Assembly (NCBI RefSeq): GCF_018320785.1 | Contig: NC_054885.1 | Location: 10,042,421 to 10,106,420, forward strand | Length of the DNA: 64,000 bases | From: Cheilinus undulatus | Taxonomy: Eukaryota > Chordata > Actinopteri > Labriformes > Labridae | Direction of reading: 5' to 3' | Shown here: positions 1-64,000 of the stretch, piece by piece | Layout of the letters: each line of letters opens with the position of its first letter | How positions within the stretch are numbered: the first letter of the stretch is position 1 | The notes under the pieces: generated by a model | What the model saw: the letters and a program-made list of their open reading frames with translations, nothing else | Database searches by the model: none | Told to the model about the DNA's origin: nothing | Made by a program: the position numbers and the translations under genes

Positions 1-345
1 CCCTTGCTTTATTCACAAGCTAGCATGAACATGAGACAGAATGTCCTTTGACCTCCAAAATTGAATCAGTTCATCCTTGAGTCCTGGTTGAGGTTTTTGC
101 CAGGTTAAAAGTAAATCCCTTCAAGTTTGATTTACCTGTCGTCTTATAGAGAAATGTATGAACATGAGGCCCAACATACTTGATAATTGTCTTCCAAAAT
201 AGTTTAGTTCATTTTTGTGTCAGAGTGGACAGTTGCAGACAGTCAAGATTTGTACTCAACAGCAAGGGATGAACATGAGGCCCAATGACCTCAAACTTCA
301 GCCTCAAAATAAATCTGTACATCCATGGATCAAAGTAGTGCAAAG
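1..345. repeat. Tandem-type repeat family, 5' block (AACATGAGGCCCAATGA units)
   Basis: Units of roughly 110-130 bp, each carrying AACATGAGGCCC, a GACCTCAAAATT-like stretch, a TCAGTTCATCCTTGAGTC-like stretch and a short 'AAGCAAGGGATG' end. Recognisable GAGGCCC-type cores lie near 25, 165 and 273. The same family forms the longer block at 3.5-5.6 kb and a single copy near 48.3 kb. It resembles a widespread fish interspersed/tandem repeat; no gene is seen in it. Confidence 0.7.
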
Positions 346-1140
346 ACTGTGCAAAATACCCCAAAGGTGTTTCGAGCCATCATGTTCAAAGTAATAATAT
401 TCAACGCCATAGTCAGCTGGCAGAAACCTGTGCATGTTTTGCATGATTTAAGTGCAGGACGTAACCCTGCTTAGGCCCAGGAGACATGAAATTGCAGACT
501 AGCAGGGGACTGTGTAGGAGAGAAAATCACGCTTTAGCACAGTATGGGGCAACTTGAATGATTTCCGTTTAATAGTCACAGAATGAGATGAGCTTTTTAC
601 CACAGATGCACAAAATGTCCTTTAAAGACAAGACACTTTTCACCACAGAGACCAGGAGCACATTACAGAGCCAACACTGATTATCATTTTCACAGCTGGA
701 GAAAATGTGCCTCATTACTTCAGTAGATCTGAAATAAACAGAAGATACTTGTGCCCTACTGGAGGGATGAGCACTAAAAAGGTCCCTGATCTTCATTCTG
801 ATCACAGACTCATAAGGAGTTCAATGTTTACCCTCGCCGCCTGTATGTTCAGCTGTTTGTGAAACACAGGAACAAACCATACATCACTGAGAGAACAGGG
901 GAATGTTTCTGTAATGAGCTGCTGACCCAAACCCCCAGCTGAGGCTGCATTTAAACCACCTCATCAGAGCTTGAACAGATAATATTCAGGAAAATGGCTC
1001 TCAATCTGCAGCTTCAAACACATGATCACCATAAAGATAGCCGTGCATTAAGACATGATCTCATACATGCGTGAGCATCTGATGTCAGGGTCTGACTGAG
1101 TATTTTAATTTAAATATCTCTGTATGGCGTGTTAAACACA
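346..1140. other. Unassigned intergenic sequence
   Basis: No repeat unit, splice-bounded coding exon or RNA gene could be recognised. The only open frame (569-805, minus) has no family resemblance. Confidence 0.5.
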
Positions 1141-1249
1141 ATTCCCACTTTATTATAAAACATATGGACCATCAAAAAGATTTTTAGACGATAAAAACAT
1201 AAATCTTTAAAACACCAAACACTGAAAATAAGTGTTTTGGGTATAGGAA

Positions 1250-2800
1250 TACAACTTTTGGACTGTCAAAAGAAAAAGAAAAGAAACAGAACCCTCGAGG
1301 ACCAAAAAAAGAATCAAAATAAAAAATTTTTGACTGTCAAAATGAAATCTTTCCAACCGTTTTGACTGTCAAAATAAAAACCTTTTGACTGTCAAAAAGG
1401 AAAACAAAATTGGACATCAAAATTTATTTTTGACAACCAAATTAACACCTTTGGATAGTCAAAAACAGAAAAAAAAAACAAAACAAAACAAAACAGGACC
1501 CTCTTTGACCAAAATACAAATCAGAATAACAGTTTTCAACCGTCAAAGTAGATCTTATTGACTGTAAAAAAAGAAAAAAAATTGACCATTAAAATAACAC
1601 CTTTGGACTGTCAAAATGAAATATTTGGACAGTTAAAATAAAACCTTTTGAATCTTTTGGACTGGCAAAACCTAATGAAACCTATTGACTACAAAAATGA
1701 AAAAAAAAATTGACCATCAAAATATCTTTTTACCCAAAATAAAAACTTTGGACTCTGAAAATCACTGTTGCACCATCAAAAAAAAAAAAATAAAAAATAA
1801 AAAAAAATTGGACAATCAAAATAAAACTTTTTGACCATCAAAATAAAACCTATTGACTGTAAAAGAAATTTTTGAAAAAATTGACCATCAAAATAAAATT
1901 TTTGGCTGTCTAAATAAAGCTTTGGCCAGTCAAAATAATACCTTCAGAGTGTTGGAATAAAATATTAGGACTGTCATACAAAACTTTTGGACCCCGAAAA
2001 TAAAACCACAAGACCTTCAAAATTAAACTTTATGACAGTCTAACAAAACCTTTGAACTGTTAAAATAAAATTTTTGGACCATCAAAATAAAACAATTTGG
2101 TTTTCAAAAGAAATACTTTTCAATTATTGAAAAAAATATAACAAAAACTGACCATCAACATAAAACTTTTTGACCACTAAAATATTAGTTGGACTTTCAT
2201 AATAAAACATTTAAAAAGTCAAAATAAAACTTTTGGACTCCCAAAAAAACTGTTGCACCATCAAAATAAAAAATCTGGGGCCTTCAACGTGGACTGTCAA
2301 AATCTTTTGGCACCTTAGGGCCATCAGAACAAAAAGGGGGATAATAAAAAAATATTTTAATTATCGAAATAATACCACTGGATCTTGAAGATAAAACATT
2401 TGGGGTTTAAAAAATGAATGCTTTGGACTGTGGGGTGTTAACTTTAAAGATTTTTGAGAATGGGACATTCAAAATAAAAGCTTTTCACTATCAAAATAAA
2501 CCTTTGGGGTGTCAAAAATGAAAACTTTGGAATAAAAAAAATAAAAATAACCATAAAAATCAAATTTTGGACTGTCAAAATAAAACCATTTATTATCAAA
2601 ATCAAACTGTTGGACAGTCAAAACTTTTAGACCACCAAAATAAAAACTTAGATCATCAATAGAAAAACTTTGGGCTTTTGAAACAAAAGCTACTGCTCTG
2701 TCAAAATAAAATTACTGGATCATTGACATAAAAACCTTTGGATACCCAAAATAACACCTTTGGTCTGTAAAATTAAATCCTGAGATTTTAAATATAACCA
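1250..2800. repeat. A-rich minisatellite, GACTGTCAAAATAAAAC-type units
   Basis: About 1.5 kb of imperfect ~20-40 bp units reading like TTTTGGACTGTCAAAATAAA, with variants CATCAAAATAAAA and GACCATCAAAAT. The array is degenerate and contains no long open frame. Confidence 0.85.
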
Positions 2801-3540
2801 TATCATTTTTTAACTTTTATTTTTTCCTGGCTTGTCTAAGAAAAGTATAATTAGTAGTAGTAAAAATTTTTGAACTATCCAAAATGTAAAAGAAAAAAAG
2901 CCTTATTTTAAAGAAAAGAGAACTGCAGAGTTAGGATGGAGGCTTGGTGTTAATTAATCAGATTATTGATGGAAGAACCCTCGTCTAAAAAAATCAAGGA
3001 AAAGTAATTATTCAGATCTTTGCCTCAGTTACTGAAGCTTAATTTATTCCAAAGACACTGAAATGTTTCCAGCAGGTGGAATCAATCCATCTGTAAACAA
3101 GAGGATAACAATCAATGGAAGTGATCAGAGGTGTGAACAGGAAGAAGGCTGATCAATAAGCCCTTCATCACCTGCATCAGCTCAGGGTGTGAACTGGAGA
3201 AACATAAAGAACAGAAATGTTCCCAACATGAGAGAAAAATCAATGAGTGTGAATACAACAAAGAAGAGAGGGGGAAACAGCAGTTTACTGTGAAATCACA
3301 CCATGCTCCTGCTGTCGGAATAAACCAGGCATAAACAAGAAACTCAATCCAAAAATTAAAAATCAGCCAGGCACAAGGAAAGAAAGTCAATCCACAGATT
3401 AACTAGAAATACCACCTGGTGGATCTGTGCCTCTGTGAGGTAGAGAATAGCCTCATAGCCTGACAGTGAAAGCCCGTGGGTGGATCAAGAGGAAGGGCTG
3501 GGTGGATTTTGTGGAAGTGCAATTTGTAGAATTTTATAAG
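2801..3540. other. Unassigned intergenic sequence
   Basis: AT-rich flank of the minisatellite. A 92-codon minus-strand frame (3112-3390) shows no recognisable family or exon borders and is treated as chance. Confidence 0.5.
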
Positions 3541-5620
3541 CAAGAGAGGCCCAATTACACTGATCTTTGTTCTCTAAAATGTACTTAGTTCATCGCTGAG
3601 TCAGGATGGACATTTGTGCTAAGTTTAAAGAAAATCCGTTGGAGAGTTTTTGAGATATTGCATAAAAAAGCAAGGATTTATCTTTGACTTTTGGCCTCCA
3701 GAATCTTATCAGATTATCTACGGACATATACGCAATGTTTGAGGAATCGCTATTGCATATTACACACCCAGACAAGGCACATGAGGCCCAGTGATATTCA
3801 TGCTTGGCCTCTAAAATCTCATCAGTTCTTCCATAAACCAGAATAGGCTTACCTGATGCCCAAAGATCTCAACTTTTGACCTAAAACCTCCAAAATTCAA
3901 TCAGTTTGAGTGGACGTGTGTGCAGTCCCATAGTGTTCCAGGCATATTGTGCAAAGGATGTACATGAGGCCCATTGACATTTGCATTTGACCCCTTAAAT
4001 CTCAGCAGTTCTCCCTTGATTTAGAATAGACCTACTAGCAAATTAAAGGGAAATCCCAGAAAGCATTTTGGTATATCATGTTCACAAGCAAGGGCTGAAC
4101 ATGAGGCCCTATGATCTCAACATCTGACCATAAACTATTAAAGTCTTACTCATTTGTCCAAGGGTTTGAGTAGGTTTTAGTGCAAATTTGAAAGAATACC
4201 CTGTGAATTGTTCTAGAGATATTGTTTTCACAGGCAAGGGATAAACATGAGGCCCAATGACAGGGGCCTTTTTACTTCCAAATCAAACTGCTGCATACTT
4301 TTTAAAACTGAGTTTGAAAGAAATCCCTGAATAAATCCCTAAATATGAACCATTACCAAGCAAGGGATGCACATAGGGTGGGTAGACATTCGTGCAAAGT
4401 TTAAAGACAAACATTCTAATTAAATTTTGAAATATTGCATACAAAAGCAAGGGAAGAACATGAGGTCCTGTGACATGGCCTTTGGCCTCTTGAATCTCAT
4501 CAGTTTCCCCATGAGTCAGAGAAGACTTAGGTGAAAAGTTTGAGATATGTTTATAAGCAAGGCATGAACATAAGGCCCAATGATCTCAACTCTGCCCCAC
4601 AAATTAAATCTATCCATTTTAACCTAGTGTTTGTGTGTACATTTGTGCAAAGTCTGAGGAAAAACCTATGTTCCTGAGACATCATGCAAAGGATGAACAT
4701 GGGGCCCAGTGACATTAGCCTTTTAACTACAAATCAAATCACTGTATTCTTGTGTCAAAGACAACCTTTGGAATAAGTTTGAAAGACTCCCTTAAGATCT
4801 AGCAATAACAAGCAAGGGATGTATATTAGGCCCAGATATGTGTGCAAAGAATGATAAAACTCTTTAAAGCATTTTTAGATACAGCATACAAAGACAAGGG
4901 ATGACTATGAGTCCCAGTTACTACCATTTTTGACTTTTGACCTCTAAATTTTATCAGATTGTGTCAGAGTCTTAGTGGACATATGTGCAAAGTTAGAATA
5001 AATTCTTTCAGAAATATTTCAAACAAAAGCAATGGATGAACATGAGGCCCAGTGATATTGGCCTTTGACCTCTAAAATCTTGTCAGTCTTCCTTGATTCA
5101 GAGTACACACATGTGCAATTCCCACAGAGCATTTTTGTGATTTCATGTTCACAGCAAGACATAAACATGAGGCCTAATGATCCCAACCATTTACCCCATA
5201 TATATGCAAAATCTAACCAGTCTATGTTTGTGCAAAGATTAAGAAAAATCCTCAGAGTTCTTGAGATATTGCATTCTTAAGCAAGGGGTGAACATAAGGC
5301 CAGGATGACAATGGCCTTTTACCTCCAAATCTAGTCACTTTGTTCTTGTTCCATAGCGGACATCTGAACTGAGCTAAAAGAAAATCCCTAATTATGTAGC
5401 ATTAACAAACAATGTATGTGCATAAGGCCCACTGGACATGTGTGCAAATTTGGAAGAAAAACTTTTTAAGCATTGTTGAGCTAACATGTTCACAAGTGAG
5501 GGATTTATGACTTGATCTATGACCTCAAAAATCGAATCAGTATGTCCTTGAATTGGAGTCAAACTTTGTTCAAAGTTTGAAGACAGTCCCTCAAAGAGTT
5601 CTTAACCAAGGCAGATGTAT
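3541..5620. repeat. Tandem-type repeat family, main block (AACATGAGGCCCAATGA units)
   Basis: At least twelve diverged copies of a ~110-130 bp unit. GAGGCC-like cores lie near 3780, 3966, 4102, 4229, 4460, 4570, 4690, 4810, 5042, 5168, 5292 and 5424. Each unit runs from a GCAAGGGATGAACATGAGG start through TTTGACCTCTAAAATC, then CAGTTCATCCTTGAGTC-like, GGACATTTGTGCAAAGTT and TTGAGATATTGC before the next. The block ends near 5620 in GGACAGACAAAA. Short ORFs across it are repeat translations. Confidence 0.8.
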
Positions 5621-5749
5621 GTACTGAATGGACAGACAAAAATAAAATGTCCCGTACTTGGCTATCACTGCTGTGAATGCATACTGATTTATATTCATAG
5701 CTGGGACAGATGTACAGACAGAGGTACAACCAGAGGTACAAAACTAACA

Positions 5750-5852
5750 ATGCAAGAAGAAAGTCAAGATGCAGAGCACAACTCTTTCAGAATAAAGGCT
5801 TTCATCTGTATTTCCCTGTTATTTCACCTTTTCCCTCCCCTCCTGAGTCATG
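5750..5852 (+). CDS. Possible orphan signal-peptide (leader) exon
   Basis: An in-frame ATG at 5750 opens 34 codons that become strongly hydrophobic (core around KAFICISLLFHLFPPLL) and stop at a textbook donor: CATG followed by GTGAGT at 5853. The split codon gives a phase-1 intron, the usual phase for leader exons of immunoglobulin-superfamily receptors in vertebrates. No matching Ig, FN3 or other ectodomain exon is visible within the next 9 kb, which is mostly transposon and minisatellite DNA. It may be a relic, a first exon with a distant partner, or chance. The frame also stays open upstream to 5615, inside repeat DNA. Confidence 0.25.
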
Positions 5853-6261
5853 GTGAGTTCAGAGTTCAGTATCTTTACAGATCTGTCTGATAAAAGTGTG
5901 TGAACTTTTGAGTTTGGGGAGTTTCCAGTTTGGCTTTTGTCCAAACCTTTGCTGGAAACGACAGATTGTTAGTGAGACGAGGAGCTGACGAGGCGTAAAT
6001 TACAAAAACATGTTGATACTTTCAGCCCTTTATGTTCGTGTTAATTAAATTAAAGAGACTCTCTGATAGGCCGTTTGATTTCTGTAATCTGCTCCAGGTG
6101 TCTGAACACTGTCTTTATTTGTGTGGAACACATTATTTTTCTGTTTTCATTACACCGTGGGAAGACTTACTCCTGTTTTCACAGCAGGTTTACTTAGTGT
6201 GGAAATGCTTTAGTTACATCAGTTAGAAGCTATCCAGTCAGAAAATCTATTCTACCTTTTA
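5853..6261. other. Unassigned sequence downstream of the putative leader exon
   Basis: No recognisable exon, repeat or RNA gene. Confidence 0.45.
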
Positions 6262-7893
6262 GCTCCAGTTCCAAAAAAGCTGGGGCGCTGTGTAAAATGT
6301 TAATAAAAACAGAATGCAATACAAATCTAATCAACCCATACTTTATTAACAACAGAACACAAAAAATACATCAGAAGTTGAAACTAAGAAATTTTATGTT
6401 TTCATGAAAGATATTGGCTCATTTTGAATTTGACTGCAGTGATAAGTCTCATGAAAAAATAGGGCTACAAAAGGCTGGTAAAGTAAGTCATACTAATGAA
6501 AAACAGCTGGAGGAGCATTTTGCAACTAATTTGGTTAACTGGCAACAGGCCAGTGGCATGACTGGGTATAAAACAAGCATTTAAGAGAGTACATGAGACC
6601 ACTTAAATATTCAGAGCATCAGAATCTGGAAATATCTCCATGGGACAAAGCCAAAGGTCAGTATTGGATGCTTGTCATCTTCGGGCCCTCAGGCAGCACT
6701 GCTACTGGAAATCACCACATGGGCTGAGGAACACTTCCAGAAATCACTGTCTGTCAGCAAAGGTTGCTTTACCATTCACAGATCGAGTTAAAGCTGTATC
6801 ATGCAAAAAAAGAAGCCTCATGGGAACGTGCTGTCTTCTCTGGGCCAAAGCTCCTTTAAAATGGACTGAGGCAAAAATGGGAAACTGTTCTGTTTGAAAT
6901 TGCTTTATTTGGAAACTATGGACACCGTGTCCTGTGGACTGAAGAACAGAGGGACCATGCAGCTTGTTATCAGTTCAAAAGCCTGCATCTCTGATGGTAT
7001 GGGGTTGCAATAAAGGGGACACATTATGCAAAAATCTATTTTTTAGGCTTTTCTAACAAAATTTGTGCCCCTGGCCTGTCCACAACCCACTCAAATACCC
7101 GAAAAATCCATCCCCTTCCTCCTCTCTTTCTCCACCTTTCAGAAAATGTGTATTGAAACAAGCTGTTCTCATATTTAATTTTAGTGACCTCACATGGGGA
7201 GTAAGCACCAGCCCCCAGCTACCAGCTGAGATGCTGGATAGCTCAGTGGGTTACCCTGCTGACTACGGTCTGGGAGATTGATGGTTGAAATCCTAGTCAG
7301 GTCTCAAACTTTGATAAAAGTGTCTGTAACATCAGGAGAGCCACACCAATTTCCTGAGAGGGGCGTGGTCAGGGGTGGAGTCAGACAGCTCATTAACATT
7401 TAAAGCCACAGACACAGAAATGGATCGTTCTGAGCAGGGCTGAATCAGAGAGGTTTTTAGACATGCAAAAATCCAATACTGAAACTGGCATGTTTTGGGG
7501 ACCTCTGAGAACAATATAAACTGGTCTTAAAAGGGTAAAATATGTCCCCTTTAATGCCTATGGTCTTGGCTGCTACACATCTGGAAAGACAATTTCGCTG
7601 CTGAAAAGTAGTTCAAGGTTTAAAAGAAATATACGCTTCCATTCAGACCTCTCTTTCAGGTGTGATAAACCACATACCACAATTCATCACAACATGGCTT
7701 CACAGTAGAAGAGTCCTGGTCCTGAACTGGCCTACCTGCAGACCAGATCTTTCACCAACAGAAAACATTTGGGGCAAATCTGGCAAAGAAGGTCCAAGAC
7801 TGCTGAGCAGGTGGAATCCTGCATCTTTTAATGTTTTTATTGATATTTTACTCAGCGCCCCAACTTTTCTGGAACTGGTGTTGTACATTAAAC
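6262..7893. mobile_element. DNA transposon copy with 'CCAGTTCCAAAAAAGCTGGG' inverted ends
   Basis: The left end (CTCCAGTTCCAAAAAAGCTG near 6262) is the diverged inverse of the right end (GCGCCCCAACTTTTCTGG near 7854). The same terminal sequence, in better condition, begins at 17597 and 49815. The interior shows the family's typical AAAATGTTAATAAAAACAG subterminal stretch and AGGACATTTT-like segments, with only broken open frames. A tRNA-headed repeat is nested inside. The family is very common in fish; I do not assign a superfamily. Confidence 0.7.
7010..7555 (+). mobile_element. Nested SINE-like element with tRNA-derived head
   Basis: Contains a tRNA-like A-box region (GATAGCTCAGTGGGTTA near 7238) and a B-box-like GGTTGAAATCC near 7283. 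It is embedded in a longer repeat whose end (AAAAGGGTAAAATATGTCCC, near 7530) and opposite-strand relative at 25150-25410 are recognisable. It sits inside the transposon at 6262-7893. Confidence 0.6.
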
Positions 7894-8470
7894 TTTAGAA
7901 ATGTCACAAATGTATCAGTGCATGGGTATTTTCAGGTTTTAAATCTGCCGCAAACTCTGATCCTAATCAATAATGGCTCTGTTTGACACTTGTATTGATC
8001 GTATTATTTGTCTTCAGCTGCTGTCGCTTCGTAGTTGAATCACTTCCTGTTGGCCCCTGATCACTGCAGTGTGCTTCATTTTCAAGCTCTATTAGTCATT
8101 CAATACAAGGTCTGTCTGCAGTAGAACACGTAATTTCATATATAAATCTTAAGGTTTAATTTAGTTATCTTAAAATTTATCATTGAACAGAAGTTTAAAG
8201 TTAGAACACACTCAACACACTCAAGAAGTTTCACAGTTTAAAAGTTTCCTCACAAAGATTGTTAAATTTTCAGTTTTTGACTTTTATTTTGAAGCTGGAG
8301 CTGCTGAAAGCAACAGGCAGGAAGATATAAATCAAACACAGAGCAACAACAGGAATACTAACAGACTGAAACAAACGATAGACAGAGTAACAGATGGATG
8401 AAGACGGCGGAAGCAACAACTAATCAATCAACTCTAGAGGTGGAGCCGTCAAACCCGCCAAAATAAAATG
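7894..8470. other. Unassigned intergenic sequence
   Basis: No repeat unit or exon recognised. Confidence 0.45.
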
Positions 8471-9000
8471 CCTATTTGACCTTCACTGATGCAGTCTGTT
8501 TCACAATCAAATGACACTAATGAGACGGCAGAGTGTGACGGATCGAAGCCAAACATGAGATAAAACAATGAAGCAAGGTGCACAGTGAACGTGTTAATGA
8601 ACGTGAACGACTGTGTTAATGAATGAATGAATGTAACGGCTGTTTTCCCGTCTGTTTCACAATCAAATGGCACTAATGAGACAGATGAGTGTGAGAGATT
8701 AAAGCCAAACATGAGAATCAAACATCACAATGAGTGTGTTAATGAAGATGAATGCGTCAAACATTAAAATCATGTAGTGATAATAAATGAATGGATGAAT
8801 TTAACAAGTCAGTTACAGCCTGTTTCAGCAATAAATGACACTACTGTGACAGATGAGTGACTGATCACAGCCACACATAGAATAAAACAACATGGTGTGT
8901 TCATGAATGAATGAAATGAGTGTGTTACTGTCTGTTTCATACTAAAACAACACTTCAAATACAGCCAGTATAACAGTTAACATGTTGAATGAATGGATCG
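8471..9000. repeat. Short tandem repeat of ~160 bp units (CTGTTTCACAATCAAATGAC)
   Basis: Three to four diverged units. Each begins with CTGTTTCACAATCAAATG (about 8498 and 8661; weaker at 8819 and 8930), followed by CACTAATGAGACAG-like, AAGCCAAACATGAG and a GTGTTAATGAATGAATG tail. On the minus strand two units stay open together, so a repeated Phe-Gly-Phe..Ser-His-Ser peptide appears in the 8449-8721 frame. This is a consequence of the repeat, not evidence of a gene. Confidence 0.7.
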
Positions 9001-9179
9001 AAGAATGAAGGATCTGATGATGAGAGACAGGGGTGCATTTTAGCCCCTCCACTCTTCAGTATCTACAGTATATGGACAAAAATATATGGACACCTGACCA
9101 TTACAACTGGGACTGTTTTACATTGTATTCACATACATGTACTTTAAAATGGATCATGTATGATGTCAAATACTAACTG

Positions 9180-10015
9180 AGAACCACCAGATGACAAAAA
9201 CATTTAATTTTAGGTTTAGCAAAAAATTGCAAAAATGGGTTAAAAATAAAAAAAGACAGATCAAGACAGAAAAAAGCAAAAATGGGCGAAAAATGGTGAA
9301 AAGAAGTTGAAAAATGCAAAGTGGCAAAATGCATCAAAAGGGGCAAAACCTGGTTAAAAGTCAACAAAAAATGTGATAAAATGGCAAAATTTTGTTAAAA
9401 TATGCTCATATTGGAGAAAAAGGGGTGAAAAGTCGTTACATGATGGCAAAAATGGGTTGAAGGTGACACAGACAGATAAGGATAGACAAAAAGAGCAAAA
9501 ATGGGCATGAAATGGTGAAAAGCGGTTAAAAGGTAGCAAAATTGTTCAAGAGGGACAAAGATTAGTTAAAAGAGAACCAAGATGAAATAAAAGTGGCAAT
9601 GATGGGCTATGTAAGGCAAAAAGGGGGAAAATCGGTTGACAAATGGTGAAAAGCAATTTAATAGTGTCAAAAAATGGTTAAAAATATGCAGAAATGGACG
9701 AAAAAAAGGTGAAAAGTGGTTACATAGTGGCAAAAATGGGTTGAAGGTGAAAAAGACAGCTCAGAAAAGACAAAAAGAGCAAAAATGGACATAAAATGGT
9801 GAAAAGCGGTTGAAAAAAAGCAAAAATGGGTCAAAAGGGACAAAGATGAGTTAAAAGAGAATCAAGATTAGATAAAAGTGGCAAACATGACGAGAAAGAA
9901 AAAGGCGAAAAAGAGGTGAAAAGTGGTTACATAGAGGCAAAAATGGGTTGAAGGTGACAAAATGGTCCAAAAGAGGTAAAAAAAAAATTGTAAAGAAAGG
10001 CAATAACAGGGCAAA
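9180..10015. repeat. A-rich minisatellite, GGCAAAAATGGGTTAAAAGT-type units (copy 1)
   Basis: Imperfect ~20-25 bp units alternating GGCAAAAATGGG, GGTGAAAAGCGG and GTTAAAAG. The reverse strand reads as Phe/Leu/Pro/Ser-rich open frames (e.g. 9173-9367, 9354-9539), which are artefacts. The same unit type recurs at 13120-14510 and 21060-22040. Confidence 0.85.
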
Positions 10016-10183
10016 GACTGGCTGTAAATGGCGACTCTTGTGAATATGTGCCCATTCATTCTGTAGAGCATTTATAAGGTCAGGCCTTGATGTTGGATGA
10101 GGATGCCTGGGTCGCAACCTCTTTTCCAGTTCATCCCAAAGGTGCCCGATGGAGTCGAAGTCAAGGCTCAAGTTCTTCCACAC

Positions 10184-10664
10184 CAGTGTTTATTTTGAAG
10201 ACTATTTTTAATTTTAGTCCCAGTCTTTAGGGCAAATGCCTTTGAGTCGTAGTCACATTTTAGTAATTTTTACCCTTTACAGTTTTAGTCCATATAAAGT
10301 CACAGCATTTCAGTGCTTACTTTCAGTCCAAGCATTTATTCTCTTACCTTAATCTGGTTCTAAATCCCAGCAGTGCATTCTATGCGCTCTGCTAATCCTG
10401 GGGTCCCTGCTTTCTAAGGCTGAGAGGCAGAATAGCTACAGATTCATTGTATTTTGACAGATTTACCCACAGAAACAGGAGAAATGTTATGGATTTTGAA
10501 TGTTTGATGAAAACTAAATGACATGTTAGCCATCTTGATGAAAAATTAACTTACTTTTAGTCATTACAGATCTATTTTTGGTTTGTCTTAGTAGTCTTTC
10601 TCATGGAAAAAAGGCTGTCGTCAAACATTTATAGTCATAGTTTTGGTCAACATAATTAACATGG
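10184..10664. mobile_element. hAT-type non-autonomous element inserted in the Tc1-like transposon
   Basis: The insert begins CAGTGTTTATTTTG and is flanked by an exact 8-bp direct repeat TTCCACAC (10176-10183 and 10665-10672). Eight-bp target duplications and a CAGTG start are typical of hAT elements. Removing the insert and one repeat rejoins the Tc1 transposase reading (GTGTGGAAGAACTTGA on the minus strand), matching the uninterrupted copy near 37500. A related element lies at 51326-51737. Confidence 0.8.
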
Positions 10665-11266
10665 TTCCACACTAAAATCATGTCTATAGTCCTTGCTTTG
10701 TGCACTGGGGTACAGTCATGTTTGAAAAGAGAAGAGCTATCCTCAAACTGTTGCTACAAAGTTGGAAGCATAGCGTTGTCCAAAATGTTTTGGTATGCTG
10801 AAACATTAAGATTGACTTTCATTGCATGCAGCTGCTTGACCATGGAAACCCATGGAAGATCCCGCCGCACAGTTTCCGTGCTTACGTTGAGGCTAGTAGA
10901 AGTTCAGGACTCTTCAGGAATCAGCAGAGCGTTGGCACTTAAGCAGTCGTTGACTCCTCGGTTTTCCACTTCATGGCTGGGTTTCTAATGTTCCTGAATG
11001 CTTCCATGTTCTAATCATACCACTGGCAGTTTACCGTGGAATATCCAGCATGGATGAAATTTCGTAAACCTTCTTATTGCAAGGCTGGCATCAATCACAG
11101 TACCACGCTAGAAGTCACTAAGCTCTTCAGAACAACACATTTAGTATCACAAATGTTTGCAAATGAGACTGCATGGCTAGGTGTTTGATTTTATACACCT
11201 GTGGCCACAGGTCTGATTGAAGCAACTGAATTCAATAATTAACAGGTGTGGCTTTTGTCCATATGG

Positions 11267-13115
11267 TGCATGTGGACTGGATAATGGGGCGGCTAACAGG
11301 TTGGGCACAGGAGTGGCAGCTGTGCTTCTACAGTCACCTGTTTTCCCAGACCTGATCCAGCTCACAGCAAATTGGGTGCTCAGGACCCAGTGGGTTGGAC
11401 CAGGCTTCAGGGGCAGCCACGTGCATCATGGAAAGGTCAGCTTGGAGGATACCTGGCGGGACGGGGCATGGACCTGGTACAGGTCTGGATGATGGCCATC
11501 AGGAGGCCAGAGCAGTACAGGATGTGGTGATGTTCTCATAGCTGACCTGATGATGAAGTGAGGGATGTGGTGACAGAGAGAGGGATCTTGGATTCAGTGT
11601 AATGTTCATTATGCTGCTCTATGATGCAGCTGAGTCATGTAGGTGATTATTGTAACTAAATCTAATGTTAGAGCTGATGTTGCTGACTCATGTCCGTTAC
11701 ACAACACATCAAAACAACTGTTCATTCTGTCGTTATGTCTGCTCTCCTGTGCGCTTTCCTCCATCCTCTCCCGGTCTAGTAGGAGAAGTGGACGTGAGGG
11801 AGAATTGAAGGAAACGAGCGGAAAGGAAAGAAAAACAGACGTCATGTAGTGAGCTGTGAGCTAATCCTTCAGCTAATGGACGTCTGGAGGCTTCGGCTCA
11901 TTTTCTTTCATTGAAGTGACAAAATAAAACCCCCTCTCTGGCTCTCAGCCCAGACAAACGCATAAATTCCCACACCTCCAACATGCTCTGCTGCTTTTCC
12001 TCCAAAAGACGGTTTCTCACATTTTTTTTCAGCCAACTGTGACTCGGACATTTTTCTCTGTCGCTGAGTATAAAGAAAATTTCTCACATTTTTTCACCTT
12101 ATGTAACTTTGCTGTTTTTCTCTGTCACTGAATATAAAGAAGAAGAAGGATATCAGCAGAAACATCAGCAGACTGGTCCTTTTTTCTGCCTGCAGGATGC
12201 AGAATTAGAGTTCTTTCCCATCACCTGTATGTTGATCATCATCATTATAACAGACAAAAGATTCAAGTTTACCATGCTGCTAGTGGGAAAGCTTAACCTC
12301 CTCCACCCCAGCCTCCTCCTTCGTAGCATAAAGCTTGTTGCACCCTTATTCAGATTTATGCTATACATTAATTGCTTTTGAACTAATTGTATTGTATTTA
12401 ATATGCATTGTGATAATGTATCTGTCCATATAGGAGTTTCTAGCCATGGAAAATCAAAGCATGCTGCCTGACTCACCCAGGGAGCATCTTCTGAGCAGAG
12501 CCTTCTCCACCAAGTAAAACTGTAAATCCATTTTGCAGTAAAATGATTAAATGAGCAACAAGTGTTCCTGACTGAAACATGAAAATGCAATTATTTTCCA
12601 AACCCAACAGAGGGCAGTAATGCAGCATTTTTGGATGTCAGCTGCCTTTTACTTCATTTCTGACAACCCTGAACTAAGAAAACCTTTTACATGAGAGTGA
12701 AAACCTCTTAGCACGACTGCAAACCTTCACAGACACATCCAGCTTCTACCTCTGCTGCTTTCTATGTGACATTCATGACAAAGAGAGGGTTATTTCTTCT
12801 TCAAATGACACATGGTCTTGGCGGCCACATGGGTGTCAGCTGAGCTGAATGAAGTCACTGTTTAAGGCCAAGCGTGGCCGTGGCTCTGTGAAGGCCAGTC
12901 AGGCCAGGGCTGACCAACTTTTGAATCTAATGTTTTGAAAAATTAATATAATATATATGGCATATGGCAAGTATTCATCGCTGCAATGTGGGACCCCAAT
13001 AGCCAGTCAGAGGGTCCGAGTTCTGTCATGTAAACAGAATCCTCTGACATTATACAGCTGTCACTTACAAGAGGATTATGAGGCCCAGCATCCCATAATT
13101 CAGACTAACTAAAAA
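11267..13115. other. Unassigned intergenic sequence
   Basis: No exon with convincing splice borders and no clear repeat family. Overlapping open frames at 12109-12381 (+) and 12165-12590 (-, 141 codons) show no recognisable domain. CACATTTTTT.. stretches around 12020-12100 are locally duplicated. Confidence 0.45.
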
Positions 13116-13119
13116 CCAT

Positions 13120-14510
13120 CAGATCACAAAAACATTTAACCTTAGGTTTAACAAAAAAAAGAGCCAAATTGGGTTAAAAGAGACAAAATGAGGGGCACGC
13201 AGATGGCTTAGTGGTTTAAGTCGTAACCGATGTATTCGGGAGGCCTGTGGCCCTTCGCTGCAACCACTCCCAGCTCTCTTCCCCGTTTCTGACTCTATCC
13301 ACTGTCCTCCTCTATTCAATAAAGGCACAAAATGCCCAAAAATAAATCTTAAAAAAAGCGATAAAATGGATCAAGAAACACAAATACGGGCATAAAATGA
13401 TGAAAAATGGCTGAAGGGTGGCAAAATGGGTTAAAAGGGACAGAAATTGCTCAAAAGAGAAAAAAATTGAGATAAAGGTGTCAAAAATTGGTTAGGAAAG
13501 GCAAAAAAGGGGAAAAATTGGCAGAAAAATGGTGAAAAGTGGTTAAAAAGTGGCAAAATGAGTACAATTGGCGGACAGTGGCAAAAACAGTGGGGAAAAG
13601 TGGTTATAGAGTGGCAAACTGAGAAAAGTGGGAAAAAATTAGTTAAGAAAGGCAAAAAGTGGAAAAAAAATAGCAGAAATCAACAATAGGGTGGTAAAAG
13701 AGTGGCAAATGGGTTAAAGGTGACAAAATGGTTCAGAAAAGGTAATAAAAAAGAAAAACTGGCAAAAATTGGTTAGAAAGGCAAAGACACAGCAGAAATT
13801 GATGGATAAAGGGTGAAAATCAGTTTTAAAGCGGCAAAAAATTGTGAAAAAAGTTGGGAAAAGTGGTAAAGAATGGCCAAAAAATTGGTTAAAGGTGACA
13901 AAAAAGCTTCAGGAGGCTCAAAGAGGTAAGAAGATTTCAAGTGTGGCAAAAAAAAAAAACAAACAAACAAAAAAAAAAAACAAAGCAGAAATTGGATGAA
14001 AAATGGAGAACAGCAGTTTAAAATGGGAAAAAAGGTCAAAAGAGAGCTGGAAAATGGTGAAAACTGGCAAAGATGGGTTAAATTTGGCTGAAATTGGGGG
14101 GAAAAAAGTGGTCACGTATGGTTACAGAGTGGCCAAAATGGGTTAAAAAGAGGTAAGAAAATTAGAAAAGTGGCAAAAATGGGTTAAGAAAGGCAAAAAT
14201 AGTGAAAAGTCAATTATAATTTGCAAAAATTGATTACAAGTTGCAAAACGTTGGTGAAAATTTGTTACAGAGCCACTTAATTGGTTACAGTTGACATAAA
14301 TAGATGAAAACTGGCCACAGTTTTTTGAAAATGGCTTAAATTGGGATAAAAGTGGCAAAAATGTTTTTAAAAAGTAAACGAAGGAGAATATGGACATTAA
14401 AAATCGTGAACAGCAGTTATAAAGTGTCAAATAACTTATTTCAAAGCTGCAAAAAAATGATTTAAAGGGGCAAAAATGGGTTTCACAAGAAAAAAAAGTG
14501 GTACAAATGA
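13120..14510. repeat. A-rich minisatellite, GGCAAAAATGGGTTAAAAGT-type units (copy 2)
   Basis: The same unit family as at 9180-10015, about 1.2 kb without the embedded SINE, with a poly-A/CAAACAAAC patch near 13950. Minus-strand frames such as 14143-14568 and 13773-14039 are low-complexity Phe/Leu/Ser/Cys translations. Confidence 0.85.
13190..13350 (+). mobile_element. tRNA-derived SINE
   Basis: The head GCAGATGGCTTAGTGGTTTA matches a tRNA A-box region. It is followed by a GCCCTTCGCTGC.. body, a TATCCACTGTCCTCCT segment and an AATAAAGGCACAAAATGCC / AATAAATCTTAAAAAA tail. Relatives lie at 28650-28850 and 63570-63705 (reverse strand) and as a tail fragment at 42690-42835. It interrupts the minisatellite around it. 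Confidence 0.75.
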
Positions 14511-15043
14511 GCAGCTTTACAATTGCTGCAAGTAAATTGAACATCACAACCCAATTATAGCTTGACACTTTTCAGCTCCAAACGAATTAACTGTTTGCAA
14601 GGACACTCGCTCTGATCCATCACACATACTCTGATATCAATAAATCGTATGTTTCGAGGGCCCATTCAGGGCCAGCTCTGTGGGCAATCCTGAGCGCACG
14701 TGACGAGCTAAAATACCCAAACAGATATCAAAGCAGCAGAGGATTATGCCATGTAGGGATATTAAGGTGAGATCTTCCAACTTTACAGTAATATCAGTAA
14801 CGTGTTTTTTTGTTTGATTTGTTTCAGAGTTATAAATCGGCACATTTCCCACGGTCTTTAAAGGCAGCATCAGGAAGTGGCTTTGAGAGCACGGATTTGT
14901 TTATGTTCTGCTGCCTCTTTTTCTCTCGTTATTATCGTTACAACACTGCTGGTAAAACTAAACTTACTGGACTATCGAGCTGTGGGCAGACTGCAGCAGG
15001 CTGTGTACCGGTATGTAGGTGTGACTCCACCTTGTGACGTGGA
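14511..15043. other. Unassigned upstream region of gene A
   Basis: Non-repetitive, lying between the minisatellite and the putative promoter. It contains a TTATTATCGTTACAACACTG stretch and short overlapping frames (14810-15164) with no recognised product. It could hold distal promoter elements. Confidence 0.4.
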
Positions 15044-15067
15044 GAAAGAAAAACGAAACGAAACAGA
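15044..15067 (+). promoter_or_regulatory. ISRE/IRF-binding-like site upstream of gene A
   Basis: Contains AAACGAAACGAAAC, i.e. two overlapping matches to the IRF core AANNGAAA, preceded by a further GAAAG. It lies ~180 bp before the gene A start codon and ~50 bp before a weak TATA-like AAATATAGA (15119-15127). Mammalian APOL genes are interferon-induced through such sites; that this one works is inference. Confidence 0.5.
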
Positions 15068-15245
15068 GCAGCCTTCGTTTCCTGAAGCTGCTATTTCCAA
15101 GTTCAGCAAGTTTAAGTTAAAATATAGATGGGCCAAATTATCTCCAGCGCGATTAAAGGGCTGAGTTATTTTCATTTTTGCCTCGAAGATAAGATGATGG
15201 AGCTCCAGTAAACTCAGAAGACGGCGTGTGAAGAAGAGGAGAAAC

Positions 15246-18200
15246 ATGGCCACATCCAGGTAAGAAACTTTTAACAGTTGAGCTTCTTATGCAAAGAAAA
15301 TATCTACACCCGAGCAAAAGCAAACACATGTCAGATAATTTAAGCCCCTCTCCTATTTATTTGTGTATGTTTCTTTAAATGTTGAATACACAGCCCGCTT
15401 TTGTTACGAAGATGGTCAGATGATAAGGATTCCTCTCTTTGTTTTTCTTGTTTAACCCTCAGTGAACCCTTACTTGTATGCTTTCAGTACTGATATACAT
15501 TTAGTTATCACTATTATAATAGTTAAGACAATTAACGGTGGATTAACTGTATTTTAGCAATGATACTGTAAATTATTTCAGCTATCATTGATGTAGTTTA
15601 ATTAAAATTTAGTTAAAATTGAGTCCAATTACCTGATTACCTTTGTATATGTAAATATTTTTACCTGTCATAGCAGAAAATACCTTTTTAAGAACTTTAA
15701 ACTTACGCTAACAGTTGTCACTGTTACATATTTTGTGCTTTGGCGACATCTGGTGGCTATATCGCGGAACTGCAACGAAAATAAAACAATAAAAGGCTTG
15801 TGCCTCGGCTTGTATTTATCAGTACTATCCAGAAAATAAAAAGCCTTACTAACTGACCTTAAGGGAACATTTTTATACCAAAGCAAACGCTATCTTTGGA
15901 CACGCCTCCTTCATTCCTCTGCTCTTCCCACTTCCTGGACTCTTCCTTTCCTGTTTTAGGAGGGAGTTTTTTTAGATACTGAGAGACTGGCAGACAAGTG
16001 TTCCTAAAGCTCTGAAAACTAGACTCTATAATCGACTTCCATCAGTGATATGCATCTCAGTTGATTTAGTTGTTGACTGTTTCTTATGATTGAAATAATT
16101 TTATTATGTTGAAATGCACTCTTACAGCAGTATCTGGATTTATGCCCTTGAAAGCAGTGCCGAAAGCAGTATGTGTGTATTATTAATTCACCAACAACTG
16201 AAGTCTCCACTCTAAAAACAATAAATTTAGCCTGGTTGGACTTTAGAGTAGTGCTGCACAGTTAAATATAATCTCAATTGTGATGTCAGGCAGGGCAATT
16301 CCATAACTGCATAAAAGTCAAAATTTTGGTTGTAAATATTTGCATAAATTCTCCTATTTGCTCATACTGATAGTTCACCGTCTCAGCTAATATCTGCTTA
16401 GAAAGCATTTACTAATCGGACATTTGCTGACTTTGTTGGAAGGCAAAAATCAGATTGAAAATGGGCACGGTTATCTCATAGTGTGTGCCCGACTTCTGTT
16501 TAGCATAGAGCTGAGAATGGAGCTTGACTTTATCGTTTCCAGTAATTTGAGGTTCTTCATTTTATATAGATTGTCATAGATTATGATTTTAAAATGTAAT
16601 CTGCTGTTAGGTTCTGAAATCTCACAGACTGGATGGTGTTTTGTTTATTTTTTCCCACAGAAAAGAACTCAGGAAGGCGCTGTGGAGCTACACAGCAGAC
16701 ACCCTCGTCTACATTGACACAGTGATACGATTCTGTAAGAGGGTGCCCAAATGGATGCTTGGGATGGAATCAGAGCTGAACATGCTCATGGACATCAAAG
16801 AGAGGGCTGACAACATCGACCTAAACATCAAACATGTTACCCAGTCAGAGAACAAGGGAGAAGCCTTTCTGGAATATATGAAGAGCAAGGTGACACAGGT
16901 GACTGCAGACAGCAGACGTGAAGAGCTGGAGAAGGAGTTGGCCGCGGTGCTGAAGGACACTCTGGTGGAGCTGGAGAAGCTCCACCGCTTCCTGGATGCA
17001 GTGGAGAAGCTGGCGGTCACCTCCCTTCATGTGTTTGAGGAGGAGAGGCAGGTGGTGTTACACCTGCCAGAAGGGGCCAGCCTCGACCATGTTCAGGTCG
17101 TCATCGCTGCGGCACAGCTGATCTGCCCTCTGCTTCTCGAGTTTAAAAGAGATCCACATGTTTTTTTCATCCCTAAGCTGCAGAATGTGGAGGTGCTGGC
17201 ATATCAGCTGGACAGATACATCCAGACCACCCAGAGGATCTGTGGGATGTTAGAGAAAAGGTAAACACTGATATCAAAAATATTCTCATTTCACTAAGCA
17301 CGAGTCTGTTTGAGATAGTAAATTCAATTTTGTTTTTAACAGCACCTTGGGTGACTTTACCCTGAAGATGTCTAAGAAAAGTGCGGTATCCCTGGATGCA
17401 GAGTTGTCAGAAGACAGTATACAAAGGATGCTCTATCACATCAACCAGCTGAGCGACATCAGGTCAGTATGGTTTGACTGTTTTACAGCTGCTGTGCTGC
17501 TGTGCAGGGTTTTATTGATAGAGTTATCACAGTTATATATTTAGAACTGGGACTGAAGATTATAAAACCTAAAAAGGTCAAGTGTAATATTAATTTACAA
17601 CCCCAATTCCAGAAAAGTTGGGGCGCCATGTAAAATATAAATAAAAACAGAATGCAATGATTTGCATCTCATAAACTCATATTTTATTCAAAATATCACA
17701 TAAACAACATATGAGTCATAGAAACTGAGACATTTTATTCATTCTTAATTTGATGGAAGCAACACATCTAAAAAAAAGTAGGAACAGGGCCATGTTTACC
17801 ATTGTGTAGCAGCCCCTCTTCTTTTAACAACACTCTGTAAATGTCTGGGTGTGAGGAGAGCAGTTCCTGGAGTTTTGGGAGAGGAATGTTGTCCCATTCT
17901 TGTCTGATGTCAGATTTTAGCTGCTCAACAGTCCTGGGTCTTCGTTGCCAGATGTTTTATGATACTCCAAAAGTTTTCTATAGGTGAAAGGTCTGGACTG
18001 CAGGCAGGCCATTTCAGCACATGGCCTCTTCTATTGTGAAGCCATGCTGTTGTAATAGATATGGTATGTGGTTTAGCATTGTCTTACTGAAATATGCAAG
18101 GCCTCCCCTGAAAGAGACATTGTCTGGATGGAAGCATGTATCTCTCTCAAACCTCTTTCTACTTTACAGCATTTATGCCTTTCCAGATGAGTAAGATGCC

Positions 18201-20759
18201 CATACCGTAGGCACTAATGCAACCTCGTACCATCAGAGATGCAGGCTTTTAAACTGTGCACCGATAACAAGCTGGATGGTCCCTCTCCTCTTAAGTCTGC
18301 AGGACACGGCATCCATTGTTTCCCAAAATATTCTCAAATTTGATTTATCTGACCACAGAACAGTTTTCCATTTGCCTCAGTATGTTTAAATGAGCCTTGG
18401 CCCAGAGGAGACGGTAGCGTTTCTGGATCGTGTTCTTATATGGCTTCTTTGCCTGATACAGCTTTAACTTACTTTTTTTTTATGTTGACAGATAATGATT
18501 TTGAAGTGTTCCTGAGCCCACGAAGGCCCGAAAATCATAAAACATCCAATACTGAACTTTGGCTTTTCCCCTTGCACACAGAGATTTCTCCAGACTCTCT
18601 GAATCTTTTGATGATATTCTGTACAGTAGATGGTGGGATATTCAAAGTCTGTACAGCAGAGATCATCAAATACATCTGCACAAAGGCCAGATTTTTTTGG
18701 TAGACATTGTGGGGGCCAGATTGTGAAACAAGCAAATAAGATGTATTTATATGTTTTTAATTTGCTTTGAAATGTACCTTAATTTCAGCCATTAGCAGTG
18801 AATTCAGTCTCTCTTGTCTATACTGCAGGCAGCCACCAGAGGGCGACAGATATTTTAGCCACATATTCTAGTGCTCTCATGTTACTGATCACTAGGTTTG
18901 AGTCAAGTATGTCAAATCTTGATTGATGAAAACACATGCATGAAACTGGTCTTTTGTTTTGGATATCCAGGCAGGGAAAAACATTCTCAAAGCACCTGAG
19001 GTGGTAGGTTGAAACTGGAACCAGCAGCTTTAATCAATTATGGACTGGTGAAAATGTACAGTATTTGTCATGCATCTTATTTGCTCATAATGACTGATGG
19101 AGGATTTGAACTGTTCAAGCATGAAGCCCATCTAGAAAAAAATGATTTAATGTCTTTTAATTTTGGGTTTCCTTCAATAGCTGTAGGGATTTTTATGAAT
19201 GAAAAGACACTGTAAATGCTATTACACATTTTCCTCACATCTCCTGAATTTAATAATCTTCTGGGGGCCAGATTAGAAGCTGTGGCATGCCTGATTTGGC
19301 CCCTGGCCTCCAGTTGATGATCAGTGAGGTACAGTTTTACATTAAGGAACATCTTTCTGAATTGCACCACCATTTTTAAACCTAGTTTTTCTGCAGATTG
19401 GTGAACCTCTGACCATCTTGACTCCTTAGAGACTCTGCCCTTCTAAAATGCACCTTTTATACCGAGTCATGTTTCTGACCTGTTGCTGACTAGCTTAATT
19501 AGTTGCAAAATGCTTCTTTAGCTATTTTCTCTTACTTGTCCAGCCTTTTGTTGCCGCACCCCTACTTTTTTACACAGTGCCCCAACATTTTTGAAATGTT
19601 CTTCTTTTAGCCTCACATGTGCTACAACAAAATAGAAAGATCATTTATCCTTTTGTTTCATAACGCTGTGTCATCCTTAAAGTTTTTATTTTCTCTTTTT
19701 CTCTTTATCAGGATGAACCAGAACTTCCGCCTGGTGTTCTTGTTTCATGATAAAACCTGCTCCAGCTTCCTCAGTGAGTTCAGCGATCGTAAACCCCGCC
19801 TTCTGCAGTCTCTGGAGGAGCTAGAGGAGGTTGCTGTCCAGCTTGACTCCATGAATAAGGGAGCGAAGATTTCCAGTGTGGTGGGCAGCTCAGTGGGGGC
19901 GTTAGGAGGCATACTCTCCATTGTTGGCTTAGCGTTGATTCCTGTAACAGCTGGAGTGTCTTTGGGTCTTACTATGACCGGGGTGGGGCTCAGTATCACC
20001 AGTGGGGTTAATGGGGCTGTCACCACTGCCACAGAGATCGGGGTGAACAGCACACAGCAAAAGAAAGCTGGTGAGGTCTTCCAGAGGATCATGGAGGACG
20101 TGCAGAGTCTCCAGAATCGTCTGGAAGAGGTCACGGCTCAAACTGTCGCCAAAATAGAAACAAATGAGATAGATGTTGCTGTGGGAGTGGGCAGGGTGCT
20201 TAGCAAAGCTGGGTTCATTGTGAGAGGCATTGATTCACTTGTTGATGCCGCCTCGGCTGTTAAGGTGTTAAAAAGTGAAGAACTGATTGCAAGCGCTGGT
20301 AAGGTGGTTGCTCAGGAAGGTAAAGCTTTACGTAATGTCCCAAAGGTGGCTGCAGACATCCCAGATATCGGACAGGCAGCACTTAAAGGGCCTCTGGCCC
20401 TCTCCAAGTCTGCCAGGGCCGGTCTCATCGGGCTCAATGCTTTTTTCCTGGGCATGGATGTCTTCTTCATCTGCAAAGACAGCATCAGTCTGTCCAAAGG
20501 GAGCGAGACTGAGGTGTCACAGTTTATCAGAGCCAGAGCTAAGCTTTGGCGCTCAGAGATCGATGCATGGGAGAAAATGCACGACTCCCTGAGTGACGGT
20601 CTGCTGAAATCAGAGAAAAACAAAGCTATCCTGGAAACGCCTTTTTACCCAGAAATGGAGATGAAGGTGGAGAAAGAAAAAGAAGTTGAAATGGGACTGC
20701 CTCCTGACGAAGTGGATGAAAAAATGGAAGAAGGAGGAAAAACTTGTACTGTACAGTAG
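15246..20759 (+). CDS. Gene A: apolipoprotein-L-like protein, 593 aa, four coding exons
   Basis: Exons: 15246-15259, 16661-17260, 17343-17462, 19712-20759. Total 1782 nt, with all introns phase 2 and GT..AG. Residues 1-5 (MATSR) come from the start exon, ~5-205 form an N-terminal helical module, 205-245 a linker, and 246-593 the ApoL domain. The ApoL domain has a Gly-rich hydrophobic hairpin (~298-355), a second hydrophobic segment (~481-499) and a charged helical tail. The family is known for membrane insertion and ion-channel activity in mammalian APOLs; the function in fish is not established here. There is no signal peptide, so an intracellular location is likely. The C-terminal ~33-residue Lys/Glu tail ends in CTVQ, a CaaX-like box absent from gene C. 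An ISRE-like site lies upstream. No clear AATAAA was found just after the stop. Confidence 0.85.
16661..17260 (+). CDS. Gene A exon 2: N-terminal helical module
   Basis: 600 nt, phase 2 on both sides (acceptor CCCACAG, donor AAAAG/GTAAAC). It encodes ~200 residues with predicted helices, an amphipathic/coiled-coil-prone stretch (SRREELEKELAAVLKDTLVE region) and the family signature LDRYIQTTQ..CGMLEK at its end. The same module occurs in B, C and E. I do not recognise a named domain, and it is not part of the mammalian ApoL core. Confidence 0.8.
17597..19605. mobile_element. DNA transposon copy in intron 3 of gene A
   Basis: Starts ACAACCCCAATTCCAGAAAA and ends near 19605 with the degenerate inverse (GTGCCCCAACATTTTTGAA). 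Internal segments include CTTTTGATGATATTCTGTAC and the GTAGCAGCCCCTCTTCTTTT stretch typical of this fish family. A minus-strand frame at 18535-18735 carries a helix-turn-helix-like stretch (PPSTVQNIIKRFRESG), a possible transposase remnant. A tract around 18690-19370 looks like a nested insertion. There is no intact transposase. Confidence 0.7.
19712..20759 (+). CDS. Gene A exon 4: ApoL domain exon
   Basis: 1048 nt, acceptor TTTATCAG. It encodes the split Arg then MNQNFRLVFLF, a leucine-rich helix with LEELEEVAVQLDSMNKG, the hairpin SVVGSSVGALGGILSIVG..., and the ApoL-typical C-terminal FLGMDVFFICKDSISLSKG followed by a Trp/Arg-rich amphipathic helix. The Met at the exon's first full codon could also serve as an internal start. 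Hairpin codons are almost identical to those of gene C exon 4. Confidence 0.9.
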
Positions 20760-21060
20760 ATCTCAGAGGTTACCATGTGCCTCTTTATGTTTTTTTTTTT
20801 TTTATCAGCTTTGGCACTTAGAAAAATCTATTCACTGTGGTTGATCTGTTAAAAAAAAAAAAAAAAAAGAAAACCAAACTGCTAAAGGCTAACTGTTTGA
20901 GATCAAACTTTATTGAAATATACATTTGTGAAATTTCTGCAATAACAGATGATTAAGCCTTTTTTTGTGCTCAGGAATTATGTTTCTGTATGAACCTTTT
21001 CTAAGAATGCTTCAAGTAATGCAATATGTGTCTTTTTCTGAAACCCATTTTGCTAGTTAT
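20760..21060. other. Probable 3' UTR of gene A
   Basis: T- and A-runs (20790, 20850) follow the stop. Sequence such as GCTAAAGGCTAACTGTTTGAG is shared with the gene C 3' side (46503-46520), which supports transcription past the stop. Confidence 0.45.
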
Positions 21061-22040
21061 TCAGAAATTGGTCTGAAGAGGCAAAAAAATAGGCAGAAAG
21101 TGGTAAAAATTGGTTCAAGTGGCATAAATCGGCATTAAAAATAGTGAAAAGTGGTCAAAAATGGTGAAAAAGGGTTAATAGTTGCAAAAATGGGTTAAAA
21201 GTGGCAAGAAAGAGAAGAAAACAGGTTTAGATACTTACACAAATGGGTCAAAAATTAGGCATAATGTGGAATGAATTGGTATGAAGTGGCAAAACAGGCA
21301 GTAAGGTTAGTGAAAAAGGTTACAAGTGACAAATACGGGCATAAAAAATGGTAAAATGGTTAAAATGGGCAGTGGGTATAATATTTTGTTAAAAGGTGTT
21401 AATAGTGGCAAAAAATGGGGTAGCAGGCAACAGTCGGCAGAATGTGGGAAAAAATGGTTAAAATGGCAAGAAAAGGCAGAAAAAGCGGGCAAATAGAATT
21501 AAAAACTAACACAAATGGTTGAAAACAGGCAAAACTGGCATAAAGTGGCACAGATTGGTTAAAAGTGGAAGAAACAGGCAGAAAGGGTAGTGAAAAGGGT
21601 TACAAATGGCAAAAATGGGCATAGAAAATAGTGAAATACAGTTAAAATTGGCAAACAATGGGTATAAAAATTTGTATAAAGGGGTGAATAGTGGTAAAAT
21701 GGGGTAACAGGCAACAGTATGGAGAAAGTTGCAAAAATGGTTTTCGAGTTACAAAAAGCCTCGAAAATGCAGTGAAATAGTATTAAAAAATGGTCCAAAA
21801 GAGACAAAAATAGGCATAAATTGACATGAATGGGTTTATAGTGGCAACCAAATGGGCATAAAGGTGGTGAATAGAAGTAACAAGTGGATAAAAAATGGTG
21901 TAAATTTGCAAAACTGTTAAAATTTGCAAGAAAAACCAGGCAGATTAAGTTTAGAAAATTGATAATAGTGGCAAAAACAGGAAAAAAAGGTGGTGAAAAG
22001 GGGTTAAAAGTGGCGAAAAGTGGCTCAGTAGCATTGGTGT
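21060..22040. repeat. A-rich minisatellite, GGCAAAAATGGGTTAAAAGT-type units (copy 3)
   Basis: Third ~1 kb array of the same unit family, with variants ACAGGCAGAAAG and GGGCATAAAAA. The 172-codon minus-strand frame 21559-22077 is its low-complexity translation. Confidence 0.85.
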
Positions 22041-22049
22041 TGGTCTTGG

Positions 22050-24035
22050 TGCCACTTTCCATTATTTTTTCAAACATTTATTGCCCATATTGGCCCATTT
22101 AAACCCTGATTAGATATATTTAATGCCCCTTTTTTTTTCCAGTTGTACCTCCTTTCACTGCTTTTTGCACGTTTTTGTTACTGAAAACCAGTTTGTTTCA
22201 ATTTCTGCCTGTTTCTTTTTCTTGTCATCCTTTTTTGCAACTTTATATCCCTCTTTCACTGCTTTGGATGGGCCAGATGGGCTTATCTTACAAGCAGGAA
22301 ATAACCATTGGCAAGACCATAAAAAATATTTTTGGAAGGGCTTATAGAGATAAGTCTGTCCATTTCAGTTAGTCTTTATTTTCCCTCTGCAGTGGGAAGG
22401 TTGATGAGGATGGAGACCTGAGACAGAGGAAACATCATTGTCTTTAGTTAACGTCTGAAGGTGAAGCAACCAAAAGTCAAGAGTTACTAGAGTCAGTGCA
22501 TTGTTTATGTTGCTTTTATTCTTTTTTTTTGCCAGTGAGCAGTAGACAGGATTTCAACATTGAAATTAGGTTGGAAACAGGTAAGACCTTGGCTAATTTT
22601 AATTCTTTCCACTAGCCAAAATATGGGTTCATATGTCTCATGTAAACTAAATTTTTAAAAAGCTTTTCCAAAGTACATAACAGCAGTGGGTTAGGTTAAA
22701 TCCAGTGTAAATAAGACGTAGGCTAATTTCAACATTTTATATTTTTCATATTGATAATGATTATTAGTCACACTGTGAATTCAGGTGGAGTAAAAATTGC
22801 TACATTTCTTCATGTGATGAATGAAAATATACTTTTTGTCAGAGCCATAGCTGGGATGCTACATAATAAATATTGTTTGAACTTGTTGATTTGATATCAC
22901 AAAGGTGAATGGGGGGAGGCTGATCATGTTATTTAAAAGATGTACTGTTAAGCCTCCAGAAAGTTAATAGAAAATTTATATTGCTTTAAATTATAAGGTT
23001 ATCAAAGTCAATATTAAGAAAACAAACTGTTAGGGTTAAATGTCTCTCATTTAGCTATAACTGCACTAGTCTAACACATTTCCCCTTGATCAGACTGGTT
23101 GTGGAAACTCTCTTATCCGGTGAAATGGGGCCCCTGGTGGACAAATTTACTGCATATTGTCCCCCTCTTAGAACAGTGGTCTAATGCCCTACTCACACAG
23201 GACTAAGATCATTGTAAAGTTAAACTGTGATAATCATATCTTATTTTTAACCTGAATAAAAACCACTCTCATCAAAGCAACAAAAATGACATTTGTTTTC
23301 TGTCGTACAATACAGCCTAATCAAAATGTAAACCATTTTTTCTAAACCAAAATGTCTCTTGTTTTTGCTAATGTTAACAATGTGCATGGGTAAAATCACT
23401 AAAATATTTGGAAAGTAATGTCAGATTTCATAGCAAAGCCATGATGTGCACCAACATAAGGATGCCAGAGTAAAAGTAGAGAACACTGAAATAACTCTGA
23501 GGGAAAAATAATGTAATAATTGGGGGTGGGAGGCAAGAACTGAGTTAAAATACTGTTCTACATCCTTTAAGATTATGCAGATCTGTTGCTGTCCAACCCA
23601 CACGGATTAAAGGGTATACCATGGTATGCTTGAAGCAATGAATGTGTGTGCGTATTAAACAGAGACTGAGTGTTGGCTGAATGTCAAGGGTGAATGGTTA
23701 ATACATAGACTGCTGAGAAAGTAGATAAATGTGCATAGTTCCCTGACTCACAGAATTAACAGAAGCCTTAGAAAATAACGGTGAATATCAATAAACATAT
23801 TTCAACCATTTTACAAATATATATAAATACTTACTGGGACAACTTAATTAGTGAATGGTGTTGTTTCTCCTGCTTGGTATAGTCTATTAACAGATGTTGC
23901 AGTGCTCAGAAAGAATACTAAACAATAACTTCTTAGAAAGTTTGTCTGAGGGCCAGAGACATATAGCTTTTCTGTGTATGCTACTCAAAATTATGGGAAC
24001 CTAAAACAGTACCCTTGTTTATCCTGCTGTGTCCA
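22050..24035. other. Largely unassigned intergenic sequence, with a possible relic 5'-UTR exon at ~22393-22450
   Basis: After TTCCCTCTGCAG, the segment TGATGAGGATGGAGACCTGA (22402-22421) resembles the core of the 5'-UTR exons of genes C and E (40577-40623, 56558-56604), but no donor is preserved at the same place. It may be the untranslated first exon of gene B or a decayed copy. The remainder shows no gene. Confidence 0.35.
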
Positions 24036-24039
24036 TATA

Positions 24040-24502
24040 CAGTGCTTAACAAATTTATCAGACCACCCTAACCCTAACCAAAGTAAGGTTTATGCCACAG
24101 CTGCCCTAAATTAACAGCATTGGTAATTATTAAAATCATTTTTTATGTTTCTGCAATGGTTAATAAACCAATATGTAGAAGCTCTTTAACCCAAATGATA
24201 TTTTTAATGCTAAAATATAATTAATCATTGTTATCCATGAATTTTCAAATTTACTGATTTACAAAAAAAAAATGAAGTTAGTGGTTGAATGTTGTGCTTG
24301 ATTAATTTCTGACTTCTCAGAGAAGCCCAGTGAGCCGGCTCAAATTTGGGTGAATTCAGTTTGAAATTCCTCATTCCTGTTCAAAATGGTAAAACGTGGA
24401 GAGCTCACAGAAAATGAAAGAGTCCGCATTAAAGCACTTCATGATGCTGGATGGTCTCTGAGACTAATATGACAGGTGGTCTAATAAATTTGTCAAGCAC
24501 TG
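24040..24502 (+). mobile_element. Tc1/mariner-type MITE carrying a transposase N-terminal stub
   Basis: Inverted ends CAGTGCTTAACAAATTTATC and its inverse GATAAATTTGTCAAGCACTG-like (right end AATTTGTCAAGCACTG), bounded by TA on both sides. Inside, ATGGTAAAACGTGGAGAGCT (24387) starts ~28 codons of a transposase-like helix-turn-helix start before running into the right end. It is an internal-deletion derivative of a larger element. Confidence 0.8.
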
Positions 24503-24530
24503 TATGTCTTATACCTTTCCCATATACAGT

Positions 24531-25937
24531 ACATGAAGTTATTTTGATGCAGTCAACCAGGGATACATTTTGATGTAATCCTCTCATTCAGTTGAGCATG
24601 ATTATCTCAGATGTGGTCAGAAAAGACTTAAAACCCTGATATTCTGCAGAGCAAATTCTGTCAGTTTTAATGAAGGGTGTCTCACTGCAGTGCAGAAAAT
24701 TTTGACTAAACAGGAAGTCATTGCTAAGACAGGAAATCACTCTTGAATCTTGATGTGAACAAAGTAAAACATTGGTTGAACTTTAAAAAAAAAAGAAGTA
24801 ATCAATCACATGAAACATTTTGAATTGAATCAATTTTTTTTTAATTAGGTAAATGTCAATTGTTTAAGGTCATAGAAACTATGTTTAAAGGTTTAGCAAA
24901 CCTAATTATTTTAGATTGTCTTAAACTAAAAATAAAAAATTCCCTTCATCAACCGATATAAATATTCCACTCATTTGAACTTAAAATGTTTAAGTACATA
25001 CAACCATTTTATAAAGGTTGGTGGGGGCTGGAGCCTATCCCAGAGGCAACAGCGCTAACCCCTGCGCCACTATGCCTCCTACAGTTTTGAAAGTCAACTC
25101 AACACATTTTTCCTGAAAACTCTTGCTACTTTGGCCCGATGGGAGAGCAGAAATGTATTAAAGAGGACATATTTTGCCCTTTAAGACAAGTTTATATTGG
25201 TCTTAGAGGTCCCCAAAACATGCCTGTGAAGTTTATTGCTGAAAAAACAGTAGTATAGGATACTTGCAGGAAATGGATGTCACTCTCCTGATGTTTAAGG
25301 CACCTCTATCCAAAGTTTAGGATCTAACTGGGATTCGAACCATCACAATCCTAGTCAAAAGTCAGCACAGTAACCCATTGAGCTAAACTAGAAATGGGAA
25401 AATCAGCACTCAAAATGTCCTTTTTAACATTTATTCAGGCATAACAGGCCAGAACGGACTCGTTTCGACACGTAGGTCAAAGCTGGGTGCCTGTGCTGGA
25501 CTGTAGAGGGAGAGCCACTCAGACTTAAATTTGACACCAACCTTCTTATAATATTAGTGATAGTAGTAATAATGACTTTCTTGAGACTTACATTTATCTA
25601 TGGGTGCAGATAATATCTGCTGTCCAACAGTAAAGTTCAGTTAATTACCTTGTTACTGATGATTTCACCACTCACTGTTTATTTACACTGACAGCAGATT
25701 AACATAAGCAGGGAAATATCATTTGGGCTGAATGAAAGAAGCTGAGGAAACATGTAGACCAGGTGTTTAAAATTTTGTTCCCCTTGTTTTAATAAAATTT
25801 GGATTCATAAGATTTAATTTTGATTGCATTTTTATCTTTTAATGAGAGTTTGGTGATAAATTCCCCTTCAACCCCCTGATCTACCAATATTATTTAACTG
25901 ATTTTTTTAAAAACTTTTTTTTTCTTTTTTTTAACAG
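24531..25937. repeat. 5' flank of gene B, duplicated upstream of gene E
   Basis: Sequence such as TTGAGCATGATTATCTCAGA matches 58972-59802 closely, including the T-rich acceptor tract before the start exon. The B copy carries about 500 bp absent from the E copy, including an L2/SINE-like tail (25020-25080, GGCTGGAGCCTATCCCAG) and a reverse-strand SINE-like element. Confidence 0.75.
25150..25410 (-). mobile_element. SINE-like element with tRNA-derived head, reverse orientation
   Basis: AGAGGACATATTTTGCCC is followed by AGAGGTCCCCAAAACATG and, at 25330-25400, a tRNA-like head on the minus strand (B-box-like GGTTCGAATCC as its complement, then AGCTCAATGGGTTACTG). It is a relative of 7010-7555 and is absent at the equivalent place in the gene E flank. 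Confidence 0.6.
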
Positions 25938-25965
25938 GTGCTTATTAGATCAGTGACAGCGGAAG

Positions 25966-28900
25966 ATGTCATTAGAGGAGAAAATGCTGAATGCAAGGTA
26001 AGTTAGAGCGATTGTGGCACAGGAAGTTTGGCTTATCTCTGGTTACTGTCAGCCTTTTTCTCTGGTGTTTGCTCTCATTTATTTTCTAGCATGACTACTC
26101 TTTGTTTCATGTTGTCTCTGGATCATCATCCTGATTTGGTTGGTGGAAGTGTTTTTGCTGTATTTGTTTAAGAGAAGGAAATGTAATTTTCTATAGCTAG
26201 CAGGTTGCTAAAGCTCACATTGCAAATAAAACTGGCTAACACAGACGCTTTATGGGTGAAATACAGTACAATAGCACAATTATGTTTTTGTGTTACAGAA
26301 AAAAAACTCAGGATGCTTTGTCCTGGTACGTCATAGAAACCTTGCTCTACATCGAAACAGTTAAACAATTCTGTGGAAACTCCTCTGAGTGGTTGGGTGC
26401 AAGAAGAGATGAGGTCTCCAGAATGGAGGAAATAAAGAACTCCTACAGCATGATTGATCCTGGCATCCGTGATCTTTTTAGAAAATATAATATAATACAG
26501 GCCATTTGGGAATATGTATGGAACAAGTTGACTCTGCTGCTGTGTGAGAGTGCGAAAACAAAGCGTTCAAAGCTAGAAAGGGACCTGGCTGTTGTCTTGA
26601 GAGACAGTCTGTGTGGCCTGGAGAAGCTGAATGTCTTCCTGGAGGCTGTGGAGAACCTGGCGGTCACCTCACTCCACGTGTTCCAGGAAGGGAACCAGGT
26701 GTTAAACCTGCCAGATGGGATCAGGCTCGAGCATGTTCAGGATTTCATCACTGCTGTACAGCAAATCTGCCCTCAGCTCCTCAAGTTCAAAAGAGATGCA
26801 AGCGCCTTCTTCCTTCCCAAACTTGATAATGTGGAAGAACTGATGCATCAGCTGGACAGATACATCCAGACTGCTGAGAACATCTGTGGGGAATTAGAGA
26901 TGAGGTATTTAGGTCTTACTGTAGCATTATTTCACACATTTCAAATAATAAATATGAATAAAAGTTTCAGTAAATCTTCACTAAAAGAAAAAAAAAATCC
27001 TAAGGATTACAGAAAAAAGTGTCAGAATACTTCTCAAACCGTATTTTTATTTTTGTTTTGTCTTTTGTTAGTTGCAGTAATCTCTTCCAGACAATTCCCA
27101 AACACACTGATGTTATCCTGGATGAGGATCTGACTGATGATGGGGTACAAAGGATGCTTGATCATATTGATAAACTTGCTGCAATCAGGTAAATATTGAA
27201 CATACAGTATGCATTCATCATCATCATTATTATTATCACATTGATTTTTATTTATTACGTTTATTTCTATCTTTATTAATTCCTTCTAACAATCATGATC
27301 TATCCCCTAGCATCTCTTGATGCCCACCACACACCCTTCCTTAACCAAAAAGAGGGTAAAGATTTAAAAGGGAAATTAATAAATAAATCACAGAAACTGA
27401 AAAAAAAGTGATAACAATCAGAAATAAATCTGTCTATGAGCTGATGAAATGTCAACCCTACTGGACAGACTCCCCTCCACTGTGTCTGGGGGTTGTTTGA
27501 GTGGATGGCAAATCACAGTGAGGTAAACCCTTCAGCCAGCCCCCACCTCAGAGTCTGGGGGCGACTGAGACATGCTGTTTTACAACACTTGGTAAAAAAA
27601 AGGAAACATGGCCTAGAGCAGTGCCAAGGAAGGTAGTAAGGTTGCTGTGGATGTTTCAGGGGCCTGAGAACTGCCAGCACTCTACATGCATGAAATAAAT
27701 GCACATTGCTTTATTTGGGTAATAAGATATTTTTGAAACAGATGTTTTTGTTTTTTAAAGTAGGTAATACCTTATGATACATGCTAGACAGGGTCTGGTA
27801 CATGGATCTAGATTGAGTTAATTTAATACCTGTGGATCAGTAGGTAGTCTAGCTTATCTTGCAGCCGGATGGTTGGTGACTGTAGGAGCTTTATGACACT
27901 TTCTGCACACAGTTTGTTACTACTGCTGCATCAGTGGTGTATAAACTAACTATTGAACAAAGTCTCAAAGATCAGTTCATTCAAAAGTGACAAGTAAGCT
28001 CAGAAATCATGCGATTTATATGAAGACTTTAAACGACATCAAACTGGAGGAGTAGTCTCTATCTGAAAATGTAAAGTACAGTCAAGTTATCTGCAATTTT
28101 AGATTTAATAACAGCAGGAATCCTCAGTTCACTGAGAGAGATAAAGAGCTGAACACAAAACAAAGGTTAAGAGACCTCTGTAATGATAATGTTCTTAGTC
28201 ACAGGGATCATCTTTTCTTTAACAACTTATTAATTTAATAAGTAATAGAGAAATCTACCCAAAAGAGTATTATTTAAACTATTCTTCCATGTTTAAATTT
28301 GTTTTGTTGTTGAAATTAGCCAAGTTAAATTCATTTGTAAATTACAGTTTTGATGCTTTTTTGAATTATATCCTCCCATTATTTGAATAATTTTGTATTT
28401 CTGCTATGATGTTTGCAATCTTCTTTTTTATTTGTATTGTATGTTGTTTTATCTCCATACTCATGATCATGGTCCGAGTCACATGAATAGATGAAATGGA
28501 TGAATGTGTATGGATGGGATTAATACTAAGTGTGTGACGAGATCTCGCGAGATCAAAACGTCAAGAGATTTCTCTTTGAGGTGAAACGAAAAACGTGTTA
28601 TTGACGGAAAGATTTCTAGTACTCATTTATTTTTGCTGATGCAGCTCTTTATATTTCAGTCTGTTGTACAGTTTTTTTTTTTTTTTTTAGTTTTATTTTT
28701 GGGCCTTTTCATGCCTTCATTTGATAAAAGAAGGACAGTGGATAGACTCAGAAACAGTGAAGAGAGTGGGGAGAGACGTGTGGAAAAAGGCCACAGGCAG
28801 GGTTTGAACCCGGGCCGCCTGCATACATGGGTCTCATCACACCTCTAGTTAATACTAACTGCCACAATGCATCACAGCCTTCTCCATCAGTGTGACGTGT

Positions 28901-30450
28901 GGTGAATAAAGAGCTTTAAGAGGTCAGTTGACCAGAATAGTGCAGAACAATCTCAAGTCCACTAACCAAATTGAGCTGATTTAATACATGGGTGTGTGGG
29001 TAGTGTTCATCAGCAACACTGTTTCTGCCTGTGGCATTAGTGCTAGCCATTGTAAATGAGTTGCTGTTTGCAATGAGAGTTATTTGCATAAGGGCAATTT
29101 TGTGCTGGATTTTTGAGTATTCCCTAATTTACACACATGTAAATGAGGCAGGTACACCAGAAAACAGTCTGCTTGACAGTTTGTGTTGATTATCCTTGCC
29201 CTCATAAGATGGTGGTTAGCTGGGCTCTTAGACTCCAGGCCTCAGATCAGACTCTCCTGGGTCACAGTACCATTCATCACTCCCCTAAGACACCATACTT
29301 CAGTTACCAAAGCTTTTCTTTCTCCTTTTTTTGAAAAAAAAAAAGATATGTATATTTACTGGATAAACTGGAAATACCAAAAAGATGTTAGGGACTCACA
29401 GAGAGACAGAGAGGCCACACACTGCTACAGTCGGGGCTAGTCCCACCTAGATAAGCTTCACTTTTCCTTTATACTAAAAATGTGTTTTAGATTTAGGACA
29501 TATATAGTCATGCTTATACCATGATTTGATTTTCGCTCTTCATCAGGATGGATCCAGACTTCAGGGTGGTGTTCTTGTTCAAGGATGGTTCATGTCCTCG
29601 TTTTATTGAGGAGTTCACTGAGCAGAAGGAGGGGATGCTCCAGAATCTGGAAGACCTGGAGGAGACTGCTGATAAGCTTGACCACATGAATAAGAGGGCT
29701 AAGATAATATGTAATATCTTATTGGGTAACTCTGCACCAGCAATTGGAAATGTGCTTTCCATCATTGGTTTCTCTCTAATTCCAGACACAACACAGGTGT
29801 CTCTTTGGTTTACATTTTTTGGGATGATGCTCAGTGGTAGCAGCAGCATAATTCGCTTCTTCATATTCATTAAGACCATTATAACCTGCAAACACCAAAA
29901 GGAGGCTGAAAAAGTCTTCAAGAGTTTAATGACAGATGTGAAGTCTGTCCAGAATATTCTGGAGGAGATGCCTGCTCTGAATGTTGAAACTGAGGGAAAT
30001 GACAGAGTTTTTTGTTGTTGTTGTTGGGTAAAGACTGACAGTCTTGGATACACTATGAAATCAGTTGTTGATGCTGCCTTTGATATCTGGCTGTATAAAG
30101 AAAAGGAGCTGATTGAAAGCACTGGTAAGGTGATCACTGAGCAAGGTACAGCTTTACATAACATGTCCATGACAGCATTTAAAGGGCCACTCAGCCTCTC
30201 AGATTTTTTTCAGGCCTTTACTGTTGGGAGCAACCTTTCATTTCTCATCATGGATCTCATCTTCATCCGCAAAGAATGGTATAGTCTGTCAAAAGGCGAT
30301 AAGACTGAACTCTCAGAGTCCATCAGAGCCAGAGCTGCACTTTGGCGCTCAGAGCTCGATGCATTGGAGAAGATCCATGATTCTGCAACTAAAGGTCTGC
30401 GAACATTAGAGAACGACATTTCATTTCTCAACAGTCAGTTTTATATCTAA
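25966..30450 (+). CDS. Gene B: divergent apolipoprotein-L-like protein, 550 aa, four coding exons
   Basis: Exons: 25966-25997, 26299-26904, 27078-27188, 29547-30450 (1653 nt, all phase-2 introns). The first ATG gives MSLEEKMLNAR. The second in-frame ATG (25984) aligns with the start codons of C and E and would give 544 aa, so the true start is uncertain. It has an N-terminal module like gene A, a linker, then the ApoL domain starting MDPDFRVVFLF. The hairpin has lost many glycines and gained Phe/Ile/Met, and a GTT microsatellite encodes four consecutive cysteines (30013-30024). The C-terminal region with SLSKGDKTELSESIRARAAL is conserved. No CaaX tail. AATAAA follows the stop closely at 30481. 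Confidence 0.82.
26299..26904 (+). CDS. Gene B exon 2: N-terminal helical module
   Basis: 606 nt, acceptor GTTACAG, donor ATGAG/GTATTT. It ends with the family signature HQLDRYIQTAENICGELEM. Compared with gene E, the first ~100 codons differ at about 21 positions, all replacements, while the last ~100 differ at one residue. Confidence 0.82.
28650..28850 (-). mobile_element. tRNA-derived SINE in intron 3 of gene B
   Basis: Reverse orientation of the SINE at 13190: poly-T start, GGGCCTTTTCATGCC, GACAGTGGATAGACTCAG, then the tRNA-like head complement GGGTTTGAACCCGGGCCGCC. The same insertion, with its head shortened, is present in gene E at 63570-63705, so it predates the duplication. Confidence 0.75.
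29547..30450 (+). CDS. Gene B exon 4: ApoL domain exon
   Basis: 904 nt after acceptor TTCATCAG, open to a TAA stop. It aligns along its length with exon 4 of A and C, and most closely with the frameshifted exon 4 at D. A long minus-strand frame over the same bases (29514-30170) is a shadow. Confidence 0.85.
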
Positions 30451-32880
30451 AGAGGGAGATCTAGAAAAAAGAAAAAAGGCAATAAATGAAAAAGAGGTCA
30501 CTGTATTTTGAGAACTTTTTGACATTTACTCTGATAAATGAGGGTATACATACGAGGCAGCCAAGGTGTAAATAAATAATATACAGAAAAACATTTTCAA
30601 TGTTATGAGTGTTTCAAGGTATGAAATGTGACCAGATGTCTCTAAAATTTCCCACTTTAGTTAAAAACTAAACAAAGCTTTTCTTTGGCTATACCTCAGC
30701 AGACCCTAGTCCTCATAAAGTGTTTTAACTAAATGCAGCCATTTGTTTATTTTCATTTAGATGTAAGCTGAAGTATATTCAGTTTTCTCTTCTTGTAAGT
30801 ATATTTGGTTGGAACGTCTGTTGTTTCTCCTTGCATTATATTCTTGTGACTAAACTCTGCCATTGTAACTTCACATAGAGCGTTCCTGAGTGGACCATGG
30901 CCCTCTATGGAGGGGGGTATTCCAGCATTACAATCTGCAGCAGTTCTTGAACTCTAAAACAAGTTTACCTTTCATAGTTGTTGGATTGAAGGTGATGAAC
31001 AATCACTTACTCAAGCTGAGTCAGGGATGCTAGCTGCCACCAAGTCTGTTTCCTCTCTTCCTTCAGCCATGTGAGTTAAACAAATGAGAGCTACAAAAAA
31101 ATTTGCATTGGCAATTTTGGACTTCTTGCCTTTATTAGAGGAGCTGAAGAATGACAGGAAATATGGGTAGAAGGTGAGGCAACAGCGCTGGGATTTGGGT
31201 TTAATCCTGCCACCACTGTATCCTATTACTAACAGTAATAATGTACATAGTATAGTATTAATGAAATAAGTTTTATATCATGAAATAAAAGATCATGACT
31301 CTGACAGTGTCTTGGCTTGCAGAAAAAGCCTTGCTGACCCAGACTGTCTTCAGATGACTTGGTTTGATGATTAAAGAAATTACAGGAGTTTTAATGTCTC
31401 AGCTTTTTATGTCTGTTGTGGAAACCCCCACTGTAAATAAAATCTTATCATTTCTTATTCCTTTGGTAGAAAGCCATTTGTCTTTGAAGCTTCATATTTA
31501 GCAACCTGTCAAGATGTTAAAGTTACAGCTGTGTTTTTACTTCAGAAATGTTAATTTTCTTTTGCTGCCACTTTTTTGTATCTGATTAACATGATGTTTT
31601 ACTGTATCCATCCAATGTGGCTGAAGTCTGACCATGTATTTACAAAATAAACAGCTTAAAGCTTACCATTTAAGATCATTATTTATCTGTGTGATTGCTG
31701 CAGGTCTCTTATGTGCTTTGGAACCTTTTGCCAGGCCAGTTTCAAATAATGCAGTATGCCATTTGCTAATAAATTTGATGTTGACCTGGTGGGTCAGAAC
31801 CCAAAAGTGAACTCCTGAATCACATAAGTGCAAAATGTCTATAATATGCTTTTATTTTGAAGGATATGTCTCTATTTTTTTTGTCCCATCTTTTGTTCCA
31901 CTTCAAGCTCAAACTACCCAATTTTTCATCAAGAACATCTGATTAAGATTGAAAAATATCAGAAATTTGGTCATTATTTGTTGTCAAGGAGGAGGTCGAT
32001 GTTGATGTTAGACCAGCTGAGAACCACTGGACTAGATCTTTGCTTCTCAACATGACCCATCACCACCTCCTCAGAGAGAAATTGCAACTAAAATTGCAAC
32101 CACTCAGTTTTACTTGAAGAAAAAAATGCAACAGTTTGAATCTTAGAAAGATAAACCTAGACAGAAAGGCAAAAGAAAAAGCATGTTAAAGAGGAGAATC
32201 ATTACAGAAGCTCTAAGGAGAGATGTATACCTGAATTTCTATTTTACTCCATTTCCTGTGATAATAAGTGTTTTTCTTTGTTTTTTAATGATATATCCAG
32301 AAATCAAAACATCATCATGGGAAAACCACTTTTGTTATCCCAAGTTAACCAGGAAAACACCCCACATGTACTCATTTTCATGGCAAAACAGAGTGAATGG
32401 AAATACATGGATGTATGTCTGCTCAGGGCTTCCTTAAAATTAAAAACTTATCCTATAATGTTTTTTGTCACAAATGTTCAGCCCACTTTTTTGTCCTGAC
32501 CTACCTCTTGAGAAGTCTTTCCTTATAGGACCGTGCTCCATCTGTGGGAAAGAAACAGAAAAGTGATCAGTGCTGTCTCTGCCATTTTCTATGTAAATGT
32601 AACTTTGAAAAAACGTACAAAAATCTATGAATTATACATAAAAACTGCTGCTGGGTTCAACATGGTCTCAAATTTGATGTGTTTTTACCTTTGTTATCAC
32701 TGATCAGTGGAGACCTCTGATGGCAGCATGCAGCAATCATCTGCTGCACATTACTGTTAAAACCTCATCTAGTGTGTTCTTTTGAATATATGGATTTATA
32801 ATCTTTAAGATTAATTTTTTTCTCCAAAATAATTTGCTTTTATTTCTCAAAAATCAACACATCCTTTTCAGTTTGTAGTC
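30451..32880. other. 3' flank of gene B, shared with D and partly with C
   Basis: Contains AATAAA at 30481 and 30573. From ~30630 it matches the D flank at 53220-54310, and 31840-32720 also resembles the gene C flank at 46880-47640. No additional gene is recognised; a short frame at 32183-32499 has no family. Confidence 0.55.
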
Positions 32881-32888
32881 CTCTAGGA

Positions 32889-33219
32889 CAGGGGTCCCCA
32901 AACTTTTCTGCTCGTGACCCCAAAATAACTGCGTCAGAGATCCGGGACCCCAACCGCCCTTGAGGGGGATGATGTTGCACAAAGCAACTTGCTTTTTAGG
33001 TACTTTTCATCACTTTCACTTACATTAAAGCACAAATATTACTTAAATAATCACGTTTTTATTTTAAATTGGACTCATTTTGACTACTTTTTTTTTTTTA
33101 CAATAATATACAAAATGTATGATTTCAAATCATATTAAATTTTGGAAAGCATTCCGCGACCCGCCTTCACTGTTTTGCGACCCCCCCAGGGGTCCCGACC
33201 CCCACTTTGGGAACCACTG
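32889..33219. mobile_element. hAT-type non-autonomous element with 8-bp target duplication
   Basis: 331 bp starting CAGGGGTCCCCAAACTTTT and ending GGGAACCACTG. The flanks are CTCTAGGA (32881-32888) and ATCTAGGA (33220-33227). The paralogous locus near 54318 reads CTTCTAGGATACATC with no insert. The ends resemble Charlie-like hAT termini (CAG[G/T]GGT.CCCAAA). Confidence 0.85.
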
Positions 33220-33524
33220 ATCTAGGACACATTGTACATCATGTTCCTTGTCATCCACCCCTCCCTACTCTGCCCTAAAAGTGTGGAAATTGTTCTTTTT
33301 TCAACGCGTTATTTTTCAGTGCTCCTGATAATATGCAAGGACATCCAGAGCATAACCAGGATTGTGTCAATCCTCCTTTCCCCTCTGATGGAGCCCTTAG
33401 GTGACTTACTTGCCACATCTACACCTCACTTGAGGCTTAATTTTTGGCTCAAACATGCCTAAAAGTTCTGCACAGTACTGCATCTATTAAGCACTATATT
33501 TAAGGAAGTATGTTTTTTTGTTTA

Positions 33525-36250
33525 CAGCAGGTTCAATCATGATGGAAACTTGTGAAATCTTAGTTTGCAGAAAGAAACGCTTATCCGGTCCTGTTAGTTT
33601 CATTTTTTTTTTTTATGACTAAAATGTGAGTACATTTAATGAACATTTTTATAGAAAGACTAAGACCAAATTCAAAATAGCTGCCAAAATGAACACTGCC
33701 CAACAGTCAGCAAAGTTGGTGAGTGCTCGTGCATGTGTTAAAAAATTCAACAATTCAGCTCTTGGATGTGGAATTCACATTTGCATGAAAGAAACTGGTC
33801 AGTGTCTTTGTAAATCATCAATCATGATGGAATCTTGTGAAATCTTACATGGCAGAACACCAGTGAAAGAAACCCCTATCTGGTCCTGTAAGTTTCATTT
33901 TTTTTAAATGACTAAAATGTGAGTACATTGAATGAACATTTTAATATAAAGACAAAACTGAAACAAATTGCTAATTATTTTAATGATTATTTCTATGATA
34001 AGGTGAAAATTTTAAGAAGCAGCATGCAATCAATAACTGATACTTCCACAACAATGATGAAAGATTTAATAATGGGAAATAAGAAGTGTGAATTTAAAAT
34101 TGAAAAAGTAAAAGTTTCAGATGTTGGATGTTTGATTAATAACTGCAAAGATAGACCATCAGGAATAGATAACTTGGATGTCAAACTTAAAATGGTTTCT
34201 GGTGTAATTGCTGTTCCTGTGTGCCATATTATTAATTTAAGCGTTGAAAAATGTATTTGTCCACAGGCAAAGAACCAAAGAATCCAGCTGCACCTTTCTG
34301 TGGTCCTAACAGCCGCCCTATAAGCTTGTTGCCAGCTTTAGGAAAGATAATGGAGAGAATTATTTTTGAACAAATACAAACTTATTTTGATGTTAATGAT
34401 TTAGCAACGATCTACCAACATGCCTATAGGCCTGGCCATTCTACATGTACAGCTCTGACACAAATGGTGGAAGACCGGCAGAGGGAGCAAGATAACAGGA
34501 ACATAGTGGGAGCAGTGCTGCTAGACCTCAGTTCAGCGTTTGATGTTATTGATCATTCTTTATTATTAGGTAAGCTGAAAGATTATGGATTTACTAATGA
34601 GTGCTTTAAAATGGATGGAGAGCTACCTGACAAACAGGAGGCAGACCGTTTTCTTTAATGAAAGTCTGTCAACAATGAAATATGTTCCATGTGGAGTACC
34701 TCAAGGTAGCTGTTTAGGACCATTACTATTTTCTGTTTTTACAAATGATCTTTGTAAAAACAGTTTTAGATAAAGCTCACGTGGTCATGTATGCAGATGA
34801 GTCAAAAACATATACAGCTGCATCTTCAATAGGACGACTTGACGCTATTTTACAGATGGAGTTAAAGTCTGTGGTAGAATGGATTACAAGAAATAAACTG
34901 ATTCTTAATGTAGGTAAAACAAAGTCCATTATATTTGGTTCAAAATGTCAGTTAAAAGCTGATCCTGCACTGAAATTAACTATTAACAAAAAACCTATTG
35001 AGCAGGTGTGTGAGACTAAACTGTTGGGTAGAACCTTGGATCAGCATCTCTCATGGTCAAAGGATATTGATAATGTTGTCAGTAAAATGGGAAGAGATGT
35101 TTCAGTTCTGAGAGGAGTGTCAAAAAGTTTACCTCCAGATGTTATTAAACTAGTATGAATGCCTTGGTTCTGTCCCAGCTTGATTTTGGCTCTATGATTT
35201 GGTCCAGTGCTTTAATGAAGGACTTAAAATTACAAGTGTCTCAGAATAAAGCAGCTCGGTGTGCCTTACAATGCTCATATAGAACCAATGTAACAGACAT
35301 GTATGACAGACTGGCTAACTGTGAGACAAAGATTCACTTGTGTTTTATTAAATTTTCTCAGGAGTATAATTGTGACACAATCTCCAAAGTTATTATATGA
35401 AAGACTATCCTCTCAGTTTGCTAAACATCATTACCAAACAAGAAGTGCAACTGAAAGAAGGTTCATACTACCGATAGTGAAAACAGGTATAATACAAAGA
35501 ACAGTCCTGTACAGAGCCATGGTAGGCTGGGATTCATTGCCAGTGTATATTATTCAAGAAAATAACAAAGAGAGGTTTAGATTTGTGTTGAAACAGTGTC
35601 TCTTAAATTTAATTAACAATGATAAATTTTATTGAGTAAAAAGTGCTTTCAGGATGTCGGCTTGGTATGAAATGTATTTTCACCTCTTTTTTCCTTGGAA
35701 TTATTGTGTGTGATCACAGGATAATTGGGCCGTATCTGTGATAGGTCATCCAGTTATGTGATTATTACAATGTGGCATGTAAATCTATGTGTCTGCATGC
35801 GTGTAATATCTGATGGTAGAAAGACATTGAGTTTGATGAGTAAAAATGTGATTATGACTTAGTGTTCAGCATCATGTTTGTTAAAAGGATGACCATTTTG
35901 TTTCTCCTCTGTATGTTTTCATACTTTTTTTATACTTCTGTTTTTCTTTTTTGTTTTTGAACATGTTTGTTTAGGTTTTATTGTGTGTTGATATTTATGA
36001 CCTTATGTGTGTTGGACCCCAGGAAGAATAGCCAATACTTTTGCTTGTGCTAATGGGGATCCTAATAAAGAAAGAAAGAGAAAGACTAAGACTAAATTCA
36101 AAATAGCTGCCAAAATGAACACTGCCCAAACAGTCAGCAAAGTTGGTGAGTGCTCGTGCATGTGTTAAAAAAATTCAACAATTCAGCTCTTGGATGCAGA
36201 ATTCACACTTGCATGACAGAAACTGGTCAGTGTGTTTGTGATGTAGAGAC
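33525..36250. repeat. Direct duplication of a ~290-bp unit, split by a LINE
   Basis: TCAATCATGATGGAAACTTG (33533) to AATGAACATTTTTATAGAAA and onward recurs from 33821. The following part, AATTCAAAATAGCTGCCAAA (33669), recurs at 36094 after the LINE. Read without the LINE, the locus is a two-copy tandem repeat. The 93-codon frame 33626-33907 is a by-product. Confidence 0.75.
33958..36079 (+). mobile_element. Non-LTR retrotransposon remnant (L2/Rex1-like LINE), 3' part
   Basis: Broken frames between 33919 and 35635 encode reverse transcriptase: a SRPISLLPALGKIMERI stretch, motif A LLDLSSAFDVIDHSLL, motif B VPCGVPQGSCLGPLLFS, and motif C as YADE instead of the catalytic YADD, then LNVGKTKSIIFGSK. 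Frame changes near 34250, 34600, 34750, 35155 and 35320, and the altered catalytic Asp, make it inactive. The 3' end reads GATCCTAATAAAGAAAGAAA. AAAGAC on both sides could be a short target duplication. Confidence 0.85.
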
Positions 36251-36730
36251 AGACACTAAAGGATCCTTATCGTCAGAGTGAAACCCATTTGCAATCAGCT
36301 ATTTTGAATTGATTTCCAGATTATTTGTGGCCTAGCAGTCTCCAGGGTCATTCTTAGACACCTTGAAGATAAAATGTTATTCAGTGTTGTACTCCTCTCA
36401 TTTTGTGGAACATTATCATCCCAGATAAGGTCAGTCAAGCCTACAACAACTTCCTGTAGCATGGCAAACTCTAAAACAACAGGAAGTTGTTGCGAAAGAA
36501 CAGAGATGTTTTCTCTCTCAAATGCAGTACCTTGGCTCTAACTTTATCTTGAAAAACAAGAGCAGTTTGTTAAAAAAGGTCTCATCTGATACATTTAATT
36601 ATAAGTTTCCAAACAATTTAACCGTCAGCTGCAAAAGAGTCAGCTACCAAATATTTACCGACAACACAGTTACATCCTTATCTGCAGCCCCCTGCAAATA
36701 GCAGCTTTACTATCCCAATATGACAAGTAA
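36250..36730. other. Unassigned flank, duplicated at ~54600-54920
   Basis: Contains AACTTCCTGTAGCA and GCAGCCCCCTGCAAATAGCA, both repeated at the D/E side. No gene seen. Confidence 0.5.
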
Positions 36731-36734
36731 ACTA

Positions 36735-37725
36735 CACTGTCTGGACAAATATATTTAGCCTGTTCATGATTGAATTCAGGTGTTTCAATCTGACCTGTAT
36801 CAGTAGGTGCATAAAATCACAAAAGCTCCTAGTCATGTAGTCTCCATTTACTAACATTTGTGATACTAAATGGGCCGTTCTGAAGAGCTCAGTGACTTCA
36901 AGTGTGTGACTGTGATGATGCCACCTTTGCATTAAGACGGTTCATGAAATGTCATTCCTGCTGGATGTTCCACAGTCAACTGTAAGTGATATTATTAGAA
37001 AGTGGAAGCATTTAGGAACAACAGCAACTCAACCACAAAGTTGAAGACCACGTATAATCACAGAGCAGGTCAACGACTGCTAAGGTGCATGGTGCATAAA
37101 AGTCGCCTACACTCTGATTCCATAGCTGAAGGGCTCTGAACTACCACTGGCATTAATGTAAGTACAAAAAATGTGGCAGGAGCTTCATGGAACGTGTTTC
37201 CATGACCGAGAAGCTGCATGCAAGCCTCACAATGACGGTCATTGGCTGACTGTTTTGTGCCAAATACGAGGTTTGGTGGAGGAGGGATAATGGTATGGGG
37301 CTGTTTTTCAGGGAATGGGCTAGCCCTCTTATCTCCAGTGACGGCCAGTCTTAATGCTCCAGCATACCAAGACATTTTGGACAATGCTACGCTTCCAACT
37401 TTGTGGCAACAGTTTGGGGAAGGCCCTTTTCTATTTCAACATGGCTGTGCCCCACTGCACAAAGCAAGGACTATTAAGACATAGTTTGATGAGTTTTGTG
37501 TGGAAGAACTTGACTGACCTCAACCCCACTGAGCACCACTGGGTTGAACTAGAGAGGAGACTGCGAGCCAGGCCTTCTGGTCCAACATCACACTAACTGA
37601 ATGGGCAGAAATTCTTACAAAACACTCCAAAATCTTGTGGAAAGACTCCCAAGAAGAGTGGAGGCTGTAATGGCTGCAAAAAGGGGGGTTAACTCCTTAT
37701 CAAGTCCATGTATTTGTGTACAGTG
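36735..37725 (+). mobile_element. Tc1-like transposon remnant (copy shared with 54926-55917)
   Basis: The left end CACTGTCTGGACAAATATAT and right end (inverse CACTGTACACAAATACATG) form imperfect inverted repeats. The interior encodes fragments of a Tc1-type transposase, including [19 protein letters not shown] and DLNPTEHHWVELERRLRARP, in more than one frame with internal loss. The same insertion stands in the duplicated flank after D, so it predates that duplication. Confidence 0.82.
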
Positions 37726-38092
37726 TCATTACAGTCCCTGTTGGTGTAATGGTCAGGGTTGAGATGTTCAGAAACAACATGTTCTCGTTGTCATGGCAAA
37801 ACATAGTCAAATGAAACAGATGGTTGTATGTCAGCATAGGGTTTCGTGATATCAGGGTCTTTTTTACCGTAGTGTTTTCAGTGGGTCCCATGCTCATTTT
37901 CTGGTCCTAACCCACCAACTGAGAAGCATTGCTTTAAGTTCTTTTCTGTTCTTGTAGCAGGTTCAGACATGATGGAAGTTTGTGAAACCAAGCCAAACAT
38001 ATTCCTTATTTGTCCTTAAAATACAGATGAACAGGAAGAACAAGCACTGAATAACAGAAGGATGATGGGAACATTAAAATAGGGCATGGCAG
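37726..38092. other. Unassigned flank, duplicated at ~55918-56510
   Basis: Matches the D/E intergenic sequence (TAATGGTCAGGGTTGAGATG). No gene seen. Confidence 0.5.
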
Positions 38093-40523
38093 CTAGTGGT
38101 GTAAAGATAATCTGATATGGATCGGGTAACCAATCTTGACGTCAATGGTCCGAGTGCATCGATCCGCGGAGCCCTGGATCGGTAAAAATGCGACATGAAC
38201 CGGTTTGGACTGGTTTTAACGTTAGAGATCGGTTCATTGAGGCTCCACTGCTTGTCTTCCTAGCCCATTCCACCATACTCTGGCTCAGCGTCTGTAATCT
38301 CATGCAACCCGCGAGAGTTCTGTTCAGGGCTCACTAGGTAGATGAATGTGTTTCACCTAAGCGGCAACCTCCGGTCCTGAAAAATGAAGCCAATGCGAAA
38401 GTGTGAAAAATTGAAATACAGCGAGTGTCCACTTGAGGCTGGCTGCAGGAACACTGGAAGTCCCGTCTGGACACCTGTTAAAAATTCAGTTTTTACACTA
38501 GAAATAAACTGGTTTACAGTCTGGTTCAAAAAACCAAACATGTCTCATTAGCTTATATCTTCATGTGGTCTCACTGTACGGGGGGTGAATTTTTTTTCTA
38601 CCACAATGGTTTAGATTATACTTAGGAAAAACCTCACTGTGGACTGATTGGCGTGTCTTATTTGATTGACAGATACCTGGAAAGGCAGAAGCTACACTTC
38701 TGTCAACCAGAATGCTAGCTAGCTAGCTGACAGGAAGTCTTGCGTAATGGGTGGGCCATTAGGTTGATCCAAAGTTCGGTTGAGACCATGATTTCAATAT
38801 GATTGGCTTCAAGAGCTGTTTGAGTCCGCCTATTGTAAGCAGACGTCACACAGGGTTTGCCCAATTCTTTCTACAGGTGATGGTTCCACTGGTCGTCACC
38901 TAAACGTCTTTCAGTTACAGTTCTGCACCTCTGGAAAAAGTCATGTGGACTTTATATGAAGGAAGGAAAACTTTCTAAATGTCTGCCCTTTTGTATGCTT
39001 TGGAGAAAAGTGATTAAGAAATACGGCAGCTCCTAAATCTCACCTTTTGAGACGGCGGAGCTAAAGTTTAGCTAAGATGCTAACGGTAAACGTAGCATGA
39101 ACAGACCCGAACAAAAACACTTTTCTGAGTTAAAACTCGGAGAAGTCTTCAGTTATCACCGTAACAACAGCCCCTTTATTCACAGGGTTTACAACCGGAA
39201 CATGTTGTTGGAAGTGACTGATTTGGTGACATAATCAATACATCTGAGCTCACTGATATATTAAACAGAGAGGACTTCACTGAGCTGGAGATAAGCTGTT
39301 CACCAGTGTATTAATTCAAGAATGAAAACAATCAACAACAATGAAAACACAGAGAAAGGAAATAATGTGTTTGCGACATGTAGACTAAATACTTAACCTT
39401 GCCAAGAAGATGGATATGCCTGTTTCCTTGTTTTTCACTGGTGAATCCATCTTGCAAAGCTCCCATCTGAAATGTTTGGGCCCGGTTAGAAAGTGACAGG
39501 ACCAATCAGCGACGAGGGGCAGTACCTTCAGACACAGCAGAGTCGTGACGTAAACAAGCAGCAGCAAGAGCTGGTGCAGTTGTGGAGGAAGAGATTAGCG
39601 TGGATGTTGCTAAAGCGCCAGTTTTATCAGAACTTGACAACATTTCTTCCTTAAAAGAAGAAGAAAGAACAGCAGTGAGTTGTTTTCTTTCAAAAACGAC
39701 AAAAGTCGAGTACTTACATGTCTATGGATGCCACGTTCCGCGTTATTCCTTGGTAGCTGTGCACGCACAGCTCAATAGCGGGTACGTCACGTGTTTTGTT
39801 GCTCTGATTGGCCCGTAGAAATGTGACAGAATATTTATCCAACCACACTCCGGGTTTTTTTCACAGCCTCTGCCTTTTCCCAAATGTTTCCTATTGAAGC
39901 TTTCCCAGATGGTCAGGTTACTTAATACACAAGGAAAAAGTGTATAGAAAGCTGTTTTAATTTGACCATTTTCAATATTTTTTTAACCCCTTGTTCTCCT
40001 GTAATAGCAGACACAAATCTACTTGTGACTTTTAATCTGTTTTAATTTGTGCCTCTTGGGAAAATTTGAGTTATTACTGTTATTGGGATTAATAATGCTC
40101 AGGAAAATACAAGTACAGAAGGATGAACATGTACCAGTAAAAACTCATTTTAATAAATATCTCCTAATTTAATGTCAAAGTTAGACACCTGGGCACCTGG
40201 GTGTGATGAAAACTTTCTCAAACATAATTTCAGGATGTTGGCACAGGAGGCCTGGCATTTAGTTTTTTTTTTAAAAACAAGATCAAATAAACTTAGATTA
40301 TTATGAAATGATCTTGTTTCCCCTTTTTTTTAAATCTTTGTTAAAACAAAAGGATATTTTGATTCTAAAATCAGATTGTGCAGGATGGAATCAGACCAAT
40401 GGAATATAATGGGATCGGACCAAATCATTCTTTATTTTAATGAATCATCAGTGAATTGAATCTTAGTCTGTGAATCGAGATTCAAATTGAATAGTCTTGA
40501 GAAGGAGAGATTCACACCCCTAA
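38093..40523. mobile_element. ~2.4-kb repeat insertion upstream of gene C
   Basis: The stretch is absent at the paralogous place upstream of E (near 56495-56510). Its ends are roughly inverted: TAGTGGTGTAAAGATAATCT at left and the complement of TTAGGGGTGTGAATCTCTCC at right. Internal parts include CGATCCGCGGAGCCCTGG and a CTGATTGG..GAGTCCGCCTATTG segment (38645-38880) with a second copy at 50620-50920. A 78-codon frame (39582-39818) is unrecognised. It is probably a non-autonomous DNA transposon, possibly composite. Confidence 0.6.
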
Positions 40524-40576
40524 TGGGAGCAGTAAATAAGAAATGCTTATCTGATCAGCTTAGTTTCATTTTACAG

Positions 40577-40623
40577 AGCAGCAGACTGATGAAGAAACAG
40601 ACCTGAGACAGCTCTGCAGAAAG
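40577..40623 (+). other. Putative 5'-UTR exon of gene C
   Basis: 47 nt between TTTCATTTTACAG and GTAATTTCC, containing GACCTGAGACAGCTCTGCAG. A near-identical 47-nt copy with the same borders occurs at 56558-56604 ahead of gene E. Conservation of both borders supports a real untranslated exon. Confidence 0.55.
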
Positions 40624-42468
40624 GTAATTTCCACCACTTTAATCTCTGGGTAAAACTACAGCTGTAGGAGAGTCAACAAAAACAGTTATTAGTGTCTGAG
40701 TCTGAAAGCATTGCAAGGACAGAAAGCAAAAGAATTATTCTCTTCCCCATCCAAAATAACTGGCTTATTATGTGCTTTTAACAACATCAGAGTTGATTTC
40801 ACTGACTACTTTTTTCCATGATAAAGATGAGACAGTCCAGCTAAAAATAGCTCTGTGATGATAAAAACTCTGATGAAAAGTATGCCAAGTTTTTGCCAAG
40901 TAGACTTAAATGTCAGTGTTTGAGTGTTGGATGTTAAAATCCATGATATTTCTCCTCTGTGTATAAAAACTGTCAACAAACAAAGTGGGAGTGTTCCAGG
41001 TACGTCAGTGTTTTCTTCAGTATGTTTGAAAGTGCATTAATGACTGTTTTACATTTGTATGAATTTAACAATATGGCTTATAAAAGTAATTAAAGAAAAT
41101 GATTGTTTTGACAGTCAGTAATGACCAAAATGTGAGGACTTTTTTCAGTAAATCTGGACAGAAAATGTCCAGAGTTTCTGTTGACTGAATTTGTTGAACA
41201 TAATTATCTCAGGTGTGTCAGCAAAGACTTAAAACACTGAATATTCTGCAGAGTAAATTCAGTTTTAAGGAAGGTGTGCCCTACAGCAGATAACAGGAAC
41301 ATGAAGCTAAAACAGGAAATGTTGTAAGTCTTTAATGCAATGTCTTGGCTCTGGTCGGATCTTTCATGCAAAGAGTAAATAAATAAATCAGTCATCTGTC
41401 AAAACATGAAAATGGGAATTCTACAAGGTTTAACTTTAGGGTTGTAACTTTTTTAGTTTATGAATAAATAACTGACCCGTCATCTGCCAGATGGATGCAA
41501 ACGACGCAGTTCCATGTGTGTCTGCAAACCTCCTGCAGATGGCAGCAGAGAAACTGTCAAAACAAATGTCTGGCTCCAAAATAATCATCTGCAGTGGGCT
41601 GCAGCTGTTATTGGACATATGCACCATGCATAAGTCCAGTGTAGCCTAGTTTGAATTCTAGCTTTTACAACAGAGTTTAGTACTAACATTTAAAGTGTTG
41701 CTTGGATAGTTGAAATTAATCTTAATTTATAACATCAGTGTTACACCTACCCTCTTAATGGTTTAATGTCCTCCATAAAATGTTGGTGATAGTTATGAAA
41801 GATGGGATATCTCAAAGGTTGAGGAGCTGAGGATTTTACCAGCTGTGGACCTGTGTCATTTTTTAGGACTTCAGCTAAATTATACAGTTTGACCACTTTG
41901 TGTTGTTTTACAGCAGCTGTAGGTTTAGGGTGTGTGCTTTAGTTCTCACCTAAATGCAATACTTTGATATTTGACATCTCTGTTCAGAGACAGTCTAACA
42001 CCAGAAGCAGCAGCAACATCACAAACTCAAGAATAAAGTTGAAAAGGAAGTGAATACATCCTTTCTACAACAATATTTTGGTTGGTTTTGATGTAACGCT
42101 CTGCTTAGATGAACCTCACATCTCTACAAATACATTCCCTGTTTAAGTTTGCCACATGAAGGTGAGACAAAACTGTTTGGAAAATATACAGGCCTACTCC
42201 TGAATGCAGCACAGCAGTTTAGACATACCATGATATTTTCTTAATAGCGTGGTGTATAAGTGTTTGGTTCCAGACCAACTGAACAAGAACTCAAAATAAA
42301 TGAGTTATAAATGAGTAAGACAGAAGCATTGCCTCATTCTGAAGAAACACTTTAATTAGTGCCTCATTACAGCAATCATTGCAAAAGCTTTATCTTTGTC
42401 TACTTCATTGTTTATAAACCAATATTATTTTTATCATTATTTTGCTTATCTTTTATAGGTACTTTGCA
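40624..42468. other. 5'-UTR intron of gene C, duplicated upstream of gene E
   Basis: Closely similar to 56605-58140 (e.g. TTCAACTTTAGG, ATAATCATCTGC). No gene inside. Confidence 0.6.
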
Positions 42469-42512
42469 GAGATCCTAAGAAGCGACAGAGGACCGTATAA
42501 TCCGAGGAGAAG

Positions 42513-45500
42513 ATGTCAGCTGCCAGGTAAAGAGTTAGAGCTACTGTTGCACAGAAAGTTTTGGGCCTCTTTGTGGTTTTGATAACACATTTATGTCTTC
42601 TGAGAACAATAAAGATAATGTTATGAATTTAAGCTCTGCTCTTCCATTTTATGTCTAGTAAATATGCTGTTTTGGGGGTGAAAATTAGTTAGTGGTTAAG
42701 TTGAGGGTGAGTTCTATTCTGGCCTGCAGCTTCTTTCCTGCATGTCTCTCCCTCACTCTCCCATACCAGTTTCTCACTCTATCCACTTTCCTCCTCATGT
42801 GCATGTACAAAATGACTCAATATGACACAAAAATATTTGTGTTATCTGGGATATAGTGAGATGGGGCCATGAGAAAACATATCTGGAAAATTTTTGACCT
42901 CTGAGTGACCCATAAACAAGCTGTCACATTAGTGTGAACACAGAGCTGAGAACAACAAACCCAGAGGAAGATGGACCTTAACCTCATGTATTTTTGTACA
43001 TTTGATCAGTTCATTTTCTGTGTATTTGATTTTTGCTATCTTTTGTTTAGAAAGTCAGAGATCATGATTTGAAAATGTAGACAGACTCCACCAGAGCTGG
43101 TAAATTCTGAAATCTCACAGACCAGATGGTCCTTTATTTTCTTACAGAAAAGAACTCAAGAAGGCGCTGTGGAACTACACAGCAGACACCCTCACTGACA
43201 TCAACACAGTGAGAAAATTTTGTGGCAGTGTGTCTAAATGGATGCTTTGGAGGGAATCAGAGCTGGTCATTCTGATAGACATCAAAGAGAGAGCCGACGA
43301 CATCGACCTTAACTTCAAACATGTTACCCAGTCGGAGAACAAGGGAGAAGCCTTTAAGAAATTTGTGAAGAGCAAGAAGAAGGTAGACAGCAGACGTGAG
43401 GAGCTGAAGAAGGAGCTGTCCGCAGTGCTGAAGGACACCCTGGTGGAGCTGGAGAACCTCCACCACTTCCTGGATGCAGTGGAGAAGCTGGTGGCTACCT
43501 CCCTTCATGTGTTCATGGAGGACAGGCAGGTGGTGTTACCCCTGCCAGAGGGGGTCAGCTTAGAGGATGTCCAGGATGTCATCGTTGCAGCACGGTGGAT
43601 CTGCCCTCTGCTCCTGGAGTTTAAAAGAGATGAAAAAGCCTTCTTCCTCCCTAAACTGCAGAATGTGGAAGTGCTTGCATATCAGCTGGACAGATACATC
43701 CAGACCACCCAGAAGATCTGTGCGATGTTAAAGAAAAGGTAAACATTGATATCCCTTCAAAAATATTCCCATTTACTAAAGACAAATCTGTTTGAGAAAG
43801 TGGATGTAACTGTGTCTTTACCAGCACTTTGAGTGACTTCACTCTGAAGATACCTCCATATCTCTCGGGATCTGTGGATGCAGGTTTGTCAGAAGACAAC
43901 ACACAGAGGATGCTGGATCACATCGATCAGCTGAATAAAATCAGGTTAGTAAACAACATCAGTTAGTGCCTCAAAGTGCTTCAGGCAGGTGCTGCCATGC
44001 AGTATTAGAGGCTACGCACATTGTATAGGAGCCAGGCCACTCACAAAGGGCACAAAACCCCAGGAGTGGACATGACAGCTGACATGACAGGTATATAGTA
44101 AACAGCCACTGGGATTTTCAAAGGAAAAGCCTCATCATTACCTCCGCCAAGGAGGTTATGTGATCGGCAGGGTTTGTTAGTTAGTTTGTTAATTTGTTAG
44201 AAACATAACTCAAAAAGTTAAGGATGGATTTTCATGAAATTTTCAGGAAATATTAGAAATGGCACAAGGAAGAACTGAATAGATTTTGGGAGTGATCCGG
44301 ATCACCATCTGGGGAATTTTTAAAGGATTCGTTACTATTGGGAGATAGGGCTAATGGCAGAGGTCTGCACTCTCCGAGTGCTTTTCTAGTTTTGTTTATG
44401 TGGTCAGACGGCTCACCTTTTCATATGGTACTTTTATTCTGAAGGGTGTTTGGGATAGTCCCTCGATTGTTGCAGTAACACACAAAGTTGGTCCATGTTT
44501 AACTTTCCTTTCGTTTCCACTCGAGGTAAATGATTAAAAACATCAGATTCTAAGAGATATTAACTCAAATGTGATCTCCATCTCCTTCTACATCTTGTTT
44601 TCTGCCAAAAGAAAATGTTGTGAATTTCAAACAGATGCATGATGGGAAATAATCTCAAAAGGAATCATATTCTAGTCTTGTAGTTAGTGACCACCAGTCG
44701 TCACAAAATCTCAGTCTGAGACTAAAAACTCAACGGCTTGTTGACAAATTGTCTTTAGATGTGAGAGGGTCTCAGATTTCAGTCTTTTTAGAGTCTTTAA
44801 AAGTTTTAACAAAGTCCTCTTGTGTAAGGCTGGCATAACTTGCATATTTTGCACATTTTCTTCCCAAAAGTTTTTGGATGGTTTTAATCAAATATCTCAA
44901 AAATAGAAATTCATGCATTATTGCATTATTTTGTACCTTGTGTCAAATCACAATCATGCTAACATTCTACACTAAGACAAAATGAAAGTTAATGACGTCT
45001 TCTTTGCTTTTGGATGTTAGTATTGTCTTTGCTAGCTTGTTGGTCTGTACTTAAACATGACTGAGCATGAATATAGCACAGAAAGCTGCTAGTATGACTG
45101 TAATCATTCTTTAACCAACAGCAGCTTCAGCACATACAAGAATTAAAGAAGTTGACATTATAGTTTCATTAATTTATGTTAAATGCTGTTGCTACTACTT
45201 GTTGTACTACCACTACTACTTATATGTGCCCCGACAAAATCAATCAGTTAGTCTTTATTTGAACAACATCAGTTCATAAGGACAGAGTATCTCAAGGAAG
45301 TTCACAAAGAGCACAAATCTAGACCACACTCTACGATATGAAAAGATCATCTAGGCTTTTTTTCTTTCATACTGCCGTATCACCCTCAATCTTTATTTCC
45401 CTGTTTCTCTTTATCAGGATGAACCAGAACTTCCGTTTGGTTTTCTTGTTTGATGATGAAGTCTGCTCTGTCTTCCTCAATGAGTTCAGCGATCGTAAAC

Positions 45501-46309
45501 CCCGCCTTCTGCAGTCTCTGGATGAGCTAGAGGAGGTCGCCGTCCAGCTTGACTCCATGAATAAGGGAGCGAAAATCTCCAGTGTGGTGGGCAGTTCAGT
45601 TGGAGCGGTAGGAGGCATACTCTCCATTGTTGGTTTGGCGTTGAGTCCTGTAACAGCTGGAGTGTCTTTGGGTCTTACTATGGCAGGTGTGGGGCTCGGT
45701 ATCACCAGTGGGGTTAATGGGGCTGTCACCACTGCCACAGAGATCGGGGTGAACAGCTCACAGCAAAAGAAAGCTGGTGAGGTCTTCCAGAGGATCATGG
45801 AGGACATGCAGAGTCTCCATGATTATCTGGAGGAGGCCAAAATTGAGACAAGTCAGCTAGATGTCGCTGTGGGAGTGGGCAGATTGTTTGGCAAGGCTGG
45901 CGGCATTGCAAAAGGCATCGATTCACTTGTTTATGCTGCCTCTGCTTTTAAAGTGCTTGGTCAGGAAGGTAAAGCTGTAGTTACTGCTTCAAGGGTGGCT
46001 TCAGACGTCCCAGATATCAGAAAGGCAGCAGCTAAAGGGCCTCTCGCCCTCTCCAATGCCGCTAGAGCTGGATTAATTGGGCTCAATGCTTTTTTCCTGG
46101 GCATGGATGTCTTCTTCATCTGCAAAGACGGCATCAGTCTGGCCAAGGGGAGCGAGACTGAACTGTCAAAGTTCATCAGAGCCAGAGTTGAGCTTTGGCG
46201 CTCAGAGATCAATGCATGGGAGAAGATGCATGATTCCCTAAAGGACGGTCTGCTGAAATCAGAGAAAAACAAAGCTATCCTGGAGACGCCTTTTTACCCA
46301 GAGATGTAA
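42513..46309 (+). CDS. Gene C: apolipoprotein-L-like protein, 538 aa, four coding exons
   Basis: Exons: 42513-42526 (MSAAR), 43148-43738, 43825-43944, 45418-46309. Total 1617 nt, phase-2 introns throughout. The closest relative is gene A: the exon 4 hairpin and C-terminal segment are nearly the same (SSVVGSSVGAVGGILSIVGL, AFFLGMDVFFICKDGISLAKG), but C lacks two short internal stretches present in A, around VTAQTVAK and after KVL. Translation stops at PEM (46307-46309), while 3' DNA homologous to the last ~33 codons of A continues in the untranslated region, out of frame. The start exon continues 5' to an acceptor at 42468. The polyadenylation signal AATAAA is at 46578. Intracellular and membrane-interacting by family analogy. 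Confidence 0.85.
42690..42835 (+). mobile_element. SINE tail fragment in intron 1 of gene C
   Basis: CTTCTTTCCTGCATGTCTCT and TCTCACTCTATCCACTTTCC match the body of the tRNA-derived SINE family seen at 13190; the tRNA head is gone. Confidence 0.55.
43148..43738 (+). CDS. Gene C exon 2: N-terminal helical module
   Basis: 591 nt, acceptor TCTTACAG, donor AAAAG/GTAAAC. It is three codons shorter than in gene A (KSKKKVDSRREE versus KSKVTQVTADSRREE). Homology extends to the acceptor, upstream of the first in-frame GTG at 43209. Confidence 0.82.
44146..44395. mobile_element. Interspersed repeat (ACCTCCGCCAAGGAGGTTATG family) in intron 3 of gene C
   Basis: Starts ACCTCCGCCAAGGAGGTTAT and ends GGCAGAGGTCTGCACTCTCC / GAGTGCTTTTCTAGTT, with GTGATCCGGATCACC inside. 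This short non-coding repeat is found widely in fish and some invertebrates; its class is left open. Confidence 0.75.
45418..46309 (+). CDS. Gene C exon 4: ApoL domain exon
   Basis: 892 nt after acceptor TTTATCAG. Full-length ApoL core. It ends 33 residues earlier than gene A. Confidence 0.88.
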
Positions 46310-46625
46310 TTGGAAAAAGGAGTTGAAATACAAATTCCGCCTGATAAAGTGGGTGGAAAAAAAGAAATAAAAAAGAGAAAGTTGTACTATACAGTAGATC
46401 TCAGAGATTACTGAGTGCTGTTTTGTTTTTTATCAGCTTTGGAGCTTATATATGCATCTAATGTGGTTTAAGTGTGAAATTTAAATATACATCAAACATT
46501 TAAAGGCTAACTGTTTAAGATCAAAATGTACATTTATGTAATTTCTGCAATTTACAGATTGTCTTTAATGTGTTTTGAATAAAATCCTTATGTGAACCTT
46601 TTGATAAGATGGTTTCAAATGAGCC

Positions 46626-46743
46626 CTGTGATTGACTAGCGACCAGTCCAGGGTGTACCCAGCCTCTTGCCCAATGACAGCTTGGACAAGCTCCAGCCAC
46701 CCCGCAACCCCAAACAGGATAAGGAGTATAGAAAATGGATGGA
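46626..46743 (+). mobile_element. L2/SINE-type 3' tail (GGATGGATGG end)
   Basis: GATTGACTAGCGACCAGTCC ... CCCCAAACAGGATAAGGAGT ATAGAAAATGGATGGATGG is a familiar fish retroposon tail ending in a short tandem repeat. Confidence 0.75.
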
Positions 46744-48310
46744 TGGTGTCAAATAATGCATTATTCCATTTGATATTAAATTCAATGTTGAAGTTTTTGC
46801 ATAATAAATGTTATCAAAAATGTAATTACTGTGTATTTCCAGTGCTTTTATCATCATATAGATCTTTGATTCTGAATGATGAGATGAGATGATGTGCTTT
46901 TATTTTGAAGGATGTTTTTCTACATTTTCTCTGTCCTTTCATATTAAGCTTAAATTACCCCACTTTTCATCACAAAAATTCAATCATGATTAAAAAATGT
47001 AAAAATTTAAGGGAATAGTGGATCTTGACGTTAGGCCAGTTGAGAACCACTGGTCTAGATCATTGCTTCTCAACCTCCTTAATGAACATTTGCAACTGAA
47101 ATGTCCCCTAAAAACTCCAAACACTCAATTTGATTTAAAGAGAAATTGGGTAGTTTGGAACTTAGAAATATAGGACTGAACAGAGATTGAAAAAAACACA
47201 AACATGATAAAGAAGAGAATCATTACAGAAGCCTGGAGAAGAGATGTGTGCTTCCTTTTTTATTTTACTCCATTTCCTGTGATAAGTAATTTTTTTTTGT
47301 TGTTCTTCAGAGATCCAAATAAGTTAACTCAATATTGTCATGGAAAAACAGCTTTGCTATGCCATATCAACCAGTAAAATGGGTTCTTCAGAAAACACCT
47401 TGAAATGTACTCGCTATCATGGCAAAACAGAGCAGACTGAAACTGAAGTCTTGCCTTTTAGGACAGAGCTTCATCTCTGAAACACGAAACAGAAAAGCAA
47501 TCAGTGTCTCTCTGCCATTTTCTATGATAAATGTTACTTTGAAAAAATGTACAAAAAAAAATTATAACATGAACTATGCATTAAAACTGCTTTTTCATGT
47601 GTATCTTTATTATCATTGATCAGTGAGTGTACTGTTGGCAGGCCTGTAGAGCTGACTGGACTCCTAAAAACCCAGAGACTGGCCCTCCCTGGTTGTGATT
47701 TACTGATGATATCAAAGAATGTGTGTTGGATCTAGCATTGGTGCTAGTGCCCTGGCTAAATGTTATTTCATTTTGAAGCAGAAAGTGTGTTAAACTATTA
47801 ACGTGCTCTGATATTGAAAATATTTATCCGTGCTATTTTTAACCTGTTTCAGCACTTCTTCCATCCATTTTTGCCACTTTAGAACCATTAGTGTAGCTGC
47901 ACGCCCCCCTTTTTGACATCTTTCCCAATTTTGCTGCACATTTTTTGTTAAAATTTCATTGTAATTATGATCCCAGTCTTCAAGTCATCAACAGAAGTGC
48001 TGAGCAGACATCAATCTACATTTATTGAACTTCTCAAGATCCTGAAAACAAGACTGAAATCAACTCATTGTCAAGGAAAAAGCGGCTTTGTCGGTGCTGT
48101 AAGACAAATGAGTCAAGATCTCAAGAAAAAAAAGTACTTGAAAATAATATATTATATAAATTAATGTCTTTCCTGGGCTTCCATATTAACCTGTGTTAAC
48201 TTTACTATGATTATATTAAGTAACATCTTTTCTCTTCATGGGGCTACAACAACATATCAATGAGTATTTATCTTAAAAAAGGAATAGAATACGAACCTAA
48301 TTTCCCAAAA
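46744..48310. other. 3' flank of gene C, no gene recognised
   Basis: 46880-47640 resembles the gene B flank at 31840-32720. The rest shows no exon or repeat I can name. Confidence 0.5.
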
Positions 48311-48314
48311 TATA

Positions 48315-48470
48315 AAAGGAATGAACATGAGGCCCAGTGAACTTGAACTTTGACCTGTGACTCCAAAAGTCAAAATCAAATTTTTCCTTGAGTAAGACTG
48401 AACACTTGCACAAGGTTTGAAAAAATCCTGTCATAGCATTTTTAAATCATCCTGTTCACAGTTGGCCTGG
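48315..48470. repeat. Single copy of the AACATGAGGCCC repeat family
   Basis: GAACATGAGGCCCAGTGAAC, followed by TTTGACCTGTGACTCC and a TTTTCCTTGAGTAAGACTG stretch, as in the 3.5-5.6 kb block. Confidence 0.65.
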
Positions 48471-49814
48471 ATGTCGGTACACTCCAGCTACACCAGTTTG
48501 ATCTGAAAGGTGATCTGAAATCCTATCATCAAGCATACACTCTGTGTATCAAGAACTTTCAAAATAACCCGGTCTGGAGTGTGACCTTGAAAACAAGGCT
48601 CTGCTTAAAATAACTGACCCGACCCTACCGCTGATGTCCTTATACAAGTGTGACTAAACCTTGTGACATGAAGATAAAAAACAGAGGAGTCTCACTTGTT
48701 GAAGTTTTGTTAGTAGCAAACTCTGAAGATGAAGCCAACAACGAAGATGATTTCTGGTGCATTTACAGCACTGATGTAGTTTTATTTGACATGATGAGCC
48801 CCTGGAGAACTTAATGAAGAGGGCAAACCAAGAGAAGAAACATGTCAGCGTCAAGGTAAGGAACTTGAATATCTGAACCACTATTGCAAAAACACTTCTA
48901 TATTCTAATGTAGGCAAACAGAAAGCTACCAAATATGATAAAGCAAAATTATTTTAAAGTATTTGTGAATGTTTCTTTGATTAATTGCTGATTTGCTTTT
49001 TTTAAACAACTTAAAAGAAGGTCGATGAAAATGAATCAGTATTTTGTTTAACACTTTGCAGCCTTAACATGCCCTGACACTTCTCTAACTTTGTGAGTGC
49101 ATCAAAAGTATGACAACTCAGGTGTAACAGTTACTTAGTGTGATGGTACAGCCAAAAAGATTTATAGTGCCCCCTTGAAATATTCAAAATTCAGTCTCTG
49201 AAGTGGGTTTCGCTTGCATGCATTGGAATTAGTTGGTATACTCAGGGGCGGAGGTTGAAATGCCAAGTATCTGGGTGAATGGTTGAATGGTTGAATGGTA
49301 TGTCTCATGCATTTCATCCCTTTAAAGCCTGGCACTGACTGAAAAACTCTCTAAATGTGAGACACCCCACACACGACAAGTTTCTATGACCAAAAGTTTA
49401 CCAGTACAACTCATGTCCTAGTTACAGACAGGTTTAATTATATTGTACAATGACCCTAGAAACTGCAATGATAATTGTTTGATTAAACGGGGAGACACAC
49501 TTCTTCAAGACAACACTATAAATAATAAACATATTGGAAAGCAAAATAATAAAAATGTCTCGACTTATTATGTCCTTATTAATTATAGCAGCAAATAGCA
49601 GCACCAATGATGTTTCAGAGGGGTAGCCAGAGCTGACCGGGGCCCCCTGAAATCTGATTGGCCTCCCCAAAATCCTTAAAATGATTGGCTTTTGCCTTGT
49701 CAGTCATCAACTATATGAAAGTGGCCCCACCATCTTTACATATGTCTGTATTTGGACTGAAGAAAGGACTCAAGACAATAAAACCTAAAACGGTCAAGTG
49801 TAATATAAATTTAC

Positions 49815-49930
49815 AACCCAATTCCAGAAAAGTTGGGGCACCATGTAAAATGTAAATGAAAACAGAATGCAATGATTTGCAAATGTCATTAACTTATATT
49901 TTATTCAAAATATCGCATAATCAACATGAT
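49815..49930. mobile_element. Truncated left end of the ACAACCCCAATTCC-type transposon
   Basis: TTACAACCCAATTCCAGAAA through AATATCGCATAATCAACAT; only one end is left. The position relative to flanking sequence is the same as in gene A intron 3. Confidence 0.7.
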
Positions 49931-50590
49931 CATGCTCTACCATACATGCCAGACAGGGACACCTACCCATAAACACCCATTTGCTCACACATTCATTCGC
50001 TGATGAGGTTGCTATGGAGAACTGGCCATCAATATTAGCTTATCCTGTTTGTATGCTTCCATACCTATTTACACACCACCAACAAAAGTGTAAAGTGATG
50101 AGTTACAAGTCCTCATTTAACTTTGGATGACAGTCCACTGTATTATGAACCACCAGGCATAATTTCAGTCATGAACAACCTCTGAGTTTATCAAATTTAG
50201 TTAAAATGAGGCATTAAAATCTGCTCTAGGTGTGGGCGTGTCAGTTGAATGAGCTGAAGCCACGCCCACTCACAAGAAAAACAATCCTCTGGAATTTATA
50301 AAAATGCCCCTGATGAGAGCACAGCTACCTGGCTCTGTGTCAGAGCAGAGGCAGAATTTGGGGATTAAATTTCTGGTATAAATCTGTCTGTGATGATACT
50401 TTAAATAACCCTTGGCCACTGAGGCTGATAGATTTGGGAAATTTAGCTCACAATAACAAAAACACAGCATGTAGTTGGCTGTCAACTGTCATGATATTGC
50501 CCAAAGTCCATCCACTCCTAAGAAAGCCAGCAGCACCAGCACTGCTTTATTTACAAAGCAAAACCTTACAACCAAAAGATTATCACAATC
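49931..50590. other. Unassigned sequence inside locus D
   Basis: No exon of the ApoL family and no clear repeat unit. Includes a GTGTGGGCGTGTCAGTTGAA stretch near 50230. Confidence 0.4.
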
Positions 50591-50594
50591 ACAA

Positions 50595-50935
50595 TCGTTT
50601 CAATTAAATTTAGGAAAAACCTCACTGCGCACTGATTGGTGAATCTCATTTGACTGACAGATAGCTTAACAGGCAGACGCTGCCTACCTATCTGTCAACC
50701 AGAAGGCTAGCTTTAGTGATAGCTTACCTGACAGGAAGTTGAGCTCAGTGGGCGGGCTCTTGTCTGCCGTTAGGCTCATCCAAACTTCTGTGGAGACCGC
50801 GATTTCAATATGGAAGCCGCCATGGATTGGCTTTAAAAGCTGTTTGAGTCCGCCTATTGTCATCAAATGGCTGACATCACACAGGCTTTGTCCAATTCTT
50901 TCTACGGTCTAAGTGATTGATTAGGATACTGGATG
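50595..50935. repeat. Interspersed repeat shared with 38570-38890
   Basis: Shares GACTGACAGATAG, GACAGGAAGTTGAGC, AGCTGTTTGAGTCCGCCTAT and CCAATTCTTTCTAC with the insertion upstream of gene C. No coding content. Confidence 0.65.
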
Positions 50936-51288
50936 TACAAATGCATAATATGAAGCTTTTCTGATTAAGTTGCATATGAAAGGTTGGATATGAGTGTTAA
51001 ATGATAGAAGTTTGATAAACTGTGAGAAGCTTATTAAATGCTGCCAGAAACAGCTGAACAATTTAGAAAATTAATAATCATTTAAAGAAGGATTATAAAT
51101 TAAACATTTAAGGTATAGTAAAAAACATGCATCTAAGAAGAAAGTGGATGAAACACCATTAACTGCATTTCTTCCAGAATTAAAATTCTGAATAACCATC
51201 TGAAGATGAGCTGCTAAGGGAAGGGGAGGAGAGCTGAAGAAAGTTGAGATAGATGCACTGCTGTGGGTCATAGCAATAGCTATGGCTG

Positions 51289-51768
51289 AGAGGTTTGTAA
51301 AAGTGATATCTGAAGGGTTGGAAGCAGTGTTAATTTCGTAAACTAAATCTATGACTAAAAATGTTCGTCGACAGCCTTTTTTTCCATGACAAAAACTAGA
51401 CTAAGACTACAAAAGGTAGATCTGTGATGACTAAAACTGACAAAAAGTAAGTTTAGTTTCCATCAAGATGACTAGAACTAGACTAAATTGTGATGTCGTT
51501 TTTGTCAGACATCAAAAATCTATGATATTTCTCCACTGTGGGTAAATCTGTCAAAAAATAATGCATCTGTAGCTATTCTGCCTCTCAGCTGTAGGAAGCA
51601 GGGACCCCAGGTTTGGCAGGGCAGGTTTTGTCAGTTTTAGTCATCACAGATCTGTCTTTGGTAGTCTTAATTTTGCTTTTGTCGTGGAAAAAAGGCTGTC
51701 GACAAATAGTTTTAGTCGACGAAATTAACACTGCTTCCAACCCTTCAAATATCACTTTACAAACCTCG
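51289..51768. mobile_element. Foldback (long inverted repeat) element with hAT-like CAGTG ends
   Basis: The left arm from GTTTGTAAAAGTGATATC through GGTTGGAAGCAGTGTTAATT to about 51395 is inverted at about 51680-51768 (AATTAACACTGCTTCCAACC, AAATATCACTTTACAAAC). The inner CAGTGTTAATTTCG ends (51326, 51737) match the element at 10184. The hairpin-forming structure includes the outer ~37-bp arms, so either the whole palindrome is mobile or an hAT-type element sits in an older inverted repeat. Confidence 0.75.
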
Positions 51769-52136
51769 AAGACGGTGATCAGGCATGATCTGGCATGAGT
51801 AGATATTTGATTGATGTTGGCCTCTGTTGGAGCTTCTGACCGAAGTAGACGGTAAGCGTGTTTCTGGTGTTCCTTCGGCAGTTCATGTGAAAGCAGAGGC
51901 AGAGGCATATGGATAAGTGAGGCGTGCTTTTATACCTTGGGCAGCAGAAATGGAATTAGGTAGAGTGTGGTCCTGAACCAAGTTTATCCAAACTACATTT
52001 ATTGAAGCTTCTTTTCTCCTTTTTTGAAAAAAAAAAAAAAAAAGACAACATTTTAACTGAAATGATTTGCCTTCTCTCTTTCTTCACACAGAAATAGAAT
52101 GATTTGATCTTAATCTGATTTTTTCCTCTTTATGAG

Positions 52137-53033
52137 GAATGACCATAACTTCAGGATGGTGTTCTTGTTCCAGGATGTTTCATGTTCTGGTTTTATCGAT
52201 GAGTTTACTGAGTGGAAGGACAGGGTGGAGAAGTTTCTGGCAGACGTGGGGAAGACTGCTGATAATCTCGACCACATGAATAAGTGGGCTAAGATTGCCA
52301 GCATCATTGGTAGCTTAGCAGCAGCTATTGGAGGGGTGCTTTCCATCATTGGTTACACAGAAATTCCAGGAAAAGCTCGAGTGCCTCTGGGTCTTACATT
52401 GATTGGGATGATATTGAGTAGTATCAGTGGAGTCATCAGCATCAGCAGAGATCTGGGTAAACTGCACACAACAAGAGAAAGGCAAAAGAATCTTACAGAG
52501 GTTCATGGAGGATGTGCAGCATCTTCATGATACTATGAAGGATGTCACTAATCAGAAGGTAAATTATATGTTTGTTTGTGGTTTCTGTTCATTACAGATT
52601 GGTTGGACAGCTTGTTCTGTTCTATACACCTTGAAATCACTTTTTGATGCTGTCATTGACATCCTGATTGAAAACTTTAGTGAAGTGACTGAAAAGAAAA
52701 ATAATGATTCACATAATGCATCTAGTTTGGCTGCAGATGTTACAGAAATCACACAGACAGCATTCAGGAACACTTGAGCGCTCAAAGTTGTCTAAAGCTG
52801 TAAGCATTGGGCTCAGTGCTTTGTTTCTCATTTTGGATGTCATCATCATCTTTAAGGAAAGCGTAAGTCTGTGCAAAGACACTGAAACTGAATTCCCAAA
52901 GTTCCTCAGAGCCAGAGCTGCACTGTGGCACTCAGAGCTCGATGCATGGGAGAAGATCCATGATTCTGCAACTGAAGGTAAGCAGAGATCAGAGAACAAC
53001 AATTCAGTTCTTGACAGTCACTTTTATATTTAA
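52137..53033 (+). pseudogene. Locus D exon 4 remnant: frameshifted ApoL exon
   Basis: Three consecutive frame segments: 52137 to ~52440, ~52448-52777, and ~52770-53033. Recognisable parts are FRMVFLFQD, LDHMNKWAKIASIIGSL, IWVNCTQQEK, and a final ALWHSELDAWEKIHDSATEG matching gene B. Confidence 0.82.
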
Positions 53034-54600
53034 AGAAGGAGATCTAGAAAAAAGAGAAAACAGGAAATAAAAAGAGATCCCTGCATTTTTGAAGAACTTA
53101 ATTTTGAAAACTCTGATAAGAGAAGGCACAAGGCAGCTAAATCCTGGAAAAAAGGATTGAATAACTAATATGCAGAAAAACATCTTCAACTTGATACAAG
53201 TGTTTCAATGTGGCTGAAGTGTGACCAGATGTCTCTAAAATTTACCACTTTAGTTACAAACTAAACAAAGCTTTTCTTTGGCTATACCTCAGCAGACCCT
53301 AGTCCTCATAAAGTGTTTTGACTAAATGCAGCCGTTTGTTGAAGCTAAAATATATTCAGTTGTAACTTTATTTCAGTATATTTTGTATGAAAAGTCTGTT
53401 ATTTCTCTTTGCATTATATTCTTGCCAAGCTCATGGTAACTGTTTTGAAACCTCCACCCAACAAACCTGCCGCCAAGTCTGTTTCTTCTCTTCCTTCAGC
53501 CATGCGTGTTAAACAAATAAGAGCTAAACAAAAATCTGTTGGGAGGTTATTTTCATTCAGCCTTTATTAGAGGAGCTGAAGAAAGACAGGAAATATGGGT
53601 AGAAGGTGAGGCAATACATGCACCAAACAGAGCTGGGATTTGGGTTTGACCTGCCACCACTGTATCCTATTACTACAGTAATAATGTACATAGTATAGTA
53701 TTAATGAAATAAGTTTTATATCATAAAATAAAAGATCATGACTCTGACAGTGACTTGGCTTGCAGAAAAAGCCTTGCTGACCCAGACCGCCTTCAGATGA
53801 CTTGGTTTGATGATTAAAGAAATTACAGGAGTATTAATGTCTCAGCTTTTTATGTCTGTTGTGGAAACCCCCACTGTAAATAAAATCTTATCATTGCTTA
53901 TTCCTTTTGTAGAAAGACATTTGTCTTTGAAGCTTCATATTTAGCAACCTGTCAAGACGTTAAAGTTACAGCTGAGTTTTTACTTCAGAAATGTTGATTT
54001 TTCTTTTGCTGCCACTTTTGTGTATCTGATTGATTAACATGTTTTACTGTATCCATCCAATGTGGCTGAAGTGTGACCGTGTATTAACAAAATGAACAGC
54101 TTAAAGCTTACATTTAAGAGCATTATTTATCTGTGTGATTGCTGCAGGTCTCTTATGTGCTTTGGAACCTTTTGCTGTATATTACTGTCAAAACCTGACC
54201 CAGGGTGTTCTTATGAATATATGGATTTATAATCTTTAAGATTCATTTTGTCCCCCAAAAGAATTTGCTTTTTTTTTTCTCAAAAATCAACACATCCTCT
54301 TTAGTTTTTAATCTTCTAGGATACATCGTACATTATGTTCCTTTTCATCCACCCCTCCTTACTCTGCCCTAAAAGTGTCAACTTTGTTCTTTTTTTCAAC
54401 ACATTATTTTTCAGTTCCCCTGGTAATATGACATCCAGATCATAACCAGGATTGTGTCAATCCTCCTTTTCCCTCCGATGGAGCCCTCAGGCAGCCTCAT
54501 TACTTGCCACATCTACACCTCACCGCAGGCTCAATTTTTGGCTCAAACATGCCTAAAAGTTCTGCATAGTACTGTATCTATTAAGCATTATTTTGAAGGA
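53034..54600. other. 3' flank of D, duplicate of gene B 3' flank
   Basis: Matches 30451-32880 and 33228-33480 (e.g. AAGCTTTTCTTTGGCTATAC) but lacks the hAT-type element found there. AATAAA occurs at about 53067. No gene. Confidence 0.6.
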
Positions 54601-54925
54601 AATATGTTCTCTCATTTTGCAGAACATAATCATCTCACCAAGGTCAGTCAAGCCTGCAGCAACTTCCTGTAGCAGAGCAAACTGTGAAACAACAGTTTCT
54701 GTTGCTAAAACAGAAATATTGTATCTCTCAATTGCAATACTATGGCTCTAAATTTATCTTAAATGCAAAAAGCAGTGTGTAAAATACCCCAAATCTGTCA
54801 CATTTACTTTTAGTTTATAAACAATTTAGCCATCAGCTGCCAAATATTTACGGATAATACAGTTACATCCGCATCTGCAGCCCCCTGCAAATAGCAGCTT
54901 TACTATCCCAATATGACAAGTAAAA
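54601..54925. other. Duplicate of the 36400-36730 flank
   Basis: Continues the duplicated block; the LINE and split 290-bp repeat of the B side are absent here. Confidence 0.55.
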
Positions 54926-55917
54926 TTGACTATATGGACAAATGCATTTAGCCTGTTAACGATTGAATTCAGGTGTTTCGATCTGACCTGTATAGGTACG
55001 TAGGTGCATAAAATCACAAAAGCTCCTAGTCATGTAGTCTCCATTTACTAACATTTGTGATACTAAATGGGCCGTTCTGAAGAGCTCAGTGACCTCAAGT
55101 GTGGGACTGTGATGATGCCACCTTTGCGTTAAGATGGTTCATGAAATGTCATTCCTGCTGGATGTTCCACAGTCAACTGTAAGTGATATTATTAGAAAGT
55201 GGATGCATTTAGGAACAACAGCAACTCAGCTACAAAGCTGAAGACCACGTATAATCACAGAGCAGGTCAACGACTGCTAAGGTACATGGTGCATGAAAGT
55301 CACCTACACTCTGATTCCATAGCTGAGGGGTTCTGAACTACCACTGGCATTAATGTAAGTACAAAAAGTGTTGCGGGAACTTCATGGAATAGGTTTCCAT
55401 GACCGAGCAGCTGCATGCAAGCCTCACATCACTCATTGGCTGACTGCAAGGTGCCAAATGTAAAGTTTGGTGGAGGGATAATGGTATGGGGCTGTTTTTA
55501 AAGGGAATGGGCTAGCCCTCTTATCTCCAGTGACAGTCAGTCTTAATGCTTCATCATACCAAGACATTTTGGACAATGCTCTGCTTCCAACTTTGTGGCA
55601 ACAGTTTGGGGAAGGCCCTTTTTTATTCCAACATGACTGTGCCCCACTGCACAAAGCAAGGACTATTATGACAGGGTTTGATGAGTTTGGTGTGGAAGAA
55701 CTTGACTGACCCCAACCCTACTGAGCACTGTTGGGATGAACTAGAATAGAAACTGTGAGCCAGGCCTTCTTGTTCAACATCATACTAAATGAATGGGCAG
55801 AAATTCCCACAAAACACTCCAAAATCTTGTGGAAAGCCTCCCAAGAAGAGTGGAGGCTGTAATGGCTGCAAAAAGGGGGGTTAACTCCTTATCAAGTCCA
55901 TGTATTTGTGTACAGTG
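54926..55917 (+). mobile_element. Tc1-like transposon remnant (paralogous copy of 36735-37725)
   Basis: Same flanks, internal breaks and right end TGTATTTGTGTACAGTG as the B-side copy, with further point changes and small deletions. No intact transposase. Confidence 0.8.
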
Positions 55918-56557
55918 TCATTACAGTCTCTGTTGGTGTAATGGTCAGGGTTGAGATGTTGAGAAAACAAAATGTTCTCGCTATCATGGCAAAATATAAT
56001 CAAATGAAACAGATGGTTGTATGTCAGCACAGGGTTTTGTGATATCATGGACTTTTTGCCACAGTGTTTTCAGTGAGCCACGCTCATTTTCTGGTCCCAA
56101 CACACCAACTGAGAAGCATCACTTTACAGGACAGCGTTGTCCACCACCCTCAGTTTCTTGTTACTCCAAGAAGTGTCCAGAAATCACACAGACTATGCAT
56201 TAAAACTGCTGCAGGCATCCTTTTCAACATGTCTGTGTCTTTATTATAATCATTGATCAATGAGAGGATTTTCAACATTGATGTGTAGAGAGAAAAAACA
56301 TCCAAACATAGCTTTAAAGCATCATCTTTAAGTTCTTTTATGTTCTTGTAGCAGGTTCAATCATGATGTAAGTTTGTGAACTCTAGCACATTAGGCCAAA
56401 CATTTTTCTTATTTGGCCTCAAATCTCAAAAAGAAAGGGACAGGAGGAACAAGTATTGAATATCAGAAAGAAAGATGATTGAAACATTTAACAAAAGGGC
56501 ATGACACCACAGGTATATAAGAAACGCCTATCTGATCATCTTAATTTCATTTTACAG
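55918..56557. other. Intergenic sequence, no gene recognised
   Basis: Duplicate of the 37726-38092 flank, followed by a short unique stretch (56100-56480) and the empty site of the 2.4-kb insertion seen upstream of gene C. Confidence 0.5.
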
Positions 56558-56604
56558 AGCAGCAGACCGATGAAGAGAAGGAACTGAGACAGCTCTACAG
56601 AAAG
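56558..56604 (+). other. Putative 5'-UTR exon upstream of gene E
   Basis: 47 nt between TTTCATTTTACAG and GTAATTTCC; paralogue of 40577-40623. It may be the untranslated first exon of E, which would combine a C-type UTR exon with a B-type coding unit. Confidence 0.5.
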
Positions 56605-58750
56605 GTAATTTCCACCACTCAAATCTCTGGGTAAAACACTACAGCTGTAGGAGAGTCAACCAAAACAGTTATTAGTGCCTGGACAGAATGCAAAAGAATT
56701 ATTCTCTTCCTCATCCAAAATAACTGGCTTATTATGTGGTTTGAACAACATCAGTGTTGATTTCATCAACTACCTTTTTCCATGATAAAACGAAGACAGT
56801 CCAGCTAAAAATAGCTCTTTGGTGATAAAAATTCTGATGAAAAATATGTTAAGTTTTTGTCAAGGAGACTAAAATGTTAGTGTTGGAGTGTTGGATGTTC
56901 AAATCCATGATATTTCTCCTCTTTGCATAAAAACTGTCAAAAAACAAACAGAGGTGAGGTGGGAGCATTGAAGGTATGTCAGTGTTTTCTTCATTATGTC
57001 TGATAGTCATTTAAGTTTAAATGGTGCATTAATGACTGTTTCACATTTGTATGAATTTTGCAATATTACTCACTGAAGAAATTGTAGAAAATTATTTTTT
57101 TGACAGCCAGTAATGACCAAAATATGAGGACTTATTTCAGTAAAACTGGACAGAAAAAGTTCCAAGTTTCTGTTGACTAAATTTGTTGAACATAATTATC
57201 TCAGGTGTGTCAGCAAAGACTTAAAACACTGAATATTCTGCAGAGTAAATTCTGTCAGTTTTAAGGAAGGTGTGCCCTACAGCACATAACAGGAATATGA
57301 AGCTAAAACAGGAACTGTTTTAGTCTGTAAGTCTCAAATGTAATATCTTGGCTCTGATCTGATTTTAATGTGAAGAGTGGTGCATCAAAAACAAAAAAAT
57401 TAATCATCTGTCAAAACTTGAAAATGGGAATTCTACAAGGTTCAACTTTAGGGTCGTAACTCTTTAGTTTATGAATAAATAACTGATCCATCAGCTGCCA
57501 CAGTTCCATGTGTGTCTGTAAACCTCCTGCAGATGGCAGCAGAGAAACTCTCAAAACAAATGTCTGGCTCTGAAATAATCATCTGCTGTGGGCTGCAGCT
57601 GATATTGAACTTATGCACCATGCATAAGCCCAAATGTAGCCTAGTCTGAGTTTTAGCAACAACAGAGTTTACTACTAACATTTAAAGTGTTGCTAGGATA
57701 GTTTAAATGAATCTTAATTTATAACATCACTATCACACCTGTCCTCTTATAGGTGTAAAGTCCTCCATAAAATATTGCTGAAAGTTATGAAAGGTGGGAT
57801 ATCTCAGAGGTTGAGGAGCTGAGGATTTTACCAGCTGTTGAATTAGGGTTTGTGCTTTAGTTGTCACCTAAATGCTTTGATATTTTTCATGCACTCTCTG
57901 TTTATAGACGGAGGCAGCAGCAATTAAACAAACTCTACAATCAAATTTAAAAGGAAGCAAAAATGTCCTTTCAATCCTATAACAGTATTTTGGTCAGTTT
58001 GGAAGCTATCCTCTACTAGCTTGGATGAACCTTTCATCTCTGTGGTGCAACCGCACACAAATAGATTCCCTGTTTAAGTTTGACAGAAGAGGCTATGAAA
58101 AACTGTCAAAATAAATAAACAAATATATAAATATGTTTTTTTGATTAGATGATAAAAAAGACAACACCTAAAGGCAGCACAGCAGTTTACAGTTTACATG
58201 ACATTTTCTCAGAAAATAGAGGACCTATATCGAATACAGTAAATTAAACTTAAAAGTATATATACTTTTCATTTTATAAAGCTGAGGTAGAGCAGAAAAA
58301 GATTATACCAAACATGAGCATGGTATACATTTTCTGAGTGGTTTATTTTGTCAAAAGAAAATTAACAAAACGGAAAAATACTGAATACTGAATGACTCAC
58401 TGAAGAGACGCCACATCAGTGGACTTCCTTTGCGCTCTTTTACGCATGTCCCTCTGTCCAGCGCACATCCAACGGTAATAATAAATGTTTTCATCTGAAT
58501 TTGGCAGTTAAAGTCTGTCTTCTTTGTGTGGAATTAGGTTTATTGATATGACTTATTGCAATGAGTCTTTACTGTTAAGAGTTTTCATCTTTATAAAAGA
58601 AGATTTTTTTAAAGGAACACCTTAAAAAGAGCCACAACTGGTTACTAAGAGCCACATGAGCTGCTGGTTGAGTATCACTGATTGAAAGGCTCAGGAAACC
58701 TTTGCAGGTGTTTTGAGTTAATTTTGATTACGGTGTGACACCATGACTTT
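56605..58750. other. Putative 5'-UTR intron of E; no gene recognised
   Basis: 56605-58140 duplicates the gene C upstream intron. 58140-58750 is unassigned. Confidence 0.5.
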
Positions 58751-58754
58751 CCAA

Positions 58755-58972
58755 TATTGAACTTTTTCACAATATTCTAATTTTCTGAGACACTGAATTT
58801 TGGGTTTTCATTATCTGTAAGCCATAATCATCAACATTTCAAGAAATAAAAGCCTGAAATATTTCACTCTATGAGTAATGAGTCTATATAGTATATGGGT
58901 TTCACTTTCTAAATGAGTGACAAAAAATATTGAACTTTTTCATGACATTCTAATTTTTTGAGATGTACCTGT
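58755..58972. mobile_element. Short non-autonomous repeat (AATATTGAACTTTTTCACAATATTC family)
   Basis: Contains AATATTGAACTTTTTCACAA, a TAAGCCATAATCATCAACAT core, AATAAAAGCCTGAAATATTTC and the ending TTTTTTGAGATGTACCTGTA. It is a common fish repeat. It sits exactly between C-type and B-type duplicated flanks. Confidence 0.65.
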
Positions 58973-59850
58973 ACATGAAGATATTTTGATGGAGTCAACC
59001 AGGAATAACATTTTGATGTACTCCTCTCATTTAGTTGAGCATGATTATCTCAGATGTAGTCAGAAAAGACTTAAAACCCTGACATTATGCAGAGTAAATT
59101 CTGTCACTTTCAATGAAGGATGTCTCACTTCAATGCAGAAAATTTTGACTAAACAGGAAGTTGTTGCTAAGACAGGAAATCACTCTTAAATCTTGCTGTA
59201 GCCTAATTTGACTTCTAGCTCCATATGCCAACAGAGTTTACACTCTACTGACATTTAAAGTGTTACATCAGCTAAGATAGTTTAAGTTAAGCTGAAGCTG
59301 TGACTTAAATTTGACACCAATCTTCTTATAATATTAGTGATAATTTTAGAAGGTGGGATAACAATGAGGATGATGAGCTGAGAAATTTACTGGCTGGTTT
59401 GTTCTCTGTGATCAATAACAATAATTATAATAATTTTTGATGACTTTCTTGAGACTTACATTTATCTATGGGTGCAGATAATATCTGCTGTCCAACAGTA
59501 AAGTTCAGTTAATTACCTTGTTACTGATGATTTCACCACTCACTGTTTATTTACACTGACAGCAGATTAACATAAGCAGGGAAATATCATTTGGGCTGAA
59601 TAAAAGAAGCTGAGGAAACAGTTAGACCAGGTGTTTTAAAATTTTGTTCCCCTTGTTTTGATAAAATTTGGATTCATAAGATTTAATTTTGATTGCATTT
59701 TTATCTTTTAATGAGAGTTTGGTGATAAATTCCCCTTCAACCCCCTGATCTACCAATATTATTTAACTGATTTTTTAAAACTTTTTTTTCTTTTTTTAAC
59801 AGGTGCTACAATTAGATCAGTGACAGAGGAAGATATCATTAGAGGAGAAA

Positions 59851-61166
59851 ATGCTGAATGCAAGGTAAGTTAGAGTGACTGTGGCACAGGAAGTTTGGCT
59901 TATCTCTGGTTACTGTCAGCCTTTTTCTCTGGTGTTTGCTCTCATTTATTTTCTAGCATGACTACTCTTTGTTTCATGTTGTCTCTGAATCATCATCCTG
60001 ATTTGGTTGGTGGTAGCAATTTTGCTTAAGAGAAGGAAATGTAATTAAATGTTTGAAAACAGAGCTCTGAGTAAGATATGAGCTACTTGCAGAAACATTG
60101 TGCATGCTATAGGCTGTGAATTATATAATTATTATTATTATTCATTCTGCCCCAAACTGTGTAATTTTCTATAGCTAGCAAGTTGCTGAAGCTCACATTG
60201 CAAATAAAACTGGCTAACACAGACGCTTTATGAGTGAAATACAGTACAATAGCGCAATTATGTTTTTGTGTTACAGAAAAAAAACTCGGGATGCTTTGTC
60301 CTGGTACGTCATAGAAACCTTCATCTACATCGAAACAGTTAAACAATTCTGTGGAAGCTCCTCTGAGTGGTTGGGTGCAAGAAGAGCAGAGTTTTTCACA
60401 ATGGTGAAAATAAAGAACTCCTTCAACATGATTGATCCTGGCATCTGTGATCTTTATAGTAAATATAAAATAATATGGGCCATTCTGGTGTATGTATGGA
60501 ACAAGTTGACTCTGCTGCTGTGTGAGAGTGTGAAAACAAAGCGTGCAAAGCTAGAAAGGGACCTGGCTGTTGTCTTGAGAGACAGTCTGTGTGGCCTGGA
60601 GAAGCTGAATGTCTTCCTGGAGGCTGTGGAGAACCTGGCGGTCACCTCACTCCACGTGTTCCAGGAAGGGAACCAGGTGTTAAACCTGCCAGATGGGATC
60701 AGACTCGAGCATGTTCAGGATTTCATCACTGCTGTACAGCAAATCTGCCCTCAGCTCCTCAAGTTCAAAAGAGATGCAAGCACCTTCTTCCTTCCCAAAC
60801 TTGATAATGTGGAAGAACTGATGCATCAGCTGGACAGATACATCCAGACTGCTGAGAACATCTGTGGGGAATTAGAGATGAGGTATTTAGGTCTTACTGT
60901 AACATTATTTCACACATTTCAAATAATAAATATGAATAAAAGTTTCAGTAAATCTTCACTAAAAGAAAAAAAAAATCCTAAGGATTACAGAAAAAAGTGT
61001 CAGAATACTTCTCAAACCATATTTTTATTTTTGTTTTGTCTTTTGTTAGTTGCAGTAATCTCTTCCAGACAATTCCCAAACACACTGATGTTATCCTGGA
61101 TGAGGATCTGACTGATGATGGGGTACAAAGGATGCTTGATCATATTGATAAACTTGCTGCAATCAG
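59851..61166 (+). CDS. Gene E: apolipoprotein-L-like gene, partial (exons 1-3; exon 4 outside the window)
   Basis: Exons: 59851-59864 (MLNAR), 60277-60882, 61056-61166, all phase 2, with GT..AG borders identical in position to gene B. The extra upstream ATG of gene B reads ATA here, so translation should begin at the ATG conserved with C. Exon 2 is open throughout and ends with the LDRYIQTAENICGELEM signature. Exon 3 is nearly identical to B. By alignment with the B unit, the window ends at the position equivalent to ~29118, about 430 bp short of where exon 4 should start, so the ApoL domain cannot be seen. Exon 2 carries a patch of replacement-only differences from B. The acceptor of the start exon is at 59802. 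Confidence 0.8.
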
Positions 61167-62700
61167 GTAAATATTTAACATACAGTATGCATTCATCACC
61201 ATTAATATCATTATCAGATTGATTTTTATTTATTAAGTTTATTTATTTATTTGTGTCTTTATTTATTTTATTTATAATTTCTTTCAACAATAATGATCTA
61301 GCCGCCTAGCCTCTCTTGATGACCACCACACACCCTTCTTTAACCAAAAAGAGGGTAAAGATGTAAAAGGGAAGTCAATAAAAAAAAAATTTAAAAAGTG
61401 ATAATCAGAAATAAATGTGTTGATGAGCTGATGAAATGTCAGACCTACGGACAAACTCCCCTCCACTGAGACATGCTGTTTTACATCACTTAGTTAAAAA
61501 AAAAAAGAAAGCTCAACCTAGAGCACCACCAAGGCAGGTAGTAGAGTTGCTGTGGATGTTCCAGGGGCCTGAAAACTGCCAGCACTCTACATGCATAAAA
61601 TAAATGCACATTACTTTATCTGGGTAATAACACATTTTCAAAACGGATGTTTTTGTTTTTTTAAAGTGGGTCATACCCTAACATACATGCCAGACAGTGT
61701 CTGTGGTACATGGATCTAGACTGAGTTAATTTAATACCTGTGGATCAATGGGTAGAGTAGGTTATCTAGCAACCGGATGGTTGGTGGTTAGATTCCCAGC
61801 TCTTACAGTCACATGTGACTGTAAGAGCGTTAAGACACTTTCTGCACACAATTTGCTGCTACTGCTGCATCAGTGGTGTATAAACTAACTACTGAACAAA
61901 GCCTCAAAGATCAGTTCATTCAAAAGTGGCAAGTAAGCTCAGAAATCATGTGATTTATATGAAGACTTGAAACAAGGCATCAAACTGGAGGAGTAGTCTC
62001 TATTTAAAAACGTAAAGTACAGTCAAGCTATCTGCAATTTTAGACTCAATAACAGCAGGAATCCTCAGTTCACTGAGAGAGATAAAGAGCTGAATAGAAA
62101 ACAAAGGATCTGAGACCTCTGTAATGATAATATTCTTTGTCACAGCTATCATCTTTTGTTCAACCAAGTAACGCATGAAAACACAAATAATAGCCAGAAA
62201 ATTCCATTTTTTGGAACTGAAATGTTCATTTAACTTTCTACTGAAATAAAAAAAAAAATCCAAATTTCCATAAATTTTTAGAATTATATTTTTAGTTTCT
62301 CATTTTATTCATTGGGTGTTTTTTGCTAACTGATAATCCACTTGAGGACATTTTTTATCATTTATCAGATTGTATTTGTACGTTTTTTTTTTTTGAGTAA
62401 TTTATTGAGCATATTGATTAGATAGAGGTATCATAAAAGTATGTATCAGATATGTGACAACAGGTATTAATAATTTAATAATAGAGAAAAAAATATCCAA
62501 AAGACTATTATTTAAACTATCATTCATGTTTAAATTTGTTTTGTTGTTGAAATTAGCCAAGTTAAATTCATTTGTGAATTAGTTTTGATGCTTTTTTTGA
62601 AATATGTCCTCCCGTTATTTGAGTAATTTTGTACTTCTGCCATGATGTTTGCAATCTTCTTTTTTATTTGTACTGTATGTTGTTTTATCTCTATACTCAT
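61167..62700. other. Intron 3 of gene E, 5' part
   Basis: Matches gene B intron 3 closely, except for ~290 bp at about 62160-62460 that is missing from B (or inserted in E). A decayed tRNA-like stretch (GGTAGAGTAGGTTATCTAGC, 61750-61800) is also present at ~27840. Confidence 0.6.
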
Positions 62701-63357
62701 TGTCCAGACTTTTACTAAACTACCTACTATAGCTTAATAAACTCCCCTCTGGAAGGTTATCAGAACAAGTACGGCAGAAACAACTCAGGTCTCTCTCTTT
62801 ACGTTTATTGCACACACACAACAAACGTCCACACATTAGCCTCCCGACACTAATCAGTTAGCTTGATGGTTACAAAGGTAGTTAGACCTTAGTTAGGTTG
62901 TAAACCTGCAATGTAAACACAAAACAAATCCCAGACTTAACCAAGGGAAGTTTACAATTGTTCATGTGACATTAATTCTTGTTTGGGACACTAGCAATGC
63001 CAGCATATAGTCACTCACCGACAAGGCGTACCAGTCCTGACGATCAATAAAGTGAAAATGAAACATTAGGGTTAACTGCACTTTATAGCAAACCCTGTCC
63101 ACACCACACACAGTTGGGAGATTGGGAAACTCTAATCAAAAACAAACCGCAAAGATGAGAGATAATATAGTGTTCATCATTACAGTAATCTGTTTGATAT
63201 ACATATATAAAATAAAATATACCAGCCACTTAAGGTACCTTCTGTATAAATAAAGTGGCCTGTTATGTTTCTAAGAAACGTCCCGACATAATCAAAACAT
63301 CTATCACTTATGGTAATGTAAACAGAACAATAGTTTTAACTGCTGGAAAGTTATACA
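62701..63357. mobile_element. Solo LTR of a retrovirus-like/LTR retrotransposon in intron 3 of gene E
   Basis: 657 bp beginning TGTCCAGACTTTTACTAAAC and ending GGAAAGTTATACA (TG...CA), flanked by an exact 5-bp direct repeat CTCAT (62696-62700 and 63358-63362). The interior has an AATAAA (about 63248) as expected for an LTR. Gene B intron 3 has the uninterrupted site with a single CTCAT at 28460-28464. No internal coding region is present. Confidence 0.88.
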
Positions 63358-63569
63358 CTCATGATCATGGTCTGAGTCACATGAATAAATGAAATAGATG
63401 AATGTGTATGGATGGGATTAGGTAATACTAAAGGTGTGACGAGATCTCGCGAGATCAAAACGTCACAAGACTTCTTGTTGAAGTGAAAAAAAAAAGTGTT
63501 ATTGACAGATTTCAAGAATCATTTAATTTTACTGATGCAGCTCTTTATATTTCAGTCTGTTGTACAGTT

Positions 63570-63705
63570 TTGTTTTTTTCTAAGTTTTATTTTTGGGCCT
63601 TTTCATGCCTTTATTTAATACAGGATGGAAAGTGGATAGACTCAGAAACAGGGAAGAGAGTGGGGAGAGACAGGACGCCCGCGTACATGGGTCTCATCGC
63701 ACCTC
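63570..63705 (-). mobile_element. tRNA-derived SINE in intron 3 of gene E (shortened copy)
   Basis: Same insertion as 28650-28850, with GGGCCTTTTCATGCC and GTGGATAGACTCAGAAAC kept and the tRNA-like head mostly deleted. Confidence 0.7.
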
Positions 63706-64000
63706 TAGTTAATACTAACAGCCACAATGCATCACAGCCTTCTCCATCAGTGTGTGAGTGTGGAATGAATGGGTCAGTGTGACGTGTGGTGAATAAAGAG
63801 CTTTGAGAGGTCAGATAACCAGAAAAGTGCAGCACAATCTCAAGTCCACTAACCAAATTGAGCTGATTTAATACATGGGTGTGTGGGTAGTGTTCATCAG
63901 CAACACTGTTTCTGCCTGTGGCATTAGTGCTAGCCATTGTAAATGAGTTGCTGTTTGCAATGAGAGTTATTTGCATAAGGGCAATTTTGTGCTGGATTTT

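Follow-up and report, generated by a model that had tools for sequence, protein, structure and literature searches.

The window, a 64,000-nucleotide stretch of Cheilinus undulatus DNA (C21:10042421-10106420), contains four teleost apolipoprotein L (ApoL, PF05461) genes, A, B, C, and E, all on the plus strand. Gene A (16611-20759; exon 2 at 16662-17258, exon 4 at 19713-20759) and gene C (LOC121503662, P0107; 43104-46309; exon 2 at 43149-43736, exon 4 at 45419-46309) are ApoL paralogues that match PF05461 with 120.2 and 134.7 bits, while B scores 62.8 bits and the full E protein 63.9 bits (Pfam gathering cut-off 25.9 bits). D (52141-53030, plus strand) is a broken copy of the ApoL exon 4 that scores 31.2 bits; its tblastn matches are spread over three reading frames and interrupted by a stop. 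Neither blastn nor tblastn on the window turned up an exon 2 near D. Genome-wide (1.17 Gb), at least six copies of exon 2 (A, B, C, E, C', and F) were detected, lying within about 66 kb.

Gene B (LOC121503641, P0001) is described by a four-exon model on the plus strand, consisting of the coding part of exon 1 (25966-25997), exon 2 (26299-26904), which encodes an N-terminal helical module with no Pfam family given, exon 3 (27072-27188, with splice sites in the gene model), and exon 4 (29547-30450, stop included), which encodes the ApoL domain. The product has 552 aa and matches the public LOC121503641 protein over all 552 residues. Gene E (LOC121503620, P0002), also on the plus strand, comprises the coding part of exon 1 (59851-59864), exon 2 (60277-60882), exon 3 (61050-61166; tblastn match at 61048-61167, 100%), and an exon 4 that lies past the window end (L007:4890-5747, window-equivalent 64469 on). 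Its protein has 532 aa, and the translations of exons 2 and 4 agree with the public protein. E starts at the second ATG, six residues later than B, because the upstream ATG of B (25966-25986) is ATA in E (59833-59853). Both reading frames are open and give full-length products.

Several other features were observed in the window. A reverse-transcriptase fragment (PF00078, 43.3 bits in 34248-34655), probably belonging to a non-LTR element, is located at 33916-35158 between B and C, and the frames beside it (33916-34320 and 34718-35155) matched no family. Strong strand asymmetry was seen at 8001-10000 and 20001-22000 (GC skew 0.22 and 0.31, AT skew 0.28 and 0.22, respectively), and no tandem array at a score of at least 150 was found in either segment.

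The exon 2 sequences of B (26300-26902) and E (60278-60880) were aligned over 201 codons with zero gaps, and differ in total at 23 codons and 28 nucleotides. The original prediction, which had been made by eye, assigned almost all of these differences to the first 100 or so codons and only one silent and one replacement change to the last 100. The alignment agrees with it: 21 codons and 26 nucleotides differ in codons 1-98 (the patch), the residue is altered in 21/21, and codons 99-201 carry one silent change (codon 142) and one replacement (codon 169). The divergence had also been called replacement-only, which is correct per codon but not per nucleotide step, where about three silent steps are contained in five double-hit codons. 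Path averaging over the patch gave Sd 3.0 and Nd 23.0, and the codon pairs GTC/TTT and GAA/GTG include a silent step on any mutational path.

Most of the patch differences fall into a divergent core formed by codons 37-71, which corresponds to 26408-26512 in B (protein residues 48-82) and 60386-60490 in E, both on the plus strand. There, 15/35 residues and 20/105 nucleotides differ (17 replacement and three silent steps), and the rest of the patch (codons 1-36 and 72-98) shows six replacements and no silent change. The B/E differences cluster more tightly than chance allows: over 1557 compared sites of the surrounding block (two low-complexity or indel-rich stretches omitted), 44 differences were counted, and 20 of them are located within a single run of 105 sites. 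Shuffling 20,000 times in each of four sets gave maxima of 17, 13, 14, and 14, and another shuffling run gave 13.

The flanking introns and exon 3 had been described as almost identical between the two genes. This holds close to exon 2, with 0/115 differences in exon 3 (27074-27188), whose sequence is the same in E, and 2/169 in intron 2, but the similarity extends only to about 27220. Within a block of about 1.6 kb, 15/795 noncoding sites differ (25572-27071; the count omits two low-complexity or indel-rich stretches, and the entire intron 1 has 26/300), compared with 162/1472 outside (27200-28780). The change point was placed at 27221, with 16/827 noncoding differences before and 162/1451 after it (lnLR 37.9, versus at most 7.2 in 500 shuffles), so that the block of lowered neutral divergence, which spans 25572-27220 on the B side and about 59440-61200 on the E side, has a sharp edge within homologous DNA; upstream, the B/E homology ends at 25571. 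Exon 4 has a silent divergence of 20.4/205.1, or about 10%, indicating an older B/E paralogue divergence of about 10-12%. The likeness of the flanks was probably produced by interlocus gene conversion around the ~105-bp core. As the identical flanks look homogenised, conversion would account for part of the contrast between patch and flanks, and more generally, near-identical flanks created by conversion can inflate an apparent replacement-only signal. Separately, the B/E identity is 92.8% over 30169-31000, up from 86.2% ahead of 30169, and only three of the final 50 residues of exon 4 differ, suggesting a possible second homogenised stretch.

Such a near-identical tandem pair might also be suspected of being an assembly or collapsed-haplotype artefact, in which one of the two genes would partly consist of an allele of its partner, since tandem near-copies are error-prone. 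However, the flanks and start codons of B and E differ, E carries an intron insert, and exon 4 differs at 76/281 residues; furthermore, base errors would show no preference for codon-changing sites. An artefact is hardly credible here.

Strong diversifying selection had been proposed for the patch, and this proposal was only partly borne out. With the patch's own silent rate, counting (kappa 2) put dN/dS at 2.7 and maximum likelihood put it at 3.6 (p 0.041), but the corresponding 2x2 table (23/228 replacement vs 3/66 silent) gave p 0.22, and omega was 1.14 (p 0.54) at the outer-intron rate. The replacement divergence of the patch (23/228) exceeds that of the block introns (p 2e-7; p 8e-9 if all 26 changes are counted as replacements). 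The probability of zero silent codons among neutral hits is 0.002-0.009 for the 26 hits of the patch and 0.05-0.10 for the 20 hits of the core.

When the adjacent-intron rate (d 0.019) is used, omega rises to 6.9 in the patch (p 3e-12 against a value of 1) and to 15 in the core (p 1e-14). These values would fit a history in which conversion levelled the whole of exons 1-3, with the core not spared, and very strong positive selection later produced each of the 26 patch changes; the six replacements and zero silent changes of codons 1-36 and 72-98 point in the same direction. However, the core silent divergence (3.0/22.9) is higher than that of the block introns (15/795; p 0.012), a core rate of d 0.019 is marginally rejected (free ML estimate d 0.13; fit worse by 1.9 lnL, p 0.051), and recent re-diversification demands an omega far above that of exon 4. 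We regard it as possible, though rather unlikely.

The elevated silent rate gives the core an apparent age equal to that of the paralogues, with the limit that this age rests on about three silent steps inferred inside double-hit codons, and that in 4/5 of these codons the changes are adjacent and could be single multinucleotide mutations. It is these about three silent steps that favour a retained old island, as about twice as likely, over recent re-diversification. Omega of the core is 1.8-2.0 (p 0.33-0.40) at its own silent rate, 2.5 (p 0.002) at a neutral d of 0.11, and 2.1 (p 0.011) at d 0.119 with other base frequencies, and its replacement divergence (17/82) exceeds that of the outer introns (p 0.012). 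Positive selection is likely to have shaped the core as well. By contrast, the old, outer-intron rate misfits codons 1-36 and 72-98 (p 0.0015), and these codons appear to belong to the homogenised block. Since the whole patch shows an omega of 1.14 at the old rate, the retained-island reading depends on handling the core separately.

Beyond the patch, the clearest evidence of positive selection on the B/E pair comes from codons 1-100 in the alignment of the exon 4 sequences (all of B 29548-30447 with E L007:4890-5747). In columns 1-100, which were picked after inspection of 50-column bins, omega is 4.9 (p 0.0014, own silent rate) and remains 4.4 (p 0.0035) when gap-adjacent codons are dropped; 40/98 residues differ, with 52.6/222.5 replacement versus 5.4/71.5 silent steps, and the replacement divergence (53/223) exceeds that of the outer introns (162/1472; p 8e-7). 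For the control pairs, omega in the same columns is 0.27 (A-C) and 0.49 (C-C'); C-C' omega is 0.40 in exon 2 and 0.51 in exon 4, and A-C omega in exon 2 codons 37-71 is 0.52.

For exon 4 in full, omega is 1.64 (p 0.068); with d set to 0.119 it is 1.41 (p 0.0025). Past column 100 omega falls to 0.87, so relaxed constraint also contributes to the pattern. Taken further, B and E could be decaying duplicates near omega 1, whose differences form a conversion mosaic with no positive selection, and the patch omega at the outer-intron rate, as well as the lower PF05461 scores of B and E than of A and C, would be compatible with this. We consider such a general decay quite unlikely, as exon 4 columns 1-100 evolve above the neutral rate, and both frames stay open despite about 94 replacement steps in exon 4, whereas 4-5% of random changes would create a stop.

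As an alternative, conversion from another selected paralogue had been proposed, with the patch imported into B or E from a third, diverged copy. The compact shape of the patch and the apparent activity of conversion in the array speak for it. A genome search with the core of E matched E and B only, and so did the database proteins (four candidates, two hits). Among the at least six exon 2 copies, F is the only further one whose DNA match spans the patch, and it is 77% identical. With F as outgroup, the 28 differing sites of exon 2 were changed in B at 11, in E at 10, and ambiguous at seven; for the 26 patch sites, the numbers were 11, eight, and seven. Changes on both lineages are not expected from a foreign tract copied into one gene, and the searches with the core of E gave no support for a third-paralogue donor. 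We consider such a donor very improbable, although one that is lost, unassembled, or withheld would escape these searches.

Taken together, we favour, with slightly better than an even chance, a reading in which B and E form a tandem mosaic with a selected old island that escaped homogenisation. According to this reading, the neutral DNA of these two tandem apolipoprotein L genes had diverged by about 11%. Later, about 1.6 kb at the 5' end, from intron 0 through exon 3, would have been homogenised by interlocus gene conversion, leaving ~2% neutral divergence, while the ~105-bp core of exon 2 would have retained older, replacement-rich divergence; codons 1-100 of the ApoL exon, which lie beyond the converted block, show like divergence. 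Selection against homogenised variants may have kept the core distinct, and the selected segments may set the membrane, partner, or pathogen factor addressed by each putative pore-forming copy. A host-pathogen interface, as suggested by the gene family, is plausible.

The AlphaFold model of B has a mean pLDDT of 72, with block means of 73-96 at the core helices. In it, the core stretches from the end of helix 39-63 through helix 67-73 into the first part of helix 76-92. The proposal that the changes lie on one face of the module gained no clear support, as a helical-wheel permutation over the helices predicted in this model gave p 0.26; helix 67-73 alone gave p 0.054 in the same model. The top 19-residue Kyte-Doolittle mean over codons 37-98 is 1.61 for E and 0.82 for B, which rank first and second among 105 homologues with a median of about 0 (15/120 were omitted as too short in codons 37-98). 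The hydrophobic stretch of E begins inside the core and extends beyond it, and its score borders on the values typical of membrane segments. As a core helix of E has turned strongly hydrophobic, altered membrane contact is a candidate function. A doubtful extension of this is that the helical stretch of codons 37-98 would be a targeting or specificity element of teleost apolipoprotein L, with that of E now membrane-inserting, giving the array a repertoire of pore-formers that differ in membrane or partner. If so, tandem copies would keep codons 37-98 different while conversion evens out the rest, and a Siniperca pair with a like pattern of hot and cold segments would be an independent case.

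That pair, Siniperca P0014/P0022, repeats the B/E contrast, with differences at 16/31 core positions and 1/103 in codons 99-201. Over 19 disjoint same-species pairs (B/E excluded), which were chosen greedily, closest first, at 1.5-30% difference and with enough aligned sites, from 20 species groups defined by protein names, the core holds 103 differences versus about 61 expected (Mantel-Haenszel OR 1.9, z 5.8-5.9), with an OR above 1 in 13/19 pairs and below 1 in 6/19. Rotation of the pair differences within exons 1-3 gave a mean of 57.5 and a maximum of 99 in 2000 trials. The OR is 1.65 (z 4.2) without Siniperca and 1.31 (z 1.7) in 12 strict pairs. Moreover, the core sites that vary between B and E also vary more in other pairs (0.214 vs 0.114 at other core sites, p 0.024). 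The core thus appears to be a modest hotspot in other fish pairs; a stronger one is an exon 4 loop (codons about 381-422), where the model pLDDT is mostly under 50. Within the array, no core excess was found in C/C' (OR below 1) or in A/C. As the fish-pair data are protein comparisons, selection and relaxed constraint are inseparable there.

Two side observations were made among these homologues. Thunnus albacares P0028 and P0038 are isoforms X4 and X1 of LOC122966125, and their exon 1-3 columns are the same, while 53/296 residues of the ApoL exon differ, as if there were two alternative last exons. Exon 2 alone as query matched 37 shorter proteins (P0121-P0157), most of them without a precomputed ApoL domain, such as Sebastes LOC141781537 (209 aa); these could be fragments or stand-alone modules.

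Rapid evolution has precedents in this family. Positive selection on primate APOL genes was reportedly described by Smith and Malik in 2009 in Genome Res. The B/E pair shares with primate APOL the family name, gene duplication, and rapid pathogen-linked evolution, but it differs in being part of a fish array and in that selection acts on codons 1-100 of the ApoL exon and probably also on the N-terminal helical module upstream of the Pfam domain. Human APOL proteins are not known to have a clear equivalent of that module, and the selected primate sites reportedly lie in other domains. In the excerpts of PMC4159527 and PMC2829049, positive selection on primate APOL is cited, and copy-number change and balancing-selection signals are given for stickleback APOL. 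The stickleback case resembles ours in these excerpts by its teleost genes, copy-number change, and proposed immune selection, while its signals are population signals at the gene or region level, and no codon-level patch or conversion mosaic is described in them. Among the literature matches listed, there was no report of codon-level selection in fish apolipoprotein L.

With the retained island as the preferred reading, exchange between neighbours seems to even out a gene linked to immunity, with two segments kept distinct by replacements, and the N-terminal helical module together with the first part of the ApoL exon may be the seat of fish apolipoprotein L specificity. A known parallel is the primate red/green opsin pair, a converted pair of paralogues in which islands are held apart by selection. 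In both cases, near-identical introns and exons flank a short, replacement-rich island, but what the island residues do is established for the opsins, whereas the B/E island has a candidate function. The B/E pair presents a real and well-localised mosaic, in which some segments look homogenised and others are probably selected, within a tandem family linked to immunity; this type of evolution is known, but its setting is new.
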